Below are positions 1 to 64,000 of a stretch of DNA of 64,000 nt, piece by piece. Numbering within the stretch: position 1 is the first letter of the stretch; every line of letters begins with the position of its first letter. A model generated the notes under the pieces. It was not told the origin of the DNA. It searched no databases and saw only the letters and a list, made by a program, of their open reading frames with translations. Source of the stretch: Fodinibius salinus. Its GTDB lineage: Bacteria > Bacteroidota > Rhodothermia > Balneolales > Balneolaceae. A program made the position numbers and the translations under genes. Location of the stretch: contig NZ_VNHY01000002.1 in assembly GCF_008124865.1 (NCBI RefSeq), positions 248,001-312,000 of the forward strand, in the 5' to 3' direction.

Positions 1-74
1 TGTTTTTGGAACCCTGATTTACCTGTTATTAAAATAGTTCCCAAATATTCACACGTATATCACTGTAAAGATAC

Positions 75-1160
75 ATGGAAAAACCCGACATCCGAAAAAT
101 CATACATATCGACATGGATGCCTTTTACACATCCGTCGAACAGCGTGATTTCCCCGAATATCGCGGTAAGCCCGTTATTGTGGGTGGATCTCCGGAGGGA
201 CGCGGGGTTGTAGCTGCTGCCAGCTACGAAGTTCGGAAATTTGGCGTCCACTCTGCCATGCCTGCTGCCAAAGCCGTTAAGCTATGCCCACAAGCTATTT
301 TTCTAAAACCACGATTCGAGGTATATCGGGCAGTATCCAAAAAAATACGGGAGATATTCTTCGACATTACCGATCTCGTTGAACCGCTTTCCCTGGATGA
401 AGCCTACCTTGATGTCACAACAAACCACCTCGGCATCCCCTCTGCCACACTTATTGCTCAAGAGATCCGCAAACGTATTAAAGACAAGACACAGCTGACA
501 GCCTCAGCCGGAGTTGCTGAAAATAAGTTTTTAGCCAAAATTGCGTCCGACCTCAATAAACCCGATGGGCTGGCAGTGATTGAACCTGATGAAGCTGAAG
601 ATTTTTTAGCTGAGCTTGATATCGGAGCATTTCACGGTGTGGGCGAAGCCACAGAACAAAAAATGAATTCGCTTGGCATCCACAACGGAGATGACCTACG
701 CAAATGGTCTAAGGTAGAGCTGGTAAATGAATTTGGGAAAACCGGTCGGCACTACTTTAACATCGTTCGCAGTATCGATCGGCGCAAGGTCAAGCCCAAC
801 CGCATTCGAAAATCCATTGGCAAAGAACGTACTTTTTCAAAAGATATTGATGACCTCAGCTGGATTAATAACTTTCTTCGGGAGCTGGCCACTAAAATTT
901 CCGAAAGCATGAAAAAGAAAAAGGCTGCAGGCAAAACAGTAACCCTTAAAGTCCGTTATGATGATTTTGAAACTATAAGTCGCAGTACCTCTTTCAATTC
1001 ATACATTAATGAACCGGGCGATATTGCCGATACTGCTATCTCTTTGCTAGAAGAAACCGAAGTAGGAGATCGCAAAGTACGACTGCTGGGCATTACACTT
1101 TCTAATTTGAACCTCCATAAAAAAGGACGATTCAAGCAGCTCGAAATCCCTTTTAAATAA
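75..1160 (+). CDS. dinB: DNA polymerase IV (Y-family translesion polymerase)
   Basis: Error-prone translesion DNA polymerase that extends primers past lesions in the cytoplasm. The 361-residue product has the Y-family palm signature near the N-terminus (IIHIDMDAFYTSVEQRD, with the first metal-binding Asp) and the second catalytic motif PLSLDEAYLDVT around residue 105. A helix-hairpin-helix thumb follows (FHGVGEATEQKMNSLGI) and then a little-finger domain with the Pol IV pattern IGKERTF. Length and domain order are normal for Pol IV. The start is the first ATG of the frame, about 15 bases after an AT-rich leader. It lies alone upstream of queA on the same strand. Family assignment is firm; SOS control cannot be seen. 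Confidence 0.95.
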   Translation: MEKPDIRKIIHIDMDAFYTSVEQRDFPEYRGKPVIVGGSPEGRGVVAAASYEVRKFGVHSAMPAAKAVKLCPQAIFLKPRFEVYRAVSKKIREIFFDITDLVEPLSLDEAYLDVTTNHLGIPSATLIAQEIRKRIKDKTQLTASAGVAENKFLAKIASDLNKPDGLAVIEPDEAEDFLAELDIGAFHGVGEATEQKMNSLGIHNGDDLRKWSKVELVNEFGKTGRHYFNIVRSIDRRKVKPNRIRKSIGKERTFSKDIDDLSWINNFLRELATKISESMKKKKAAGKTVTLKVRYDDFETISRSTSFNSYINEPGDIADTAISLLEETEVGDRKVRLLGITLSNLNLHKKGRFKQLEIPFK

Positions 1161-1271
1161 CTCCGGACCTACACTGATTTAAACTGATGTTTTCTTATCT
1201 TTGCTTCTAAAATCTGATTCTATTGCTAATAGATAATTTTAAGTTTGATCCGCCCAAATCCGCGGTACGTT

Positions 1272-2282
1272 ATGTCCTACACGCTTTCCGACTTTGACTA
1301 CGACCTACCCGATGAGCGCATTGCTCAAGAACCTGCCCATCCGCGCGATCATGCTCGTCTGCTGGTTTACGACCGAGCAACGGGTGAGATTACTGATGAT
1401 CGTTTTTATAATTTGTTGGAGTATTTGCCCCAACAAACAACGCTCGTACTTAATAACAGCAAGGTAAAGAAATGTCGATTGCTTTTTGACGAAGGCAAAA
1501 AAGAAGTTTTTATCCTGGAGCGTCTAAACAATAAAACAGTGCGGGCAATGGTACGTCCCGGTAAGAAGTTTAAAAAGGGAAAGACCACGCAACTCACTGA
1601 TGATATTTCGGCCACAGTAATTGATATTGATGATGAGGGAATTCGAACGCTTGAATTATCTCCCTCTCTGGATCATCCTGCCTACAGCCAACACAAATAC
1701 ACGCCATTTCCGCCCTATATTGAGCAGAACGAATCTCTTTCCGAAGAGTATCAAACAGTCTATGCGGATTCTCAAGAATCGGGGGCCAGCAAAGCAGCAC
1801 CTACCGCAGGACTCCACTTTTCAGATAAGCTTCTCAGTGATATAACTGCTTCCAGTATCTCCAGGGCCGAAGTAACGCTGCATGTGGGACTAGGCACTTT
1901 TGCACCGGTAAAAACAGAAACCATCGAAGAACATACCATGCACTCCGAATGGTTTGAAATTACCGAACAAACCGCTGATAAGCTACAAAAAGCTGATCAT
2001 ATTACAGCTGTTGGGACCACCAGCGTTCGTGTATTGGAAACCTGCTTACGTCAACAAGATCAATTTTCGGCCATAAATATGGATACCGATATCTTTATTC
2101 GTCCCGGTTTTGAGTTTCAGGCTACAGATGCACTTATTACCAATTTTCACCTGCCCAAAAGTACGCTCCTGATGCTTGTGGCTGCATTTACCGGCTATGA
2201 GGAGATGCAAAAGATATACCAGCACGCCATCGATGGAGAATATCGTTTCTATTCCTTCGGCGATGCCATGCTGATACTATGA
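1272..2282 (+). CDS. queA: S-adenosylmethionine:tRNA ribosyltransferase-isomerase
   Basis: Transfers and isomerises the ribosyl group of SAM onto 7-aminomethyl-7-deazaguanine in tRNA, making epoxyqueuosine at the wobble position. The 336-residue product shows the QueA hallmarks: the N-terminal YDLPDERIAQEP block, SKAAPTAGLHF, HVGLGTFAPVKTE, TTSVRVLET and ITNFHLPKSTLLMLVAAF near the C-terminus. An in-frame TTG nine codons upstream (1245) would give a longer protein, but the ATG at 1272 places the start right at the conserved N-terminus and is preferred. It sits about 110 bases after dinB and ends convergently with the next minus-strand gene, with about 43 bases between them. Confidence 0.95.
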   Translation: MSYTLSDFDYDLPDERIAQEPAHPRDHARLLVYDRATGEITDDRFYNLLEYLPQQTTLVLNNSKVKKCRLLFDEGKKEVFILERLNNKTVRAMVRPGKKFKKGKTTQLTDDISATVIDIDDEGIRTLELSPSLDHPAYSQHKYTPFPPYIEQNESLSEEYQTVYADSQESGASKAAPTAGLHFSDKLLSDITASSISRAEVTLHVGLGTFAPVKTETIEEHTMHSEWFEITEQTADKLQKADHITAVGTTSVRVLETCLRQQDQFSAINMDTDIFIRPGFEFQATDALITNFHLPKSTLLMLVAAFTGYEEMQKIYQHAIDGEYRFYSFGDAMLIL

Positions 2283-2325
2283 GCTATCCCGATGAGAGAT
2301 TCCTACCGGATTTGAAGAACCCGTC

Positions 2326-2697
2326 TTACTCTTCCGGATTATTTTTTTGCTGTTGCTTCATCTGCTCTTGCATGTCGTTATTGTCAACCATCTTTACCTG
2401 GTTTTTTAATGAGGTTGACAACTCTTCCACATCATCTTCAGAAAGCACCTCATCAATATCTTCAACGCCCACTTTTTGTAAAAGGTTGTAAACCATTCGG
2501 TTGAACAACATCTGCTGTGCGGCTGAACTTAGCTGCATAAGCTGCTCCTGTGGAACCTGAGCTCCAGAAAGCTTCACCTTGTTCATTACCGGCTCCAAGA
2601 GCTTCTCCACCTTTTTGGACATTTGCTTTTCAAGCTCTTTGGCATCCTGGTTTTCTTTACTTGTTACTTCGTTACCGTTAGGGTCAACTAACTTCAT
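2326..2697 (-). CDS. Small acidic, helical protein of unknown function
   Basis: I do not recognise a named family. The 123-residue product has no signal peptide or membrane segment. It is almost entirely predicted helix, with heptad-like stretches (KELEKQMSKKVEKLLEPVM), an acidic centre (VGVEDIDEVLSEDDVEELS) and a Gln/Asn-rich tail (MQEQMKQQQKNNPEE). It is monocistronic and convergent with queA. The high Asp/Glu content fits a salt-in or moderately halophilic host. A structural or regulatory role is possible but nothing in the sequence shows it. Confidence 0.75.
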   Translation of the reverse strand: MKLVDPNGNEVTSKENQDAKELEKQMSKKVEKLLEPVMNKVKLSGAQVPQEQLMQLSSAAQQMLFNRMVYNLLQKVGVEDIDEVLSEDDVEELSTSLKNQVKMVDNNDMQEQMKQQQKNNPEE

Positions 2698-3229
2698 GTT
2701 TTATATGCTTTTATTTATGGTTATTGCAGTACATTAACACAGTCTGTTAATATATCAATCCATTAGCAGGACATTAAATTTTTATTAACTCTAAATTCAA
2801 GCAGGTTAACCTTGGCTTAGAAATGGAATAAGGGTGAAAGTTTTACAGCAAGAATAAGATTAGAGTGTTTTTTCATAATTTGATTTTTATTTACAATATA
2901 AAGGGTGAATTAAATATTATTTTTTTACATATTCTTTGCTTTAGGGTTTAAAATATTCAAAACGACTTTGGCAAAGTTCTATGATGGTCGGTGATTCATC
3001 ATAAATGTGTATGTTCTTGTATTTCGCAAATCTTTGAAGCAATCACCAATTTGACTAAAGCTATGCAAAGATTTGTTTTGTCATTGTGCGTCGTGATTAT
3101 AAAATTTCACTGGCAGGTTCCCTTAAGCAATTTACAATTGATTTAAAACTGTCGATTTCAATATTTCTGAAGCAGATGGTGTAGAAATCTGTTACAGAAT
3201 CCGGCAATTAACTTTAAACACTTGTTTTT
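2698..3229. other. Intergenic region between divergent genes
   Basis: This 532-base AT-rich stretch separates the start of the small helical protein gene (minus strand) from the hybrid kinase (plus strand). It should hold both promoters. I see no convincing ORF, RNA gene or strong hairpin; scattered TATA-like words are too common here to call. Confidence 0.5.
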
Positions 3230-5011
3230 ATGAGTCAGGTACAACGTATTCTTCTTGTTGATGATAATGAGGCTATTCATAAGGATATTGAGTCTATTCT
3301 CGTTAGCTCACTTACCGAAGCAAACAACGAATTAAATGAAATTGAAGACGAGCTTTTTGGTGATGATACCGAAGATACTACCGCATCGGACGAAGATCGT
3401 GTCGAATACCAAATTGACCATGCGTATCAAGGACAGGAAGCAATCGACATGGTTCATGAAGCTGCTGAAAATGGGAAAGAATATGCTCTGATCTTCATGG
3501 ATGTTCGCATGCCGCCGGGAATTGACGGGGTGCAAACGATTCAAAAGATCTGGGCTGAATACCCCCATATCGAAATGGTTATTTGTACGGCTTATTCAGA
3601 TTATTCGTGGGATGAAATCCTGGACAACCTTGGCAGTACCGATAAGCTGCTCTTCATGAAAAAACCTTTTGATGCCACAGCCTTGAAGCAAGCAGCATTG
3701 ACACTTACCACCAAGTGGCAGCTCAAGCAAGAATCTATCCGCTATACCGAAGATTTAGAACAAGAGGTTCAAGAACGTACCAAGCAGCTTAACGACCTGG
3801 TGGAAGAGCTAAAGAAAATGAAAAACAAGGCCGAACGGGCTTCACAGGCCAAGAGTGAGTTTTTGGCCAATATGAGTCACGAAATCCGTACACCGATGAA
3901 TGGTGTTATCGGGATGAATAACCTGCTGCAAGAAACTGAACTTACAGAAAAACAGCAGGAGCTTTCAGACATGATTCAGCACAGTGCTGAATCGTTATTG
4001 CGTATTATCAGCGACATCCTTGACTTCTCTAAGATTGAAGCCGGAAAGATGGAGCTTGAAGAAATCCCCTTTAACCTGCAAGATTCCGTTAAGGGAGCAA
4101 CTAAGATTATCGGCTTTGCAGCTGATGACAAGGACCTGGACTTGGACTGGAATATTGATCCGGACATCCCTCAAACATTACTAGGTGATCCTACCCGTCT
4201 GCGACAAGTACTGCTTAACTTCGGAAGTAATGCCGTTAAGTTTACTTCTGAGGGTGGTGTTACATTCGATGTTGGGCTTGTACAACGAGATGGAGATGAG
4301 CTAACTCTGAAGTTTAGCGTTAGCGATACCGGCATTGGTATTCCCGAGAAAAAACAGAAAAAACTTTTCAGTGCTTTTTCTCAGGCCGATACTTCGACCA
4401 CCCGAAGATTCGGTGGAACAGGTCTTGGACTAGCTATTTGTCAAAAACTGGCCAAGTTGATGGGCGGCGATATAGGTGTTGAAAGTACACCTGGCGAAGG
4501 TTCCACTTTCTGGATTACAGCCAAGATGAAAAAAAGCGAAGAAGAAGTAGAGTCGGATGAAGATACAGGGCTGCCCGACAGTTACGATAAGGAAGATATT
4601 AAAGCTGCTGATATCACTATTCTGCTTGCCGAGGATGATCGGATTAATCAACAGGTCGCAGGACGAGTTCTTGAAAAAGAAGGATTTAATGTAGAAATAG
4701 TAGAAAATGGTGCTGATGCTCTTGACGAGTACAAATCGGGCGATTATGATCTTATTCTCATGGATGTAAATATGCCTGAGATGGACGGACTGGAAGCCGC
4801 CGGTGAAATCAGGGAGCTTGAAGATGGTACCGGAAATCATATCCCCATTATTGCTCTTACTGCAGGTGCCATGGAGGGTGACAAAGAACTTTGCCTGGAA
4901 GCGGGCATGGATGACTACCTCAGCAAGCCCATTCAAAAGAATGCACTTGAAAAAGCTTTGCATCAATGGGCATTTCAAAGAGGCCGAGCGTCAGAAACTG
5001 AAGAAGAGTAG
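3230..5011 (+). CDS. Hybrid sensor histidine kinase with two receiver domains (REC-HisKA-HATPase-REC)
   Basis: Cytosolic phosphorelay protein of 593 residues with no membrane segment. Order: N-terminal receiver (about 5-165; ILLVDDNEA, phospho-Asp in [10 protein letters not shown], Lys in FMKKPFD) carrying an unusual acidic insert at about 28-60; a coiled-coil linker (185-210); HisKA with H-box [18 protein letters not shown] (about 215); HATPase_c with N-box [14 protein letters not shown]1 DTGIGIP and G2 GTGLGLAI; C-terminal receiver (about 460-580; ILLAEDD, phospho-Asp in [13 protein letters not shown], Lys in YLSKPIQ). The input therefore arrives as a phosphoryl group or partner protein rather than through its own sensor. 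The propeller kinase starts 38 bases downstream and is probably co-transcribed. Confidence 0.92.
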
Positions 5012-5049
5012 TAGATACCGATCTAATTTTTATGTAATACGTTGGTTTT

Positions 5050-8000
5050 ATGAGATACCTATCTAAAAGCTTTACACACTCATTACGATTTGTAATAGCT
5101 TTATCGCTTTTCTTATTTGCCTTTATAACAACGGGTTATGCACAGAATATTGACTTCGATAATATTTCGCTCGAAGAGGGGCTTTCACAAAGTGTTGTAA
5201 CTTCTATTGCACAGGATGATATGGGATTTTTGTGGTTAGCGACCCAAAGTGGTCTCAATCGCTACGATGGTAAATCCTTTTCATTGTTCACTCATAATCC
5301 TGATGACAGTACATCCATTTCTAACAACTGGGTTACTACACTGCTTAATGAACCCGGTAAACCTATTTTATGGGTCGGTACTTCTTCTGGCTTTAACAAG
5401 TTCAACCTTGAGACAGAATCCTTTGAGCGCTATGGTCATGTTAACAATGATTCCACCACTATTTCGAACGGGTGGATCAATGATTTGTATCGAGATCAGA
5501 ACGGCATTTTATGGATAGCTACACAGGGCGGATTGAACCGCTTTAATCCCGAGACAGAACAAATGAAACGTATCCCAATTGAAAACAAACAGTGGGACCA
5601 ACGACATTCAAATATTGTAGCCCTCACTGGTATAAACAATGAGGTTTGGCTGGCTTCTCCAGCGGGATTATTGATTTATGATACCGTGGAGCAGTCATAC
5701 CAAAAACCACAAAGCACGCTTCTTGACGATAATATCATGTCCCTACACCAGGATGCCGATAGTACCGTTTGGGCCGGTTCATCCAATGGTAAAGTATTAG
5801 CTATTAATGCGGAACATCAGATTGAGCAATCCTTTTCCACCAACAACGGTATTCTTAACGCACCTGTGCAAGCAATTAACAAAGACAAAGATGGTAACCT
5901 TTGGATCGGTACCATAAAGGGACTAAACATTTTTAATCCCGATCGGGATATTATGGTTAATACCATCCAGAGTAAGTCATCTAATCCCAATAGCTTAAGT
6001 ACTCCGGATGTACGAGATATTTTTATTGATCAATCCTCTGTCGTATGGGTCTCAACGTATGAGGGTGGAGTTAACAAAACAAATGTGTTGAACAACCAGT
6101 TTGAACACTATAAAATGGACGCCTCCAACCCTGATGCCTTGCACAGCAATCAAACTAAAACAATTGTTGAAGATGACGACGGTAATATTTGGATTGGTAC
6201 TTCTGATCAGGGTATTGAAAAATTCGATGTAGATCAGAATACGTTTAGTCATTATCCACATGACCCAGCTGACCCCAGCACACCATCCTCTAATTTTATA
6301 AAAAGGATGTATGTGAGTTCAAGGGGTTATTTATGGGTAGCTGCCAATGGGGTAGGTATGGATCGTTTTGATCTGGATACTTGGTCCAAACGTACGTACA
6401 CGCCCGAAGATGGTCTGGCCCACAAAGATATTTGGGCAATCCAAGAAGATGATCAGGGATATATGTGGTTTGGTACTTATGGAGGTGGTGCTAATCGTTT
6501 TGATCCCCGAACCGGTACCTTTAAAACGTTAAAGAATGATCCCAATGATCCTAACAGTCTCAGCAATAATTTTGTTACGGCCATTTATCCACAGAGCCAA
6601 GATAGCATTTGGCTTGGAACGCAGGGCGGGCTGAATATCTACAATGCCAATACCGGCGATTTTACTATTTACAAATCAAATCCCGAAGATTCTACCAGTC
6701 TAAGTGACGGACCTATTCTGGACATCCATGAAGGACCTACCGGTGATATCTGGCTTGCTACATATGGCGGCGGTATTGATCGTTTTGATGTAGAAAAAAA
6801 GACGTTTAAACACTACCGCGAAAAAGACGGGCTTGCCCACAACAGCACCTACAATTTCCTGGAGGACGGCAAAGGTAATTTATGGGTCAGCAATAATAAC
6901 GGCATTAGCCGCATAAATCCTTACACTGACCAAATTACGAACTATTCTACCAGTCACGGCTTGCAAAGTAAAGAATTTAGTAACGGGGCCTACGAAAAGA
7001 CAGATGAAGGTATTATGTATTTTGGGGGCATTAATGGGTTTAACCGATTTGATCCCGCTAAAATTACCGAGGAGAGTAATGGTCCCAAGGTAGCTATTAC
7101 TCAATTCGCGCTATTTAATAACGAGGTTCCCATTGGGCCTATGGAAGAAGACGGCCGGACAATTCTTGAGAAATCCGTTTCCTATACATCGGAATTGGAT
7201 CTCTCGTACAAAGATTACGTCTTCTCCTTTGAGTTTGCTGCTCTTAATTTTGCATATCCCGAGCAGAATAAGTTTTCGTACAAGATGGTGGGGCTGGAAG
7301 ACAAGTGGAATGATGTAGGAAATCGGAATTATGTATCATACACAAATATGCCTCCTGGTGAATACACATTTAAAGTTAAAGCTGCTGACTATAATGGCGT
7401 GTGGAGTCAAACTCCGGCATCTATAAAGCTTAATGTCGCACCTCCATTTTGGCAAACAACATGGTTTTATATACTAAGCCTCGTTATCATTTTAGCATCA
7501 ATTTACGGTATATACCGCTATCGTGTGCAATCGATCCAAAACCGCAATCAAGAGCTGGCACAAAAGGTTAACGAGCGTACCGAAGAACTCAATGAAAAGA
7601 ACAAGGATCTTGAAAATACCCTCCAAGAACTTGAAGACACTAAGGATGAGCTGGTGCAAAAAGCTCGAAAAGCAGGAATGGCTGATATTGCGACAGGTGT
7701 ACTCCATAATGTGGGAAATATTTTGAATAGCATTAATACCTCTTCATCCATTATGGAACAAACGCTGCGTAATTCTAAGGTTGAAGGATTACAAAAAGCC
7801 AATAACATGCTTAGAGATAACATGAATAATATTGAGGAATTTATCACCGAAAACCCCAAAGGCAAAAAGCTGCTTTCTTATTACCTGAAAATTGAAGATC
7901 TATTACTTGAGGAACAGCAAACCATGCTGAAACACAACTTCCGGCTGAACGAAAAGATACATCTCATCAATGATGTTATCTCTACCCAGCAATCATATGC

Positions 8001-8502
8001 AGGTACAAGTAATTATACCGAAACCGTGCGGCTGGAGAAAATGATTGATAATGCACTTACACTACAAGCCGGTTCTATTGAGCAGCACGATATTACGGTC
8101 GAACAAAATATTGATGATGTACCAGAGGTTGAAGGCCAGCGCACACAAGTTGTACACATCCTGGTCAATCTTATTAAAAATGCTAAAGAGGCAATGGGGA
8201 AAGCGGATAATGATCTTAAGGACAAAATTGCCATTGACCTGTACCAAGAAAATTCATCGGTTGTTCTTAAAGTAAGTGATACCGGACACGGTATTTCCGA
8301 AGAGGAGTTGGATAAAATATTTACACACGGCTTTACTACCAAAGAGGACGGACACGGATTTGGGCTGCACAGCTGCTCTAATTATATGAATGAAATGGGC
8401 GGCAATATGACTGTAGAGAGTGAAGGAGAAGGTAAAGGCGCGACCTTTACACTTAAATTTCCGACTCCAAGCACAAATAATGGTGCTTCTGAAGAAGAGT
8501 AA
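5050..8502 (+). CDS. Two-component sensor with periplasmic beta-propellers, Y_Y_Y domain and kinase core
   Basis: Membrane sensor of 1150 residues. Residues 1-32 are a signal peptide ending TTGYAQ. From about 35 to 690 there are repeated two-component regulator propeller blades (patterns such as GFLWLATQSGLNRYDG and NLWIGTIKGLNIFNP), forming two periplasmic propellers as in hybrid two-component systems of Bacteroidota. A Y_Y_Y immunoglobulin-like domain follows (about 720-800; FSYKMVGLEDKWNDVGN), then a transmembrane helix (about 808-826), a coiled coil, a variant H-box (ATGVLHNVGNILNSI) and HATPase_c (NLIKNAKEAM, DTGHGI, GHGFGLH). There is no C-terminal receiver or HTH, so the signal probably goes to a separate partner; the upstream double-receiver kinase is the obvious candidate. 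Ligand unknown. Confidence 0.9.
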   Translation: MRYLSKSFTHSLRFVIALSLFLFAFITTGYAQNIDFDNISLEEGLSQSVVTSIAQDDMGFLWLATQSGLNRYDGKSFSLFTHNPDDSTSISNNWVTTLLNEPGKPILWVGTSSGFNKFNLETESFERYGHVNNDSTTISNGWINDLYRDQNGILWIATQGGLNRFNPETEQMKRIPIENKQWDQRHSNIVALTGINNEVWLASPAGLLIYDTVEQSYQKPQSTLLDDNIMSLHQDADSTVWAGSSNGKVLAINAEHQIEQSFSTNNGILNAPVQAINKDKDGNLWIGTIKGLNIFNPDRDIMVNTIQSKSSNPNSLSTPDVRDIFIDQSSVVWVSTYEGGVNKTNVLNNQFEHYKMDASNPDALHSNQTKTIVEDDDGNIWIGTSDQGIEKFDVDQNTFSHYPHDPADPSTPSSNFIKRMYVSSRGYLWVAANGVGMDRFDLDTWSKRTYTPEDGLAHKDIWAIQEDDQGYMWFGTYGGGANRFDPRTGTFKTLKNDPNDPNSLSNNFVTAIYPQSQDSIWLGTQGGLNIYNANTGDFTIYKSNPEDSTSLSDGPILDIHEGPTGDIWLATYGGGIDRFDVEKKTFKHYREKDGLAHNSTYNFLEDGKGNLWVSNNNGISRINPYTDQITNYSTSHGLQSKEFSNGAYEKTDEGIMYFGGINGFNRFDPAKITEESNGPKVAITQFALFNNEVPIGPMEEDGRTILEKSVSYTSELDLSYKDYVFSFEFAALNFAYPEQNKFSYKMVGLEDKWNDVGNRNYVSYTNMPPGEYTFKVKAADYNGVWSQTPASIKLNVAPPFWQTTWFYILSLVIILASIYGIYRYRVQSIQNRNQELAQKVNERTEELNEKNKDLENTLQELEDTKDELVQKARKAGMADIATGVLHNVGNILNSINTSSSIMEQTLRNSKVEGLQKANNMLRDNMNNIEEFITENPKGKKLLSYYLKIEDLLLEEQQTMLKHNFRLNEKIHLINDVISTQQSYAGTSNYTETVRLEKMIDNALTLQAGSIEQHDITVEQNIDDVPEVEGQRTQVVHILVNLIKNAKEAMGKADNDLKDKIAIDLYQENSSVVLKVSDTGHGISEEELDKIFTHGFTTKEDGHGFGLHSCSNYMNEMGGNMTVESEGEGKGATFTLKFPTPSTNNGASEEE

Positions 8503-8582
8503 GCTTAACTTCGGAAACTAAAAATGTGTGAGGTAAAGCTGTTTTAGTCCTTACAAGATTCATATATTAGCACTTTTGACCT

Positions 8583-8656
8583 GCGCCCGTAGCTCAACTG
8601 GATAGAGCGTCTGACTTCGGATCAGAAGGTTGAGGGTTCGAATCCTTCCGGGCGTA
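8583..8656 (+). tRNA. tRNA-Arg (anticodon UCG)
   Basis: A 74-base cloverleaf can be drawn by hand: acceptor GCGCCCG pairing with CGGGCGT (first pair G-U), D-arm GCTC/GAGC, anticodon arm TCTGA-CTTCGGA-TCAGA with anticodon TCG, and T-arm GAGGG-TTCGAAT-CCTTC. CCA is not encoded. It is directly followed by a terminator and a tyrosine integrase gene, so its 3' half is the likely attachment site of the downstream element. Confidence 0.95.
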
Positions 8657-8676
8657 CACCTCTAAAACAGTACATA

Positions 8677-8711
8677 AACCCCGCTTATTTAATTATAGGC
8701 GGGGTTTTTTG
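8677..8711 (+). terminator. Intrinsic terminator after tRNA-Arg
   Basis: The stem ACCCCGC / GCGGGGT with an AT-rich loop is followed by a run of T. It ends the tRNA transcript before the integrase gene. Confidence 0.85.
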
Positions 8712-8840
8712 TTTGTATTTAGCCCATCTTCCTACCCCTTCTGTATGAAATATTTTCATAATTCATACATATTTTACTGGACTGATGTTACATATGATGT
8801 TACATTACTCTCCAACCTTAACTACTCATATGAAAAAAAT

Positions 8841-10010
8841 ATGGCCAGTCTAAGAAAACGCAACAACTACTACTCTATCGTTTTTGCCACGCGGGTTGAT
8901 GGCGATCTCATTCAAAAAACCTATGCTCTTGGTACCAAGTACAAAAAGATAGCCGAGCAAAAGAAACACCACTACGAAAAGTTATATGAAGCTGGTGAAA
9001 TCAATCCATTTGCTGATGACTGGAATCTTCAGGAGTATGAAAAAATGCAGGAGCTGAAAGGTACTTCTGTTGTAAGCCCCATCTTAAATGAACTGCAAAA
9101 GAAATTCTTAAGAGAAAAGACAAACGTAACTGAAAAAACAAAGAAAACTTATAAGTACATCATACGTCAATTTATGGAAGGAGTGGGCTACACAATGCCC
9201 GTCACAAGAATTGATGCAGATGATATTCGTGCGTTTTGCCTTCGAGATGACTTAGCCAATGCTTCAAAAAAGAATTACCTTAAACACCTGAAAGTATTCT
9301 TCAACTGGCTGGTAGCAGAAGAATACATAGAAACCAATCCCTGTGATAAAATTGCCGTGCCCAAAGTTCGAGATAATCTCGTCGATAAGATTATAGAAGA
9401 GGATGACCTTGATATAATTTTTAAAAAATTTAGAGAGTATCAGTTAAAACACAAAAAGGCTCGTAATATTCAATCCTCTGATCAAATGCAGCTTTGGTTT
9501 AAACCGCTAATAACACTGGCTTTTTATACTGGAATGCGGCGTAAAGAAATCATCCAGTTGCGGTGGGAGCATATCAACCTCAAAGAGGGATTTATCAGAG
9601 TTACAGATACTAAAAATGGTTCGGAGCGGACAATACCCATTTTTGAAACGTTATATTGGCTTTTAGTTGCCTGGAAAAAACTTATGGGCAATCCTAAAAA
9701 GGGATTAGTTTTCCCGAGTCCAAAATCAACTCCTGATCGAGAAATTGCAATGACGGGGGATAATGTCTCTAAACGTTTTAAATTTTACGCCACAGAGGAA
9801 GCTAAACTGAAAGACACTGTAAATTTTCATGGCCTCAGACATTCTTGCGCAACCTTCATGCTACGCATTGGCTTCAATGTAATTGAAGTTAAAAATATGC
9901 TTGGCCATAAAAGTCTTGAAGTAACCAATCGCTATGTTCACTTGGTTGCGAAAGATCTAATGCGTTCTGCTAACCGAAATGGTAAAATGAATTATCTGAA
10001 TGAAGCATAA
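8841..10010 (+). CDS. Tyrosine recombinase/integrase of the tRNA-Arg element
   Basis: Site-specific recombinase expected to integrate and excise the element at the adjacent tRNA-Arg. The 389-residue product has an N-terminal arm/DNA-binding region (about 1-75), a SAM-like core-binding domain (about 85-190; KTYKYIIRQFMEGVGY) and a catalytic domain with all visible active-site residues: Arg in TGMRRKEIIQLRWEHI (about 231), HGLRHSC (about 330), His of MLGHKSLEVT and Tyr of TNRYVHL (about 364). The frame is open a further 44 residues upstream, but that part is Tyr/Phe-rich and unlike integrase N-termini; the ATG at 8841 begins the typical MASLRKRNNYYS. The last 11 bases overlap the next gene. Confidence 0.95.
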   Translation: MASLRKRNNYYSIVFATRVDGDLIQKTYALGTKYKKIAEQKKHHYEKLYEAGEINPFADDWNLQEYEKMQELKGTSVVSPILNELQKKFLREKTNVTEKTKKTYKYIIRQFMEGVGYTMPVTRIDADDIRAFCLRDDLANASKKNYLKHLKVFFNWLVAEEYIETNPCDKIAVPKVRDNLVDKIIEEDDLDIIFKKFREYQLKHKKARNIQSSDQMQLWFKPLITLAFYTGMRRKEIIQLRWEHINLKEGFIRVTDTKNGSERTIPIFETLYWLLVAWKKLMGNPKKGLVFPSPKSTPDREIAMTGDNVSKRFKFYATEEAKLKDTVNFHGLRHSCATFMLRIGFNVIEVKNMLGHKSLEVTNRYVHLVAKDLMRSANRNGKMNYLNEA

Positions 10011-10836
10011 GATACCGGCTACAAGATTTGACTCTTTATCAAAAAGAGATTTATTACTTAAGCTTACGGCTGATCGGTTTTCCAAACTCTCCAATGATTT
10101 AAATTTTGAATCAGATATTAAACGATATCAGGCTACCAGTATCACAGCCTTAGCATATCTAAAGGAAACCAATCAATATCGCAGGCAACTTCAACTCTGC
10201 CTTAAAAATTTCGCCGGTAGAACAGCCGAGACCTTTCGCCCAGAGTTTATTTCAGCCGTTAGAAAACTGTATCAGGAGCATTTAATAAACCTGGGTCGAA
10301 GCGTTATTGAATTTTCTGAGCAAAAAGTAAACCGAAAGAAATTCCTGGATATAGATTTCAGTAGTGCCGTAGTTAATCCACACTTTTCTGGTATTCTGGA
10401 GAATCTCTTTAATGAGTATGGGGAAAATGTTCTTAATCTAGACCATGCTCCCTGGAGATGTAGAATGGCTCGCATCTATAATTGCTCAAAAGATACCATG
10501 ACCCGGTTGGAAGGCAAGCTTCGGACTATTGGACAATTCGGTTGCCTCGATGATGCTATTTCATTTTTAGAGGTCCGCATAGGCCTGCACGGCAAGTATA
10601 CCTTTAAGGTTTTAGTTGATAATTTGGATGAACTAATCAATGATTTCCTTATTGATAGCTCCAACGGACATATCAATAAAGTAAAAGCTCAAAAATCAGT
10701 TGACGAGCTTGTAAAAGAAGCGGCCAGGAAATATGAAATCCTAAATTCTCCTAACTATCTCGTTAATCCGGCAGCTTACAAGTCCATTCTTAAACACCGG
10801 ATTAAATCTACCCTGAAAAACAAAAAGTTTTCTTAA
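10000..10836 (+). CDS. Unknown protein translationally coupled to the integrase
   Basis: I do not recognise this 278-residue protein. Its ATG lies inside the integrase 3' end (11-base overlap), so the two are co-translated and it probably works with, or regulates, integration. It is soluble, basic and helical, rich in Lys, Arg and Leu, without signal or membrane segment. A central piece (CRMARIYNCSKDTMTRLEGK) could be a small HTH-like unit but this is a guess. The C-terminus is Lys-rich (KSTLKNKKFS). A directionality or accessory DNA-binding role is only inferred from position. Confidence 0.75.
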   Translation: MKHKIPATRFDSLSKRDLLLKLTADRFSKLSNDLNFESDIKRYQATSITALAYLKETNQYRRQLQLCLKNFAGRTAETFRPEFISAVRKLYQEHLINLGRSVIEFSEQKVNRKKFLDIDFSSAVVNPHFSGILENLFNEYGENVLNLDHAPWRCRMARIYNCSKDTMTRLEGKLRTIGQFGCLDDAISFLEVRIGLHGKYTFKVLVDNLDELINDFLIDSSNGHINKVKAQKSVDELVKEAARKYEILNSPNYLVNPAAYKSILKHRIKSTLKNKKFS

Positions 10837-11035
10837 ACTGATTGAAATCTGGATAAACAAACCTATCCTTCTGCTAAATAGAGCCCATTAATTCAGGAAA
10901 AATTACAGATTTTGATTTTTAGCACTAAAATTCCCTGTTGATTTTCAAAATCTGTTTTTTCCTGGAAGTGTATTTTAATAGAGTTTGCCTTTTCTTTAGC
11001 GCCATAAAATTTTTGCAACCCCAAAGATATCATTT

Positions 11036-11317
11036 ATGAATTCTCAAGATCCCAAAGAAAATTTAATGGCCACCATTGCTATTCTCGATGCCAAATTAGA
11101 TACCATTCTTAACAAGCTGAATGCAGAGCCTGATAAATCAAAGTTCATGACAGCTAAAGAAGTTGAAGCTCTAATTGGATTACATCATCGTAGCATACTC
11201 AATAGAAGCAATCTGCCTCCCAAAGACAAAAACTTTGTACCATTTCACCAGTTTGGAACTCGCCGAAAATATTTTGAGCGAAAAGTCATAGAAAAAATAT
11301 TTTTGCCAAAAGTGTAA
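11036..11317 (+). CDS. Small excisionase/AlpA-like DNA-binding protein
   Basis: A 93-residue protein with a short N-terminal coiled helix (IAILDAKLDTILNKLNAE) followed by a winged-helix type motif of the MerR/excisionase class: FMTAKEVEALIGLHHRSILNR, then a basic wing FHQFGTRRKYFERKVIEKIF. This arrangement is typical of excisionases and small phage regulators that bend att-site DNA. It lies between the integrase pair and the repressor switch, the expected place for a recombination directionality factor. No clear Shine-Dalgarno precedes the ATG. Family assignment is by pattern only. Confidence 0.75.
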   Translation: MNSQDPKENLMATIAILDAKLDTILNKLNAEPDKSKFMTAKEVEALIGLHHRSILNRSNLPPKDKNFVPFHQFGTRRKYFERKVIEKIFLPKV

Positions 11318-11391
11318 CAAATCTCCTCCAACTGACTCTTGTATCTATTTTGTTTTTGTAACTAACAAAATAAATCAAGTAGGAGTGATCT

Positions 11392-11580
11392 GTGCCAAAT
11401 ACTAGACAACCAACGCTACAAGTACCCAATGAAAACCACATCAACAACAAAAAGAAAGTGCTTACGCTTATCGAACAGCTTTCTTCAGTAGTTCAAGAAG
11501 TGCACTCTGAACATCCGGATCAAGCCGCAGGTGCGGTTGCTCGGATAGCTGATCTTCGATATCACCTACAAGCTTCTTAA
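11392..11580 (+). CDS. Possible 62-residue protein overlapping the repressor gene end
   Basis: The GTG start is preceded by a good ribosome-binding site (aggag, 7 bases away). The product is soluble and helical (VLTLIEQLSSVVQEVH) with no recognised motif. Its last 113 bases run antisense to the 3' end of the repressor gene, which is the stronger call there. It could be a real small phage protein or the chance complement of the repressor coding region. The part before 11468 is not explained by any other gene. Confidence 0.35.
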   Translation: MPNTRQPTLQVPNENHINNKKKVLTLIEQLSSVVQEVHSEHPDQAAGAVARIADLRYHLQAS

Positions 11581-11881
11581 TCTCTTTCATGCGGTTATCA
11601 AGCAACTGCTTTTCTTTCAGCTCTTCGCTAATATCGGCCATTTCATTAACGGTAAATGGTGCGCCCTCTCCCGTTAATAGCCAATTAAGATTTATCCCTG
11701 ATTGTGCAAACCGTATTAGCGTGGAGCTGTTTACTTCCGTCTTCCCTCCATTTTTTAATTCTGAAATCACAGACCGATTTACTCCCGTTTCCCGCTGCAT
11801 TTCAGACACATTTCCATCGTAATACTTCTCAAGCAGGTACCGAACATTATCTTGTAATGTTTCGCCAGATTTTTTCTCCAA
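11468..11881 (-). CDS. XRE-family phage repressor (CI-like)
   Basis: A 137-residue protein with an N-terminal helix-turn-helix (about 18-70; VSEMQRETGVNRSVISELKN) and the motif NLNWLLTGEGAPF, which is typical of lambdoid-type repressors and related prophage regulators. The C-terminal half is a coiled helix (SEELKEKQLLDNRMKEIKKL), probably for oligomerisation. There is no LexA-type peptidase domain, so induction would not be by RecA-stimulated self-cleavage. It is divergent from the Cro-like gene at 12077, and repeated ATCACATCA words lie between them. The genetic-switch layout supports a temperate element. Confidence 0.88.
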   Translation of the reverse strand: MEKKSGETLQDNVRYLLEKYYDGNVSEMQRETGVNRSVISELKNGGKTEVNSSTLIRFAQSGINLNWLLTGEGAPFTVNEMADISEELKEKQLLDNRMKEIKKLVGDIEDQLSEQPHLRLDPDVQSALLELLKKAVR

Positions 11882-11911
11882 AATTCCTCTTTTCCTATAC
11901 TCTTGGTTCTT

Positions 11912-11986
11912 ATGTGATTGGGAAAATGCCCTTCTTAAATATTTTCGATCACATCATTTTTTGTTGTTTCGTTACTATCACATCAC
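11912..11986. promoter_or_regulatory. Candidate repressor operators in the divergent switch region
   Basis: The 195 bases between the repressor and Cro-like genes contain the word ATCACATCA twice as a direct repeat (11948-11956 and 11977-11985, 29 bases apart) and its inverted core ATGTGAT once at 11912-11918. Repeated words in a divergent phage control region are expected operator half-sites for the repressor or its antagonist. A TATACT at 12035-12040 could be the -10 of the rightward promoter, but no good -35 is visible. Confidence 0.55.
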
Positions 11987-12076
11987 TACTTTATCCCTGT
12001 AGGTATCGGTAACGTTTAACTGTAACCATCCGATTATACTACTTCCCCATAAATTTTAAAAGACAGAAATACAATT

Positions 12077-12394
12077 GTGAACGGACCAATAACAAAATAT
12101 GACATTAATCGAACCCGCCTGTCGCTCATTAAACAGGAAATTTTCCAGCAGTTCGACTCTTATAATGAGTTCCGTCAGGAACTGTTTCCCGACGTCAAAT
12201 TAAACACCTTTCGCCAATGGTTTAAAAAACCCTATTACATTTCTGACCAGCGTCTTTGTCATATGGAAAACACCCTGGGAATAACTCCTGCCCAGGTCAG
12301 AGCAAGACTGACAGAAGAATTCAACCTGCCAAGCCAGCTACTGCAGGTAGCCAAGGGAATTAAATTTGAATTTATTGAACCTCAACTTACCTGA
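12077..12394 (+). CDS. Cro-like small early protein
   Basis: A 105-residue protein starting with GTG, first gene of the rightward early operon and divergent from the repressor. It contains a possible HTH region (YNEFRQELFPDVKLNTFRQW) and a segment like a second small DNA-binding unit (LCHMENTLGITPAQVRARL). It resembles no family I can name with certainty; a Cro/Cox-type role is inferred from size and place. The next gene begins 12 bases after its stop. Confidence 0.65.
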   Translation: MNGPITKYDINRTRLSLIKQEIFQQFDSYNEFRQELFPDVKLNTFRQWFKKPYYISDQRLCHMENTLGITPAQVRARLTEEFNLPSQLLQVAKGIKFEFIEPQLT

Positions 12395-12406
12395 TAGGCC
12401 CCACTT

Positions 12407-12682
12407 ATGGCAACCATTAAAACGCGCTATACCCTTGGGGATACCATCCAGTTCATAGACAGCGATGGCAACAAACGTAAGGAAATCGTCCGCATGATCG
12501 AAACACAGATCGTAGAAGGTTACGACCTCTGGGTGATATACGGATATGGTGAAGACCTCTATAAGCTCAACCATGTAAGTGAACACAAAATTTTAATATC
12601 TCAACGACAAATAAATGAGCAGCAACACCCAGGAAGAGTCCTTAACACTAGTATCGCCAAACAACCGGCAACAACCCGATGA
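12407..12682 (+). CDS. Small beta-rich early protein of unknown function
   Basis: A 91-residue protein. The first 65 residues look like a compact beta-barrel (TRYTLGDTIQFIDSDGNKR, then EGYDLWVIYGYGEDLY), reminiscent of small SH3-like or KOW-like folds. The C-terminal 25 residues are polar and overlap the first 68 bases of the helicase gene in another frame, indicating tight coupling of the two. No catalytic residues are evident. Function unknown, possibly a helicase accessory factor. Confidence 0.6.
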   Translation: MATIKTRYTLGDTIQFIDSDGNKRKEIVRMIETQIVEGYDLWVIYGYGEDLYKLNHVSEHKILISQRQINEQQHPGRVLNTSIAKQPATTR

Positions 12683-14741
12683 CTACGGGCCAGCAGTATC
12701 GAATTCTCAAAATGAACCTTTCGAATATGTCGACAGCTCCGATCCCCTGGATTTTGGTTGGTATCGCAATGAAACCGATGGCACCAGTCGCCGGATCGGT
12801 ACCTTCGATATCGAAATACATTCCAAGATCATCCGCTACAATCCCGAAACACTAAAATGGGATTCGACGCTCTATGAATGCCAAGTGAGCTGGCTAACCC
12901 CAGAAACCCGAAAACTTACACAGAGCGAGCTGTTCGTGCTGGAGCCGGAGGACTTGTTGTCCAAGAAAGCATTTCAGATTCAGATCTTTAAGCATTCCTA
13001 TCAATCGGCTCGCTTTAAGTCTGATGATGAGATCCTCTTCTTTATGAGCTTCCTGTGTAACCGGTGGCAGCCGCAGACCGTGTATGAGTTCAATTACTAC
13101 GGATTTATCGAACACCATGGCTACACCTTTTATCTGACGCGCAACGCCTTAATAAATATTCCGGATGATCACCTTCGGGAGCCCCAATACATGATAGCGC
13201 CCGACAGAGACTCTGGCCTGTTCCCCATGGTAGCTGCCGACACTACCTTTTACGTGAAACCCGGACGCATTGAACCCGCCCCGTTGTTAGATCTTCCATC
13301 GCCAACAGATGGCTTTTACAGCGATGAGGAACATCATCTATTTACCGGGAAAGAGCTCCAGTACTTTATCGATACCGTGCGAGATAAATTTGGAGAGCTT
13401 ATCGCCGGACAACAACCCGAGAAAAAGGCGGAAGGATATCTCATTTTCTCCTATATGCTCTCCTTTCTGTTTTTCGACGAGACCTACGATGTATTTAAAC
13501 ATGTGGTCTTTTTGTACCTATTTGGAGAACCATCAACCGGTAAGGGACAACTGTCTCAAATTATGCTCAATTTCTTTGGCCAATCTTTTACCGACGTTGA
13601 TTCCAACCCTACGCTAAAATCAGCTGAAAACAAGCTGGCCAATCACAGCAAGATCCCCGTAATCATGGATGAGTTTGTCCCCGGAAAAGGCAAGATCACG
13701 CCACAGGTATTTAATATGTGGTACGAATTGCGACAACGTGGGGTAAGCGCCTCCCACGATCGGACCAAAAACGCCTGGAGTCCTGTTCGGTCGCAATTGA
13801 TGTTTATCTCTAACTACAAACCGACCGAAGACCACTTTCGCTCGCGGTGTATTATGATCGAATATGCCAAAGACAAACGGGGTTCGGTGGATAATCTTTG
13901 GTGGTTTGATAACCACAAAAAAGAGATGCAGCGACTTTTCCTGTCGCTGCTTTACAAGTTTAATGACTTTAATCGGGAGCTGTTCAAAAGTGAGCTACTC
14001 TGGACCAAGCGCCTGCTTACCGAAGCCGTTGAGGAAGAATTAGGGCGACGAAGTGACCAAGAAGGCGTTCGTTTTCAGATTAAAGACCGTCAAATCGAAA
14101 ATATGGCGGCCCTTATTACGGTGGACCTATTTGTCTGTCGGCCCGGTGATGTCCAGTTCGCGGAACTGGTTGAACAGTCAGCTCAAGAAAGAGCCAAGGT
14201 AAGCGAAGAGGATCTACGGGAGATGCAGAACCTGCTTCGGGATTCGCGGGTATCCACCGAAATATTTCGTTATGGAGTAGAGTTCTTAGCCAATTCAGCA
14301 GAACGCGAAGTACACCAAACACCACTTCAGCAGTTCCTAGCCAGTATTGAGATCATGAACGATAACGGGGAGCTGCCGAAACGATACTACGGCTGGAACA
14401 GCAAGGATGGGCTGGTCATGTATTGGAGTGGCATTTGGGACGCCTACACCAACTATAACAAAGGCCGGGAGTATATCAGCCAGGATATCATCCGGGAAGA
14501 AATTGAAGCCTTGGACCTAAACGGAAAAGCCAAAACAAATTATTACAGCTACGAGGATCCGGTGAAGGGTACCGTAAAAGAAAGCCGACATGGCTACCAT
14601 ATTCCCCGTAAACATCTAACGCCAACCTGGCTGCGCGCCTTTGGCAAGCGGGAGGAGGCGAACATCATGTTGGAAGAGCAAGCCCGCCAGCCGGCCACCG
14701 AATACCAGACAAGCACCGGTGATAGCTCGCCACCATTTTAG
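12615..14741 (+). CDS. Phage-type replicative helicase/ATPase (D5/SF3-like)
   Basis: A 708-residue protein, likely the replication initiator or helicase of the element. The N-terminal 280 residues lack a recognised primase motif. A P-loop ATPase core follows: Walker A GEPSTGKGQL (about 305), Walker B-like VIMDEFVPG (about 350), a motif with MFISNYKP (about 395) and a nearby Arg pair (DHFRSRCIMIEYA), in the style of phage/plasmid D5-like and SF3 helicases. The C-terminal 250 residues are helical and end in a short winged-helix-like part. It lies after the switch region and directly before a phased repeat array, as expected for an initiator beside its origin. Confidence 0.8.
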   Translation: MSSNTQEESLTLVSPNNRQQPDDYGPAVSNSQNEPFEYVDSSDPLDFGWYRNETDGTSRRIGTFDIEIHSKIIRYNPETLKWDSTLYECQVSWLTPETRKLTQSELFVLEPEDLLSKKAFQIQIFKHSYQSARFKSDDEILFFMSFLCNRWQPQTVYEFNYYGFIEHHGYTFYLTRNALINIPDDHLREPQYMIAPDRDSGLFPMVAADTTFYVKPGRIEPAPLLDLPSPTDGFYSDEEHHLFTGKELQYFIDTVRDKFGELIAGQQPEKKAEGYLIFSYMLSFLFFDETYDVFKHVVFLYLFGEPSTGKGQLSQIMLNFFGQSFTDVDSNPTLKSAENKLANHSKIPVIMDEFVPGKGKITPQVFNMWYELRQRGVSASHDRTKNAWSPVRSQLMFISNYKPTEDHFRSRCIMIEYAKDKRGSVDNLWWFDNHKKEMQRLFLSLLYKFNDFNRELFKSELLWTKRLLTEAVEEELGRRSDQEGVRFQIKDRQIENMAALITVDLFVCRPGDVQFAELVEQSAQERAKVSEEDLREMQNLLRDSRVSTEIFRYGVEFLANSAEREVHQTPLQQFLASIEIMNDNGELPKRYYGWNSKDGLVMYWSGIWDAYTNYNKGREYISQDIIREEIEALDLNGKAKTNYYSYEDPVKGTVKESRHGYHIPRKHLTPTWLRAFGKREEANIMLEEQARQPATEYQTSTGDSSPPF

Positions 14742-14767
14742 GCGAAAATAGGAGAAATCTACGATTT

Positions 14768-15000
14768 TCTAAGAATTTGAAAACATCGTCTTATTTTCTT
14801 AGAACTTCCATTTCTCCCCCAAACAACACCCTGTAAGTATAATAATAATAGTTAGTTAGTAAATAATAATATATCTAAGAAAACCACTAAGAAACGACTA
14901 AGAACTCTAAGATCGGTCTAAGATATCTAAGATGAATCTTTGCCAATTTCTTAGACACTTAACCTATAGTTTTTACTGCACTTAACCTTGGCCTCTAAGA
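14768..15000. repeat. Phased (A/T)CTAAGA repeat array, candidate origin or operator
   Basis: The heptamer (A/T)CTAAGA occurs six times in direct orientation starting at 14874, 14886, 14897, 14906, 14917 and 14926, i.e. 9-12 bases apart, close to one helical turn. Further direct copies lie at 14768-14774 and 14994-15000, and inverted copies TCTTAGA at 14797-14803 and 14949-14955. The 270-base gap is otherwise AT-rich. Iterons of this kind mark plasmid and phage origins, or a cooperative operator. The array lies between the helicase gene and a small DNA-binding protein gene, both plausible binders. Confidence 0.7.
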
Positions 15001-15014
15001 AAATAAGAAAGACT

Positions 15015-15302
15015 ATGTCTAATTTTGAAAATCCTGAAAATACCAATAACCCGATGGGAAACATGCAATCTGACAGTGAAAATTTCATGACGATTGGCGA
15101 AGCGATCAGCTACATGTGTGAAAAGCTGGGACGCATCTCCCGGACCACCTTTTACCGGTGCGGCTATCGCAAAATGATAACCGTGCGCAGTTACGGGCGG
15201 AATAAAAGCACCGGGCGTGAAGCCGTTAAGCTATGCCGAAAGTCCGAAGTGGATTATATCATTCAGACCATTCAGGAGAATCCCCATGCCGAAAACATCT
15301 AA
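15015..15302 (+). CDS. Small helix-turn-helix protein
   Basis: A 95-residue protein, basic in its second half, with a MerR/excisionase-like DNA-binding unit: FMTIGEAISYMCEKLGRISR, TTFYRCGYRKM and a basic wing (YGRNKSTGREAVKLCRKSE). The in-frame TTG at 14988 would add nine residues; the ATG at 15015 is better placed behind aagaaag and leaves the last TCTAAGA repeat upstream of the gene. It follows the repeat array and may bind it. Its last 17 bases overlap the next gene. Confidence 0.7.
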   Translation: MSNFENPENTNNPMGNMQSDSENFMTIGEAISYMCEKLGRISRTTFYRCGYRKMITVRSYGRNKSTGREAVKLCRKSEVDYIIQTIQENPHAENI

Positions 15303-15834
15303 CCGTATAGATGAAATGGCTGTTACCGGACAAAAGATGGCAAAACCATCTATGTCAATTGATCATCTGATAGCAAAAGTAGATGAAATCAACCGCCAAT
15401 ATCATGATTTCAACGAACTTCATTTATCTGTTGATGAATTAGGCCGCCTTATTAGGGTGAATTATAAAAATGAGGGTGATTTTGAGGTCTCATTGACCGG
15501 TTGGCTCGATATGGGACAAGTTGGGACGTACCTCCAAAACTACCAACGAATGTTCTGCCTGGATCCCAACCGGCTAGATCATTTCTTTGATATGGATGAT
15601 GCTACGGAAATCATACCAATCAGCTGGCTTCGCCCCACAAGAAAACGCCCAATGGGAATTGCCAATGGGTTTACCAAAATGCGTCAGGCCTATCAGGGCT
15701 CAATACCCCGGCGAAATCCTATTTCAATTAGACCAAATGCAGAAGAAAAAGATCTTTTTGATATAATCGATGGAAATTCGACCTATTTTGTGGCCAAACA
15801 GATTGGGATGATGTCCTTGCCAGTTGTTTTATAA
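15286..15834 (+). CDS. Unknown protein coupled to the small HTH gene
   Basis: A 182-residue soluble protein of no recognised family. The start chosen is the ATG at 15286, behind a clear aggag site and overlapping the previous gene by 17 bases; a longer frame from 15217 would duplicate the other gene's coding region. It has a mixed alpha/beta pattern with a helical N-terminus (HLIAKVDEINRQYHDF), a segment rich in Asp (LDHFFDMDDATEI) and a basic middle (LRPTRKRP). It is the last gene of the early operon before the cargo region. Confidence 0.65.
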   Translation: MPKTSNRIDEMAVTGQKMAKPSMSIDHLIAKVDEINRQYHDFNELHLSVDELGRLIRVNYKNEGDFEVSLTGWLDMGQVGTYLQNYQRMFCLDPNRLDHFFDMDDATEIIPISWLRPTRKRPMGIANGFTKMRQAYQGSIPRRNPISIRPNAEEKDLFDIIDGNSTYFVAKQIGMMSLPVVL

Positions 15835-15920
15835 TAAACCGACTATTTCATCTATTTGTTCAACCGTATAACTCTTATCTTAACCCCCTCTCAAGCAAAT
15901 TTATTAGAACGAAATAATTA

Positions 15921-16790
15921 ATGAGTTTACACATAGGCGGTAGTTGGGATCCTTTAGAACGTATTAAGGAATTGGTAAACAACCTGAGAGCCCTTAGCTC
16001 CATTGCTGATGGCGGAACAACAAATTTTTCTGCTATCGATTTTATTCGACCGGTTTCTATACTACCCATTGCCAGCTATGCATTTGATCATAACATCACG
16101 ATACAAAATGCTAATTCATATTTGGATAGTATTGAATTTCCTGAGGGAACGAATACTTCTGGATTCAATAAAATTGGACAAACATACTTCCCCATTACAA
16201 AAGCTGACCTAAAATCAGCCAGTAGGGACGGGCGGGAAGAAAAGCTTAGATTTTTATCTGACCAATACCCAAAACTTTTGCGGCGGAACATTGACGACCA
16301 AGAGTTTCTTGATCGAGTTGGTAATAATGTATTCTATCTACTTATTTCCGAAATGGTTGATAATATAACGGAACATTCTGAAGCAAATTTAGCCTATATA
16401 TTTTCCCAGTTTTGGCCAGCCAATAACTCATGTGAAATCTGTCTTCTGGATAACGGGATAGGAATTTACCAATCATTAAAAAATGCGGGCAGAAGTGTTA
16501 CCGATGATATGGATGCCCTAGAAAAAGTAATTCGCCAGCATTTATCTGCCAAAGATGAATTTGGTTCACAGAAAAGGGGTACCGGAATTAAAAACACCAT
16601 TAATTTGCTATCTAATAATGAACTAAATGGCTATTTTTGCGTTATAAGTGGTAATGCCGGCTATTTTATTGACAATAGTGGACGGAATCACTTTATTAAT
16701 TTGACACAGGTTAGTTGGAATGGCACCATTATTTGTATGGGATTCCAAAAACCACCTAAACACGTCGACATCTATGAGTATATTCGATAA
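15921..16790 (+). CDS. GHKL/HATPase-type ATP-binding protein
   Basis: A 289-residue protein with a C-terminal histidine-kinase-like ATPase fold: N-box LISEMVDNITEHSEA (about 150), G1 LLDNGIGIYQS (about 177) and G2 KRGTGIKNTINLLS (about 218). There is no H-box or sensor domain, so it is not a normal sensor kinase. The N-terminal 140 residues are of unknown fold. It overlaps the next gene, a STAS-like protein, by 17 bases. Such pairs resemble the anti-sigma kinase/STAS partner-switch design. The pair sits at the left edge of the accessory region beside a restriction enzyme, so a role in element defence or control is possible but unproven. Confidence 0.82.
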   Translation: MSLHIGGSWDPLERIKELVNNLRALSSIADGGTTNFSAIDFIRPVSILPIASYAFDHNITIQNANSYLDSIEFPEGTNTSGFNKIGQTYFPITKADLKSASRDGREEKLRFLSDQYPKLLRRNIDDQEFLDRVGNNVFYLLISEMVDNITEHSEANLAYIFSQFWPANNSCEICLLDNGIGIYQSLKNAGRSVTDDMDALEKVIRQHLSAKDEFGSQKRGTGIKNTINLLSNNELNGYFCVISGNAGYFIDNSGRNHFINLTQVSWNGTIICMGFQKPPKHVDIYEYIR

Positions 16791-17094
16791 ACATATCAAC
16801 CTTCGAAAAGAATTCGATGTAAGTGCTCTAAATAACAGGGCTACTGCAAAAAAATTGGTCAAGAGAATTACAAGCTCATGGGTTAATACTGTTGTGTTAG
16901 ACTTCTCTGATATAGAATTCGCTTCTCGCTCTTTTTTGGATGAGCTTAATTCCCACCTGCCTCATATCGACAAAGAGGTTAAAAAGACAAACATGAATGC
17001 GTCTGTGAAAGAAATGGATGAATTGGTACAACAGCCGAAAGATCAGTTTGACTCAACTTTTACTAAGACTGAGTCAGAGTTATTAACTTTTTAA
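16774..17094 (+). CDS. STAS-like (DUF4325-type) protein
   Basis: A 106-residue protein with the pattern of the STAS-like DUF4325 family: basic N-terminus LRKEFDVSALNNRATAKKLV, then a core strand and loop VVLDFSDIEFASRSFLDEL. The Ser-Arg-Ser at the loop is the place where partner-switch STAS proteins are phosphorylated. The start is the ATG overlapping the HATPase gene; a longer frame from 16720 lies wholly within that gene. It is expected to act with the HATPase. The Gln/Asp-rich tail shows no domain. Confidence 0.8.
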   Translation: MSIFDKHINLRKEFDVSALNNRATAKKLVKRITSSWVNTVVLDFSDIEFASRSFLDELNSHLPHIDKEVKKTNMNASVKEMDELVQQPKDQFDSTFTKTESELLTF

Positions 17095-17147
17095 TAAAAT
17101 CCCATACCTCTGACCAAGAGTCTCTTCCCATCTTAATTATATAAATA

Positions 17148-20100
17148 CTAGCTACTTACACTCTCCTCCACAATCTCAACATCTTCCTCATCAAGACCAT
17201 ATACTTTGTATACCATCCTATCAATTTCAGCTAAATAATTGATCTTTTGTCCATCTTCATTTTGAGCTTTCTCTACAGCTCTCGATATGTTTTTCACGCT
17301 GTTTTCAGTATAGGGAGGTATTGGAAAATCTTTAAGGGTCTTAGTATTAATTTTAGGATATGCTTTCCTATCTAAATTAATATTAGTGCTTATCAGATAA
17401 TATTTAGTCAATTGGGATACAACGATTCCCAATAAAAACCTTACGAAATCAGCACTCAAATCTCTTTTAGGTTTTAACGTAATCAAATCGGTATTACACA
17501 ATATTTCATCATCCAAATAGATTGCTTTTATCCTCTCACCTGATATTATCCTTCCTAAAACTATTCTCTCACCCGAAAATAAATCCATTGAACGAGGTTC
17601 GGCTAAATGCTCACCATATTTTAAGAACTCTATTTCACCTTTGACTGCCAGAGTATCTACATTTTTCGCTTTTAAAAATTGTTTATGATCCTCTGTTTTC
17701 TGAGAATCGGAATTATAATTCTTTTGATTAACATCCTCTTGTGTTTGTGGGGGATTACCCTTTCCAACTTGATACGGTTTAAGACCGAAACTAAAATCAA
17801 AAAAGTTCCCTAATTGGTTATTACTTTCCAGATTCAATCGTTTTTTGAAAGTTAGCTGTTCAAACTCATCTTCCTTTTCGATTATACGTATCTCCTGGAA
17901 ATCAAATATTGAACCACTATCAACTTCTTCTTTAATACTATTGCCATTATATTTTTCATCAAGAGACAATAACTCGATACGTTTAGGGAGGTTTCTCGTA
18001 TTTTTCTTACCGAATAAAAGTAATGTTTCTACGACAGCATCCTCAAAAACGCTATGTACATTTACGAGTTTATCTGCTGTATTTTCTATAAAAATATGAT
18101 TTCGAAGTTTCTTATCATATCTGGTAGACAACCAATAATTGGGCACAATCATAGAATAACATCCCAACTTTCTTATTAATCGTATCCCTAACTCAATAAA
18201 TAGTCCGAATGTATTAAGCTGATATTCAGTAGTTGAATATTCCGAATTATAATAGCTTTTGAGAGGGTCTGTTAGTGAAGCCGACTTTGAAGGTACATAC
18301 GGAGGATTCCCAATCACAACATCAAATCCAGTAAACTGCCCCTCTTTATTGAGCACCTCTGGAAATTCAAAACGCCACTCAAAGGCCTGGTTATAGAAAA
18401 CACCACTTTCCTGCTCTTCTATCTCTTTCTCAACCTTTTTAACCTTCTTTTCCTGCTTTTTAATATCTTTCTTTGAAAACTTTTTTTCTCCAAACAGATC
18501 AGCATTTTGCATGAGGTCCAGCCGCCCACGCTGCTTAGAAAGCTTTTCGTAGATCGGATCATTGTTAAGCAGTGTAGTACTATACTCATCCTTAATATTG
18601 TTTATCAGCTTCTGTAAACGCTTTTTTTCAGATCGATCTCCGGTTTGCTTATAGCTGTGAACGGCCTCCTTATAATCTTGTAAGCTATGGTCACTATCTT
18701 TAAAAACGGAACTCAGATCACTGTCTAAATCAAACCGGCTAACGAGGGAATTACCCGTTTTAATATTAATATCAATATTAGGTAGGACCTCTAATTCATG
18801 GTAATCACTTTTTTCTGTATAGTACGTATTTTTGAGAAGCTCAATCCAGAGACGTAACCGGCAGATTTTCACCGAGTTGGAATTAATGTCCACTCCAAAC
18901 AAGCAGTTCTCGATGATGTGTCGCTTTTCATGAAACAACGCTTTTTGTATACGCTGCCGATTAGCTGAAATTTTACGTTTTGCAAGATGACTGCCGTGCC
19001 AAGTATGTGATACATCGTATTCAAAGAGTTCTTCATCACTGTAGGTGACGATCAGCTCGTCATTTTCTACCTCAACCTTGACATCACGAAGCCGCTTACC
19101 ATCCCGGTCAGTTAAAATTCCCAGGTCCGACTTAATGGCCAGCAATTCATTCAAGCAAGAGACCAAGAAATGACCGGAACCTACCGCTGGATCACAAATC
19201 GTGATACTGTTTACTATTTCGTTGGCCTTTTCAATATCGGTATCTGCTCGACCTATCCGGTTGTATATATCATCGAAAGATAAATATTCCTCATCCCAGT
19301 GCTGGGCAAACTTGTCCGTTACAGCTTTCCTAAGGGTTTCCCTCGCCATATACTCAGTAATAAAACCAGGAGTGAAGTATGACCCATCCTTGTACCCATT
19401 GATCTTTTCAAAGATCAGGCCCAGTACAGAAGCATTAATTAAGGACTTGTGTTCTTCCTGAATCTCTTCTCCTCCTTCTGCGGCAAAGTCGTAGGCATCC
19501 AGGAACTCAAACAGGTATTCAAGAGTATTGATCTCATCCCCGCGCCGATCTTTCAATACACTTTTGCTATAGACCGGCAGCGTCTTTTTATCATCCAGGT
19601 TTGAAATAAAAACGGATTGATGCTCCAGAGAAGAAGGATCAAATAAGGAGCTATTCAAATAGGGTATATGGCCGAACTTTTCATTTATGTCCTCGGTCCG
19701 GTCAGCCTCACGGCGCGCCAAGACCTGGAAGAACAGTTTATTCAGCTCATCATACCCATCAATGGTTTTGGATTTCAGAAATTTAAACTTCTTGTCCTGC
19801 CGGTGATAACGAAACAGTTGGGCTTCCAACAGCTTGAGAAACAGTACTCGGTTCATCCAGATAATGCTCAGCTCCAGAGCAACATTGAATAGCTGCTCGT
19901 CACGGTCAGATCCATATTTCACCTTGGGCTCACGTACCGTACTCAGATGGTCTTCCGCATCCAGTATCCGGATGGTATTTTCAATAAAGGATCCTGGATG
20001 TCGCTTGTCTTCACTGGCCCGCTCTATGTAGCGTGTATTGCTCTTGGTGGTCTCTTCCAGACCAAGGATATAGAGCAGCTCCCGATAGAACTCCCGGTTC

Positions 20101-20858
20101 AGGGTATTGCTGTCATTGGCAAAGGGTTCTTTAAGCAACTGGGTGGGCGAAAAGAACTTGAACAGCGGGATCAGTTTTTTCTCCGGCTCGCTGTCTTCCT
20201 TTGCCTTTAAGTACTTTTCGTATGATTGCAGATCAAGATGCAATCCTCTAAGTGTGGTATCCTGGCTGTCTATAAAATCTCCAATCTTGTCATACATGAA
20301 ATCTTTATTGGAGGAGACCTTCTGATCAGTCTTCCAACTCTTATAGACCTTCTTCAATGCAGATGGCCGGTAATAGCACCGCTCAAACTCCTGGGCATCA
20401 AACACAAACCAGTTTAGGGTATCCGTTATGACAATATGCTTTAGATCCTCATTGTCCTCCTCGATGCGCTGCTCCAGGTAATAGAGAACAGCCTCATGCA
20501 TCGCCTTCCGGTTGAAGTCCTCCTCGGTAATCATCTCATTTTTGTTGGAAGGACGCTTCACCTCCAACAAGACACCAACAGGATCTTTGACCTTTCCATC
20601 GGTATGGATAGCCAGGTCAATCCGTACACTGGTATTGATGTAGTAGTCATCAAAGCCGACTTCATTAAGAAAAGGAACAAGCAGGTTTTTAAAATGCTCT
20701 TCGTGTTCATCTTTCTTTTTTGCAGAGTCAATATTTTTGAGTAGCTGCCCCAGCTCTGCCTTAAAGTTATTAAAGGAGGAGCGATCAACCGTCTCTTTGA
20801 GAAAAGCCTTATTAATACTTTTTCGCAGTGATTTCGTCTCTAATTGCATAAAAGCCAA
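17148..20858 (-). CDS. Single-chain restriction-modification enzyme (Type IIG/Eco57I-like)
   Basis: A 1236-residue protein combining DNA cleavage and N6-adenine methylation. Near the N-terminus is a PD-(D/E)XK-like nuclease signature (RIDLAIH, then LLEVKRPSNK, about 80-105), as in Type I R-subunit N-terminal domains. A helical region follows, then the methyltransferase core with motif I TICDPAVGSGHFLV (about 556), the FGVDINSNSVKICRLRLW motif, and motif IV VIGNPPYVPS (about 851). The C-terminal 350 residues look like a target-recognition domain. The chain is intact. It is convergent with the HATPase/STAS pair and forms, with it, the defence-like part of the cargo. No separate methylase or specificity gene is nearby. 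Confidence 0.9.
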   Translation of the reverse strand: MAFMQLETKSLRKSINKAFLKETVDRSSFNNFKAELGQLLKNIDSAKKKDEHEEHFKNLLVPFLNEVGFDDYYINTSVRIDLAIHTDGKVKDPVGVLLEVKRPSNKNEMITEEDFNRKAMHEAVLYYLEQRIEEDNEDLKHIVITDTLNWFVFDAQEFERCYYRPSALKKVYKSWKTDQKVSSNKDFMYDKIGDFIDSQDTTLRGLHLDLQSYEKYLKAKEDSEPEKKLIPLFKFFSPTQLLKEPFANDSNTLNREFYRELLYILGLEETTKSNTRYIERASEDKRHPGSFIENTIRILDAEDHLSTVREPKVKYGSDRDEQLFNVALELSIIWMNRVLFLKLLEAQLFRYHRQDKKFKFLKSKTIDGYDELNKLFFQVLARREADRTEDINEKFGHIPYLNSSLFDPSSLEHQSVFISNLDDKKTLPVYSKSVLKDRRGDEINTLEYLFEFLDAYDFAAEGGEEIQEEHKSLINASVLGLIFEKINGYKDGSYFTPGFITEYMARETLRKAVTDKFAQHWDEEYLSFDDIYNRIGRADTDIEKANEIVNSITICDPAVGSGHFLVSCLNELLAIKSDLGILTDRDGKRLRDVKVEVENDELIVTYSDEELFEYDVSHTWHGSHLAKRKISANRQRIQKALFHEKRHIIENCLFGVDINSNSVKICRLRLWIELLKNTYYTEKSDYHELEVLPNIDINIKTGNSLVSRFDLDSDLSSVFKDSDHSLQDYKEAVHSYKQTGDRSEKKRLQKLINNIKDEYSTTLLNNDPIYEKLSKQRGRLDLMQNADLFGEKKFSKKDIKKQEKKVKKVEKEIEEQESGVFYNQAFEWRFEFPEVLNKEGQFTGFDVVIGNPPYVPSKSASLTDPLKSYYNSEYSTTEYQLNTFGLFIELGIRLIRKLGCYSMIVPNYWLSTRYDKKLRNHIFIENTADKLVNVHSVFEDAVVETLLLFGKKNTRNLPKRIELLSLDEKYNGNSIKEEVDSGSIFDFQEIRIIEKEDEFEQLTFKKRLNLESNNQLGNFFDFSFGLKPYQVGKGNPPQTQEDVNQKNYNSDSQKTEDHKQFLKAKNVDTLAVKGEIEFLKYGEHLAEPRSMDLFSGERIVLGRIISGERIKAIYLDDEILCNTDLITLKPKRDLSADFVRFLLGIVVSQLTKYYLISTNINLDRKAYPKINTKTLKDFPIPPYTENSVKNISRAVEKAQNEDGQKINYLAEIDRMVYKVYGLDEEDVEIVEESVSS

Positions 20859-21018
20859 CTAATTGAATTAACCAAACTGATTTTGAGAATAAATGTAATA
20901 AATAAAAGACAACTGTGAGGAGGGCATTGATCAGTTTCTAATACCACTTACCTTAATCAAACGAATTATTCAGATATTACTAGTAATACCTATAAGTCAA
21001 GTAAAAAACGCAAGAAAC

Positions 21019-21246
21019 TTGACATACTGCATCCGCGATTTGAGTACTACTGACAGAAATAAGTTGATTACCTTTGTCCTGCAATATCCTCCCCGCCTAC
21101 GGGCGCTGCTGGGAGCCTTACTTACCGATCAGAAATTCAATAGCGCTTTTCCCAAATTGAAGAATAGTTTGAACCCGTTAACAAAAAATAAATTTGGCAG
21201 CCTAAGTAAAATCCTATCCACAGCAGAAAACTGGAATATCGTTTAG
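21019..21246 (+). pseudogene. Short ORF, possible C-terminal remnant of an antitoxin-like protein
   Basis: A 75-residue frame that can only start at TTG (21019). The peptide is protein-like rather than random (FVLQYPPRLRALLGALL, then LNPLTKNKFG and a terminal WNIV) and reminds me of C-terminal parts of small antitoxin-type proteins of Bacteroidota that pair with AbiEii-like nucleotidyltransferases. This is memory of a pattern, not a proven match. No toxin partner is next to it. A gene remnant is the most likely reading. Confidence 0.35.
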
Positions 21247-21292
21247 ATAATATCTTGCTGACGATATGATGGAGCAAATCCTAAGTGGAGTA

Positions 21293-22474
21293 TTATAATA
21301 ATGGATTGTGCCATGACGATTTTTCCTTGTCCCACTTGTAAGAGTTAATATTCTGATGTTCCAGTGTAAACTTTTTTTCATTTAAATCCATTAAAGTTAC
21401 TTCTACATTCAATTCATCTGCAATCTCAATTAAATCATCAATAACTTTAGGTTTCATCCTGCTTCCCAGATAGATGTGCTTTATAAAAGGAAAAGGTATT
21501 TTATTATTAAAATAGTTACTGATACGACCATCTAAGATAATTCTCCATTCTTTTTCATAACTCCACTTAGTAGATTTAGTTATGAAAGCCTTATACAAAA
21601 TCTCATCTATACCAACCTTGTTTATAAGATTTCCATCTTTATCAATAGTTAGCTTTTCAAGCTTAGTTCTTGGAATGTTAACTCGGTTCGAGGAGTAAAT
21701 TATGGGGAACAGACCAGCAAGAATGAGAAGGTTTATATTATTTTCAGACGAATATGACTCATAGCCGTTTTTATTTTCATACATTTTAAAAAAATTGGCG
21801 GGCTTTAAGCTAGATATATCATATTCAACACAGAATCCTTTGTGATTATCTGAATAATGCGCCCACATTTGAATCATTCTTTCCAAATCATTTCTAGCTG
21901 GTGGATAATTCTTTGATTGTAAGTTCGCAAATGAGGCAACTCTGATATTAGTCTCACGAATTTTGTCAATTTTTTTACTTACTTCTTTTTTCGACCTTCT
22001 CCTTATTTTGGTTATTTCTTTTTTAAAATCATCGCTTTTCCTTCTCATTTTAGAGATTACTGACGAATACTCTTCATTTTCACTCAATGCGTGAGGATAA
22101 ATGCCTGGTTTAGAATCAGCTATTCGTCTATAATCTTTTTTAGAAAAACCATCAGACTTTGCTATAAATCCAGTTTTGTCAATATGTTTTAATAATAAAT
22201 GTTTTTCATAGTTTTTATAATCTACCCCTACGTGGCTATCAAAAGGATCGTTGAATGAGTTTGGGTGAGATAACCAAAGTCGCCTTTTTCTTACATCAAG
22301 TATGTTACTCGAAGTTGGGGCATAAAACTTGAATAGAGTATCTGGAATTTTATTATCCTTTGATTTAACCAGTTCTGGATTTTTAAATACTATTTTAGAA
22401 AAGGAATCATGGGATCCACTTTTTAAAGAAAAAACATCTCTGATAAAATGTTTTTGCCATTTACGTTTTGTCAT
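21293..22474 (-). CDS. DUF2971 protein, last cassette of the array
   Basis: A 393-residue protein carrying DUF2971 features: LFKFYAPTSSNILDVRKRRL, WLSHPNSFNDPFD, MIQMWAHYSDNHKGFCVEYD, WSYEKEWRIIL and the ending HIYLGSRMKPKVIDDLIE. The domain is common in integron cassettes, islands and defence neighbourhoods, with unknown biochemistry. An insert (about 125-165) is very basic (KKEITKIRRRSKKEVSKKID). Its start is 68 bases inside the attC-like site at 22542. No attC is visible after its stop, so it is the last cassette of the array or the array is truncated here. AT-rich. Confidence 0.85.
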   Translation of the reverse strand: MTKRKWQKHFIRDVFSLKSGSHDSFSKIVFKNPELVKSKDNKIPDTLFKFYAPTSSNILDVRKRRLWLSHPNSFNDPFDSHVGVDYKNYEKHLLLKHIDKTGFIAKSDGFSKKDYRRIADSKPGIYPHALSENEEYSSVISKMRRKSDDFKKEITKIRRRSKKEVSKKIDKIRETNIRVASFANLQSKNYPPARNDLERMIQMWAHYSDNHKGFCVEYDISSLKPANFFKMYENKNGYESYSSENNINLLILAGLFPIIYSSNRVNIPRTKLEKLTIDKDGNLINKVGIDEILYKAFITKSTKWSYEKEWRIILDGRISNYFNNKIPFPFIKHIYLGSRMKPKVIDDLIEIADELNVEVTLMDLNEKKFTLEHQNINSYKWDKEKSSWHNPLL

Positions 22475-22541
22475 GTTTAGATAAATTAATTTGAACCTTC
22501 ATGCTGCTCTCTGATTTATTCATAGATAAAAAATACTGCCT

Positions 22542-22659
22542 ACCTAACAAACTGGATATGAACTACCGAAACATTGGTTTGAAAAATAAAAGATTAACTA
22601 ATAAATGGTATGAGAGCTAAGAAGTGGTAAGGACTGTCCACGTTGAGGAGAGATTAGCT
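22542..22659 (-). repeat. attC-like recombination site after the Ymh cassette
   Basis: Read on the minus strand, the site runs from an R''-like AGCTAAT (22653-22659) and L'' with CAACGTGGACAGTCC to L' GGTAGTTCATATCCAG and a perfect GTTRRRY core GTTAGGT (22542-22548). The two ends can pair as an imperfect hairpin, as folded attC does. Confidence 0.65.
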
Positions 22660-22708
22660 AAATATTTTTTGTAATAGCTATGGCGACTTGAACCACAATA
22701 GTAATTTA

Positions 22709-23551
22709 TTAATCGTTATTTTTACGCAAATCTGACTCTGCTTCGAGCTGGAAAAGTTTATTTAAAAGTAAAAATTCAGAAATTTGATCACTTAAAGATT
22801 GTCGCTGCTCACGATGAGCTTTAGGATTACGAAATGCCATGTACACACCCACAAAAATCTGTGCCCTGCCTTTTTGTTCAGCAGTATTAATATCTGGCCA
22901 GTACAACACCGAATCTTCTTCAAGAAATGATTTTGAAAATAACTTAGATCCATGTTCTTCTATTCCAGTACGCTCACGAACTACATCTTCCAGTCTTTTA
23001 TATCCTTGGAAAATCTGCTCATTTGGCGATTCCCTAAATTTACTGGCTAAGTCTAATAAACGCGGTTCGATTAAACCCAATGGAAGTATTGGGGCTATTT
23101 TCTGATTCAGCGTTTTATTTAAATCCAAATCTAAATGTTCTTTTAAGACATAGTCTCCCCAGTTTACAGCTTGAGCTGATTCTGATTTTTCAATACGCTC
23201 TATATCATCTTTAGTGAGAGCAGAAGCATCAAGTCTAGAAAGAAAGTCCTCACTTACAGATATTTCTGATACATCGATTTCTAGCTTGTCAAGTAAGGCA
23301 AGTATAAATGAAAATGCGGTTGCACCTCCGCCCCTATAATCCGATGCAAATCCAGATTTTACAGCAAGGAAATCACCAACTCCTATATCAAGTAATAAAG
23401 CATGATGGTTATCATTTGAAAGAATCCAAACATGATTTATGGATGTGTTAGATTGAATTATTCGAAGTACTGCTTCTTTACAATCATTAGTACCACCTGA
23501 GATACCAACATATTGGATACCAGCAAGCTCCTTATTTTGGTTCTCTGTCAT
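22709..23551 (-). CDS. TIGR02391 (Ymh-type) domain protein in a cassette
   Basis: A 280-residue soluble protein. The C-terminal 110 residues carry the TIGR02391/Ymh signature (FVGVYMAFRNPKAHRE, with EEHGSKLFSKSF and LYWPDINTAEQKGRAQ before it), a domain found in Abi-like and cassette-borne proteins. The N-terminal half (VGISGGTNDCKEAVLRIIQ, then a glycine-rich YRGGGATAF) is not recognised. It is bounded by attC-like sites on both sides. The HNxxxxR-like end (NPKAHR) recalls nucleases of the HEPN type, which is a family-level inference. Confidence 0.8.
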   Translation of the reverse strand: MTENQNKELAGIQYVGISGGTNDCKEAVLRIIQSNTSINHVWILSNDNHHALLLDIGVGDFLAVKSGFASDYRGGGATAFSFILALLDKLEIDVSEISVSEDFLSRLDASALTKDDIERIEKSESAQAVNWGDYVLKEHLDLDLNKTLNQKIAPILPLGLIEPRLLDLASKFRESPNEQIFQGYKRLEDVVRERTGIEEHGSKLFSKSFLEEDSVLYWPDINTAEQKGRAQIFVGVYMAFRNPKAHREQRQSLSDQISEFLLLNKLFQLEAESDLRKNND

Positions 23552-23574
23552 TGAATTAAATTCTTTTTTAGTTA

Positions 23575-23695
23575 GGCTAGCGGCACCCCGTATAAGTTAA
23601 CACTGGATTATTAATTTATTTATAAAATACAAGGTTAATGATAAAAAATGAGGCTAACAAGAAAGGGACAGCAGCTCCGTTCGCTGATTATATGC
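23575..23695 (-). repeat. attC-like recombination site after the HNH cassette
   Basis: The weakest of the six sites. On the minus strand an R''-like GCATATA (23689-23695) and L'' CAGCGAACGGAGCTG lie just after the HNH stop; the far end has L' CTTATACGGGGTGCC and a core-like GCTAGCC (23575-23581), which differs from GTTAGCC by one base. It was accepted because the L' pattern CTTATnnnGnnGnC is shared with the site at 28144. Confidence 0.45.
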
Positions 23696-23696
23696 A

Positions 23697-24350
23697 TTAA
23701 TGAAGGTGTAACCACACTTCAAAACCTTTAAAGAAGACCAACTCCATTATTCCACCTTTAGGATTATCCACGAAATATCTTCTGTAGTAAAATACCTCCT
23801 CATTTTGACCGAATTTTTCCATATGATTAAGCCCTTTGTCTCCATGATCTGCAACTTCTTGAAGTGTTGAGTTTATATCAGAATCCTCCCAATATATATT
23901 TGGAGTAAGAGCAGATATTTGACCATCCCAATGCTCATTTTTTTCGTGATAATAAAGTGCATAGCCCATTCTTTCGAACTGTTTAATTATTCTATTATGG
24001 TCAGTACTGATTACGAAATGTTTTTCATCCCCGATATTTTTGTATTGACTATTCTGGACAATAATCCTTTTTAACCCCTCATCTTTTTTTAGCGCTCGTT
24101 TAATCTTTGTGGAGTAGTGTTCTTTAGCTAAAGGTCCATTTTCATAATGAGCAGTTATAACAGCTAAAAGGTATGAATCATCGGTAGATTTTTGTGAATT
24201 ATGTACCTCACAAGATGGTACTGTGATTAAATTTTTACGATAATCCTCACTACCCTTCAAGTCTTTTGTTTCAGGGAAAAAACATTTAGGAGGTACATGC
24301 TCTTTTGAGGTAGCTTTATTATCACACATGTAACATTTTTGTTCGCTCAT
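23697..24350 (-). CDS. HNH-like nuclease-fold protein in a cassette
   Basis: A 217-residue protein with an N-terminal zinc-binding, HNH-like pattern: CYMCDNKATSKEHVPPKCFF, then LITVPSCEVHNSQKSTDDSY. The EHVPP and CxxHN elements match a class of HNH-family proteins common in integron cassettes. The C-terminal part is beta-rich and may recognise a substrate (LTPNIYWEDSDI). Whether it is an active nuclease cannot be seen. The start is 14 bases inside the upstream core site, typical for a cassette gene. Confidence 0.75.
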   Translation of the reverse strand: MSEQKCYMCDNKATSKEHVPPKCFFPETKDLKGSEDYRKNLITVPSCEVHNSQKSTDDSYLLAVITAHYENGPLAKEHYSTKIKRALKKDEGLKRIIVQNSQYKNIGDEKHFVISTDHNRIIKQFERMGYALYYHEKNEHWDGQISALTPNIYWEDSDINSTLQEVADHGDKGLNHMEKFGQNEEVFYYRRYFVDNPKGGIMELVFFKGFEVWLHLH

Positions 24351-24363
24351 ACCTAATACACTA

Positions 24364-24483
24364 AAATGACATTGCGCTTAACCGGCCCAACAGTGTTGAA
24401 TTAATTATAAAGTGAAAGAGTAACTAATAAACGGAAGGGAGGCAAGGAGATGATGTGGCCTGTCCGCGTTTAAGGGGTTAGCT
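24364..24483 (-). repeat. attC-like recombination site after the DUF5677-like cassette
   Basis: Minus strand: R'' AGCTAAC (24477-24483) fits RYYYAAC and lies 3 bases after the stop of the upstream gene. L'' CCTTAAACGCGGACAGGCC pairs with L' GGGCCGGTTAAGCGC. The 3' core is degenerate (GTCATTT, 24364-24370). The inverted L arms make this a convincing site despite the poor core. Confidence 0.65.
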
Positions 24484-24486
24484 GTA

Positions 24487-25257
24487 CTAGTTTAAATAAG
24501 AATTAATTAGTTCTTCTCGTTTCTCAATTTCCGGTAAAAAATCGTCTAGATTCTCGAAGTCTAAATGGTGGAATGTATTTATTAGAGATGATTTTAAAAT
24601 ATCTACTGCTGTCAGAATATGATGAGATATTTTTTCTAAATTCCAGTTAGTTAAAACAGAGAATTCCACACTGTTTTCTTTTTCAATCAAATGTCGGCTT
24701 TCAACTCTTAATATTTCATTATGTGTATCTTCACAAAGCTGACCATAAATTCCGGCATATGCATCTTTAATGCCTGCTAATTCGAAACGATCCTTAATTT
24801 GTGTGATATCTATGTCAAAGTTTGATAAGTGTTGGTCTACGTTACTTTTCTGTTTTCTATATTCTTTAATTTTACTTCCGATATCGCCATAGTTTTCAAT
24901 TGTATATTGCAAAAAAGGATTATCTGGCTCTTCAAAAGTTACTTGTAACTTCTTGATTTTTTGCTTCAAATGATTCGATGTCAATACATATGGGTAATTT
25001 TCATGCTTACATAAATTTAAAAGTTCAACGTAAGCTTCCAGTATACTTCTCAATATTGGTGGGATTGCAATTAGATTATCAGTTTTAGTTAAACTTACAA
25101 TTGCATCTGTATATTGGATAATTGAGGAACAAAAAGATGCTATGTACAAGTCGGTAGCATTATTGTCGATATTTTCTTGACTTGATATCGATTTAGTAGC
25201 TAAATCAACGATTTCTTTTAAATTCTTGATGAGATCTTCTTTCTTCATCGTATCCAA
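24487..25257 (-). CDS. DUF5677-like protein in a cassette
   Basis: A 256-residue helical protein that resembles DUF5677-type proteins: early DLYIASFCSSIIQYTDAIV, the conserved IPPILRSILEAYVELLNLC, and a later YGQLCEDTHNEILRVESRH with a C-terminal helix pair. These proteins are frequent in cassettes and defence islands and their biochemistry is unknown. There is no signal peptide or membrane segment. It is flanked by attC-like sites; the start is 13 bases from the core of the site at 25271. Confidence 0.7.
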   Translation of the reverse strand: MDTMKKEDLIKNLKEIVDLATKSISSQENIDNNATDLYIASFCSSIIQYTDAIVSLTKTDNLIAIPPILRSILEAYVELLNLCKHENYPYVLTSNHLKQKIKKLQVTFEEPDNPFLQYTIENYGDIGSKIKEYRKQKSNVDQHLSNFDIDITQIKDRFELAGIKDAYAGIYGQLCEDTHNEILRVESRHLIEKENSVEFSVLTNWNLEKISHHILTAVDILKSSLINTFHHLDFENLDDFLPEIEKREELINSYLN

Positions 25258-25270
25258 AATTATTTAGTAC

Positions 25271-25403
25271 AGCTAACGACATTGCACATAAGCTGCGTGT
25301 GCAGGCCAACATTGAATTTGTTTTAAAATGTACTACAGAAATTGAGAAACTGAAAATCAGCAGGGAAAGGCGAGGTACGTCCGCTAAAGGCGGGGTATTT
25401 TAC
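25271..25403 (-). repeat. attC-like recombination site after the DUF6602 cassette
   Basis: Minus strand: L'' CCGCCTTTAGCGGACGTACC follows the stop closely; L' CACGCAGCTTATGTGCAATGTC leads into the core GTTAGCT (25271-25277). The R'' end is poorly conserved (GTAAAAT, 25397-25403). It shares the GCGGACGTACC block with the next site upstream, a family resemblance among cassettes of one array. Confidence 0.6.
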
Positions 25404-25407
25404 GCTC

Positions 25408-26172
25408 TTACTCATTAATATTCTCAATTTCTCCAATCTTGTAAGACTCTTTTCCTCTTTTGGGATACCAAACTTCATTATTCCGGAGTACTGATTCAGG
25501 AAATAAAAACTCAATCACATTGTGAATAAAATAGGCTTGGGCTTTATTTCTTAGTTGATATAAATGCCACTTTTCATGCGGTTTTTGGGGTTCAAGTGGT
25601 TTTGTTTCCCAATAACGGATGAATAAATCTCTACCAATAGATGCTGAATTTACTCCGATGCTCGAAAAATGCTTAGAGTTCATTTGTAACTTTTGGAGTA
25701 AATAATTTTCATCTGGTAATCTTCCCACTTCATATGAAAATAGACCAAGAAAAGCTCTTCGGCCTGCTACCTTTCGGTGTAACTTTGAATTCTTTTCAAG
25801 CCGTTCAATAATTCTCTGATAATTTTCAGTGCCTATTGTACTCTTCACCTCAATTATGCCTTTAACTAAATCAGGAGTAACAATTACAAAATCACCGTCC
25901 TGAAATAATACAGGTTTTGAGGCATCATAAATAAGTATGTCGATTTGAGATGAACTGACGTATTGAGAATCATCATCTTTCGGTTCTTCATTATTGCTGA
26001 CAAAAAAACCTCTACCTACACCAATATTATCAGGTAAATACCTTTTTAAAATTGCTCGGAGGACACTTTCTTTCCATTCTCCATCAGATTGATGATGCTG
26101 GCCTTCGATGAAATTATTTACCCTAGATTTTAGTGATTCTAATTCTAAAGTAATCGATTCAAAGTAGTCCAT
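25408..26172 (-). CDS. DUF6602 nuclease-fold protein in a cassette
   Basis: A 254-residue protein with the features of DUF6602: GEWKESVLRAILKRYLPDNI, VGRGFFVSN, then SSQIDILIYDASKPVLF and LVKGIIEVKSTIGT. The Asp of QIDILIYD and the EVK triad form a PD-(D/E)XK-like active site, so a DNA endonuclease fold is likely. It is well placed as a stand-alone defence gene but no partner is adjacent. It begins 20 bases inside the upstream core site, which is typical cassette spacing. Confidence 0.8.
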   Translation of the reverse strand: MDYFESITLELESLKSRVNNFIEGQHHQSDGEWKESVLRAILKRYLPDNIGVGRGFFVSNNEEPKDDDSQYVSSSQIDILIYDASKPVLFQDGDFVIVTPDLVKGIIEVKSTIGTENYQRIIERLEKNSKLHRKVAGRRAFLGLFSYEVGRLPDENYLLQKLQMNSKHFSSIGVNSASIGRDLFIRYWETKPLEPQKPHEKWHLYQLRNKAQAYFIHNVIEFLFPESVLRNNEVWYPKRGKESYKIGEIENINE

Positions 26173-26191
26173 ATATCGAAGAAATCAAGTA

Positions 26192-26319
26192 ACATAACGG
26201 CCCACGAGTAACCGGCGTGCAGACCGACATTAATTATTAAAAATGTACTATAGAATTTGATGATCTAAAAACTTGGCAGCCAATGGCGAGGTACGTCCGC
26301 GTTGACGCGCTTGCTAAGC
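26192..26319 (-). repeat. attC-like recombination site after the 591-residue cassette
   Basis: Minus strand: degenerate R'' GCTTAGC (26313-26319), L'' GCGCGTCAACGCGGACGTACC, and at the other end L' GCACGCCGGTTACTCGTGGGCC with core GTTATGT (26192-26198). The GGGCCGTTAT end closely matches the GGGTCGTTAT of the site at 28144. Confidence 0.65.
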
Positions 26320-26347
26320 TGCTATAATAGTTAATTATAGCTAAATT

Positions 26348-28123
26348 TCACTTCGTCTTTTGGGTATCTGATGGTTCAAAAAGTAATTTACCAATCCACC
26401 ATATTGCTCGTCCATAATTCGAAATCATTTGTTCACCCTGTCTCAGAAAAGACTGGCTTTCATCAATTTCTGCTAATTTTAACGCATCTCCAATGTTCGA
26501 ACTTGTCGGATGAGCATCACCTACTCGCATGTCATATACACCCACAATTGGGCCAAAAATTCGACGAGCTTTTTCAGGTCCTACTTTCTGAGCTAGAACA
26601 TTCTGTAGAAGTTTGTTCGAACCAAGTTTTTTCTTATCAGGGTGTGTTGAGAGCTTACGGAGTTCCTTGACATCAAGGCGATCAGAAAAAACACGAACAA
26701 GCTCTTTAGCTAATCTCAATAATGATTTCAGATCCTTGCTCGCGAAGCGGGATATGTGTTGCGTAGCTGAGGGATGCTCAATATTATGTGTGAAAAGAGA
26801 AGCATTAAATTCTTTTCGAAAACCCACCTCTAACATTTTCATAACCTTGAAAAGGAGATCTTCAACAGCGTGAGTAGATGCAGGTTGGGTTTTTACTTGT
26901 GCAGCTAATAGCTCATTTGAAACCTTTCCATCTGGGACAACGTTATGCGCCGCCCAAATATGCTGTTCCCATCCTTCGAGGCGAGCAATATCGCTGGCGT
27001 AGACGGTGATTAAATCTGAAGAATTAATTCCAAAATGAGTCACGTACCCAGATGTGGATTCAATACCCCCTGTTTCTGCCGTATACCACTTGAGAGAAAA
27101 CCCACGAAGACTGAGAAGCTCGTTTACTATGCTTGATCGGAACCATAGCCATCGTCCAATATCTTCATTGTATAAATCGTGAGATCCCATGCGTGATCCG
27201 TCAGTCTCAACTATGAATTGGGGAAGATTTGTATCTTCATCGCCTCGGACACGCTTGCTTTGACCATTGTGGTCAATCCATTCATCACGCCAAAATTCAC
27301 CCTCAATCCGTATACCTTCAAAGCCACTCAAATGCCCTTCCGAACTTTCATAATCAGTATTTTCATTGTTCTCGGGGCCCATCACAGGGGCGTCTTCTTC
27401 TTCATCAATATCAGTTCGCCAAGTACGCATTAAAGCCCAACCTCCACCAAAGACATCATCTAAACTGCGAATTAGGAGTTCAAATTTTCCACCATCTCGC
27501 TGTTCTTGCATATTTTCTAGATTTGCATAGTCACTATCCTCAAGTGAAGAGATATTTTCAACTCTGCTACGGTAATACGAAAGACGAAGTGATAGATTTC
27601 TTGCTGCCAAATAGTCTATGAGAAATTCCCGTTTGATTTCGATAAGTCGATGATGCCCTTTTTCATCAAGGACCTCTCGAGCTACTACAACAAAATTTTC
27701 TTCTGGCCTTACCCAGTTTGTTCCTTCCTTAATCAAGCGAAGAGCCACAACAAGATCAGGGTTTAGTATCCATTTTCTACCACCAATTATCGGTTGTGGG
27801 TGCTCAAAAACGAGTTGAACTCCGATTGGTTCTTTATCACTGCGTTGATACTGCTCTATAGACGCATAATAACCATCTTCATATGCAAATGGTTTTACGT
27901 TACAACTGATGCCAATGTCACTCCAACTAAGTTGTTCTGCAACTTCTCTATGTTCTGGGGGGAAAGCTACAGAGCCGCACCCAAAATATTCTTCAACATA
28001 ACCTATATTCTTCACAGTACCTTTACCTTTTTCATCGGTATAGGAAGCTCTTAGAGGAACCCAAGTCGCATTGGAAAAAAATCGTCTAGTTACTTTTTTT
28101 TGGAGAATCCAATCTTGATTCAT
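26348..28123 (-). CDS. Large cassette protein of unknown function
   Basis: I do not recognise this 591-residue protein. It is soluble, rich in Trp and acidic residues and intact. The N-terminal 350 residues are mostly beta (WVPLRASYTDEKGKGTVKNI, FECGS-like turns, VVALRLIKEGTNWVRPEE). The C-terminal 200 residues are helical (DLKSLLRLAKELVRVFSDRL, VGVYDMRVGDAHPTSSNI), the last part resembling HEPN-like helical bundles with an RxxxxH-like RVGDAH. At nearly 1.8 kb it is unusually long for a cassette gene. It starts 20 bases from the core site at 28144. Confidence 0.75.
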   Translation of the reverse strand: MNQDWILQKKVTRRFFSNATWVPLRASYTDEKGKGTVKNIGYVEEYFGCGSVAFPPEHREVAEQLSWSDIGISCNVKPFAYEDGYYASIEQYQRSDKEPIGVQLVFEHPQPIIGGRKWILNPDLVVALRLIKEGTNWVRPEENFVVVAREVLDEKGHHRLIEIKREFLIDYLAARNLSLRLSYYRSRVENISSLEDSDYANLENMQEQRDGGKFELLIRSLDDVFGGGWALMRTWRTDIDEEEDAPVMGPENNENTDYESSEGHLSGFEGIRIEGEFWRDEWIDHNGQSKRVRGDEDTNLPQFIVETDGSRMGSHDLYNEDIGRWLWFRSSIVNELLSLRGFSLKWYTAETGGIESTSGYVTHFGINSSDLITVYASDIARLEGWEQHIWAAHNVVPDGKVSNELLAAQVKTQPASTHAVEDLLFKVMKMLEVGFRKEFNASLFTHNIEHPSATQHISRFASKDLKSLLRLAKELVRVFSDRLDVKELRKLSTHPDKKKLGSNKLLQNVLAQKVGPEKARRIFGPIVGVYDMRVGDAHPTSSNIGDALKLAEIDESQSFLRQGEQMISNYGRAIWWIGKLLFEPSDTQKTK

Positions 28124-28143
28124 AGTAAACTGATTAACTTGCA

Positions 28144-28269
28144 GTATAACGACCCACGGGATAAGCGGCTTGGAGATTAAGAACTTAATTTACCAGACAA
28201 AGCTGTAACCGCAAGGAGACAGAACAGAAACCAAGTTTGTACCAAGTCCGCTTGATGCCGTTGTTATGC
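28144..28269 (-). repeat. attC recombination site after the TIR-TPR cassette
   Basis: The clearest site of the array. Minus strand: R'' GCATAAC (28263-28269), L'' GGCATCAAGCGGACTTGG, and at the other end L' CCAAGCCGCTTATCC with core GTTATAC (28144-28150). L'' and L' are complementary apart from an unpaired base, as in folded integron attC sites, and the block CATCAAGCGGAC is typical of attC. It begins 6 bases after the TIR gene stop. Confidence 0.8.
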
Positions 28270-28275
28270 GTTTTT

Positions 28276-29739
28276 TTATTTTTGCTTTATTAAGTTTTGG
28301 AGATACATATCAATATATTTTTTTTCATCAACTATTTTTTTGGCTCTCCTTAAAAGACTGATTGCAGAATCATAATCATTTTGTAGCTCAACCAAATATT
28401 TTGACAATTGGATATAAGTCATGAAAGATTTGGGAAATTCTTCTGTAATCTCATAGAAAAGATCAATCCCTTTTGAAACATCTTTTTTTGATTCAATTAG
28501 AAACGTGGCCTCAGAAGTCAGTATTTTTTCATTATTAGGGAAATATGATTTTGCTTTCTCAATCATCTCTTCTGCATCTTTAAATCTTTTTTTCTGAGTT
28601 AGAATAGCGATAGAATGTATATAAGGCATTAATTGGTCAGGTTTCAGCATAATTGATCTTTCGTAACATTCTAAAGCATTATCGAATGCTAATAAGCCTT
28701 GTAGATATACTTCACCAAGTTTATAAAATGTGTCATGATCATCCGGATTTCCAATACCAGCTTTTTCTAAATGATAAATTGCTTTTTCGTAATCTTTTTG
28801 AAAAGCGAAATCTCTCGTAACTAGAAAAAGAAGGGAACCCATATTTTTATGTAATACATAATTATCAGGTTCTATTTCTAGGGCTTTGGAAAGTGTTTTT
28901 ACCGCTTCATTTGGTTGTTTCAAATTTTTATAAACAAACGATAAATAACCTAGCGCTAAAACGTCTTCAGGATTTCTTTCTAGATAGTCTTTCCAGAGGA
29001 TTTGAGCCTTTTTAGGATTGTCTCTATTTATGCTTTCTAAATAGGCTTTGTAGTAAAGAATTAAATCATTGTCGGGAAATTTGATGTATAACTTTTCGAT
29101 TTCCGCCTCTTTTTCATCCAAGTCATTTAAACTATCTATTTCTAATATCTGTGCTTTGATGTGATCCTTGTCTATATCTAGATATTCAAAAATTGCTTTG
29201 AAATTTGAATTCTTACATTTTTTGAATGAGACAAGCTTTGTATCAGTTAGCAATTGAAGAAAGTCTGAAATACTTAAGGATATATATTCAATTTGTTTTG
29301 CATCATCTATTTCATTTGAAGATTTGAGGGGATTAGTAGAATTGAGTTGAGCTTGAAGTTTCTTAGAATAATTATCCCAATATTCGATGTATTGTATCCT
29401 TGATTCTGGATCAAAAATGTCAACATTATCGAAGATTGGTAGTAACCTTTCATTGAAGTCATTTTCTTTGGAAAACTCGATTAACTCCGTCAAACAATTT
29501 TTTGATTTTAAGTAAGCATCAGAAATAAATAATAAGCAATAATCATGTTCACGTACTGACTTCATGAATGATGGAAGATTATCTTTGTATTTCAGGTCAT
29601 TAACATCTCTTGTAATATTAATTCCTACCTTTTTAAAGGCTTCTTCAATATCATCGACTTTCTCAGAGTCATTCCAAGAATATGATATAAAGATAGATGG
29701 TTTGTTATTATTCAAATCAGTATTGCTATAACTATTCAA
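28276..29739 (-). CDS. TIR-domain protein with TPR repeats
   Basis: A 487-residue protein. Residues about 12-150 are a TIR domain: SIFISYSWNDSEKVDDIEEA, a middle DYCLLFISDAYLKSKNC and the conserved acidic TELIEFSKE, where bacterial TIR NADases carry their catalytic Glu. Residues about 200-480 contain six or seven tetratricopeptide repeats (e.g. KAIYHLEKAGIGNPDDHDTF and NALECYERSIMLKPDQ), a sensing or oligomerisation platform. Stand-alone TIR-TPR proteins are known or suspected abortive-infection effectors; that role here is inference. It is the first cassette of the array, nearest to a promoter-like sequence. Confidence 0.85.
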   Translation of the reverse strand: MNSYSNTDLNNNKPSIFISYSWNDSEKVDDIEEAFKKVGINITRDVNDLKYKDNLPSFMKSVREHDYCLLFISDAYLKSKNCLTELIEFSKENDFNERLLPIFDNVDIFDPESRIQYIEYWDNYSKKLQAQLNSTNPLKSSNEIDDAKQIEYISLSISDFLQLLTDTKLVSFKKCKNSNFKAIFEYLDIDKDHIKAQILEIDSLNDLDEKEAEIEKLYIKFPDNDLILYYKAYLESINRDNPKKAQILWKDYLERNPEDVLALGYLSFVYKNLKQPNEAVKTLSKALEIEPDNYVLHKNMGSLLFLVTRDFAFQKDYEKAIYHLEKAGIGNPDDHDTFYKLGEVYLQGLLAFDNALECYERSIMLKPDQLMPYIHSIAILTQKKRFKDAEEMIEKAKSYFPNNEKILTSEATFLIESKKDVSKGIDLFYEITEEFPKSFMTYIQLSKYLVELQNDYDSAISLLRRAKKIVDEKKYIDMYLQNLIKQK

Positions 29740-29761
29740 ATGAAGTGTAGAGAAGAAAAAC

Positions 29762-29808
29762 GTATAACCTTAGCTTATGTGTATGGGTTAAATACTATTC
29801 ATTGTCAA
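29762..29808 (-). promoter_or_regulatory. Array-head half-site and possible cassette promoter
   Basis: On the minus strand a TTGACA (29803-29808) is followed 17 bases later by CATACA (29780-29785), a weak -10, and then by CATAAGCTAAG joined to GTTATAC (29762-29768). The last part has the shape of an L/R recombination half-site and has the same core as the attC at 28144. This would be the position of attI and Pc in an integron. No full attC fold is visible here and no intI gene is upstream. Confidence 0.4.
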
Positions 29809-30123
29809 TATACTATGCAAAGTTGACCTTTAAGTTATCTAATAGGGATTTATCAATATATTTTTCATACAAGGCCATTTTATGTAATACAAATAGCACT
29901 CACACATAATATTATTTATCCAAATACCTCCCTCTTAGAAGAACTCTTCCCAAATTAGCACATCCTGTTTCTTCTTTTCCCATCCTGTCCCAATCTCTGG
30001 CAGTTTATTGCAGGCTATTCCAGCCCATCCCGGGGTATTTCCCTTGATTTGAAATAGTGTTACGTTGACATCGATGATTGACCAAACTGATACAATCACG
30101 ACATATTAACCAACGACTGGCCG
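29809..30123. other. Gap between the cassette array and the virion operon
   Basis: No gene is visible here. Base composition changes from AT-rich to more GC-rich at about 29940. A TTGACA at 30065-30070 and TACAAT at 30091-30096 lie just upstream of the first virion-operon gene, but the 20-base spacer is long; this is a weak promoter candidate. The operon must have its promoter in this gap or further upstream. Confidence 0.4.
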
Positions 30124-31122
30124 ATGCCTGAACACTTGTCGAATACCTTAGAAGCCCAGCCCCGCGACTACGCCACCACCCTTCAGGAACTGCGAGACGG
30201 GATCCCCATCTTCGGCCGCATTACCGGCCGGACCGACGATCACATCGATGTCGAAAAGGATATTCCCTTTAACATCCGTTCGCCCTTCAAGGTGGCCAAG
30301 GCGATGTGTCGCCTGGAGCCCGGCATCTATACCTTACATACCGGCGACGACCATGATATCGAAATCAATTTCCGGATTGACGATCCCAGCAAGCAGGCCG
30401 AAGCCGCCACTGACTTCGTCGGACAACCAACAGGCTCCAGCCAATCAAACGACGAGGGTTATTACAGCAATCGCATTCTGCGCCTGGAAGGGGAGCTCCA
30501 TGACGCCGACCGCAAGATTCGCCAGCAGGTTGACGAGATCATGACCCTCAAACGGGAGCTGGCCGAAGATAAGACCACCACCCTGCTCACCCACCAGAAA
30601 GAGCTGGCCGACCTGAAAGAATCCCACCGTAACGAAATCGATCGCCTCAAAGAAATTCAACGTAGCAACCTTAAAGCCCTCGAAAAAGAGCTTGGAGAAC
30701 TGGAAAAAGTAAAGTTCCGCATGGAGATGGAACAGAGAGCGGGCGGCCGAGACGCCGGTAGCCGCATGCTGGATATGCTCGAAGAAAATGCCCCATTGTT
30801 TTTTAGCGTCATCTCAGGGCTCTTTGCCCAACGGGCCGGCAGCCAGGCCCAACTAACCCCTGAGCAAACCGAGGCTTTTAAAGCCGCAGTAGCTAAAAAG
30901 ATACAACCACAGAACAATTCTGACCTACCCCAACAAGATGCCCTCCTGAACAACGAAGCCGAACAACCCAAAGGTGCCGGGGAGGAGACTCCTCGGCACC
31001 TTCCCGCCGACGAGGGTGATCTTCCAGAGTCCTTGTTAAACAAAACCGATGGACTAACGCTGAACGGTAGCTTTATTTCGCCCGATGCAGGTGGCCATCC
31101 CGAATCAACCATGACCATATAA
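30124..31122 (+). CDS. Coiled-coil protein, first gene of the virion operon
   Basis: A 332-residue acidic protein of no known family. Residues 1-100 are a small alpha/beta domain (GIPIFGRITGRTDDHIDVEK, then LEPGIYTLHTGDDHDIEINF). Residues about 115-205 are a long coiled coil (RILRLEGELHDADRKIRQQV and onward). A short hydrophobic stretch (APLFFSVISGLFAQRAG, about 228-244) may touch the membrane, and the C-terminal 90 residues are disordered and Gln/Pro-rich. The start ATG has no Shine-Dalgarno. A scaffolding or virion-assembly role is plausible from its place at the head of the operon, but nothing proves it. Confidence 0.75.
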   Translation: MPEHLSNTLEAQPRDYATTLQELRDGIPIFGRITGRTDDHIDVEKDIPFNIRSPFKVAKAMCRLEPGIYTLHTGDDHDIEINFRIDDPSKQAEAATDFVGQPTGSSQSNDEGYYSNRILRLEGELHDADRKIRQQVDEIMTLKRELAEDKTTTLLTHQKELADLKESHRNEIDRLKEIQRSNLKALEKELGELEKVKFRMEMEQRAGGRDAGSRMLDMLEENAPLFFSVISGLFAQRAGSQAQLTPEQTEAFKAAVAKKIQPQNNSDLPQQDALLNNEAEQPKGAGEETPRHLPADEGDLPESLLNKTDGLTLNGSFISPDAGGHPESTMTI

Positions 31123-31143
31123 CCGACTTTGAACAACCCCGCC

Positions 31144-31548
31144 ATGAATCCCGATCATATTACGCTGCTCAAAATGGCGCTCGAATACCTGGGCGACCGG
31201 CCCGAATCTTACGCTCGTTATGCCAAACGCATAAAATCGCAGTTGGCACTGCTGCAGTCCTGCGGGCGCCCCATTACGATCAACGACTGGACACGCATGG
31301 CCAAACTACTTTCCGAAGAAGCGATAAGCAGGGATATAGGAGCCGAACGCATTGCAAAAACGATATATCCCCTTGTGGATGGATTAGGGCAACACGCCAG
31401 GACGCTTGCCTATATCCCTGCCCCTTTCGCTTGCCAACAGCTGCTGCGACTTACCCGCATCAACGCGAGCACCCAAATTAGACAACTGCTGACCCAGGTC
31501 ATCATCCAGCTACAAAAACTGGTCACATCCAACGGACTTAAAACTTAG
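31144..31548 (+). CDS. Small helical protein of the virion operon
   Basis: A 134-residue helical protein without recognised motifs (HITLLKMALEYLGDRPESYA, then AERIAKTIYPLVDGLGQHAR). The ATG at 31144 is preferred over a TTG 15 bases upstream. Soluble, weakly basic. It is 21 bases from the preceding gene and 9 bases from the next. Function unknown. Confidence 0.65.
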   Translation: MNPDHITLLKMALEYLGDRPESYARYAKRIKSQLALLQSCGRPITINDWTRMAKLLSEEAISRDIGAERIAKTIYPLVDGLGQHARTLAYIPAPFACQQLLRLTRINASTQIRQLLTQVIIQLQKLVTSNGLKT

Positions 31549-31557
31549 ACAATTCCC

Positions 31558-31785
31558 ATGCCGACCATTACTCAACAACCCGTTACCAATCTGCGAGACA
31601 ACATCTACGATACCCTGGATTGCCCCGGTATAACGACCATCACCCGCTCCCGGCAATTTACGGGCGTGCTGATCAGCCTGGGTGACCTCGACCCGAAATT
31701 GGCCAAACGCCTGCAAGATGTCACAATACGCAACCCCGAGCACGGGCTACAGCTACTGCTCGACTATATCACCTACCGCTCTTGA
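31558..31785 (+). CDS. 75-residue protein of the virion operon
   Basis: A short protein with an alpha/beta pattern (NLRDNIYDTLDCPGITTITR, then PEHGLQLLLDYITYRS) and no recognised family. Its TGA stop overlaps the TTG start of the next gene (TTGA), so the two are translationally coupled. Confidence 0.6.
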   Translation: MPTITQQPVTNLRDNIYDTLDCPGITTITRSRQFTGVLISLGDLDPKLAKRLQDVTIRNPEHGLQLLLDYITYRS

Positions 31786-32810
31786 GCAGCCACTATCCCC
31801 ATATAACTCCTTCCCGACAAGCAGTCACTACTGACGATTCAGTGACGAGCAAAAAGGCGGCAGCACCCTCTCCCCAAAGAGGTGCTGCCGACCCTATTAT
31901 TGCCCACCGGCGACCATACCCTGGTATTGAAAGCGTCTTGGGACTAGCTTCCCAGCTGGTCACCAAGTACACTGGGCGCGAGGACATCCGCGAGCTAGCG
32001 CTAAAAATCACTCGTTGGGTTCCCAGGAATATAAGCACAGGCCTGCCTGACCTACGAAATATAGATCAGATTGCGGGTGCCATTTACAAGTGGATGACGA
32101 GCAACATCAACTACGTCCGCGACCCCTGGAATATCGAACGCATTCAGTCCCCGGATGTCACCTTACGGCAAAAAGCCGGAGACTGCGACGACCACGCAAT
32201 CCTGTCGGCGGCCCTGTTGCAAAGCTTAGGGATCCAAACAGGTTTTCGCATTGTCAGCCGAACGGGGCGAACCTACGACCATATTTATACCGTCCTTCGC
32301 TCCCCACAAGGATGGAAATCCTTTGATACTACCGTAGCTAAATATCCCGGATTTAAATTCGATGAAACCCTCATCAAAAAATCCAAACACCTGCCCAACC
32401 GGATGCCGGATGGATTAGGCATTGACCCGATTACCCTGACCGCTGCTGCCACAACCGCCCTGCAAACCGGCATCACCATGAAAAGCATGTTTTCAAAATG
32501 GTTTGGCGCCAAAGATAAAGACGAGCGTATCCAGCGCGGCCAATGGCGAGACTATCTGATGGCCCGAGGGGTCCGCTCGGACGTCATTTCGTTTTCTCAA
32601 AAGGATAACGCGATCCTCAGGAAGTACGCTCAGGTTATCCAAGAGTACGGCCAACCGGCCGTTGATCATCTAAACCGGTTCGGTAGTCTGGACAATAGTT
32701 TTTACGCGAATCAACAGAAAATCCAACACAAGAAATGGCTCCTCTACGGCGGACTCTCGGCCGGGCTTCTCACGCTGGGCGGGATGAGCTATTGGGCCCT
32801 AAACCACTGA
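31782..32810 (+). CDS. Transglutaminase-like cysteine protein with C-terminal membrane anchor
   Basis: A 342-residue protein with a transglutaminase/cysteine-protease core: Cys135 in KAGDCDDHAILSAALLQSLG, His167 in RTYDHIYTVL and Asp182 in SFDTTV form the triad. The segment MTSNINYVRDPWNIERIQSP before it is also typical. It ends in a Gly-rich transmembrane helix (about 315-340; LLYGGLSAGLLTLGGMSYWA). The start is TTG within a TTGA stop/start overlap. In a phage it could crosslink or process virion proteins or cut peptide crosslinks of the wall on entry. The fold is well supported; the substrate is unknown. Confidence 0.85.
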   Translation: MSSHYPHITPSRQAVTTDDSVTSKKAAAPSPQRGAADPIIAHRRPYPGIESVLGLASQLVTKYTGREDIRELALKITRWVPRNISTGLPDLRNIDQIAGAIYKWMTSNINYVRDPWNIERIQSPDVTLRQKAGDCDDHAILSAALLQSLGIQTGFRIVSRTGRTYDHIYTVLRSPQGWKSFDTTVAKYPGFKFDETLIKKSKHLPNRMPDGLGIDPITLTAAATTALQTGITMKSMFSKWFGAKDKDERIQRGQWRDYLMARGVRSDVISFSQKDNAILRKYAQVIQEYGQPAVDHLNRFGSLDNSFYANQQKIQHKKWLLYGGLSAGLLTLGGMSYWALNH

Positions 32811-32817
32811 TAATTTT

Positions 32818-33234
32818 ATGAGTAGCTCTTACCTCCGACCTGTAGCTATAGAACTTGAGAATGATCAATTGATCATATCCAACGACCTGACGGCCAGCAA
32901 TGGATTGGAAGGCTGGGAAGAAGATGATCCCTGCCGGTATGCCAATCAAAGCTGCCGGGGCAAGATGTTTGGGGCATTAAAGAGGTGCCGGCGGAAACGC
33001 GAAAAATCGCAAGCCCTCTGCAAGGCCCATGAACGCAAGCTGGCTGAAAAAAAGAAAATAGAACAGGAGAAACAGCAGCTCATGACGGCCCTTCAGCATA
33101 ATGTTACTGATACTGCTGCCAAGCAAGAGACTGCCAGCACCGCCATGATTGCTGGGGCCGCTGTCGGAGGGGTGGCCATCCTGGGAGCTGTAGTCTTCCT
33201 GATTGCCAAAAAGAAAAAATCTAAACCGCAATAA
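32818..33234 (+). CDS. Cys-containing tail-anchored small protein
   Basis: A 138-residue protein. The centre has four Cys in a basic region (DDPCRYANQSCRGKMFGAL, then RCRRKREKSQALCKAHERK), followed by a coiled helix and a C-terminal Gly/Ala-rich membrane helix with a lysine tail (AAVGGVAILGAVVFLIAKKK). This N-out-of-membrane, C-tail-anchored layout recurs through the operon and fits a protein set in an internal virion membrane or the host inner membrane. Function unknown. Confidence 0.7.
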   Translation: MSSSYLRPVAIELENDQLIISNDLTASNGLEGWEEDDPCRYANQSCRGKMFGALKRCRRKREKSQALCKAHERKLAEKKKIEQEKQQLMTALQHNVTDTAAKQETASTAMIAGAAVGGVAILGAVVFLIAKKKKSKPQ

Positions 33235-33249
33235 CCTATCCCTACTCCT

Positions 33250-33615
33250 ATGAACAGCAGCTCTTTCGACCAAATCGATTTTTTGCAGACGACCCGCCCA
33301 TTTAACTACAGCTTAACAAATAGCTTCCTTCCTCCGGTGGAGTCCACCACCACGAAGAAAACCAAGTTTGGCAGTATCCTGAATGACTTGTCCAGCTTTT
33401 TGACCACAGCGGCCGATACCGCCGTGACTGTGGACGGGGTTATCAATGGCGGAAAAAACAACCCGTCAGGCAATGGCCTGACCCCCGAACAACAGATGGC
33501 GCTAATGCAAGCCCAGAAGTCAAGCGGGGGCAGTATGACGACCGTTCTGCTTATTGGCGGTGTGATCGCCGTCGGTGGGGCTATTATGTATTCGATGTTA
33601 AAAAAGAAGGCCTAA
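33250..33615 (+). CDS. Tail-anchored small protein
   Basis: A 121-residue protein. A polar N-terminus (QIDFLQTTRPFNYSL) and a central segment (GSILNDLSSFLTTAADTAVT) lead to a single C-terminal helix VLLIGGVIAVGGAIMYSMLK with a KKKA tail. It is one of the series of membrane-anchored proteins of the operon. It ends one base before the next start. Confidence 0.65.
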   Translation: MNSSSFDQIDFLQTTRPFNYSLTNSFLPPVESTTTKKTKFGSILNDLSSFLTTAADTAVTVDGVINGGKNNPSGNGLTPEQQMALMQAQKSSGGSMTTVLLIGGVIAVGGAIMYSMLKKKA

Positions 33616-33616
33616 T

Positions 33617-33934
33617 ATGATAGAAGCTATTCCGACAACAAGTCATCCTGTAGGTATTTCCCACTACACAGACGGGCATATTCCTAGCGGGCGCTATCCG
33701 AATCCCTCTCAATCGGAGGAAAAAGTTTACCTGCAACCGGCCATCGAGCTGCAAGATGTGGCCAAGGGAGCCGTGGTGAAATCTTCCGACAAAAAATCTC
33801 TCTGCCAGCAAATGGCTGAAGAACACCCAGGCGAAGCCCTCCGGGATTGGCTGATCCGCAATAAAAAGACCCTGGGATGGATCGCCGGGGGATACCTCGT
33901 ATTTCGAATCATAACCAGACGAAAACAGCAATGA
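33617..33934 (+). CDS. Tail-anchored small protein
   Basis: A 105-residue protein with a polar N-terminal half and a C-terminal region KKTLGWIAGGYLVFRIITRR that forms a short, basic-flanked membrane helix. It starts one base after the previous stop, and its own TGA overlaps the ATG of the next gene (ATGA). Function unknown; part of the membrane-anchored set. Confidence 0.6.
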   Translation: MIEAIPTTSHPVGISHYTDGHIPSGRYPNPSQSEEKVYLQPAIELQDVAKGAVVKSSDKKSLCQQMAEEHPGEALRDWLIRNKKTLGWIAGGYLVFRIITRRKQQ

Positions 33935-34617
33935 CCCAGACCCAATCTGCATATAGCGACAACGGGCTAGGGGCCACCCCTATATCCGGTAATATTATAA
34001 GCACGGAGGTGGGAGAACTTCGCATTATCGGGCGGCATCCCGAGCGCGGGCTGCCCAAATCCGGTGTTCCGTTCTCTATCGATATCGAGATTGACCGCTA
34101 CCGCAACTTCTGGAACTCGTTTCTGCTGATCTCCTGTCCGGACGCGGTTGTGGCAGCCCTGGATCCCCAAAGCCGAAAGGTACTGGCTATATCCCGCATC
34201 CTCACGAGCATGTGGGATGGGTGTCGGGGACAAACGCGGCTGGTCTTCGGGCGCTCCTTCAGGCCCGACCGCAATCATCCGGTTATTTTTGAACTGCACC
34301 CCGGTAATGTAACGGAGGCTACGATATCGGAGGCCAAACCCTTGGCAACGTCGAAGGTGATGACGCTGGATCTTGATATCGAGGAAGGCACCCAAAGCGG
34401 GGTGTACGCCGAACCTACTGAGCCGTGGTACGAAATTAGCTTGCCGAACCCGCAAAGCGCATTCAGTGGCGTCAATAGCACGCTCACCAAAGCATTATGG
34501 CTGGTGGGCATCGGCGCCGGAGCGTACTTTCTCGGCCCTCTGATGCCCGGGCTGCGAGACAGTCTGAAACAGATCACCCAGCCAGGCAACAACGACGAGG
34601 ATCAAAAGAATGCGTGA
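33931..34617 (+). CDS. Beta-rich protein with C-terminal membrane helix
   Basis: A 228-residue protein. The first 175 residues are beta-strand rich (IDIEIDRYRNFWNSFLLISC, VIFELHPGNVTEATISEAK), like a viral jelly-roll or Ig domain. It ends in a membrane helix (about 190-206; ALWLVGIGAGAYFLGPLM) and an acidic tail. The start is the ATGA overlap at 33931, not the earlier ATG inside the preceding gene. It could be a minor capsid or spike-base protein held in the membrane; this is inferred from fold pattern and context. Confidence 0.65.
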   Translation: MTQTQSAYSDNGLGATPISGNIISTEVGELRIIGRHPERGLPKSGVPFSIDIEIDRYRNFWNSFLLISCPDAVVAALDPQSRKVLAISRILTSMWDGCRGQTRLVFGRSFRPDRNHPVIFELHPGNVTEATISEAKPLATSKVMTLDLDIEEGTQSGVYAEPTEPWYEISLPNPQSAFSGVNSTLTKALWLVGIGAGAYFLGPLMPGLRDSLKQITQPGNNDEDQKNA

Positions 34618-35014
34618 GCTCATTGAAGGCCAGGATTACCAGATCGTCGATGATGGCATGGGAGACCTCAATAGTTACCTCCGCCAGACCGGCCGAAACG
34701 CATTTAAAAAAGCCATTGGCCTTGCCGATCGCGCTCTGAGTGGTCGGAAAGGACAAGCCGCTACCACGGCCCTTGTCCTGGCTGATCTGACCAAAGATAA
34801 GCGGTCCTTCCAGCAGGTTTTCAACCGAAACGCCGATGTCATTAACCGTTATTTCGAACACGTAGATCTGCAGGCGGTAAGCGATATGATCGGAATCCAA
34901 AATGCAGTCGCTAAAAGTAAACCTGTATCTATAATCAAACAGACCGGTATTTTTTCCGTTGGTATCGCCCTTGGCATTGCCGGACTCACCTTATATAACC
35001 GAAAACGATCTTAA
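34610..35014 (+). CDS. Tail-anchored helical protein
   Basis: A 134-residue protein overlapping the previous gene by 8 bases. The first 105 residues are helical (DLNSYLRQTGRNAFKKAIGL). The end is a membrane helix, IFSVGIALGIAGLTLYNRKR. No family recognised. Another member of the C-terminally anchored series. Confidence 0.6.
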   Translation: MRELIEGQDYQIVDDGMGDLNSYLRQTGRNAFKKAIGLADRALSGRKGQAATTALVLADLTKDKRSFQQVFNRNADVINRYFEHVDLQAVSDMIGIQNAVAKSKPVSIIKQTGIFSVGIALGIAGLTLYNRKRS

Positions 35015-35017
35015 TCA

Positions 35018-35341
35018 ATGACACTCAACATAGGCGACAAAGGTCCCCAGGTTATGCACCTGCAATCAGCTTTAAAGGCTATTGGAATTGACCTCCCCAA
35101 ATATGGCGTCGATGGCATCTTTGGCCCCGAAACCCAGGCGGCCGTCCGACAGGCGCAACAAAAACTGGGATTGCCTGCCAGCGGCGTAGCTGACCAGCCT
35201 CTATTAAACAGGCTCGGCATTAACCGGCAAGCTTTACAAGTACCGCGAAGCACTCCCACAGCAAAACCAGCTCTCCTTGCCATAGGGGCCATCGCCATTA
35301 TTGGAATTGGAATCGCAATTAAACAAACCAAACGGAAGTAA
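35018..35341 (+). CDS. Peptidoglycan-binding protein with membrane anchor
   Basis: A 107-residue protein. Residues 1-70 are a PG_binding_1 domain: LNIGDKGPQVMHLQSALKAI, GVDGIFGPETQAAVRQAQ and LGLPASGVAD. The rest is a linker and a C-terminal membrane helix (LAIGAIAIIGIGIAIKQTKR). There is no catalytic domain, so it binds rather than cuts the wall. With the transglycosylase and transglutaminase-like proteins it suggests a virion membrane that engages peptidoglycan during entry. Confidence 0.85.
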   Translation: MTLNIGDKGPQVMHLQSALKAIGIDLPKYGVDGIFGPETQAAVRQAQQKLGLPASGVADQPLLNRLGINRQALQVPRSTPTAKPALLAIGAIAIIGIGIAIKQTKRK

Positions 35342-35342
35342 T

Positions 35343-36602
35343 ATGGAATCTATGACTGCCCAGCAGCTTGCTAAACTTAATATCAAAGGCATTAAAATTG
35401 CCCCACCCTATGGAAGACTTCTGGGCGAACCAGAGAAAAATGCCGTGATTTTTATTTGGGGCGAAAAAGGAGCCGGTAAATCTACCATGAGTCTGGGACT
35501 AGCAGACGCGCTGGCCGCCCACGGACGCATCGAGTACATTCCCGCCGAGGAGCACTTTGGTAAAACCCTGGTCGATCGCGTCAAGCGCTTGGGAGCTACC
35601 CACCGGAACCTGAATTTTACCAAATGGAAATCGATTCAGTCTCTCAAAGAAATTCTGCTTAAAAACCGGTCCTTCGCCTGCATCCTGGATTCGATTTCCG
35701 TGATTGATGCCAACGCCAAAGAAACCGTCGAGCTAGCCCAGTGGTGCCGCGAAAACGGGATCATGTTCGTCATGGTCTCGCATGCCACCAAAGACGGCCA
35801 GTACAAAGGCAACACCAGCATTGCCCACGAGTGTGATATCGAGATCAAGGTCACCAAAGAAGGCGGGGCCGAAACCGAGAAAAACCGATACCGAGAACTT
35901 ACGTCCATTGCCGTACCGTTTACAGCGGATGATCGACAGGTACCCACCAACACATCAGTAGAAGATAACTCCGACGACAACCGAGAAAATCCTGTGGATA
36001 CGCCTTTTAAAATTACGCTAAAGGAGCTCGACAAACTTCACAAAATCCGATCCTGGAAACGCATCAACTCCATGTTTGGAAGCAAAATGCCGTGTTACGC
36101 CCCGAAGCATTCCGGGGAATCTGAAAACGCCCACCTGTCCATCCGCTACACGGCCGACTACCCCAAGAAGCGATATATCATGGATCTGCTGCTGGACGGA
36201 CACCTCCAGTACCAAGCCTGCACGGAAGGCAAAGGGGGCGGGCTCAAAGCGTGCTGGAAAAAGTTAGTCAACAAGTATGGAGATCTGGAGATCCGAATTT
36301 ACAAGCAGGATCACGCCAAAGTGGTGCTGGGCGCCAAAGAATATAAGCGACAGGAACGTGCGCTGGGCAAGCAGGAAACAAAATCCACTCCCGCCAGCTC
36401 ACCGGCCCCAAAGACCAAGAAGAAACCAGTGGCTGAGCCAAAGCCCGCTTCTACCAAGCAGCAAGAAAAAACTTCGTCGAACAAACAACCAACGACGAAG
36501 GATATTTCATCTGGCCAAAAACCAGAGCAGCAGATAGACCTCAAAGCCGCCAAACAAAGCCAGGCTAAACTGGATGCTTTCCTAACCAAAGTTTTAGGCT
36601 AA
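35343..36602 (+). CDS. RadA/RecA-type ATPase, candidate packaging or recombination motor
   Basis: A 419-residue protein with a RecA-fold core: Walker A GEKGAGKST (40-48), Walker B ACILDSISVID (about 115), and the RadA-like pattern FVMVSHATKDGQYKGNTSIA followed by AETEKNRYRE. A second basic domain (about 225-340) is unrecognised and the C-terminus (about 345-400) is a Lys/Pro/Ser-rich tail. The ATG at 35343 is used; an earlier in-frame ATG lies inside the previous gene. In this virion operon it may be the genome-packaging ATPase, as no terminase or FtsK/HerA-type ATPase is present, but RadA relatives usually act in recombination. Both roles remain open. Confidence 0.75.
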   Translation: MESMTAQQLAKLNIKGIKIAPPYGRLLGEPEKNAVIFIWGEKGAGKSTMSLGLADALAAHGRIEYIPAEEHFGKTLVDRVKRLGATHRNLNFTKWKSIQSLKEILLKNRSFACILDSISVIDANAKETVELAQWCRENGIMFVMVSHATKDGQYKGNTSIAHECDIEIKVTKEGGAETEKNRYRELTSIAVPFTADDRQVPTNTSVEDNSDDNRENPVDTPFKITLKELDKLHKIRSWKRINSMFGSKMPCYAPKHSGESENAHLSIRYTADYPKKRYIMDLLLDGHLQYQACTEGKGGGLKACWKKLVNKYGDLEIRIYKQDHAKVVLGAKEYKRQERALGKQETKSTPASSPAPKTKKKPVAEPKPASTKQQEKTSSNKQPTTKDISSGQKPEQQIDLKAAKQSQAKLDAFLTKVLG

Positions 36603-36607
36603 CCCCC

Positions 36608-39600
36608 ATGCGAGACAACCCAACTGTAACTCCTTTTGAAGATATTACGACCGATGACTATCCCGGTATTTTCGGGGATTTTGACGGCGACGGTATCCCC
36701 AACGCCGACGATCCCAACCCACAACTGGCAGGCGATACCGAGACCGTGGAAGAGACCAAACTCACCGAAGAAATCAAACAGCTGATTGCCCTTCGCGAGG
36801 ATTACCAGCAGGCTTTGAATGAGGTAATAGCTTCACTCAAAGACTTGCACCCGACAGCCACTGTGAAGGGCCGCGTCAAATCTCCTTACTCGGTCATCAA
36901 TAAACTGCGTCGCAAGCGAATTAAAGGAGATATCAAGCAAGTTGAAGCTGGCGAACACTACATGCAAGGCTTGACCGATATGGCCGGGTGCATGATCATG
37001 CTAGGTGATCAAACTGAGCTGGACCAAGTAGTCCAGAAAATTGCTTCAGGAACCGTTGGCAATGTATTTGAACATGAAGATAAATACGCCCAGCCGGTAG
37101 GCGGCTACCGGGCACACCACTTTATCGTGATGGGGGGTCCGGCCGGAGATATTCCCGTCGAAGTTCAGGTGAAAACCAAGCGTATGGCAAAAATTGCAAG
37201 CGCCGCCCATACTCCTTATAAGAACGGAATGCTTAACGCCCGACATATGCACCAGCTCACCAACCTGGCTTGGCAAGCCGACCAAGGAAATGATGAGGCT
37301 GCCAATCAAATAGATGCTCTTCTCGATAATCCAACCAAATTGACGCAACAGCTGACGACCCGCGAAAACCCTTCGTCCGAACTGCAAGTTCTCCAGGAAT
37401 CCTTCATTGAAACGGTTAAGAAATTAGCACTGTCATTTTCATTAGATAAATTTCCAACCGAGCATCGCGAGCAGGCACTGCAGCTATTTCGCGAGCACGG
37501 AAATATTATTGGCGTCGACTTTGATAGTATTTTTTCTGGGACCCAACATGAAACTCCTACCCCCAAAAATAACTACACTCCATCATACCAACCCTCTGGA
37601 GATCGTGCGGGAGAAACCGAATATGGAAGCGATTTTTCCGGCCTCCAGCTTGAAAATTTTGCTCCTATAAAACTTTCAAAAACGGAGCGGCGCCGGGCCA
37701 ATGAAGCGGCCCTGGCGGTCTTGGAAAAAGAAGATCGGGCCATTACCAAATCCGACCTGGATCTGCTTCGACAGTACACTGGCGCCGGCGGACTCGGATA
37801 TGGTGAGGACGCTACCGGCACCGAACGCGGCCTACTCAACGAGCATTACACCTCCTACCCGTTAGTACATCTAATTTGGAAGAAACTTCAGGCTATGGGC
37901 GTGGACGGCGGCAACATTTTAGAACCCGGAGCAGGCGTGGGCAATTTTGCAGGATTTATGCCCAACCGCCAGGCTTTCCGAATGCTGATGGTTGAACGTT
38001 CTGCGGTAAGCTCCCGCATTGCCCAGCTCCTGTACCCGAGCCAACTGGTCCGGCACGAAAATTTTGCCCAGACCGACTTGTCTCTATATAACCTGACCGG
38101 AGCCATTGGCAATGTCCCCTTTGGGGATATCAAGATTCATACCCAGCGGGATCCGTTGGCCCGGCTAAATCCGCGCATCCACGACTACTTTATCTTGAAG
38201 TCCCTGGACGCCCTACAGCCCGGCGGGTTCCTGGCGGTGATTACCTCAGTCGGCACGATGGACAAGAAGGATCCGGCCATCCGGCAGGCCATGGTCCAGC
38301 GAGCCCGATTTGTGGGCGCCTACCGGCTGCCCTCGACTGCGTTTAAAGATAATGCCGATACGCTGGTTACGACCGATCTTATTTTGTTTCAGAAGTATCC
38401 TGACGTTGACGGGGAAACCCACCCCGATATTAACAGTGAATTAAACCAGTTGTTTGCTTACCAGGAACTGGCCGTCAGTATCACCGAACATAATGAGGAG
38501 TCGTACGGTGCTTACTACAATCCCTACTTCCAAAAGTATCCCGAGCAAGTATTAGGCGAACATATCCAAGGACACGACATGCAGTTCTTGACCCGCATGG
38601 GCGTAAAAGGCCAAGTGGACCAAGCGATGATTACCCGCGTGCTGGAAGATAATCTGGAGTTCCCCTATCCGCTTCCGGAGTCAGCACCGTTTTACCGGAT
38701 CCCCGATGAAGGAGTGCGACTGAATACCGGCCGGGAGTACCATGCTGGGAACATCATTTTCCACGAAGACAAATTCTATGAAAAACAGCGCCACTACTTC
38801 AAACCCATAACCGTAGGTAACAGCGACAAAGCGGGCGAAGGACTACGGGCCAAGATCAGCTCGGCCTGCCAGATGCTCGACACCTATGATGATTTTGTCA
38901 CAGCGCTAGCCCAGGATACCGCCCAGAAAGAGCCGCTACGCGGAGAGTTTAAACAACTTCTCGGGACCCATATCGACACCTACGGCATTCCCGATGAAGA
39001 CGAAGACATCCGCAAGGTATTCCCCTACGACAACCGCCTGTATAAACTCACGACCTTTGTGAAGCGCGACCCGATCAGCTCGGAGCTGGTCTACGCCGAT
39101 ATTATTGATGCCGACTCCATGTTCAACGACAACTACGTACCGGCGGTCTCGGACTCCGATGACTTGGCTGAAATCGCCATGTATGGCCGCTCCATTGGCG
39201 AAGAACTAACGCTGGATTTCTACCAGTCTACCTATAAAGGAGGTACGGCAAGCCGAACTGAGCTCACCGAAGCGATCGAAGAGCATCCGGATTTCTTTTA
39301 TAACCCCGAGTCCAATAATTATGAGTTTCGCTATCAATACTTGGCTGGCAACGTTCGGCGTAAGCTGGAAATAGCGGAAGACAATCAGTTGGAGAAAAAC
39401 ATCGAGGCGCTGAAGGCGGTTCTCCCGGAATGGATTGATGCCTACAGCATTACCGTGGATCCCCGGCACGTTTTCACCTATTTGCCGACGAAGGTGCTAA
39501 CGGAGTGGATAAAAGATGAACTGGGCTACCGAGATGTTCACATTGGACTCGTCAAAGATAAAGCCGACCTCGGCAATCGTTTCTACATGAAACTCCGCAA

Positions 39601-42600
39601 AGGCGGGCGATATATTAAAAATGGTGAAGAGACGGCTGACGACTGGAACCAGGGTTGGGGCGAGACACCCTTCAGCAAAATAATTAACAACTATATCCAG
39701 GATTCCAGTTTCCCGCTGGTCTTCTACGACGAGGACGATAACGTGCTACGGGATATGACCCTCAAACGAGCCGACCAGAAAGGCTTGGGGGCGCTGATCG
39801 AACGAGCCCGCGCCAAACAGCGCACCCATAACGACCAGATGCTCACCCGCGTCCCCCAAAAATTCAACCAATGGGTGCGCACCAAAGCCTCCACCGAAAT
39901 CCGAGAGCTCATCGAGCAGGCGTACAACCACGAGTATAATGCCCACATCAACCCGCAGTTCGACGGCAACACGCTTCGCGTTCGTGGCATGTCCGACACC
40001 TTCTATGGGGTAAAGGACTTTGCAGTCTACAAACACAACCGCGCAGTAGCCGAAAAACTGGTCTGGAACGGGCGGGGAGCGAATTGTCACGACGTCGGCG
40101 CCGGTAAGACGTTGGCCTCCATTATCACTTCCCAGGTATTGGCCCAGCAAGGCGCCTGCCGCAAACCGATGTTTGTGGTGCCCGGTAAAGTGCAGGAAAA
40201 ATGGGTCGAAGAATATTCTATGCTGTTCCCCGATGCGAAGATCCTCAACATGAAAATGGCCGGCTCCGAACGCCACAGGGAACTCACCATGGCCCAGCTG
40301 TATAGCTGGGATGCGATCTTTATTGCCGATCATGCCTTCAAGAGCCTGCCACTATCCCCGGACGTACAACAGCAGATGTATTCAGATCGCGTCGAATACT
40401 TTGATCAAATGATTGAACACTTCGACGAGTTGATCGAAGAGGACGATGCCCTCAGCTCCACGGCCAAAAAGTCGATGGTCACCCGCCTGGAGAAGATGAA
40501 AGAAGAATGGGAGGCCAAGCTCCGCAACGTAGCCAGCGCCAAGCGCCTGGACACCGATATCTTTTTTGATGAGCTTGGGGTGGATGCCCTGTTTTTTGAT
40601 GAGGCCCATTTCTACAAAAATGCGCTGGGCAGCGCCAAAGCAGCCAAGCTGGGTATTGCAGCAAATAAACCGTCCCAGCGGGCCGAAGATGCCCTCCAGA
40701 AAACCAAGTGGCTGTTTTCGAAAATAGGTTTTAAAAATGTCTTTGTATTAACTGCTACACCAGTTGTTAACTCTCCCGTAGAAGTTTGGCACATGCTCAA
40801 CCTCTGCGCCCCAGACCTGCTGGAGAAATATCAGATTGCGAATCTGGACAACTTTATTAACCAGTTTGTCCGCGAGGAGGAAAAAATCGTCAAAAAGACC
40901 AACGGCGAATACCGGACCGAACGTGTGGTCGGCGGGTATTACAACCTCCCAGAGATGCGCTCCATTATCGATGAGGTCATGGACATTAAAAGTTACGATC
41001 AGCTGGTGGGATTCTACGAAAAGTTTCCTGATTTACTCAAAGATGAGGCTGGGAACATCGAAGTTGACGAAAAAGGCAATCCCAAAACATTAAAACCGAA
41101 ATTCAAGCGACCCGAAGCCGAAACCAAACAGCAGGTCATTGAGCCCAGCGAAATTCACAAATTGTTATTTGACGATATCATACTCCGAGCTGATAACATT
41201 CTCGACTGCATGCGCCAGCGCGGATGCCAGACCAAGGACAACTTCCTGGTGATCACCGGGGATGGCAGTAAAATAGCGACCGACCTTCGCGTGTATGATA
41301 ACAGTTTTAAGGGCGTCGATGGGAAATTTCTGAAACTCGGGGCCCTAACGCGTAACGTAGCCGAAAGCTACGCCCACCGAGAAAATCCCACTCCAAGCAG
41401 GGTTTCAGAAAGTATCTATGGGGATTTCTTTTCGAAAGTACCGTTTGCCCGAGAAAATCCAAATCCATACGAAGGCCGGTCCCGAAACAAACTTATTAGA
41501 GAACTCAAATCTCTAGGGCACTTCGATGAAGTGACCGGTGAAATTGAAGCCACTGAAGGTGACTTGCACGCAGTACCAGTTGGCAAGCAATTCTTGCTTA
41601 AGAAGATTGAGAAACAACGCGAAAAACATTCCGATGGCAGCGATCAGATGGAGGAAACCTTTGATCGGGCTATTATGATTGTTGAGGCCTTATACGCAGG
41701 CCGCGAGAATCCCACGACCCCCGTACTCCGTAATCAAATTATTTTCTGCGACTGGATCTCCGTAGAAGGCCAAAAAGGTGGCAGTTACCATCAACTTATC
41801 AAGGAGGAACTGGCGAAAGCAGGCATTCCGGCCACCGAAATAGCCATTATTAATGGTTCTATTATTGGCACCGACAAGAAAGGTGATGACTATTTTATTT
41901 CATCCTCTGATGATAAAGAAGCCCTCAAAAAACAGGTCCAGGATGATTTCAACATCGGAAAGTATCGCGTGCTGATCGGCAACCAATCGATCGCCGAAGG
42001 CATGAACCTGCAGAAATGGACCACTGACCTGCATCACATGGATGTGCCTTATACCCCATCGCAGATTCAACAGCGCAACGGGCGCGGGCTCCGGCAGGGT
42101 AACCAGCACGGAAAGATAAACATTCACTTTTACCTGATGAAGGATTCCTTCGATCAGTACCGCTTGGAGCTGGTCAGCAAAAAGCAGAGCTGGATCGATG
42201 AACTCTTCTTCGGAGACGGCCGGGAAACCTCCGCGGACTCCGAGGGAGAATCCCTAGAATACGAGCAGATGGTGGCCGCCACCAACTCCGATCCCAGAGT
42301 CAAAGAGTTTTTCCAGTCCAAAGCCCAAACCAAGGTTCTAAAAAATCACATTGAATCGCTACTCAGCGAAACTCAGCGCCTGAAGTCTTCGCTGGGGCAA
42401 GCAAACCAGGATGTGACTACACGCACCGAGCGAATGGAATCCGCTATTGCCCGGGAGCAATCCCTTATTGACTGGGAGCTGCCAGCCTCGGCCCAACAGG
42501 CCCTTGACAACGGACTCATTCGCATCGGCTGGCTGGACTACAGCGGAGAGATCGGGACCATTGAAAACAACCTGTCCTCCGACGGCAAACGCGTGCCGCG

Positions 42601-43870
42601 TTTCCGCCACGAGCTGTCCCTCGAAGTCCCAAAAAACAACGCCAATGGGCGGGTGCTGTTTAACCTTATTCCTGACCCCAACGCACCCAACCGAAGTTTC
42701 TATAACAAGATCAAATGGAGCTCGATCAAGCAGATGGCGGGCCAGCAGCTAACCGCAGCCTTCGGCTGGTCTATGAACGAACCCGTCCAATCCGGGCGAA
42801 GTCTGGCGGGCAATAAAGGCAACATAATTGCGGATGAGTCTGATTTTTACACCCATTACGAGATCGACATTGAGGCCGAGAAAAGCAATACCAATCCGGA
42901 CGGCACCGAAGTCACCTACGACCAAATAAAGCAGAAGCTGGGCATGTACAAAACCCAACAGTGGCTGCCGATCATTAAAGCTAAATTGGCCGCGCTCTTC
43001 CTGGCCTTAGAAAAAGGATGGCAACAGTCCGCTCAAGCCCGAATTCAGCAGATCACCGCCGAGCTGGACCGCTCGAAGAAAACCCTGAAGGAATTGGAAA
43101 TTACCCACGAGCAAACGCGGAAAGAATTAGAGCAAGCTCAGGCCAACCTGAAAACCAACCAGGACACCGTAACCAAGCTCCAGGATGTGGTCAACGAGTT
43201 GGTAAAAACCGAATTTTCCGACCGATCGGAGCTCTACGAAGAGCTCAACCGCATTGCGCCCACCTATGGCGTAAAAGGAACCGTGCGCATCCGGGAGGTT
43301 GGCATCTATCGCGACAGTACCACGCCAGCAGATGATATACGTCCCAACCGTTCAGACAGCCAGAAAAAAGAACAAACCTTAGAAAGTCTTCCCACGCCCC
43401 TGAAAACATTATATGGCGAACCCCTGGTATATGCGGGAACCGTAGGCGAGCTGGAATTCATCGATGCCAAAGGTTTCATGCAGCGCATCCTTTCGGATAA
43501 TCAGGATATGGCGATGATTATTGACGGGGAGGGAACGACATTGTTCGCTTTCCCCACCCATCGCATGAAGCTGCTCAAAAGCGCGGTTGACAGCGACGAA
43601 GCCACCCGAATGTACGAGGAGTTTCACCATTTCCCTCCGGATGAGTACGACTATGAGCTGTTTCCACCAGCTGACGCCGAATTAGTTTCGGTCGGCCACG
43701 CCGATCGCATCATGTACGCCAGCGACAAGGTGATCTACCCCGGCGACGAGAAAGGGGAAAACCACCAGTACTATCACTACTTCGACGACGGCAAGCGACC
43801 CATCTTCCAATATGGAGACGTGTATATCATCACAAACCTAAATATTGACGGCCGAGGCATCCTTAATTAA
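36608..43870 (+). CDS. Giant polyvalent protein: RelA/SpoT-like + N6-MTase + SNF2-like helicase
   Basis: A 2420-residue protein. Residues 24-37 (DFDGDGIPNADDPNP) resemble a thrombospondin type 3 calcium loop. Residues about 80-225 resemble a RelA/SpoT synthetase: GRVKSPYSVINKLRRK, LTDMAGCMIM (Asp124), PVGGYRAHHFIV and VEVQVKTKRM (Glu185). Residues about 380-600 form an adenine methyltransferase with ILEPGAGVGNF (about 437) and the NPPF-like NVPFGD (about 503). A SNF2/DarB-type helicase follows, with CHDVGAGKT (about 1161), FFDEAHFYKN (about 1331), LTATPVVNSP and QQRNGRGLRQGN (about 1821). Residues 2150-2230 are coiled coil. Proteins of this type (DarB and relatives) are often packaged and injected to protect phage or plasmid DNA. 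The RelA/SpoT part is unusual. The reading frame is intact. Confidence 0.85.
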   Translation: MRDNPTVTPFEDITTDDYPGIFGDFDGDGIPNADDPNPQLAGDTETVEETKLTEEIKQLIALREDYQQALNEVIASLKDLHPTATVKGRVKSPYSVINKLRRKRIKGDIKQVEAGEHYMQGLTDMAGCMIMLGDQTELDQVVQKIASGTVGNVFEHEDKYAQPVGGYRAHHFIVMGGPAGDIPVEVQVKTKRMAKIASAAHTPYKNGMLNARHMHQLTNLAWQADQGNDEAANQIDALLDNPTKLTQQLTTRENPSSELQVLQESFIETVKKLALSFSLDKFPTEHREQALQLFREHGNIIGVDFDSIFSGTQHETPTPKNNYTPSYQPSGDRAGETEYGSDFSGLQLENFAPIKLSKTERRRANEAALAVLEKEDRAITKSDLDLLRQYTGAGGLGYGEDATGTERGLLNEHYTSYPLVHLIWKKLQAMGVDGGNILEPGAGVGNFAGFMPNRQAFRMLMVERSAVSSRIAQLLYPSQLVRHENFAQTDLSLYNLTGAIGNVPFGDIKIHTQRDPLARLNPRIHDYFILKSLDALQPGGFLAVITSVGTMDKKDPAIRQAMVQRARFVGAYRLPSTAFKDNADTLVTTDLILFQKYPDVDGETHPDINSELNQLFAYQELAVSITEHNEESYGAYYNPYFQKYPEQVLGEHIQGHDMQFLTRMGVKGQVDQAMITRVLEDNLEFPYPLPESAPFYRIPDEGVRLNTGREYHAGNIIFHEDKFYEKQRHYFKPITVGNSDKAGEGLRAKISSACQMLDTYDDFVTALAQDTAQKEPLRGEFKQLLGTHIDTYGIPDEDEDIRKVFPYDNRLYKLTTFVKRDPISSELVYADIIDADSMFNDNYVPAVSDSDDLAEIAMYGRSIGEELTLDFYQSTYKGGTASRTELTEAIEEHPDFFYNPESNNYEFRYQYLAGNVRRKLEIAEDNQLEKNIEALKAVLPEWIDAYSITVDPRHVFTYLPTKVLTEWIKDELGYRDVHIGLVKDKADLGNRFYMKLRKGGRYIKNGEETADDWNQGWGETPFSKIINNYIQDSSFPLVFYDEDDNVLRDMTLKRADQKGLGALIERARAKQRTHNDQMLTRVPQKFNQWVRTKASTEIRELIEQAYNHEYNAHINPQFDGNTLRVRGMSDTFYGVKDFAVYKHNRAVAEKLVWNGRGANCHDVGAGKTLASIITSQVLAQQGACRKPMFVVPGKVQEKWVEEYSMLFPDAKILNMKMAGSERHRELTMAQLYSWDAIFIADHAFKSLPLSPDVQQQMYSDRVEYFDQMIEHFDELIEEDDALSSTAKKSMVTRLEKMKEEWEAKLRNVASAKRLDTDIFFDELGVDALFFDEAHFYKNALGSAKAAKLGIAANKPSQRAEDALQKTKWLFSKIGFKNVFVLTATPVVNSPVEVWHMLNLCAPDLLEKYQIANLDNFINQFVREEEKIVKKTNGEYRTERVVGGYYNLPEMRSIIDEVMDIKSYDQLVGFYEKFPDLLKDEAGNIEVDEKGNPKTLKPKFKRPEAETKQQVIEPSEIHKLLFDDIILRADNILDCMRQRGCQTKDNFLVITGDGSKIATDLRVYDNSFKGVDGKFLKLGALTRNVAESYAHRENPTPSRVSESIYGDFFSKVPFARENPNPYEGRSRNKLIRELKSLGHFDEVTGEIEATEGDLHAVPVGKQFLLKKIEKQREKHSDGSDQMEETFDRAIMIVEALYAGRENPTTPVLRNQIIFCDWISVEGQKGGSYHQLIKEELAKAGIPATEIAIINGSIIGTDKKGDDYFISSSDDKEALKKQVQDDFNIGKYRVLIGNQSIAEGMNLQKWTTDLHHMDVPYTPSQIQQRNGRGLRQGNQHGKINIHFYLMKDSFDQYRLELVSKKQSWIDELFFGDGRETSADSEGESLEYEQMVAATNSDPRVKEFFQSKAQTKVLKNHIESLLSETQRLKSSLGQANQDVTTRTERMESAIAREQSLIDWELPASAQQALDNGLIRIGWLDYSGEIGTIENNLSSDGKRVPRFRHELSLEVPKNNANGRVLFNLIPDPNAPNRSFYNKIKWSSIKQMAGQQLTAAFGWSMNEPVQSGRSLAGNKGNIIADESDFYTHYEIDIEAEKSNTNPDGTEVTYDQIKQKLGMYKTQQWLPIIKAKLAALFLALEKGWQQSAQARIQQITAELDRSKKTLKELEITHEQTRKELEQAQANLKTNQDTVTKLQDVVNELVKTEFSDRSELYEELNRIAPTYGVKGTVRIREVGIYRDSTTPADDIRPNRSDSQKKEQTLESLPTPLKTLYGEPLVYAGTVGELEFIDAKGFMQRILSDNQDMAMIIDGEGTTLFAFPTHRMKLLKSAVDSDEATRMYEEFHHFPPDEYDYELFPPADAELVSVGHADRIMYASDKVIYPGDEKGENHQYYHYFDDGKRPIFQYGDVYIITNLNIDGRGILN

Positions 43871-43887
43871 CCCTATCCAACCGACTT

Positions 43888-44409
43888 ATGACCCAACGAA
43901 TATTTGCAAAAAATCCAACACACTTGGATGTAATCGAAAACCCAACAACTCCAAAACCTGCAACTATGGCAAAACAACTAACAACCGAAAAAGCTGTCAG
44001 CGAATTTAAGCAGCAGCTTATCACTGCCGGATACATTGTGGGCGGCCAGGCAATTGGTGCGCAGCTGAATGGGCTGGCCGTTCCCGCTATTTTAGGCGGC
44101 ACCTCGGCTACCGTCCAGCAAGCGGCCCGCGTCGGCCTGCCCCTCACCTTAGGCATGGTCTTCACCATGTTTTCCAAAAACTCACACCTTCGCGGTCTCG
44201 CAATGGGACTAGGCGTACAAGGCGTCATGGAACTGATCAAGTTCATTATGCCCGACTGGACCCCCTCGCAAGGACTCATGGAAGGAAGTGAATATCTGTG
44301 GAACGAGGAGGACCTACCGGCTACCGTTGCGCCTCAGATCCCATTGCCCGACGGAACCGGACATGTTTCTCAACTTGAAACCACATTTGAGGAGACCGTG
44401 GAAGTCTAA
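43888..44409 (+). CDS. Multi-pass small membrane protein
   Basis: A 173-residue protein with about three hydrophobic segments between residues 45 and 125 (AGYIVGGQAIGAQLNGLAVP, VGLPLTLGMVFTMF, GLAMGLGVQGVMELIKFIM) and an acidic C-terminus. An internal ATG at 43966 could be an alternative start, giving a form without the first 26 residues. It directly precedes the capsid candidates and may be an integral virion-membrane protein. No family recognised. Confidence 0.65.
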   Translation: MTQRIFAKNPTHLDVIENPTTPKPATMAKQLTTEKAVSEFKQQLITAGYIVGGQAIGAQLNGLAVPAILGGTSATVQQAARVGLPLTLGMVFTMFSKNSHLRGLAMGLGVQGVMELIKFIMPDWTPSQGLMEGSEYLWNEEDLPATVAPQIPLPDGTGHVSQLETTFEETVEV

Positions 44410-44515
44410 CTACGAGTTTCTCTACTCATAGCTCACGCTGAACAGGGGACTGCTTACGGGAATAAGCTAACGGCCTAATGGCCCTACCTAAAAACCCCTA
44501 TAACATTTACGACCT
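44410..44515 (+). promoter_or_regulatory. Gap with small hairpin before the capsid candidates
   Basis: This is the largest gene-free gap inside the virion operon (106 bases). It contains the palindrome ggcctaatggcc (44472-44483) about 32 bases before the next ATG. Neither a clear promoter nor a T-run is present. A promoter or mRNA-stability element for the capsid genes is possible. Confidence 0.35.
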
Positions 44516-45136
44516 ATGAGTACCCAAATTTCAAAAAAAGCAATTGTACCCGCCAGCGCCCGCATCAAAACCTATTTTGATACGCAGAAAGTAGAACAAA
44601 ACGGGGCGGTTCTAAATTTCTTTCCGCCGAACTCCACCCGGAAAATTACCCGCAACAATTACGTGGGCAATCCTTTTCCCGGTGAACTGAAGCGGCGCAT
44701 CCTGGCTCTTTCCTTCGAGGTTACCAAACAGTTTATCGAGGATGACGAGGCTAATGGTATCGACGCCCAGGCCATTGTCAACTCCCTAAAAGATGCCGGT
44801 GTGATCTTGCAGGCTGACAACGACAATAAGGAGTTCCTGCGCGTGCCCATCGCCAAGCACTCCAACTTTTCGGGCACCGATATCCAAACAGTAGCCGGAA
44901 CGGCCAACACAGTCGATGCTCCTGTCATATACAAAGATGTTGCCTGCCTGCGGTCGGCCGCCGAATACCGCCTGGCGGATCCTTTTGATCTTGCCGTCAA
45001 CCAGACCCTCTCGCTCTCGGTTCATTTCGAGGATTCCTCGGTATTCCCGAGTGAGGAGAACTGGACAACTTCCGGCCAAGGCCTGCTCTACCTGCAAGCC
45101 AGCATTGTCGTTGCTGAAATGAAGCCCGAGAAGTAA
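44516..45136 (+). CDS. Candidate capsid protein 1 (206 residues, beta-rich C-terminal half)
   Basis: A 206-residue soluble protein without signal or membrane helix. The N-terminus is basic and polar (ISKKAIVPASARIKTYFD), the middle is helical (LSFEVTKQFIEDDEANGID) and the C-terminal half is strand-rich (FDLAVNQTLSLSVHFEDSSV, LLYLQASIVVAEM), consistent with a single jelly roll. It is one of two adjacent soluble beta-rich proteins followed by spike-like genes, the layout of two-capsid-protein viruses. It has an isolated upstream gap and a strong hairpin behind it. I infer major or second major capsid protein; no recognised capsid family was identified. Confidence 0.5.
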   Translation: MSTQISKKAIVPASARIKTYFDTQKVEQNGAVLNFFPPNSTRKITRNNYVGNPFPGELKRRILALSFEVTKQFIEDDEANGIDAQAIVNSLKDAGVILQADNDNKEFLRVPIAKHSNFSGTDIQTVAGTANTVDAPVIYKDVACLRSAAEYRLADPFDLAVNQTLSLSVHFEDSSVFPSEENWTTSGQGLLYLQASIVVAEMKPEK

Positions 45137-45147
45137 CCCCCACCCAA

Positions 45148-45180
45148 CCGGCAGCGGCTCCTGGCCGTTGCCGGCTTTAT
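45148..45180 (+). terminator. Hairpin between the two capsid candidates
   Basis: The stem CCGGCAGCGGC / GCCGTTGCCGG (11 pairs with one G-T) has a 5-base loop and is followed by CTTTATTAATT. It may be a partial terminator setting the dose of downstream virion genes, or may protect the 3' end of the highly expressed upstream message. Confidence 0.65.
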
Positions 45181-45209
45181 TAATTGCTCAAACGCTTGCC
45201 TACATCATT

Positions 45210-45989
45210 ATGAAAATAGTAAAGAATTTTATTCCTCCAACCGAGTCTACGCCTTTTAATCCGGCCAAATCGATTGACATTCCTGCCGGTGCCAGCGGCC
45301 ACCTTTCGATGAATGGCATGGGCGGAGAAAGTTTCGGCGTCCGAAAAATACTGCCCTACAGCTCCCACATGGACAAGGTACTCGTTTCCGCTCGGCTAAA
45401 TGAAGACCTGTACCTGTTCCGCGACCTGCAGCTTTCTGTAGTACACCGGCTGTTCCAGCGCATCGATGGTCTGCTTGCTCCGTTCATTATTCAGAAGAGT
45501 AACAGTCTGGTCTTTGAGCTGTCTAACACCCACAGCGCTGGCCAAACGGTCAACATCCAGCTCATCGGCTATGATCATTTCAGCATGGCAAAGCTACTTA
45601 GTATCTACCAGGACATTGGCAGCCCTATGCCTCAGCCGCGCTTTCTCTACGGGCAGGCTACCATAAATCCGGGCGCTGTCAATATTGACATGGGCGTCAA
45701 AGCGAAAAGCATTGACGTAGAAGCCCGCCGATTGGCCATGAGCAGCGACCGTCCGGGCGATATCACCGCCAGCCTGAAGATCTATAATACGACTATCCGC
45801 AATGAGGTTTATCTGGAGCAACTTAACGACGAGTTCGGCCAGTTCTATGCCAACGTCCCATTTATCATTGGCTCGAATATGCCGTTCCAGGTCTATGCCA
45901 CTAATAAAGGTTCTTCCCAGGCAAACGTAAGTTTTCTGTGTGAAGCTTATGTGGTTGAAACATCCGACGCTAATCCACTGGAGGTATAG
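45210..45989 (+). CDS. Candidate capsid protein 2 (259 residues, beta-rich)
   Basis: A soluble protein rich in beta strands throughout: SIDIPAGASGHLSMNGM, SLVFELSNTHSAGQTVNIQL, INPGAVNIDMGVKAKSIDVE and PFQVYATNKGSSQANVSFLC. These alternating hydrophobic strands joined by Gly/Asn turns suggest one or two jelly rolls. A TTG 14 codons upstream lies in the hairpin region, so ATG 45210 is chosen. It lies between capsid candidate 1 and a small spike-region gene. Major capsid protein is inferred only from size, fold pattern and place. Confidence 0.55.
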   Translation: MKIVKNFIPPTESTPFNPAKSIDIPAGASGHLSMNGMGGESFGVRKILPYSSHMDKVLVSARLNEDLYLFRDLQLSVVHRLFQRIDGLLAPFIIQKSNSLVFELSNTHSAGQTVNIQLIGYDHFSMAKLLSIYQDIGSPMPQPRFLYGQATINPGAVNIDMGVKAKSIDVEARRLAMSSDRPGDITASLKIYNTTIRNEVYLEQLNDEFGQFYANVPFIIGSNMPFQVYATNKGSSQANVSFLCEAYVVETSDANPLEV

Positions 45990-45993
45990 CCCC

Positions 45994-46413
45994 ATGTGGA
46001 ACAGCCTCATTCAATCGCTTTGCGAGCTTACCGGGAAAATAGATGCGCTGCTGGAGCAACTACAGGCTCCCTCTACATCCATTGGCATCGGCCCAGCCGG
46101 TCGCATTGGGACCTCCATATCACCCGTCCTCAAGCAGGGGACGAGTCCTGTAAAACTGGTAAATGGAAACCCCACGCGGCTGGGCGTCATCATCCATAAC
46201 AGCAGTGACGGCGAATTTATGATCGCACTGGACGAGGCTCGCATCAATGGGCGGTATTACACCTTTAAGCTCAAACCCGGCGAAACCCTGCATATGGATG
46301 AGCGCCAGTTTAAAGAACTCTATAAAGGCGGGATGATGGGCCTGTGGGATGAAGACTCCGGAGCACTGGAAACATCCAAAGCTCTCGTAACCGAAATCTT
46401 CTGGTCCCAATAG
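45994..46413 (+). CDS. Small beta-rich virion protein, vertex/spike candidate
   Basis: A 139-residue protein. A short helical N-terminus (LIQSLCELTGKIDALLEQLQ) is followed by a beta-sandwich-like domain (LVNGNPTRLGVIIHNSSDGE, YYTFKLKPGETLHM). Such proteins commonly sit in phage structural modules as adaptors or trimeric spike parts. The ATG at 45994, just after the previous stop, is chosen over an earlier one inside that gene. Function inferred from context. Confidence 0.6.
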   Translation: MWNSLIQSLCELTGKIDALLEQLQAPSTSIGIGPAGRIGTSISPVLKQGTSPVKLVNGNPTRLGVIIHNSSDGEFMIALDEARINGRYYTFKLKPGETLHMDERQFKELYKGGMMGLWDEDSGALETSKALVTEIFWSQ

Positions 46414-46417
46414 CCCT

Positions 46418-46969
46418 ATGAGCGAAATCACCGGCAAAGAGTTTAGCGAAGGATTTAAAATGCGGGTCGTCAGCGGCATGCTGGTCGACGGTTCCATCCA
46501 GGTGTCATGGGCGACCGGCAGGAAGGCCTCTTCCCAGATGGATTGGGGACTGGATCCAGATAACCTGGCTACCACTCCCGAGTACCACCGCGAGCCTTCG
46601 GAGATGGTGCGCTACCATACGCTCTATTTCCCAATTACATACCTTGATGCCCGGCACTACTTCCGGGTTCGATCCAAAACCGCAGGGGGACAGATCGGCC
46701 AATCCAGAATTTATTCTGTCATTACGCCCGATGATGTCCAGCAGGCTACCCAGTCTCCGATTGGCCAGGTCATCTTGGACCTACAACCCATCGAGGGCGA
46801 AGAAGGAAATCTACTTTGCACACCAATGACGGATACCCGAGCCGATCACCAGCCGGAAGCGACCTCGCAATCCATCACAAGTGGACTATCAACAGATAAT
46901 AACCTGTCGGAGCTGACGGGAGCCACCAGCAGCAATGCCACCACCAACCCCATTACCATTATCTCTTGA
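46418..46969 (+). CDS. Fibronectin III-like virion protein
   Basis: A 183-residue protein with an FnIII/Ig-like domain at about 12-105 (MLVDGSIQVSWATGRKASSQ, then LDARHYFRVRSKTAGG), the fold used in phage spikes for surface contacts. The C-terminal 75 residues are Ser/Thr/Asn-rich and disordered. No signal peptide, so it is virion-targeted rather than secreted. It precedes the large spike candidate by 4 bases. Confidence 0.65.
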   Translation: MSEITGKEFSEGFKMRVVSGMLVDGSIQVSWATGRKASSQMDWGLDPDNLATTPEYHREPSEMVRYHTLYFPITYLDARHYFRVRSKTAGGQIGQSRIYSVITPDDVQQATQSPIGQVILDLQPIEGEEGNLLCTPMTDTRADHQPEATSQSITSGLSTDNNLSELTGATSSNATTNPITIIS

Positions 46970-46973
46970 CCGT

Positions 46974-48425
46974 ATGAATACCATCAATCAAACCCTCTCT
47001 ATTGGTACCCCGAAATCTGGAATGGATCTGTTTTGTAACATTAGCATTGACGGGGAGCACCTGTTTCGAATGCACTGCGAGTCGTTCGTGGGCAACCTCC
47101 TGCGCGACGTCCACGGAATGATGCACGGCGGCAAAACCGACCGCCTGATTAGTCCTGGCGACGATTACGTGCAGGATGGGAAAATCACCTCTCTGCATAT
47201 TGTCGATGGGGCGCTGGAAATATACAGTCAGTACTACCTGGAGTATATTTTCAATGGCATGCATGGCGTGAACCCCAACGGCGAAAAACCGGTGTGGGTA
47301 CATATCTGGGGATGCAGCTCGGTCCCGCAGATCAATGGCACCTGGCAGGTTGAAGCTGCCTATGGCGACTATTATATCCGTCTGAAAGACGCGCCAACCA
47401 ATTTCGATCCGGCAACTTATGTCGCCGACGAGGCGCAAGTCATTGCCAAGCACTATCATCCCATTACGACCACCGAAAGCTACTGTCCTCCTTTTCGTGT
47501 TATCCTACCGACCATCGGGCAAGGCAGCCGCCCCGTAAGCATATCTGATGTGGGCCTGCACAATCCCATCGACGCGCTGCTGGCTCGGGGAGCCCGATCT
47601 GTTTCCGGCGTCGTAACCGACCAGCAAAAAAGCGTCTTTACCGTGTCTGCTCCATTCACGAATGACTCTGGTGGTGACTTGGCCATTACCGAAATGGGCC
47701 TGATGACCCACATTAATGTCAACCGACACGAAATTAACACCATTGCCACCCTCTATGCCCGGGACGTGCTGCCGGCGGCCCTGAATCTGCCCAATGGCAA
47801 AACGTTGACCTTGGACTATGAGTGCCGGTTTGAGCTGGAAAACTTCAACCAGGATACCGACCTCAACGGTTCCAATGGCGGATTCACCGCTGAATTTGTG
47901 GGTGCTCTCCGGCGACAAGCGGTCGAAAACACCAACACCAACTGGCGGGACCTGATGTGTATCGCCGGTGGGGGCACCTCGATGACCTCTTTGGAGCGGC
48001 GGGCGTCAGAAGTAAACAAAGGCTGGCACATGGGACTCCGGTTGGGCCAAAGCAACAAATTTGTCTCGATGACGGACGCCGACCTGTCTCCGGACGCCAC
48101 GCAAGAAACGCCCTACAGCCTCGGAGGCATCACTCATGGCAGCGGAGACGGGGAGCTCATCCATCACGGGATGATCATCGATGACCAGGTGACCATTGAT
48201 GAGGCCAATAATGAGGCGTATTTCAATCTGGGGCGTGTGTTTGAAAATCGGGGCGCTACCGACATCACTATCAAAGAAGTTGGTATCTACGCCAACCGTG
48301 GAGACGATTATGACGAGTGGGTGCCAAAACTGGTAGCCCGCCGGGCCCTGGCACCTGCTGACCAGTTTACCATCATGGCCGGACAGATGCGAAAGGTCAA
48401 CTACAAGATTAAGATGGTAGTCTAA
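46974..48425 (+). CDS. Candidate receptor-binding/spike protein with an internal repeat
   Basis: A 483-residue protein. A beta-rich N-terminal part (about 1-170) precedes two related modules: about 240-290 (AITEMGLMTHINVN, then LPNGKTLTLDYECRFE) and about 430-483 (TIKEVGIYANRGDD, then RALAPADQFTIMAGQMRK). Both have the EMGL/EVGI-x-ARxxL-xx-G-T pattern seen in phage tail-fibre and spike proteins. The repeat suggests two stacked copies of one fold. The start is the ATG at 46974, after the FnIII gene stop. The stop and the next ATG share a base (TAATG). Receptor binding is inferred. Confidence 0.65.
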   Translation: MNTINQTLSIGTPKSGMDLFCNISIDGEHLFRMHCESFVGNLLRDVHGMMHGGKTDRLISPGDDYVQDGKITSLHIVDGALEIYSQYYLEYIFNGMHGVNPNGEKPVWVHIWGCSSVPQINGTWQVEAAYGDYYIRLKDAPTNFDPATYVADEAQVIAKHYHPITTTESYCPPFRVILPTIGQGSRPVSISDVGLHNPIDALLARGARSVSGVVTDQQKSVFTVSAPFTNDSGGDLAITEMGLMTHINVNRHEINTIATLYARDVLPAALNLPNGKTLTLDYECRFELENFNQDTDLNGSNGGFTAEFVGALRRQAVENTNTNWRDLMCIAGGGTSMTSLERRASEVNKGWHMGLRLGQSNKFVSMTDADLSPDATQETPYSLGGITHGSGDGELIHHGMIIDDQVTIDEANNEAYFNLGRVFENRGATDITIKEVGIYANRGDDYDEWVPKLVARRALAPADQFTIMAGQMRKVNYKIKMVV

Positions 48426-48985
48426 TGACCAGCTCTTTTTCGATATCGGCCGAGCTTACGTACGCACGGATTCGTGGCCTGATGGGATATTTCTCCGAAG
48501 CCTCCAAGCGATATGGCGTCCCCCTTGCCCTGTTGCTGGCGGTTGCTTCCCGCGAAAGTCGCATGGGGCTAGCTCTGTCAGCAGACGGAACCGGAGATCA
48601 TGGTAACGGGATAGGCATCATGCAGATTGACCGGCGATATCATCCCGGATTTACGGGTCGCCATAGCCCACTGGATCACCAAGCCAATATTGATTATGGA
48701 GCCGAATACCTGGCAAAACTGCTCCGGGAGTTCAATGGAAATACCACCCGGGCCATAGCCTCCTATAATGCCGGCCCCAATAAAGTGCAGACCGCTATCT
48801 ATGCTGGATTGCCCCCGGATTCCGTCACCACCGGCGGTGATTACAGCGAAGACGTGGTGGGGCGGAAACAGCTCATCGACCAGCTACTCGGCCTCTCCAA
48901 AGCAACCAGCATGTCAATTTATGTCCTTCCTATAGCCGCTATCGCCTTTGCAACTTATAACTATATGACTACCCAACTCCCATGA
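48425..48985 (+). CDS. Lytic transglycosylase (SLT-like) with membrane anchor
   Basis: A 186-residue muramidase-type enzyme that cleaves the glycan strand of peptidoglycan. The SLT core shows Glu44 in LLLAVASRESRMGL, the GNGIGIMQIDRRYHP motif and the NYGA-like block IDYGAEYLAKLL, ending with AIASYNAGPNKV. A C-terminal membrane helix (MSIYVLPIAAIAFATYNYM) follows. Overlap with the previous gene is one base and with the next four. As a membrane-anchored lysozyme in the structural module it is likely a virion protein that opens the wall on DNA entry, as in other membrane phages. Confidence 0.9.
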   Translation: MTSSFSISAELTYARIRGLMGYFSEASKRYGVPLALLLAVASRESRMGLALSADGTGDHGNGIGIMQIDRRYHPGFTGRHSPLDHQANIDYGAEYLAKLLREFNGNTTRAIASYNAGPNKVQTAIYAGLPPDSVTTGGDYSEDVVGRKQLIDQLLGLSKATSMSIYVLPIAAIAFATYNYMTTQLP

Positions 48986-49428
48986 AAACCGAATCACATT
49001 ATATCTACGACCAGTCCAATGAAGCACAAGGATTGGGACGGATGCCGTCGCGAGCCACAATGCTTCGCCCAGTCCTGGATGAACCTATGCCGCGCAACCG
49101 AGGCCGAGAAGTTAGACCACGAGTACGGCCACGACCTATCCCAAAACCAAAGCCTGTTCTTTTACCCCGGCCGGTTATTGACAAAAATCCAGTGCCTGCT
49201 CCTCCAAAACTAAATATCAACAACGTTAAGAAAACCTCTACTCAAAAGTCGCAGCCGACCTCCAAACCTAAACACACCAATAAACCTGTGAGCAATCAGC
49301 CCAATTCCAGCAACGATATCCTAGCAGGCACTTTTAGCATAGGTGGGGTACAGGTAACCAAAACCCATGCGGCTATGGCAACAGGTGGGATCGCAGGCGG
49401 CCTGCTTCTTTGGAAAATCCTCTTTTAA
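48982..49428 (+). CDS. Pro/Lys-rich tail-anchored protein
   Basis: A 148-residue protein. The middle (about 30-110) is a Pro/Arg/Lys-rich extended linker (VRPRPIPKPKPVLLPRPV, then many Ser/Thr/Lys). The C-terminus is a membrane helix TKTHAAMATGGIAGGLLLWK. It starts in an ATGA overlap with the transglycosylase. The layout, a long stiff arm fixed in a membrane, resembles TonB-like or spanning proteins. It may bridge membrane and capsid, which is inference. Confidence 0.65.
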   Translation: MKTESHYIYDQSNEAQGLGRMPSRATMLRPVLDEPMPRNRGREVRPRVRPRPIPKPKPVLLPRPVIDKNPVPAPPKLNINNVKKTSTQKSQPTSKPKHTNKPVSNQPNSSNDILAGTFSIGGVQVTKTHAAMATGGIAGGLLLWKILF

Positions 49429-49455
49429 TAACTCAAAACATTAAGGTGAAATAAT

Positions 49456-49704
49456 ATGGAAACCTCTTTTGTAAACGAACAACCATGTGGATGCACCGGC
49501 AACGGGCTTTCGGGTGGACCCAGTGTTAGCCAGTCCGGATGCGGCTGCAGCGGGGGACTGGGAGAAGACAAAGCCCCCGAAACGCAAAAAGATCTTATCA
49601 GTGAAGCCAAGAAATACATCAATGGCGAAATACCAACCAGCTACAAAGTGGCTGGCGGGATAGCGCTCATCCTCCTTCTCACCTTAGCCACAAGAGGAAA
49701 CTAA
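49456..49704 (+). CDS. Cys/Gly-rich tail-anchored small protein
   Basis: An 82-residue protein. The N-terminal half has two CxC pairs (PCGCTGNG and GCGCSGG) in a Gly/Ser background, and the C-terminus is a membrane helix (YKVAGGIALILLLTLATRGN). The paired CGC motifs could bind metal or form disulphides. An AT-rich leader separates it from the previous gene. Function unknown. Confidence 0.6.
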   Translation: METSFVNEQPCGCTGNGLSGGPSVSQSGCGCSGGLGEDKAPETQKDLISEAKKYINGEIPTSYKVAGGIALILLLTLATRGN

Positions 49705-49705
49705 T

Positions 49706-50239
49706 ATGAACAGTAACGATTATTTGGCCCTTCTCGACAGCTACGGCAATCACTTTTCGATCCCCGAGCTTGAAATTCAAGGTCCCGGCACCTTAAGTCG
49801 CATGGATACCGGTTTCTTGCGATCCTTTCTGACCTGGCGCAGCTGGCACGGGCTCCCCACCATGATTTCTTCTGCTTGGCGCAAAGGAGATCCAAAATCC
49901 CATGGCCGCGGCCTGGCCTTTGATGTGCTGCTATTTGACCGGTGGCTGTCCAGCCAACCGTCCGCCCTCCAGCACTGGCTGCTTGCCACAACCTGGGGAT
50001 TCCGAGGTGTGGGCTTGTACTTTGATTGGAAATACACCAATAAGGAAGGCATCAGAGTACCGGCCATTGGCCTGCATGTGGACGGATGGTCCGGAAACGA
50101 CCGGTCCCGGCGCCCACTGCGGTGGCTCCGAATTAACGGCCAGTATTATTACCAGTCGCTTACCAGTGGCCACTTTTATTGCAAATCGAACAAGCAATCC
50201 ATTACGCTGGATGAAGCGATCAGGAGGTACGGGGCATGA
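49706..50239 (+). CDS. M15-type peptidase, probable endolysin
   Basis: A 177-residue D,D-peptidase-like protein that would cut peptide crosslinks of peptidoglycan. The zinc-binding pattern is SHGRGLAFD (His66, Asp73) and GLHVDGW (His123), as in VanY/M15 and M15-type phage endolysins. There is no signal or membrane segment, so it needs a holin; membrane genes lie directly downstream. The start is one base after the previous stop. Confidence 0.85.
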   Translation: MNSNDYLALLDSYGNHFSIPELEIQGPGTLSRMDTGFLRSFLTWRSWHGLPTMISSAWRKGDPKSHGRGLAFDVLLFDRWLSSQPSALQHWLLATTWGFRGVGLYFDWKYTNKEGIRVPAIGLHVDGWSGNDRSRRPLRWLRINGQYYYQSLTSGHFYCKSNKQSITLDEAIRRYGA

Positions 50240-50595
50240 GCAACTCAAAAACGAATGGCTTTTTTCACAAGTATAAGGAGCTGATTGTCACCACGATTAT
50301 CTGCCTGTTTTTGACCGGCATTTACGATTCGATCAATAATCAGACTGCTGAAATAAAGAAGTGGTATGAGCTGATGATTGGCATCAATGAAAAAGTGAAA
50401 GTACAAGCTGACAACCTTCACCGGTTGGAAAAGAGCCTGGAAACCCATGTCCAGCAAACGGACGAACGCTTCGAAGATCATAACCAGCGAATTCGATCCA
50501 TCGAATTTGAAATCATACCCCGTCGGACTGGCCGATTTAAATCCCCAACCCCAAAAGACACGACTGATGCTCAAGATACTAACTCCGATAATTAA
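50236..50595 (+). CDS. Small membrane/coiled-coil protein, holin or spanin candidate
   Basis: A 119-residue protein with one N-terminal membrane helix (ELIVTTIICLFLTGIYDSI, about 15-33) and a coiled-coil periplasmic or cytosolic stretch (ADNLHRLEKSLETHVQQTDE). Start overlaps the endolysin stop by four bases (ATGA). Its place and topology match phage holin-like or i-spanin-like proteins. Confidence 0.65.
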   Translation: MSNSKTNGFFHKYKELIVTTIICLFLTGIYDSINNQTAEIKKWYELMIGINEKVKVQADNLHRLEKSLETHVQQTDERFEDHNQRIRSIEFEIIPRRTGRFKSPTPKDTTDAQDTNSDN

Positions 50596-51031
50596 GGCTG
50601 TTCCCACCTTAATTGGGCTTTTTAAAAGCAAAACCCCTGAAAAAGGCAGGGGAATTGTAAAAAGCGGGATCGCAAGCCTGACCATATCTGGACTTTTGTC
50701 AACCGGCAGGCTATCTGCCTCTGGTATTGATACCACCCTGCTGCTCATTCTTTCCATCCTAGAATTGATCGGCTACCTCTACGGGATGGTCGCTATATCA
50801 TCGGGGGCCTCACAGACCAATCCTGTAGATGATCTACTCCAAGGGAAGGGGGATGGGTTATCAAATAAGCAGGCTAAAGGGTTAGGACAAAAGTGGCTGA
50901 AGCAGATACAGAAGAATCAAAGTCACAAGATTCCTGGAAACTCCTTGTTTGATGATGATTACTCTGATCTCAAAATCGAAGCCGATGATATTTCCCAATA
51001 CAAACCCCATAAATCAAAGAAAAAACAATGA
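50567..51031 (+). CDS. Small membrane protein, holin candidate
   Basis: A 154-residue protein starting at the ATG at 50567 inside the previous gene's 3' end (29-base overlap). It has two or three hydrophobic segments (PIIKAVPTLIGLF, VKSGIASLTISGLL and LLLILSILELIGYLYGMVAI) and a polar, basic C-terminus ending SKKKQ. A membrane-permeabilising or wall-lysis role fits the lysis cassette position. No family match asserted. Confidence 0.6.
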   Translation: MLKILTPIIKAVPTLIGLFKSKTPEKGRGIVKSGIASLTISGLLSTGRLSASGIDTTLLLILSILELIGYLYGMVAISSGASQTNPVDDLLQGKGDGLSNKQAKGLGQKWLKQIQKNQSHKIPGNSLFDDDYSDLKIEADDISQYKPHKSKKKQ

Positions 51032-51393
51032 TAACATTTCTATCTTTTTTATTCACTACCGCATTGATTCTAATCCCTGCTGATTGGCTATCAGGTCTGT
51101 TGGCTCCAAACAACCTGGCCGAAATTGGCGCGGTTATCTTGGGCATGATAGCCTTGTCAGCCTCAGTTCAAATCCGTAGCCTGTTTGAGAAAGCCCAAGA
51201 TATTCTTCGATTGTACGGGCAATACTCCGATCCTAAGAGTGAACAAGGAAGTAAGCTCTCTCCCAAAGAAAAAGAGCGATTGTTGGATCTGTTTCTGCAT
51301 GAGTTGCGAATTATAATTGACCAATTTGGTGGGAGGGTACTAATTCGTATGGGAGGATTTATTCGGAAAGTTTTTAATAAACTATTTGGATAA
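51028..51393 (+). CDS. Small membrane protein, last gene of the virion operon
   Basis: A 121-residue protein with two N-terminal membrane segments (ITFLSFLFTTALILIPADWL and LAEIGAVILGMIALSASVQI) and a soluble C-terminus with Lys/Arg and helical character. Starts in an ATGA overlap. It is the third successive membrane protein after the endolysin, as in phage lysis modules. A strong terminator follows. Confidence 0.6.
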   Translation: MITFLSFLFTTALILIPADWLSGLLAPNNLAEIGAVILGMIALSASVQIRSLFEKAQDILRLYGQYSDPKSEQGSKLSPKEKERLLDLFLHELRIIIDQFGGRVLIRMGGFIRKVFNKLFG

Positions 51394-51410
51394 GCATATA
51401 TACTTTTTTT

Positions 51411-51456
51411 AAAGAGGCAGTCTCAACTAATAAAGACTGCCTCTTTGCTTTTTTCC
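51411..51456 (+). terminator. Terminator of the virion operon
   Basis: Perfect stem AAAGAGGCAGTCT / AGACTGCCTCTTT with a short loop, followed by gcttttttc. It closes the 21-kb operon that starts at 30124 and separates it from the metal-resistance genes. Confidence 0.9.
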
Positions 51457-51502
51457 CTCCCAGCTATTCCCTATCTTTGGGCTTGATTTAAAAGATTTCC
51501 AA

Positions 51503-51973
51503 ATGCATCAGATCCAATCCACATATAAGAAAAGCCTGAAGGGCATCACCTTTGCCCTTCTTTTCCTGTTTGGACTGCATTTTTTTAGCATCCATGGATT
51601 TGTTGACAGTCTCGTCTATTGCTTTGAAGAAGATGGACAGGTCAATATCGAATCAGAGGTTGGTTCCATCTTCACCGTCCCTTCGGAAGATATCATTCAT
51701 GCCGAAGATCAGCACGATCATGAAGAACCTACCTTTGATGCGGCAGAAGATAGCCATCATGATGTATCATTATCTTTGATCTGTTCTAAGGAACAACAAA
51801 CAACGCGCTTCGATCAGGAACGCACGCTCAACTTTCTTGAAGGAATTTTATACAGCAAGGTTGAAAACCTCCCGCAATCACGGGTGTTTCAACTTGCTTC
51901 TTACACGCCTCCCTTGATTGAGGATACCATAACAGCTTCGCTCAAAACTGTTGTCCGCATTCTCTACAACTAA
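51503..51973 (+). CDS. Exported His/acid-rich protein at the head of the efflux operon
   Basis: A 156-residue protein with an N-terminal membrane/signal segment (about 12-35; GITFALLFLFGLHFFSI) and a His/Asp/Glu-rich stretch (HAEDQHDHEEP and DSHHD) that could bind divalent metal in the periplasm. It lies about 120 bases upstream of the CzcC-like gene. Small proteins of this kind commonly lead czc/cus operons in this group. No defined family. Confidence 0.7.
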   Translation: MHQIQSTYKKSLKGITFALLFLFGLHFFSIHGFVDSLVYCFEEDGQVNIESEVGSIFTVPSEDIIHAEDQHDHEEPTFDAAEDSHHDVSLSLICSKEQQTTRFDQERTLNFLEGILYSKVENLPQSRVFQLASYTPPLIEDTITASLKTVVRILYN

Positions 51974-52091
51974 GTAGTTCCAGCCCTTTTCATATCGTTA
52001 CTTCATTGCAAGCAAAGTAATTAGGTACGGATAAATTATATCCTGCCGGCTCTGCTTGCCACTCCATAACAGCAAAAATTGGCTGGAATAC

Positions 52092-53459
52092 ATGAACATT
52101 TTAAAGACCGTACTGGCCCTCGGCATGCTCGTGCTTGCTGCCGGTTGTGCCAGCGAACAAACCATTATTGAACCACCATCAAAAAGCACGTTAGGAGAGA
52201 AAACATATGAGTCCTCTCTTGCCTTAAACAAAAATGTTAATTCGCAGGACACAGCAAACAAGGTTACGATTTCGGATACGCTGACCTTCTCGGACGCGCT
52301 GTCCAAAGCCCTGCTCGAAAATCCCCGACTGCAAAGCTTCGGTTGGCAAGTGCGGGTAAAAGAAGCCGAACGCATTCAGGCTTCGTTGCTTCCCAATCCG
52401 CAGCTCAATGCCGAAATGGAAAACTTCGGTGGTACGGGTCCGTTTGAAGGCTACGATGGCCGAGAAGTGACCGTCAAGCTCGGCCAAAAAATTCTACTGG
52501 GGGCCGACCGCCTTAAACAAAAACGGTTGGCAGGTGCCAATAAGGAACTGGCCGGCTGGGATTACGAAGCCCAACGGCTGGACGTGCTCACCAGTGTTAC
52601 CAAAGCCTATATCTCAGCGCTGGAAGCCCAACGCCAGTGGCAACAGCAAAAAGAGCTGGTCGATGTAGCCCAAAACCTGTACAACTCTATAGCTGCCCAA
52701 GTAGAGGCCGGAAAAGTTTCCAAGCTGGCACAGACCAAAGCACAGGTTGAGCTTTCCCGCGCAAAAATTGATATGGAAAATGCCCGCAACCAATGGGAAT
52801 CTGCTCGTAGCTCGCTGGCCTCTTACTGGGGGAGCCAACAGCCGCAATTTCAACAGCTAAAAGGGCAGCTGAGCATGCCTGCTGATATTCCCAAGTACGT
52901 CAAGGTGCAGGAGTATATCCAGCGGAATCCGGATGTCGCGCGGTGGGCTACCGAATTGCAGCAACGGGAATCAGCCCTTGATCTGGCACAAGCGAAAGGC
53001 ATTCCTGACATCACTGTAAGCGGAGGATACAAGCGTGCAGAAGATTTGAGTGCGAGTGCTGCTATTGTCGGCGTGTCTATTCCACTACCTTTCTTTGATC
53101 GCAATCAGGGAAATATCAGGGCGGCTAAATATGAGCTGAGCCGCGTGGAAACCCAGCGTGAATCCGCTGTTTCTCAAACCTATAAAGCCCTACAAACGGC
53201 ATACAACAAGCTCAATGCCGCTGCCCACGAGGTCAATCAGCTGCAGAAGCAGGTATTACCGGGAGCCAAAACGGCTTTCGAGGCGGCCCAAACGGGCTAT
53301 CGGCAAGGCAAGTTCGATTACCTGGAAGTGCTGGATGCTCAGCGCACGCTGTTTTCGACCCGCACCCGGTACATCCAGGCTTTGGCCGAATACAACCGGG
53401 CCGTAGCCGATGTTGAACGACTCATCGGTACGTCTCTCTCTGAAATTTCAGGAAACTAA
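52092..53459 (+). CDS. czcC: Outer-membrane efflux protein (CzcC/TolC family lipoprotein)
   Basis: A 455-residue outer-membrane channel of a heavy-metal RND pump. A lipoprotein signal (ILKTVLALGMLVLAAGCAS) is at the N-terminus, with start ATG 52092. Two OEP repeats follow, with long coiled helices (AYISALEAQRQWQQQKELVD, LAQTKAQVELSRAKIDMENA; later ESAVSQTYKALQTAYNKL and YRQGKFDYLEVLDAQRTLF). Length is normal for CzcC. It is the first gene of a C-B-A operon. Metal specificity cannot be read from this subunit. Confidence 0.88.
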   Translation: MNILKTVLALGMLVLAAGCASEQTIIEPPSKSTLGEKTYESSLALNKNVNSQDTANKVTISDTLTFSDALSKALLENPRLQSFGWQVRVKEAERIQASLLPNPQLNAEMENFGGTGPFEGYDGREVTVKLGQKILLGADRLKQKRLAGANKELAGWDYEAQRLDVLTSVTKAYISALEAQRQWQQQKELVDVAQNLYNSIAAQVEAGKVSKLAQTKAQVELSRAKIDMENARNQWESARSSLASYWGSQQPQFQQLKGQLSMPADIPKYVKVQEYIQRNPDVARWATELQQRESALDLAQAKGIPDITVSGGYKRAEDLSASAAIVGVSIPLPFFDRNQGNIRAAKYELSRVETQRESAVSQTYKALQTAYNKLNAAAHEVNQLQKQVLPGAKTAFEAAQTGYRQGKFDYLEVLDAQRTLFSTRTRYIQALAEYNRAVADVERLIGTSLSEISGN

Positions 53460-53487
53460 TTTTTGAACGAATATGGAATCACCAGTC

Positions 53488-54705
53488 ATGAATAAACTAA
53501 CAGTACTATCACTCACCGGACTTCTTTTGGGAAGTCTCTTAACAGCTTGTGGATCTGAATCAGATCCTCAAGCCAATACGCAAACCGAACAGCATCAACA
53601 AGAATCGCAACATAATGAACAAGCCGAACAACATGTCCGGGAAGTGCATCTTACCGAGCAGCAGGAAAAAAACCTGGGTATCAAGGTAGAAACGTTATCC
53701 GAGGGAAATGCTTCCTCGACTATTTCACGTCCAGCGAGCGTTGGATACGATCTGGATCAAATTGCCAAGGTAGGTCCGCGCATTGAGGCTAAGGTTGTGA
53801 AAGTCATAAAAGACTTGGGAGACCAGGTCGAAAAAGACGAACCGATTGCTCTCATGAGCAGTGTAGGGCTGGGCAAAGCAAAGGCCGAATACATTCGACT
53901 TCGAACTGAGTTAAAAGCTGAAAAGGCACATTATGAACGGGAGGAATCTCTTTATGAACAGGAGATATCGAGTCGTGCCGAAATGTTGCAAGCCGAAGCC
54001 CATTACCAGGAAGCAAAGGCTTCTTTTAATGCAGCAGCCGAATCACTGCGTCTTTATGGTCTAAGTAAAAAAGATGTTCAACAGATCGAAGCGGGCAGTG
54101 ATAAACCCCTGTCCCACTTTTACCTAACGAGTCCACTCAATGGGGTGATCCAGGAGCGGGATATTTCGCCCGGACAAACTATTAGTCCCAGTGAAACCCC
54201 CATCCATGTAACGAATCTCTCCAAAATGTGGGTCATGATCGATGCCTACGAGCAGGATATCCGGTATCTGGACAAAGGACAAAGCGTAAGCCTCTCAGTC
54301 CGAAGTATCCCTGGAGAAACCTTTGAGGGAAAGACGGACTGGGTCTCTTATAGCCTTGAAAAACAGACACGCACCATGCCGGTCCGCGCGGTTGTTGAAA
54401 ACCCAAATCGGAAGCTACGGGCGGGAATGTTCGGCACCGCTCGGATTTCAACAGGGAAAGAACGTAACGTTGCCATGCTTCCCATTGATGCTGTACAAAC
54501 CATCGAGAATGAGCAAGTGGTGTTTGTCCCCGGCAAAGAAGATCGCAGTTATAAGCCTGTCGAGGTCATGCTGGGCAGTGAAAATGAGGGCTATGTGGAA
54601 ATTGCTTCGGGGCTGAAACCCGGCCAGCAAGCCGTTATCGCAGGAGCCTTTGATCTGAAATCCGCCCTTACGGCCCAAGGACGCAGCGCGTCGCACGGAC
54701 ATTAA
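53488..54705 (+). CDS. czcB: RND efflux periplasmic adaptor (CzcB/CusB family)
   Basis: A 405-residue membrane-fusion protein. It begins with a lipoprotein signal (KLTVLSLTGLLLGSLLTACG), so ATG 53488 is preferred over 53473. A Gln/His-rich linker follows (QTEQHQQESQHNEQAEQH), probably metal-contacting, then the barrel-sandwich with a coiled-coil hairpin (RTELKAEKAHYEREESLYEQ) and beta-barrel/MP domains (VVENPNRKLRAGMFGTARI). It links the pump to the outer-membrane channel. About 40 bases separate it from the pump gene. Confidence 0.88.
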   Translation: MNKLTVLSLTGLLLGSLLTACGSESDPQANTQTEQHQQESQHNEQAEQHVREVHLTEQQEKNLGIKVETLSEGNASSTISRPASVGYDLDQIAKVGPRIEAKVVKVIKDLGDQVEKDEPIALMSSVGLGKAKAEYIRLRTELKAEKAHYEREESLYEQEISSRAEMLQAEAHYQEAKASFNAAAESLRLYGLSKKDVQQIEAGSDKPLSHFYLTSPLNGVIQERDISPGQTISPSETPIHVTNLSKMWVMIDAYEQDIRYLDKGQSVSLSVRSIPGETFEGKTDWVSYSLEKQTRTMPVRAVVENPNRKLRAGMFGTARISTGKERNVAMLPIDAVQTIENEQVVFVPGKEDRSYKPVEVMLGSENEGYVEIASGLKPGQQAVIAGAFDLKSALTAQGRSASHGH

Positions 54706-54742
54706 CCGCTCTCTTCAATAAGAAATTTTAGATGATTGCATT

Positions 54743-57700
54743 ATGCTTCAACAGATTATAGACAAGGTATTAAAGAATCGTTTGACGATCCTCATTTTGG
54801 TGGCGGCCGTGGGCGTTTATGGATATTTCTCTTTTGAGGATGTCCCAATTGACTCTTTTCCGGACGTATCGCCCACCATGGTGCAGGTATTTACCTCCAG
54901 CCCCGGTCTTTCACCGGTGGATGTGGAAACGCAAATCAGCTATCCCATCGAGATTTCAATGTACGGGCTACCCAAGCTGGATCGTGTGCAGAGTACTTCT
55001 ATATTCGGACTTTCGCGTGTAAATGTTTACTTCGAGGATGGTACCGACATCTACTTTGCCCGACGGCTGGTCATGGAACGACTCTCCAAAGCCAGAGAGT
55101 CTATCCCTGATGGGCTGGGACAACCCCAACTGGGGCCCATCACCACGGGACTTGGGACGATCATGATGTACGAAGTAACCAACACCGATACCGCCGACCA
55201 CTCCCTGATGGAGCTTCGTACGGCGCAAGACTGGATTGTAAAGCCCCAGCTGCGAACGGTGCCTGGCGTTACCGGCGTGCTCTCCCTCGGCGGAGATGTT
55301 CGCCAGTTTCAGGTCAATGCCGATATGAACGCTCTGATTTCACGTGGGCTTACGCTGGAAGATTTGGAGAAAGCCATCAACAGCAACAATCGCAATGTGG
55401 GCGCTTCTTTTCTTGAACGAGGAGGCGAAGAGTATCTCGTTCGGGGTTATGGTTGGATTAAGCCCGACAAAGAAGGCCTTCAGGATATTCGAAATATCAT
55501 TGTCAAAAACTCTGGTGGTACGCCCATTTACGTCAAGGATGTGGCCAAGGTGGAATTCGGCTCCGAAATTAAACGGGGTACCCTTATCAAAGATCAGGAA
55601 GAATCGGTCGGCGGCTTTGTGTTAAAGCTCATTGGCACCAATACCCAAGATCTGCTGGCCCAAGTAGATCAAAAGATTGATGCGATCAACAAGGCACTGC
55701 CCGATGGTATGATTATGAAACCCTTTTACTCACAGGGTCAGCTTGTCAGTAAAGCCGTGGGTACGGTTAGCAATGCTTTGTATATCGGGGCTATTCTCGT
55801 GCTGGTCATCCTCTACTTCTTTATGGGGGACCTTCGCTCGACGCTCATCATAATATCCACTGTTCCCATAGCATTTTTGATTGCCTTTATCGGAATGAAG
55901 CTCATGGGCATTTCGGCGAACTTAATGAGTTTGGGGGGACTGGCAATCAGTATCGGGATGATTGGGGACAGTGCCACCGTGATCGTGGAAAATACCTATC
56001 GCCTGCTGGAAGAACGGGATACCGAGAACGTATCCCTTGTGCGGGTGGTGGGTGAGTCTGCTCGGGAAGTTATCCGTCCCGTAATTTTTGCTACAAGCAT
56101 TATCATCATTGTATTTATTCCGCTCTTTTCACTGGAAGGCGTCGAGGGCAAAATGTTTAAGCCACTGGCCTATACTATTACTTTTGCGCTAGCTGGGGCT
56201 ATCTTTCTGGCCTTGACCTATATCCCGGTCATTTCCAGTTTTATTCTGCCGGATAAAGGCATGGACAAAGAGCCGTGGTTGGTACGTAAGGTGAAAGGAT
56301 TCAGCCGTCCGCTTATTGAAAAAGCCACGAAATTCCCCAAAATGGTCTTTGGCGGAGCTTTGCTACTGTTTGCCGTGAGCATGGCCGTGTTTCCATTCCT
56401 GGGAACTGAATTTCAGCCAACATTACGAGAAGGTACGTTTGCCGTACGCTCTGTGCTTCCTCCGGGCGCTAATCTGCCCACCACCAAGGAATACACAAAA
56501 CGTATTCAGGAGTCGATGCAGACTTTCCCCGAAGTGAAGGGAGTCTATTCCCGCGTGGGCCGTGCCGAAGTAGGCGGCGATCCCGAGCCGGTGAATGTGG
56601 TGTTCAATGTTGTGAACCTAAAACCGCTCGATGAATGGGACGCCGGACGAAGCTATGAAGAGCTGCAGTCGGCCATGGCCCAAAAACTGCAAGAAGACCT
56701 GCCGGGCGTGGCTTCCAACTTTTCCCAGCCTATCCAGCTTCGTACCGATGAGCTACTCAGCGGCGTCCGCGCCCAAGTGGTAGCCAGTCTCTATGGTGAT
56801 GACTTGGATACTCTGGCTCAAAAGGCCCAAGAGATCGCCGAGGTTGCCAAAAGCGTAGAAGGAGCGGTGGATGTCCGTGCTCAACAGCAGGGCGGCAAAC
56901 CGCAAATTCTGGTGCGCCCTGATCGTGAGCAGCTGGCACGACTGGGCATCAGTATCGATGACTTTCTGAATACCGTAGAAACCGGCATCGGAGGCTCGGT
57001 AGCCGGCCAGGTATTTGAGGGCATTCGCCGCTTTGATATCTTTGTGCGCCTGCAGGAAAACCAGCGCAAACGGATAGAACAAGTTCGGGAGTTGCCTGTC
57101 CGTACCGCTAAAGGATCCCTTGTTCCACTCTCTCAGATCGCAGATGTGGAGGTCTTTACCGGTCCCAAGCAGATTTCCCGAAATAAAGCGAACCGACGAA
57201 CCTACGTGCAGCTTAATGTTCGAGGTAGAGATATGGGAAGCGTCGTTAATGAGATCCGACAAAAAGTAGACCAGCAAGTAGATCTGCCGGCCGGATACTT
57301 TACCGAATACGGTGGACAATTTGAGAACCAGCAGCGAGCCATGAACCGGCTTATGGTGGTGGTTCCCATTACCCTGGGACTGATCTTCTTTATGCTGTTT
57401 TCCACCTTTGGAAGCTGGCGCTATGCCGTTTTGATCTTTCTAAACATTCCGTTTGCCACTATCGGAGGGATCTTTGCCCTCTGGATATCCGGACTGTACC
57501 TGTCAGTACCGGCAGCGGTGGGCTTTATTGCCATATTTGGTATTGCGGTACTCAACGGGCTGGTCATTGTATCTTATATCAATCAGCTGCGGGAGGAAGG
57601 CATGTCTACTGAGAAATCGGTTGTACAGGCTTCGCTCTTGCGATTGCGTCCCGTACTGATGACGGCCTTGACCACTGGTCTCGGGCTGCTTCCCCTACTG

Positions 57701-57847
57701 CTGGCCAATGATATCGGCTCCAACGTGCAGCGCCCGTTGGCGGCCGTGGTGGTCGGTGGCCTGTTTACCTCCACGCTACTTACGCTGGTAGTACTACCAA
57801 CCATCTATAAGTGGTTTGCCGAACCGGTCACACACGCTGAACTGTAA
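54743..57847 (+). CDS. czcA: Heavy-metal RND efflux pump (CzcA/CusA family)
   Basis: A 1034-residue inner-membrane proton/metal antiporter. It has the twelve-helix RND layout: TM1 near 12-30, a large periplasmic porter domain (about 35-330), a TM2-6 bundle (about 335-480), a second porter domain (about 550-840) and TM8-12. The HME-RND subfamily pattern is seen in FEDVPIDSFPDVSPTMVQVF and the TM4 region GLAISIGMIGDSATVIVENT, where the acidic residue carries protons. It is intact and of normal length. Czc (Co/Zn/Cd) or Cus (Cu/Ag) cannot be chosen with certainty. Confidence 0.93.
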   Translation: MLQQIIDKVLKNRLTILILVAAVGVYGYFSFEDVPIDSFPDVSPTMVQVFTSSPGLSPVDVETQISYPIEISMYGLPKLDRVQSTSIFGLSRVNVYFEDGTDIYFARRLVMERLSKARESIPDGLGQPQLGPITTGLGTIMMYEVTNTDTADHSLMELRTAQDWIVKPQLRTVPGVTGVLSLGGDVRQFQVNADMNALISRGLTLEDLEKAINSNNRNVGASFLERGGEEYLVRGYGWIKPDKEGLQDIRNIIVKNSGGTPIYVKDVAKVEFGSEIKRGTLIKDQEESVGGFVLKLIGTNTQDLLAQVDQKIDAINKALPDGMIMKPFYSQGQLVSKAVGTVSNALYIGAILVLVILYFFMGDLRSTLIIISTVPIAFLIAFIGMKLMGISANLMSLGGLAISIGMIGDSATVIVENTYRLLEERDTENVSLVRVVGESAREVIRPVIFATSIIIIVFIPLFSLEGVEGKMFKPLAYTITFALAGAIFLALTYIPVISSFILPDKGMDKEPWLVRKVKGFSRPLIEKATKFPKMVFGGALLLFAVSMAVFPFLGTEFQPTLREGTFAVRSVLPPGANLPTTKEYTKRIQESMQTFPEVKGVYSRVGRAEVGGDPEPVNVVFNVVNLKPLDEWDAGRSYEELQSAMAQKLQEDLPGVASNFSQPIQLRTDELLSGVRAQVVASLYGDDLDTLAQKAQEIAEVAKSVEGAVDVRAQQQGGKPQILVRPDREQLARLGISIDDFLNTVETGIGGSVAGQVFEGIRRFDIFVRLQENQRKRIEQVRELPVRTAKGSLVPLSQIADVEVFTGPKQISRNKANRRTYVQLNVRGRDMGSVVNEIRQKVDQQVDLPAGYFTEYGGQFENQQRAMNRLMVVVPITLGLIFFMLFSTFGSWRYAVLIFLNIPFATIGGIFALWISGLYLSVPAAVGFIAIFGIAVLNGLVIVSYINQLREEGMSTEKSVVQASLLRLRPVLMTALTTGLGLLPLLLANDIGSNVQRPLAAVVVGGLFTSTLLTLVVLPTIYKWFAEPVTHAEL

Positions 57848-57859
57848 ATGTTAATAACC

Positions 57860-57892
57860 AATCCTCCAAGGGTTATGATCCCTTGGAGGATT
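57860..57892 (+). terminator. Long hairpin after the efflux pump gene
   Basis: A perfect 13-pair stem AATCCTCCAAGGG / CCCTTGGAGGATT with a short loop, followed only by a weak T-run. It could end most transcription after czcA or stabilise the pump mRNA, leaving the downstream PII-like gene at lower expression. Confidence 0.7.
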
Positions 57893-57909
57893 CTTAAAAC
57901 TTTATATTT

Positions 57910-58230
57910 ATGAAAGAAATCAAAGCTTTTATTCGATCAAATATGATTGATTATGTCATTGATGCTCTTGAAAATCTTGAGAATGCCCCCGGCATTACGC
58001 TTAGTGATGTCCGAGGCTGGGGCCATGCCGAAGAAAAAGAGACTGCTCAGCTTGTGAAGCGCGTTAAGTTGGAAACCGTCGTGCCCTCAGAACGAGTAGA
58101 AGAAATTATCTCGGTAATCGTTGAAAAAGCCCATACAGGCAATTATGGGGATGGAAAGATCTTTGTTTCCAGTGTAGAAAAAGCCGTAAAAATTCGAACC
58201 GGGGGAACCGACGATGATGTCATACGATAA
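57910..58230 (+). CDS. PII-like protein linked to metal efflux
   Basis: A 106-residue protein of the PII superfamily: N-terminal KEIKAFIRSNMIDYVIDALE, ITLSDVRGWGHAE at the T-loop start, and the C-terminal signature TGNYGDGKIFVSSVEK. It lacks the usual uridylylated Tyr region of GlnB, and its genetic linkage to czc genes matches the PII-like proteins found with cation efflux systems. Presumably it senses metal or nucleotide and controls the pump. Confidence 0.85.
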   Translation: MKEIKAFIRSNMIDYVIDALENLENAPGITLSDVRGWGHAEEKETAQLVKRVKLETVVPSERVEEIISVIVEKAHTGNYGDGKIFVSSVEKAVKIRTGGTDDDVIR

Positions 58231-58309
58231 CCGATGTGCCATGACAATCCCTGAGGTTGTCGCTGCATGACAGTAGCGGCAATCTTCTAATTTATATACC
58301 TTATTAGTT

Positions 58310-58876
58310 ATGAATATCAAACACTTTCATATCAAAAACATGGTCTGTAGCCATTGTGCTGAAGTACTGGAGCATAAACTGACCGAAGCTGGATTCAATG
58401 TGCAAAAAATTGAGCTTGGCGAGCTACACCTTGCAGGCCCCATCGGCGACAAGGAATATCATCGATTGGCAACAATAGTTCGTGACAACGGTTTTGATCT
58501 TATCGATGATGAAAACAGCCGCATTGTTGAACAGGTCAAACAGCTTATTATACAGCAGGTACGATCGGCGCAATCACTCGAACAAAATCTTTCAGATTAT
58601 CTATCAAAAAAGATCCACAAAGATTACCAGCGGTTGAGTCGCCTGTTTTCGGCCGTGGAGGGCAAATCTATTGAGCGTTATTTTATCTTGCAAAAGATTG
58701 AGCGTGCCAAAGAGCTTATCGTCTATGATGAAAAAACGCTCAGCCAAATCGCCTTGGAGCTTGATTACAGCAGCCAGCAACATTTCTCCAGACAATTCAA
58801 AAAAGAAACCGGACTTGCGCCCTCCCATTTTAAAGAGATCAAGGAGAATAAGCGAAATTCAATTGACCAATTATGA
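58310..58876 (+). CDS. HMA domain fused to an AraC-type HTH regulator
   Basis: A 188-residue protein. Residues 1-70 form a heavy-metal-associated domain with the metal-binding CxxC in KNMVCSHCAEVLEHKL. A helical linker and an AraC-type DNA-binding domain follow (about 105-180; second helix-turn-helix IALELDYSSQQHFSRQFKKE, end GLAPSHFKEI). It could be a metal-responsive activator of the efflux or ATPase genes; the likely ligand is Cu+ or another soft metal, inferred from the CxxC motif. The start ATG has no strong Shine-Dalgarno. Confidence 0.85.
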   Translation: MNIKHFHIKNMVCSHCAEVLEHKLTEAGFNVQKIELGELHLAGPIGDKEYHRLATIVRDNGFDLIDDENSRIVEQVKQLIIQQVRSAQSLEQNLSDYLSKKIHKDYQRLSRLFSAVEGKSIERYFILQKIERAKELIVYDEKTLSQIALELDYSSQQHFSRQFKKETGLAPSHFKEIKENKRNSIDQL

Positions 58877-58887
58877 TTAAGGGATAA

Positions 58888-58995
58888 TTAATATTAACGA
58901 TTGCCTGTCCCGAATGTGGAGAAAATGCAACCAAAACTATGCTTATGGTTTCCTGCCAGTATTTTTGGGAATACCCAGTTGTAGAAACATGGTAA
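58888..58995 (+). pseudogene. Broken GDCCVxC-type zinc-ribbon protein gene
   Basis: A short frame ending in TAA at 58993 reads TIACPECGENATKTM and then SCQYFWEYPVV. This matches the start of the small Cys-rich GDCCVxC family (CPxCG, ETM, CQxFYEC), a mercury/arsenic-associated protein, but has no start codon and stops before the diagnostic GDCC part. The region has no other gene. It is a decayed remnant, left by loss of the 3' half. Confidence 0.6.
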
Positions 58996-59092
58996 AATCT
59001 AATAAAGGGGTATTGTTGGGTATTTTGTTCTTTTGGTAATGTGTATTGCTCACCTATTCAAAAGGATGAACAAGATTGCTGCGAACAATAAT

Positions 59093-59443
59093 CTAACGCT
59101 GTTTCATCCATTCTCGTGTTTGTTGATCAATCGATACGTCAAAAAACTTTTTAAGCTCTTCCAATCGTTCAGGATTGACCTGCAGGGCCACCTTCCGACC
59201 ATTTTTAATTTTTTCCACCAAACCTGCATGGCGCAGTTCCTTTAGGTGAAGGGAAAGTGATGACTTTGAAATTCCCAGATCCTCTTTTAGGGCTCCAAAG
59301 TCACAGGTCGGTTCCTCCAGGCAACAATCTTCTTCCTTATTTACCACGCAACAGGTATGCACGCGACGGATTAACCGTTTTAGAATTGCAAGTCGTTTGG
59401 GATGGCCCAGTGCCTTAAAAGCAACGTCAAGTGATTGGCTCAT
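59093..59443 (-). CDS. ArsR-family metal-sensing repressor
   Basis: A 116-residue winged-helix repressor: FKALGHPKRLAILKRLI, the recognition helix region LGISKSSLSLHLKELRHAG and a basic wing KNGRKVALQVNP. An insert after the first helices holds six Cys (HTCCVVNKEEDCCLEEPTCD), a site able to bind arsenite, cadmium or similar soft ions, unlike the single CVC of classical ArsR. It is divergent from the YnfA-family gene, with 63 bases between the start codons, so it probably controls that gene and itself. Confidence 0.88.
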   Translation of the reverse strand: MSQSLDVAFKALGHPKRLAILKRLIRRVHTCCVVNKEEDCCLEEPTCDFGALKEDLGISKSSLSLHLKELRHAGLVEKIKNGRKVALQVNPERLEELKKFFDVSIDQQTREWMKQR

Positions 59444-59506
59444 AGCAGTAAATTGATTATCCTTACCTACAAGTTTAACAGTTTTAAATTACTTAAACAA
59501 TAAGAA

Positions 59507-59839
59507 ATGGTCTATCTAAAATCCATCTTCTACTTCATTCTCGCAGGCTTGCTTGAAATCGGGGGCGGCTATCTTGTGTGGATCTGGCTCAGAGACAGCA
59601 AAAGCTGGATGTACGGACTATCCGGGATGGTCGTGCTGGCTCTATACGGCTTTATTCCCACTTTGCAACCAGCAAACTTTGGACGAGTCTATGCCGCCTA
59701 TGGCGGTGTATTTATCATTCTTTCAATGCTTTGGGGATGGAAGGTGGACGGCATCAAACCCGACACCTATGATCTTGTGGGTGCTCTATTCGCCTTAATA
59801 GGTGTTATTATTATGATGTACTGGCCAAGAGGAGGCTAA
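59507..59839 (+). CDS. YnfA/UPF0060 small membrane protein
   Basis: A 110-residue protein with four membrane helices ([58 protein letters not shown] and [18 protein letters not shown]), matching the YnfA/UPF0060 family, which is related to small multidrug-resistance transporters. The GGGYLVW and RVYAAYGG segments are hallmarks. Divergent from the Cys-rich ArsR, so metal or metalloid efflux is possible; its substrate is not known from sequence. Confidence 0.85.
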
Positions 59840-59932
59840 TGGGTAAACATCCGTCTACAGAATTTGATTAGTGCCAGAGAACCTTATATGTTTTATTGTT
59901 TAATAATTTATAAACAATAAAATAGTATTGCT

Positions 59933-60382
59933 ATGAGCTCACTTCTGAAAAATAAGTTTACGAAAAAGGGGATTGGATACGGCCTGCTGGGAACGCTGGT
60001 TATGTCTCTAATTATGCTGACTGGCATGGCCACAGGCATGAGTCCCATCCCCGAACCTATTCCAGTAGCTATTGCCAAAGGAATAATAGGTGATTTGCCG
60101 CAACCACTGATCATGGGATTTGCTATCATCACCCACTTTGGATATGGAGCATTCTGGGGAGCGGTTCTGTTCAACTGGATGAAGGCCCAAGGGAATATTT
60201 GGCACGGCCTAGGATGGGGTGTGATGCTGTGGTTTATCATGGAGCTTATCGTTCTTCCACTGCTTGGATGGGGCGCTTTCGGGTCTGCCATCACCCCGAA
60301 AATAGCCGTTGCCACGCTTGTGCTACACCTGATTTACGGCGGCACACTGGGCTGGGGCCTCAAGCGACTTACCAATGTTTAA
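59933..60382 (+). CDS. Four-helix membrane protein (DUF6789-like)
   Basis: A 149-residue protein with about four membrane segments (GTLVMSLIMLTGMATGMSPI, PLIMGFAIITHFGYGAFWGA, GWGVMLWFIMELIVLPLLG and ATLVLHLIYGGTLGWGL). The MSPIPEPIPVAIAK loop reminds me of DUF6789-type proteins; the name is from memory. His in THFGYG and Met-rich helices could contact metal or heme. It lies between metal-resistance genes, start at ATG 59933 behind an AT-rich leader. Role unknown. Confidence 0.65.
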   Translation: MSSLLKNKFTKKGIGYGLLGTLVMSLIMLTGMATGMSPIPEPIPVAIAKGIIGDLPQPLIMGFAIITHFGYGAFWGAVLFNWMKAQGNIWHGLGWGVMLWFIMELIVLPLLGWGAFGSAITPKIAVATLVLHLIYGGTLGWGLKRLTNV

Positions 60383-60407
60383 ATCCTAAATAAATTACGA
60401 ACACGCT

Positions 60408-60776
60408 ATGTCTCACAACCAACCTTTGGCTTGCGACTTAACAGCAATTAACGATAATGAGAGAGCAACGCATAAAACCAATGCAGAAAAGGTTTTTACA
60501 TCGGTTGAAGAATGGCAAGAATTATCTGATGGCTACGGGTTTCGCCTTCCTACTGGAACTGGAATCATCGAAAAGGCGGGAGCATTTATAGCCCGGGAGC
60601 GTCAATGTTGTCCATTCTTTACATTCACGCTGGTGGTAACTCCTGATGGCGGTCCCATCTGGCTGAAACTCACAGGCAATGAAGAAGTGAAGGAATATAT
60701 AAAGCAGAATGTTATTCCTCAGCTTGATATTAGTAACAATAACTCTTGGGAACTTCCTGACAATACCACTCAGTAA
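60408..60776 (+). CDS. Small CC-motif protein of metal-resistance clusters
   Basis: A 122-residue soluble protein. The core FIARERQCCPFFTFTLVV, followed by GGPIWLKLTGNEEVKEYI, matches a small family often seen beside mercury, arsenic or zinc resistance genes; the vicinal Cys pair is suitable for soft metal binding. The N-terminus has a single Cys (LACDLTAIN). No enzyme motif is seen. A metal chaperone role is only suggested by position. Confidence 0.65.
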   Translation: MSHNQPLACDLTAINDNERATHKTNAEKVFTSVEEWQELSDGYGFRLPTGTGIIEKAGAFIARERQCCPFFTFTLVVTPDGGPIWLKLTGNEEVKEYIKQNVIPQLDISNNNSWELPDNTTQ

Positions 60777-60798
60777 TGGTTATCAGTTTAATACTCCA

Positions 60799-60831
60799 GG
60801 GGTTCTCGGTAGTATCGGGCCCCCTTTTTTT
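60799..60831 (+). terminator. Terminator after the CC-motif gene
   Basis: Stem GGGG/CCCC with a TT bulge, then CTCG/CGGG (one G-T), loop gtagtat, followed by a run of seven T. It ends the 59933-60776 transcript before the next gene. Confidence 0.75.
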
Positions 60832-60960
60832 AGCCTTCTCACAACATCATTATAGTTCCGCATAATTTTGCACAAGATTCACAAAAAGATGCAAGAACTG
60901 CGAATGATCGCCGCTTATTTTAGGAATAGAAATTGAAAGTAGAAAAAAACACGGAGTAAT

Positions 60961-61329
60961 ATGATTGAAGTAAATACTCATACTGATGACGATATTCTTG
61001 CCATCAAAGCATCCGGTGAACTTTCAAAAGAAGACCTTAATGACCTTGAACCGGCCCTAAATAAGTTTGCGACTGCATGTGATGATCCTCATTTAGTCAT
61101 GATTCTTGAAGATTTCAATGGATGGCAGGATACCGCAGCATTTTGGAAAGACCTGCAGATTGATACCGAATATATCGGATATTTTGATCGCATTGCCGTC
61201 ATTGGTGAAAAGAAATGGCAAGAGTGGGGTACCCGCCTCGTAGATCCGATCACAAAAGAAGAGATGCAATTCTTTCCCATTGACCAAGCCGGGAGCGCAT
61301 GGGAGTGGCTCAAACAAAATCATAATTAA
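60961..61329 (+). CDS. SpoIIAA-like (STAS-fold) protein
   Basis: A 122-residue protein of the SpoIIAA-like family: N-terminal strand DILAIKASGELSKEDLNDLE, middle LVMILEDFNGWQDTAAFWKD and IAVIGEKKWQEWGTRLV. These proteins have a STAS fold without the usual phosphorylated Ser and may bind lipids. It is 3 bases before the Zn/Cd ATPase start, so the two form an operon. Function in metal homeostasis is unknown. Confidence 0.8.
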   Translation: MIEVNTHTDDDILAIKASGELSKEDLNDLEPALNKFATACDDPHLVMILEDFNGWQDTAAFWKDLQIDTEYIGYFDRIAVIGEKKWQEWGTRLVDPITKEEMQFFPIDQAGSAWEWLKQNHN

Positions 61330-61332
61330 TTA

Positions 61333-63198
61333 ATGATGACATTTATAAAAAAATATAAAGAGGCTATTGCAAGCGCCCTGTTTTTAGTAGCGGCCTTAAT
61401 TGTTGAGTACGGATTTTCGTTTACCAATCAGCCGTATGTCTATTTGCCACTGTACGGGTTTTCATACATCGTTGTGGGTGGACCGGTGTGGATAAAAGCG
61501 CTTAAATCGATAAAAAGAGGGACCATATTTAGCGAGTTTTTTCTGATGGGCATTGCCACTGTTGGTGCTTTTGCCATTGGCGAATATGCCGAAGGCGTAG
61601 CCGTAATGCTCTTTTACATGGTAGGCGAATACGCACAGGGGGGAGCAGTAAACCGGGCTAAACAATCCATCAAAACCCTGATAGATCAACAACCGGATAC
61701 GGCTACGGTAGAACGCAATGGGACAACGGAAAACGTCCATCCCTCCGAGATTGAAACTGGTGAAATTATTCAGGTAAAACCCGGGGGAAAAGTGCCCTTG
61801 GATGGTGAACTTATTACCGAAAACGCCTCTTTTAATACGGCAGCCCTGACTGGTGAGTCAAAACCCATGAGTCGAGAGTCCGGCGAAGAAGTATGGGCCG
61901 GTTCAATCAATAAGGACCGACCTGTCCGTATTAAAGTGACCAGCGGCTATGAGGATACCAAGCTATCCAACATTTTAACTATGGTTCAGGAGGCCTCCAA
62001 GCGAAAAGCCCCAACGCAACGGTTTATGACGAGGGTTGCCAGCATCTATACCCCCATCGTCGTTTGGTTGGCGGTAGCTCTTACGTTCGTCCCTTATTTA
62101 GTGGTGGAAAACTATGTCTTCCAGGATTGGTTTTACCGAGCCCTTATTTTCCTTGTCGTCTCATGTCCGTGTGGGTTAGTCATTTCTATTCCGCTTGGCT
62201 ATTTCGGCGGGATTGGGGCAGCCTCCCGAAACGGCATTCTGCTCAAAGGTTCGGATTTCCTCGATCAGCTGCGAAAGATGAAAACCCTGTTCATGGACAA
62301 AACAGGTACGATGACGGAAGGCAGCTTTGAGGTTCGCGAAATTCATCCCGTAAATGGATATAGCCAAGATGAATTGCTTGCCTTGGCCGCTTGCCTAGAA
62401 CAAGACTCCACCCATCCGATAGCAAAAGCAATCCTTAACCGTACCAATGGACACCCGTTACATACCGTAGAAAATCAGCAGGAAATATCCGGCAAGGGAT
62501 TGAAGGGCACCGTTAATGGAAAAACGGTAGTCGTCGGAAACGGTGACCTATTAGAACAACATGGTATCAACATTTCTGATACCACCATTGATGATCCCTA
62601 TACCTATGTGCATGTGGCCGAGGATGGCACCCATGTTGGTACGATTAGTATTGCCGACCAGATTAAAGAGGATAGTAAACAAGCTATAGAAGGCCTTCGA
62701 GAACATGGAGTCAACGAAATTGTAATGCTTTCCGGGGACAATCAGGAAGTGGTCGATCATGTATCTCGTAAACTCGGACTGGATCGGGCGTTTGGAAGCC
62801 TGTTGCCTGATGAAAAATACCGTCACGTCGAACAAGCACTAAACCCATCCAAAACCGTCGGGTTTATCGGAGATGGCGTCAATGATGCTCCGGTCATTAC
62901 GCTGGCTGACATTGGCATAGCCATGGGCGGCATTGGGTCGGATGCTACCGTTGAAACAGCCGATGTGGTTATTCAAACCGACCAGCCTTCCAAGATACCA
63001 CTGGCTATTGACATCGCTAATTTTACGCACCGCATTGTATGGCAAAACATTGGTTTTGCGTTAGGGATTAAAGTCTTGGTGATGGTGCTTGCTACCTTTG
63101 GCATGGCTACTATGTGGGAAGCTATTTTTGCAGATGTGGGAGTAGCACTGTTGGCTATTGCCAATGCCATCCGCATACAGCATAAATATTCCGATTGA
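61333..63198 (+). CDS. Zn/Cd/Pb-type heavy-metal P-type ATPase without N-terminal metal domain
   Basis: A 621-residue P1B-type ATPase exporting divalent soft metals. Visible motifs: actuator TGES at LTGESKPMS (about 174), ion-binding VSCPCGLVIS (about 277), phosphorylated Asp in MDKTGTMT (about 321), nucleotide-domain HP in STHPIAKAI and hinge GDGVNDAPVI (about 515). The final membrane helices contain FADVGVALLAIAN, where ZntA-type pumps have their Asp. There is no N-terminal HMA or Cys-rich domain, which makes it shorter than typical ZntA. A second in-frame ATG follows the first immediately. Confidence 0.9.
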   Translation: MMTFIKKYKEAIASALFLVAALIVEYGFSFTNQPYVYLPLYGFSYIVVGGPVWIKALKSIKRGTIFSEFFLMGIATVGAFAIGEYAEGVAVMLFYMVGEYAQGGAVNRAKQSIKTLIDQQPDTATVERNGTTENVHPSEIETGEIIQVKPGGKVPLDGELITENASFNTAALTGESKPMSRESGEEVWAGSINKDRPVRIKVTSGYEDTKLSNILTMVQEASKRKAPTQRFMTRVASIYTPIVVWLAVALTFVPYLVVENYVFQDWFYRALIFLVVSCPCGLVISIPLGYFGGIGAASRNGILLKGSDFLDQLRKMKTLFMDKTGTMTEGSFEVREIHPVNGYSQDELLALAACLEQDSTHPIAKAILNRTNGHPLHTVENQQEISGKGLKGTVNGKTVVVGNGDLLEQHGINISDTTIDDPYTYVHVAEDGTHVGTISIADQIKEDSKQAIEGLREHGVNEIVMLSGDNQEVVDHVSRKLGLDRAFGSLLPDEKYRHVEQALNPSKTVGFIGDGVNDAPVITLADIGIAMGGIGSDATVETADVVIQTDQPSKIPLAIDIANFTHRIVWQNIGFALGIKVLVMVLATFGMATMWEAIFADVGVALLAIANAIRIQHKYSD

Positions 63199-63459
63199 GC
63201 GTTTCCGTTATCCAGCAAGAGTGATTCTAAGAAAGAAGTAGCCAACCAGTCAAATTCGTGTCTTGTGACTTCTATGTAAAAAAGATCTTGATGTTAAATA
63301 TTAAGCTAAGATTTTTTGATATGGCTAATTCCAACACCTTTTTAATACTAAAAAACCAAGCTTTTTAAGCTTAATTTAAGCCTCTCTTCCCTATAATACC
63401 TGAAAGCCAAAGCTACGTACTTATTTGGTTATCATAAAAAAAAGCTCAAGGATGGTATT
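63199..63459 (+). other. Intergenic region before the second P-type ATPase
   Basis: About 260 AT-rich bases without a convincing gene. A short open frame (63425-63610) overlaps the CopB-type gene out of frame and is a shadow. It should hold the promoter of the ATPase gene. Confidence 0.5.
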
Positions 63460-64000
63460 ATGGAACATTCTCACAAACATACTGGTCACGCTGATGCTCA
63501 CAATAAAGAGCATCAGCATAATCACGATCATAAAGATCACAACCACAAAGAACATTCCCACTCCGGCGGACATGCTGCCCATCATGCCCAAATGGCCAAG
63601 GATTTCCTGAAGCGGTTCTGGATCTCCATTGCACTTACGATCCCTGTTCTGATCCTGTCACCTATGATACAGGAATTCTTGGGACTGGGAGATACGCTGA
63701 GATTTGCCGGAGACAGCTATATATCCTTTGTTTTATCAAGCATCGTGTTCTTTTATGGCGGCTGGCCGTTCCTGAAAGGTCTCTACGATGAGCTGAAAGA
63801 TCGCCAGCCGGGAATGATGACCCTGATCGGCATCGCCATTACAGCCGCATATGTGTATAGCACATTGGTAGTCTTTGCCGTCGAAGGACAGGTCTTTTTC
63901 TGGGAGCTTGCTACACTGGTCGATATCATGCTGATTGGCCATTACATCGAAATGAAATCCGTGATGAGTGCTTCCCGGGCCCTGGAGGAACTAGCTAAAC
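63460..64000 (+). CDS. CopB-type heavy-metal P-type ATPase, cut by the window end
   Basis: The first 180 codons are present. The N-terminal 45 residues are a His-rich metal-binding tail (HSHKHTGHADAHNKEHQHNH and more), typical of CopB-like P1B-3 ATPases rather than CxxC-type CopA. Two or three membrane helices follow (FWISIALTIPVLILSPMI, YISFVLSSIVFFYGGW, MTLIGIAITAAYVYSTLVVF) and the TM region LVDIMLIGHYIEMKSVMSAS leads into the actuator domain. Catalytic motifs lie beyond 64000. It likely exports copper or silver. The ATG at 63460 opens the His-rich frame. Confidence 0.88.
   Translation, partial: MEHSHKHTGHADAHNKEHQHNHDHKDHNHKEHSHSGGHAAHHAQMAKDFLKRFWISIALTIPVLILSPMIQEFLGLGDTLRFAGDSYISFVLSSIVFFYGGWPFLKGLYDELKDRQPGMMTLIGIAITAAYVYSTLVVFAVEGQVFFWELATLVDIMLIGHYIEMKSVMSASRALEELAK

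Follow-up and report, generated by a model that had tools for sequence, protein, structure and literature searches.

The window, by which we mean the whole 64,000-nucleotide stretch of Fodinibius salinus DNA that was analyzed, comes from a 2.9-Mb genome and contains, from position 8583 onward, the start of an 87-kb integrative element that extends from a tRNA-Arg gene to a copy of the tRNA 3′ end (G000:C2:256583-343691). The gene for a tyrosine integrase is followed by rep, a gap with an array of short repeats, and the gene for a small HTH protein (Table 1). A second attachment repeat was sought within the window and was not found; the matching repeat of the tRNA 3′ end lies 87 kb away, outside the window, at G000:C2:343643-343691. 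Equivalent att pairs were present in seven relatives at distances of 69-96 kb, as calculated from their coordinates. The same-genus relatives include records labelled Fodinibius and Aliifodinibius.

Table 1. Features of the replication module and its surroundings (window coordinates).
Feature	Position	Strand	Remarks
Tyrosine integrase of the element	8709..10010	+	Adjoins tRNA-Arg 8583-8657
rep, 708 aa, probable self-loading AAA+ initiator helicase	12615..14741	+	Model nearest SCCmec Cch (5dgk) and SaPIbov1 Rep (8tch)
C-terminal domain of Rep (residues 566-708); predicted winged helix and proposed reader of the iterons	14310..14738	+	Cassette swap; model pLDDT 76
Exchange cassette: Rep C-terminal domain, putative origin and first ~24 HTH codons	14350..15090	.	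~0.75 kb; boundaries approximate, projected from relatives
Left iteron 1, TCTAAGA	14768..14774	+	Motif search; position kept in 5/7 other CTAAGA-type relatives, CCAAGA in the remaining 2
Left iteron 2, inverted	14797..14803	-	Present in 8/8 CTAAGA-type rows; GGTTAGA in L007/L008
AT-rich core, probable DNA-unwinding element	14833..14882	.	End overlaps first direct iteron
Main iteron array, six direct copies	14874..14932	+	Copies at 14874, 14886, 14897, 14906, 14917, 14926
Right inverted iteron	14949..14955	-	Motif search and alignment of relatives
Last iteron	14994..15000	+	14 bp 5′ of HTH gene start codon; 68 bp from main block
HTH protein of 95 aa; unlikely to be the specificity factor of the array	15015..15302	+	Alignment; PHROG 16066 match, E 3e-4

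An operon at 30124-43870 is common to most homologous elements, those of Gracilimonas and Balneola included, and the stretch between it and the rep module consists of variable cargo. In the window, this cargo (17148-29739, minus strand) encodes an Eco57I-type methylase together with DUF2971, DUF5677 and TIR+TPR proteins and is probably an anti-phage defence cluster; methylase homologues were found near the equivalent place in other elements. A 2420-aa protein encoded at 36608-43870, which has a RelA/SpoT-like domain, an SNF2-type helicase and DarB-like/methyltransferase PHROG matches, is kept in most homologous elements whose loci extend that far. Metal resistance-type cargo, comprising an RND efflux trio, two P-type ATPases, a multicopper oxidase, CopB and an ArsP-like permease, occurs at 52056-63198 and in L031/L032. 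The left att sites of L028 (5.7-5.9 kb), L024 and L025 possess only the 3′ half of tRNA-Arg, as if by tandem upstream insertion, and G002 has tRNA and att copies at 470.6, 478.9 and 568.9 kb.

Relaxase (PF03432), TraG (PF12696) and VirB4 (PF03135) were absent from four genomes, including that of the window, and were detected in control genomes; by these three families the element is not a conventional ICE. Terminase_6N (PF03237) was also absent from four genomes, no phage head or terminase PHROG matches were obtained among the proteins scanned, and the only phage-type match in PHROG scans of the ORFs examined was to a generic transglycosylase domain. Judged by its size and by its gene content as tested, the whole element is not a PICI, a PICI being a small, helper-phage-dependent satellite with terS or capsid-remodelling genes.

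The repeat array and its AT-rich core

A motif search of positions 14768-15000 identified ten exact WCTAAGA sites, eight on the plus strand and two on the minus strand, so that all of the heptamers listed in an earlier, sequence-only reading of this DNA (six spaced direct copies, two further direct and two inverted) were found where that reading had placed them. The array begins 27 bp past the rep stop codon. The gap was also correctly described as non-coding, since no ORF of at least 60 aa was found in it other than the HTH frame when read from an alternative start farther upstream. When the gap was shuffled with its dinucleotides preserved (n = 2000), the motif occurred 0.43 times on average and three times at most, compared with ten in the actual sequence, and the commonest 7-mer of any kind reached a maximum of four copies, compared with eight observed. 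Across the whole window the heptamer was found at 21 sites where 14.6 are expected, which leaves no enrichment outside the array, and 10 of the 22 sites in the 87,035-bp element fall within 233 bp, a 310-fold density. Equal frequency elsewhere in the element, named in the sequence-only reading as one of the results that would speak against it, was therefore not observed. No second 7-mer clump (at least five copies per 260 bp) was found in the 64 kb.

The six central direct copies are separated, start to start, by 12, 11, 9, 11 and 9 bp, or one helical turn on average. The helical phasing claimed earlier is genuine (resultant 0.89 at 10.5 bp) but modest when taken alone, as 2.4% of random spacings were equally good; comparable phasing was observed with most of the other repeat words of relatives described below. 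An AT-rich core, to which the sequence-only reading had not referred, precedes the main block; by nearest-neighbour energies, no other 50-bp segment of the 64-kb window has a less stable duplex. Two iterons lie to its left and eight to its right, the left set thus being small, and an AT-rich stretch is retained in CTAAGA- and GGTTAGA-type relatives alike. The GC-skew switch that had been proposed as a sign of replication start was not seen at the array, as expected because the element is mostly integrated. A sigma-70 promoter scan of the gap gave scores at chance level and located no promoter, and no terminator was found in the gap.

Rep and the arrays beside its homologues

Across 16 homologues, Rep keeps a Walker A motif (GEPSTGKG), an invariant D352-E353 pair, N400 and R411. 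A Pfam search with Rep returned no family, and a PDB sequence-profile search yielded nothing credible and no match to SaPI Rep or Cch. The structure of Rep was predicted with AlphaFold, and the model, which is of only fair quality (mean pLDDT 69), was found to be most similar to Cch of SCCmec (5dgk; Z 16.6 over 292 residues at 4.9 A; Foldseek E 2.8e-9) and then to Rep of SaPIbov1 (8tch; Z 13.1 over 331 residues at 9.4 A; Foldseek E 5.1e-8), with MCM helicases ranking after both. Both Cch and SaPI Rep are initiator helicases that load themselves, and the fold suggests that Rep is probably a self-loading AAA+ (MCM-like) helicase as well. The last 143 residues of Rep were modelled as H-E-E-H-H-E-E, a winged-helix topology. 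Structural matches of this C-terminal domain were mostly winged-helix proteins and were weak (best Z 5.7), Foldseek gave no match at E <0.001 and a PDB sequence-profile search with the domain returned nothing credible, so that its assignment as a winged helix, made from the model, is a weak one. Scans of viral contigs with Rep, the Rep alignment and the HTH protein found no relatives, and neither did a tblastn search of phage records with Rep.

The sequence-only reading had proposed a search for the array in related elements, and dense arrays of short words were indeed present 3′ of rep in nearly all homologues. In the 16 homologue loci from named genomes (7-22 kb each; Rep identity from 98% down to 26%), the densest 7-mer clump was directly 3′ of the rep stop codon in every case; in one distant homologue, L014, there was no array between rep and the next ORF. 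The repeated word is CTAAGA in most Fodinibius elements, GGTTAGA in L007 and L008, TGAAACA in Gracilimonas, Balneola, Rhodohalobacter and a Chitinophagaceae-labelled MAG, and AGTAACA in L056. Additional homologues from a whole-genome search have TGAAACA, and more distant ones have ACGTTAG, CTGCTAA or GGTTAGA. As a rule, the layout remains constant across words and consists of an inverted copy at about +50 to +60, the AT-rich stretch, direct copies at steps of 12, 11 and 9-10 bp, inverted copies after the direct block, and a final copy ahead of the following gene. The arrays of distant homologues extend over about 300 bp after rep, with copies in both orientations. The CTAAGA core is almost unchanging across 80 aligned sites from eight elements, and several altered heptamer copies were seen in L004 (= L048). 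The last iteron is kept in all eight CTAAGA-type rows and is changed in concert with the others in L007 and L008.

The same genome encodes a second Rep (G000:C4:147380-149272; L017, L030), 30% identical to the first, that has its own array with the word TGAAAC; a distinct word is what would be expected if two replicons must not cross-initiate. A clump at L053:5160-5460 (word ACTAAGT), 6.5 kb upstream of rep, was considered and set aside, as it looks like an imperfect short-period repeat containing CTTAGT and not like an array of this layout.

Exchange of the Rep C-terminal domain together with the array

The linkage of the array to the Rep C-terminus, which also goes beyond the earlier reading, is seen in three relatives. 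The Fodinibius elements L006 and L008 are ~90-97% identical (about 94%) over most of the stretch from the integrase to about position 14300, or Rep residue ~560; their sliding identity is 44-67% over about 14350-15090 and is again 97% at 15110. Within this cassette, the CTAAGA-bearing L006 is similar to the window (up to 86%), and L008 is almost the same as L007 (up to 99%), both L007 and L008 having GGTTAGA at the equivalent positions on both strands. In phylogenetic trees, L006 and L008 are sisters in the Rep core (support 96/95) and downstream of the array (99/96), where a grouping of L007 with L008 was rejected (p 0.012), whereas L007 and L008 are sisters in the cassette (100/100). In the cassette tree alone, L006 and L007/L008 are not separated (support 43/87), which is due to rooting. 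This conflict of sister pairs, together with the identity profile, points to a natural swap of the cassette, which would be a single event in the ten close relatives. Because the two elements with the GGTTAGA cassette stem from different genomes, chimeric assembly is an unlikely cause.

The identity of the Rep C-terminal domain is 62-63% between word types and 79-97% within a type, and all 71 residues of the HTH domain are the same in L006, L007 and L008 despite their two words. Since the C-terminal domain was exchanged together with the array while the HTH domain stayed the same, these alignments suggest that the array is most likely read by the C-terminal domain of Rep and not by the HTH protein.

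Eleven copies of GGTTAGA, the word of L007 and L008, were also found 3′ of rep in L013. This element was rejected as the donor of the GGTTAGA cassette because its C-terminal region does not align with those of L007 and L008; the shared word reflects either convergence or undetected homology.

Proposed origin function and its alternatives

The sequence-only reading had offered two options, an iteron origin and a cooperative operator, of which the former gains strong support from the location of the array 3′ of rep in nearly every homologue, the AT-rich core bracketed by iterons, the SaPI Rep- and SCC Cch-like fold, and the covariation of the word with the Rep C-terminus. Considering its position, conserved layout and natural swap, the instability of the core, the fold of Rep and the published SaPI/PICI parallels, we think it very probable that the array is the replication origin of the 87-kb element and that the upstream-encoded Rep is its initiator. 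By analogy with SaPI Rep and PICI origins, Rep subunits would bind (T)CTAAGA iterons through the C-terminal winged-helix-like domain, and the direct copies, one helical turn apart, would load Rep side by side to the right of the AT-rich core, with the two left copies serving as a smaller opposing set. Acting as a self-loading, MCM-like AAA+ helicase, Rep would then melt the core, and replication of the excised or derepressed element could start. With the C-terminal domain and the array moving as one cassette, elements could change their origin specificity. Points that weigh against this reading are the fair quality of the Rep model and its lack of a sequence-level match, the weak winged-helix assignment, the small left set, the array-less L014, the GGTTAGA word of L013 with its non-aligning C-terminal region, and the missing GC-skew switch.

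In the operator reading, the HTH protein would bind the heptamers cooperatively and control its own operon or rep, with no role for the array in replication. Regulator genes are commonly preceded by an operator, the last iteron is very close to the HTH start codon, and cooperative binding suits phased direct repeats. This reading is nevertheless highly improbable, as the 71-residue HTH domain does not vary with the word between CTAAGA- and GGTTAGA-array elements, the array was exchanged with the Rep C-terminus and not with the HTH domain, the arrays of distant homologues occupy ~300 bp 3′ of rep in both orientations, and the gap has no promoter-like site above chance. A use of the array beyond the origin, in which the Rep-bound repeats would also repress or time the HTH operon downstream, with overlapping sites serving for autoregulation, is a possibility to which we give a little less than even weight. 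Iteron plasmids often couple replication with repression, and the lone last iteron by the start codon is kept in every CTAAGA- and GGTTAGA-type array even though it is well away from the main block; against this, the promoter scan located nothing.

Arrays of short repeats can also be centromeres, and a parC-like site would need a small partition protein as its binder, for which the 181-aa protein encoded at 15289-15834, with its weak ParB-like PHROG match (E 0.089), might be a candidate. That match is at chance level, however, the gene lies outside the exchanged cassette while the word follows the Rep C-terminus, and partition sites are not characterized by an AT-rich melting core; a partition site is accordingly highly improbable. 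It is also very doubtful that the array is the decayed remnant of a former origin, non-functional in the present copy. Integrated elements do decay, and L004 has its changed copies, but each of the ten copies in the window matches the motif exactly, Rep is intact and lacks none of its motifs, and the site core is nearly invariant in the eight aligned elements.

The origin reading agrees with what is known of SaPIs and PICIs. The C-terminal domain of SaPI Rep recognizes iterons directly downstream of rep (PMC7581432), and PICI origins are located 3′ of rep and consist of an AT-rich region flanked by two iteron sets, the rep-ori unit being able to sustain a plasmid (PMC6092414). Like SaPIbov1 and EcCICFT073 (PMC6092414, PMC7581432), the present element has an AAA+ Rep (here by fold), an array that immediately follows rep, short iterons that flank an AT-rich stretch, words particular to each element, an integrase beside the replication module and, as proposed from the sequence swap, a C-terminal domain that reads the origin. 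In contrast to these small satellites, the elements are 69-96 kb long, have no terminase by the family searched and belong to the phylum Balneolota, and their Rep has no sequence-level match and an asymmetric array. The nearest fold to Rep is that of SCCmec Cch, and Cch2 uses its C-terminal domain to bind direct repeats that are intergenic and lie 3′ of the Cch2 gene (PMC7581432); Cch2 differs in having three 5-bp iterons, and SCC in using Ccr site-specific recombinases and a different att site, with no cargo or neighbour genes seen in common. As in the RepA_N system of PLE and in iteron plasmids, which use theta replication, an array in an integrated element or plasmid would be read by its cognate initiator (PMC7145576). 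RepA_N, however, binds through its N-terminal domain and has no predicted helicase activity, whereas the Rep described here is itself AAA+ helicase-like and tracks the iterons with its C-terminus. By position, architecture and fold, the module would work like the rep-ori module of SaPI/PICI or SCC.

The SaPI/PICI/SCC origin logic here appears in a different phylum and in large elements whose Rep lacks a sequence match. We tentatively suggest that the 69-96 kb, tRNA-Arg-integrated replicons of Balneolota may form an undescribed class that consists neither of satellites nor of conjugative elements or ordinary prophages and that swaps a cassette of Rep C-terminal domain and iterons for origin specificity. 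If so, related elements could escape cross-initiation or incompatibility by cassette exchange. Several words on one conserved scaffold, together with one natural swap, provide a ready set for studying origin choice by self-loading helicase initiators, and the same set may inform how mobile elements change their compatibility.

Follow-up and report, generated by a model that had tools for sequence, protein, structure and literature searches.

An overlapping gene pair in an integrated element of Fodinibius salinus, encoding a GHKL ATPase/kinase-like protein (K) and a small STAS-like protein (S), is in our judgement a switch of the CapK/VapK–CapS/VapS kind that belongs to a distinct clade (the SRS clade, i.e. 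with a Ser-Arg-Ser loop in the S of the window), acts through S on an effector encoded elsewhere and is carried as accessory defence or stress cargo; we give this reading a probability of about 0.6. The window, that is the whole stretch of DNA analysed, comprises 64,000 nucleotides (contig NZ_VNHY01000002.1, positions 248,001 to 312,000), and all unprefixed coordinates refer to it. If the reading is right, a kinase–STAS module has been wired to further targets beyond both known outputs, the arginine at the phosphosite makes it possible to test directly whether that position must be phosphorylated, and one regulatory module links bacterial and archaeal mobile elements. It was only in June 2026 that kinase–STAS switches of this kind were linked to immunity in bacteria, with the description of CapKS and VapKSC by Chambers et al. 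(2026, EMBO J 2026; PMC13373217).

Table 1. Features of the window that bear on the K–S pair
Feature	Position	Strand	Remarks
tRNA-Arg(TCG), left attachment site of element	8583..8657	+	tRNA call
Tyrosine integrase of element	8709..10010	+	PHROG integrase E 1.5e-57
Core segment common with second G360 element L082	11577..15836	+	76% DNA identity
K, GHKL ATPase/kinase-like protein	15921..16790	+	289 aa; ORF listing
S, STAS-like (DUF4325-type) protein	16774..17094	+	106 aa from preferred start
Ser51-Arg52-Ser53 of S	16924..16932	+	Arg52 on VapS phosphoserine column
Type IIG restriction enzyme-methyltransferase, context	17148..20858	-	PADLOC REase_MTase_IIG E 5.7e-219

The initial annotation had described a lone GHKL ATPase without H-box that overlaps a DUF4325/STAS-like gene, and both open reading frames are indeed present (Table 1), with an overlap of 17 nt, while Pfam gives no histidine-kinase dimerisation domain in K. 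The frame of S opens at an upstream in-frame ATG at 16720; we prefer the later start at 16774 because the homologue in locus L047 starts at that residue (MSIFDKHINL against MNIFAKHIDL in the window), and the overlap is therefore not 71 nt. At the sequence level the two proteins fall into families to which no function is assigned, namely PHROG 3364 for K (E 2.6e-31) and PHROG 20761 for S (E 3.4e-5). The Pfam matches of K, to T5_p143 (E 0.015) and HATPase_c (E 0.15), lie far under cut-off, and those of S, to DUF4325 (E 2.9e-4, 20.9 bits against a cut-off of 23) and HSA (E 0.14), are likewise sub-threshold; an assignment of K to T5_p143, a phage tail-completion family, was dropped in favour of the model result given below. 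A search by sequence for solved homologues gave none for K and weak, unrelated matches only for S. Scans of viral contigs with the kinases of the window, of psiM100 and of L071 returned no relative, and those with the kinases of Bacteroides phage BF1-TP2 and a fecal phage returned near-copies only.

K-family matches at E 1e-6 or better number 45 and come from 41 of the 394 phylum genomes; in 33 of the 45, the gene directly downstream on the same strand matches DUF4325 at E 0.01 or better, so that the pairing of K and S is far above chance. The K family is patchy, with a match in one of the seven other same-genus genomes among those listed (G360). At two loci (L059, 9537-10823, and L067, 9695-10942) K and S are fused into single proteins of 428 and 415 aa, respectively, which match positions 104-408 of the PADLOC DrmA model PDLC02567 (E 5.7e-37 and 4.4e-32). 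A link of the pair to DISARM is not claimed, as the K and S profiles found no K–S pair at three DrmA loci.

AlphaFold models were made from the window proteins and from those of five related loci. The K model (mean pLDDT 63.7, with 30-57 in each block across the first 90 residues) has SpoIIAB as its top match (Z 10.5, rmsd 3.2, 135 residues), followed by MutL (8.8), the phage T6 topoisomerase (8.1), GyrB (7.5) and Hsp90-type proteins (about 7.3). The S model (mean pLDDT 77.9) is matched best by TM1442 (Z 8.4), and next by RsbV (7.9), RsfB (7.8) and RsbS (7.6); STAS domains dominate the list and anti-sigma antagonists lead it, at Z values near the 7-8 range that, according to the tool, unrelated models can reach. 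Seven residues of K (E144, N148, H152, D177, G179, G220 and G222) are identical in all 51 aligned homologues and, to judge from the alignment, they are the GHKL ATP-site residues. The N-terminal segment of K shows a weak likeness to a STAS profile (E 5.9e-4, probability 28.9%). As predicted structures, the K and S models independently point to a partner switch of the SpoIIAB/SpoIIAA type. The partner-switching logic proposed in the initial annotation thus agrees with a SpoIIAB-like K model, an RsbV-like S model and the relation of S to VapS described below.

The published switches are described in PMC13373217 as follows. CapK is an HTH-STAS-GHKL kinase and CapS a STAS-wHTH repressor, encoded upstream of immune operons; VapKSC consists of the STAS-GHKL kinase VapK, the STAS antitoxin VapS and the PIN toxin VapC. 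The two systems control immune operons or a PIN nuclease upon DNA damage. CapK is activated by ssDNA, the conserved aromatic residue for this activation being W68 in CapK and F54 in VapK, and deletion of the N-terminal HTH of CapK had no observed effect. VapKSC gives about 2-log protection against phage Bas42, which is abolished by VapC D28A, VapS S48A or VapK F54A (PMC13373217). In the literature searched the name VapKSC was met only in this article and DUF4325 in two further ones, and no other description was recognised as being of the window type. PMC7924643 records a Francisella prophage in which a 293-aa protein is followed by a DUF4325 protein, between repressor and integrase; the parts seen of PMC7824862, PMC8540584 and PMC9252829 added nothing about the K–S pair.

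In the 40 neighbourhoods read (five weak matches, in G162, G025, G245, G006 and G297, were left out), K–S is followed immediately by a PIN-nuclease gene at 16 loci, with one more cut by a contig end. The catalytic residues D, E, D and D are conserved in these PIN proteins (alignment, by eye); the Pfam PIN model matches five of the seven that were tested (E 5e-9 to 9.7e-5; L057 and L081 just below cut-off) and gives no match in L073 or L074. Several of the K–S–PIN triples come after type I restriction genes (by eye; N6-methylases are located there). In a kinase tree that holds one K per locus the PIN-linked rows form one group (support 99/96), with a PIN gene in all 17 rows, and L071, one of its members, has a VapC and a VapS that match those of the solved Escherichia complex 9z7o (E 1.4e-43 and 7.7e-38, respectively). 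On this sequence evidence the PIN-linked clade is of the VapKSC kind, and because its member matches 9z7o the published mechanism belongs to the K–S family.

The K of the window falls into another group of the tree (also 99/96), whose ten rows are the window, L046, L047, L050, L051, L043, psiM100, a Halobaculum plasmid, Bacteroides phage BF1-TP2 and the fecal phage. We count 11 clade members, i.e. with L044, a close relative of L043 that is absent from the tree, and with L046 and L042 as one locus. They span Balneolota elements, phages, the archaeal provirus psiM100, the haloarchaeal plasmid and others, and the clade is often carried on mobile elements. Profile-profile comparison of S (six clade S proteins aligned) with VapS gives a probability of 90.9% (E 1.2e-6); judged by this alignment S is related to VapS, which places the pair with the CapKS/VapKSC kinase–STAS switches.

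The clade S proteins have a common loop motif, [ST]-R-[SA], which in L051 and on the Halobaculum plasmid was taken by eye from open frames, and both in ungapped register and by hhalign Arg52 of the window falls on the column of VapS S48. This column holds Arg in 11/11 clade members and Ser or Thr in 14/14 VapS (those that the S profile found, out of 17 PIN-linked loci), so that the SRS loop, earlier proposed as the site of phosphorylation, is not supported as a canonical phosphosite. The published phosphoswitch may therefore not apply to the window pair. An Arg at this position is not specific to the clade, since L083, which lies outside it, has one as well. In the CapS-like protein of L082 the loop Ser stands one residue later, level with Ser53 of the window, which would make Ser53 the likelier acceptor; a search of plasmids for relatives of the L082 CapS- and CapK-like proteins, made for the phosphosite register, found none. 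The C-terminal residue of S is F, I or V in ten of the 11 clade members and A in Halobaculum.

Restriction and defence genes are enriched near the wider K–S family. Within 10 kb, N6-methylases accompany at least 8 of the 33 pairs against 1.27 expected (simulated P 3e-5), integrases at least 6 against 1.32 (P 0.0017; the integrase close to the G187:C4 pair is not among the six) and ResIII helicases, weakly enriched, at least 7 against 3.0 (P 0.024), P values that ignore kinship, as L071, L072 and L076 are near-copies and L057 and L058 have an identical K. A PADLOC comparison covered the 20 loci on longer contigs among the 33 (L063 and L065 being near-copies). The 120 proteins of their neighbourhoods brought up 203 models at E 1e-20 or better, against 28 for 116 controls taken from random sites on the same contigs at a distance of 20 kb or more, the counts being of models hit and not of proteins. 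The alternative outcome of mainly housekeeping contexts devoid of defence enrichment was not seen.

Within the SRS clade a clear defence-type neighbour occurs in 5/11 members, namely the window (IIG enzyme), L042 (HTH and peptidase, capP model E 2.3e-13), L047, L050 (PDC-S37 and PDC-S48) and psiM100, where the third gene next to the K–S pair of the inserted fragment IFa, ORFD (L003, 6144-7622), encodes a candidate-defence protein of PADLOC, PDC-M11A (E 1.7e-119), whose N-terminus looks PIN-like (Pfam PIN E 0.15; E 3.5e-6 with our own PIN profile, in a one-sequence search). For the other six, one to three neighbours each were scanned and no clear defence match was found, the two clade phages included. 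The weak matches were to mad1 (E 7.1e-8 in L051 and 1.3e-3 in the fecal phage) and to a CARF model (E 8.9e-4 in Halobaculum), and we regarded the ABC-ATPase matches in L043, at best E 5.6e-23, as generic. The association with defence, a role in which had been thought worth testing, is supported for the family by the enrichment and by the phage protection reported for VapKSC (PMC13373217), and the support is thinner for the window clade. The Type IIG-like enzyme is convergent with the pair, as described earlier (Table 1); as an obligate partner it is ruled out by L042, which has a 97%-identical K and different genes past its pair.

The element that carries the pair is integrated in tRNA-Arg(TCG) at 8583. 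The 3' half of the tRNA-Arg recurs beyond the window, at G000:C2:343643-343691, as a 49-nt repeat of 88% identity where no tRNA gene is called, which suggests a candidate attR and an element of ~87 kb that extends past the window. The K–S pair begins 85 nt past the end of the common core segment (Table 1). L042, from an uncultured Aliifodinibius, matches window positions 8582-12268 and 12422-17095 at 90-92% identity and diverges immediately past S. Past the core, L082 (5297-14104) carries a IIG enzyme split over two ORFs, then a CapKS-like pair together with ThiF/E2-like/JAB genes of the ubiquitin-like kind, and no SRS pair occurs in the stretch read. G187 has, next to the same tRNA-Arg, a K that is 56% identical to that of the window; homologues of PD-T4-10 A and B (E 1.2e-28 and 2.7e-10) come after it, with an integrase about 5.6 kb on. 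The K–S pair is the first cargo unit after the shared core.

Other contents of the window and of the element are recorded here in their own right. On the minus strand, positions 17148-29739 hold defence-type cargo that includes the IIG enzyme, DUF5677, DUF2971 (PDC-S31, E 1.3e-39), Hypoth_Ymh (Aga_HEPN, E 5.9e-9), DUF6602 (PD_DExK, E 1.1e-19; NucC, E 4.2e-10) and a TIR/SEFIR-TPR protein (bSEFIR, E 1.6e-10), and the candidate element of ~87 kb also holds metal-efflux genes (by eye). A 2420-aa protein (36608-43870) joins an N-terminal RelA/SpoT domain (Pfam E 2e-13) to SNF2/helicase domains, an unusual fusion. Two adjacent small proteins of 206 and 273 aa (44516-45989), which have no PHROG matches and are clustered with a transglycosylase and an ATPase, are possibly virion-like products of an undescribed integrated virus, which is a guess.

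Taken as a switch of this kind, the pair probably responds to DNA damage. K would bind S in the manner of SpoIIAB and SpoIIAA and would probably be activated by single-stranded DNA, as published for CapK. Activated K would then most likely phosphorylate S, at Ser53 or Ser51, which flank Arg52, and thereby alter which partner S holds, so that S would release or capture an effector. As S lacks a DNA-binding domain and the pair has no toxin gene beside it, the target of S is most likely a protein encoded elsewhere in the element cargo or in the host. The pair itself would be accessory defence or stress cargo and not element core, because L082 has the same core yet no SRS pair in the stretch read. 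In favour of this explanation are the SpoIIAB and STAS folds, the relation to VapS, the PIN-linked sister clade, the third gene of psiM100, the cargo status and the neighbourhood enrichment; against it stand the arginine column, the ssDNA aromatic that is not placed in K, the lack of an adjoining target, the low pLDDT of K and the near-background Z of S. A more specific proposal, which we advance tentatively and at less than even odds, is that the clade forms a third, output-free branch of CapKS/VapKSC, spread by mobile elements of bacteria and archaea and with an arginine fixed at the phosphosite, which therefore signals via a neighbouring serine or without phosphorylation and acts in trans on defence effectors that belong to the host or are co-resident.

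Three other explanations have to be weighed. The pair might serve the element itself, i.e. sense DNA damage and control the element's excision, its replication or the expression of its genes, as would fit its place directly after the common core in two sister elements and the G187 pair beside the same tRNA-Arg with an integrase in reach; we consider this unlikely, since the second G360 element has the same core without an SRS pair in the stretch read, since a DNA-binding domain is absent from S and since other clade members reside in unrelated replicons. Quite improbable, too, is a counter-defence decoy, in which S mimics VapS/CapS, cannot be phosphorylated at the usual site and locks host toxins or repressors, while K sequesters host STAS proteins or ssDNA. 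The arginine at the phosphosite column (11/11 clade members, 0/14 VapS) and the presence of the clade on phages, a plasmid and integrative elements are what such a decoy would lead one to expect, but the phage and plasmid members reflect the collections searched, so that the mobile share is biased, K retains ATP-site residues that a decoy would not need, K and S are distant from VapK and VapS, and psiM100 has a third gene of its own with a PIN-like N-terminus.

A classical anti-sigma/anti-anti-sigma switch on a sigma factor is suggested by the model matches to SpoIIAB and RsbV, and we regard it as very unlikely. In agreement with the initial annotation no sigma factor was noticed, by eye, among the neighbour genes, and the clade includes the archaeal replicons psiM100 and the Halobaculum plasmid; to our knowledge archaea are without bacterial sigma factors. 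A sigma-factor target was rejected as unlikely on these grounds.

The kinase–STAS switch of the window, which we prefer to these alternatives, can be placed among known systems at several levels. Phrog_3364 and DUF4325 (PF14213) are the sequence families of K and S, names without function, and the DUF4325 match of S falls under the curated cut-off. With SpoIIAB/SpoIIAA and RsbW/RsbV the pair shares, by model, the fold of both halves; it differs in the extra N-terminal segment of K and in having SRSF where the DS(S/T)G loop, the loop sequence of SpoIIAA/RsbV-type partners, stands. Like CapKS it is a kinase–STAS gene pair that adjoins immune genes and R-M systems, whereas its S has no winged helix (Pfam shows DUF4325 and a sub-threshold HSA), its K has no HTH match in Pfam and no immune operon lies directly downstream on the same strand. 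The column of the ssDNA-binding aromatic (CapK W68, VapK F54), sought without the published sequences, was not located in K. Compared with VapKSC the window has no PIN gene third in order (the whole window, searched as six-frame stretches >40 aa with a PIN profile from the PIN-linked clade, had no hit at E 5), S has Arg where VapS has Ser/Thr at the phosphosite column, and K lies outside the PIN-linked clade. The VapKSC kinase is STAS-GHKL; K is GHKL by model and has an N-terminal STAS likeness at low probability. At the same time the pair resembles VapKSC in that a GHKL kinase is followed by a small STAS protein, in its defence-gene neighbourhoods and in an S that is related to VapS.
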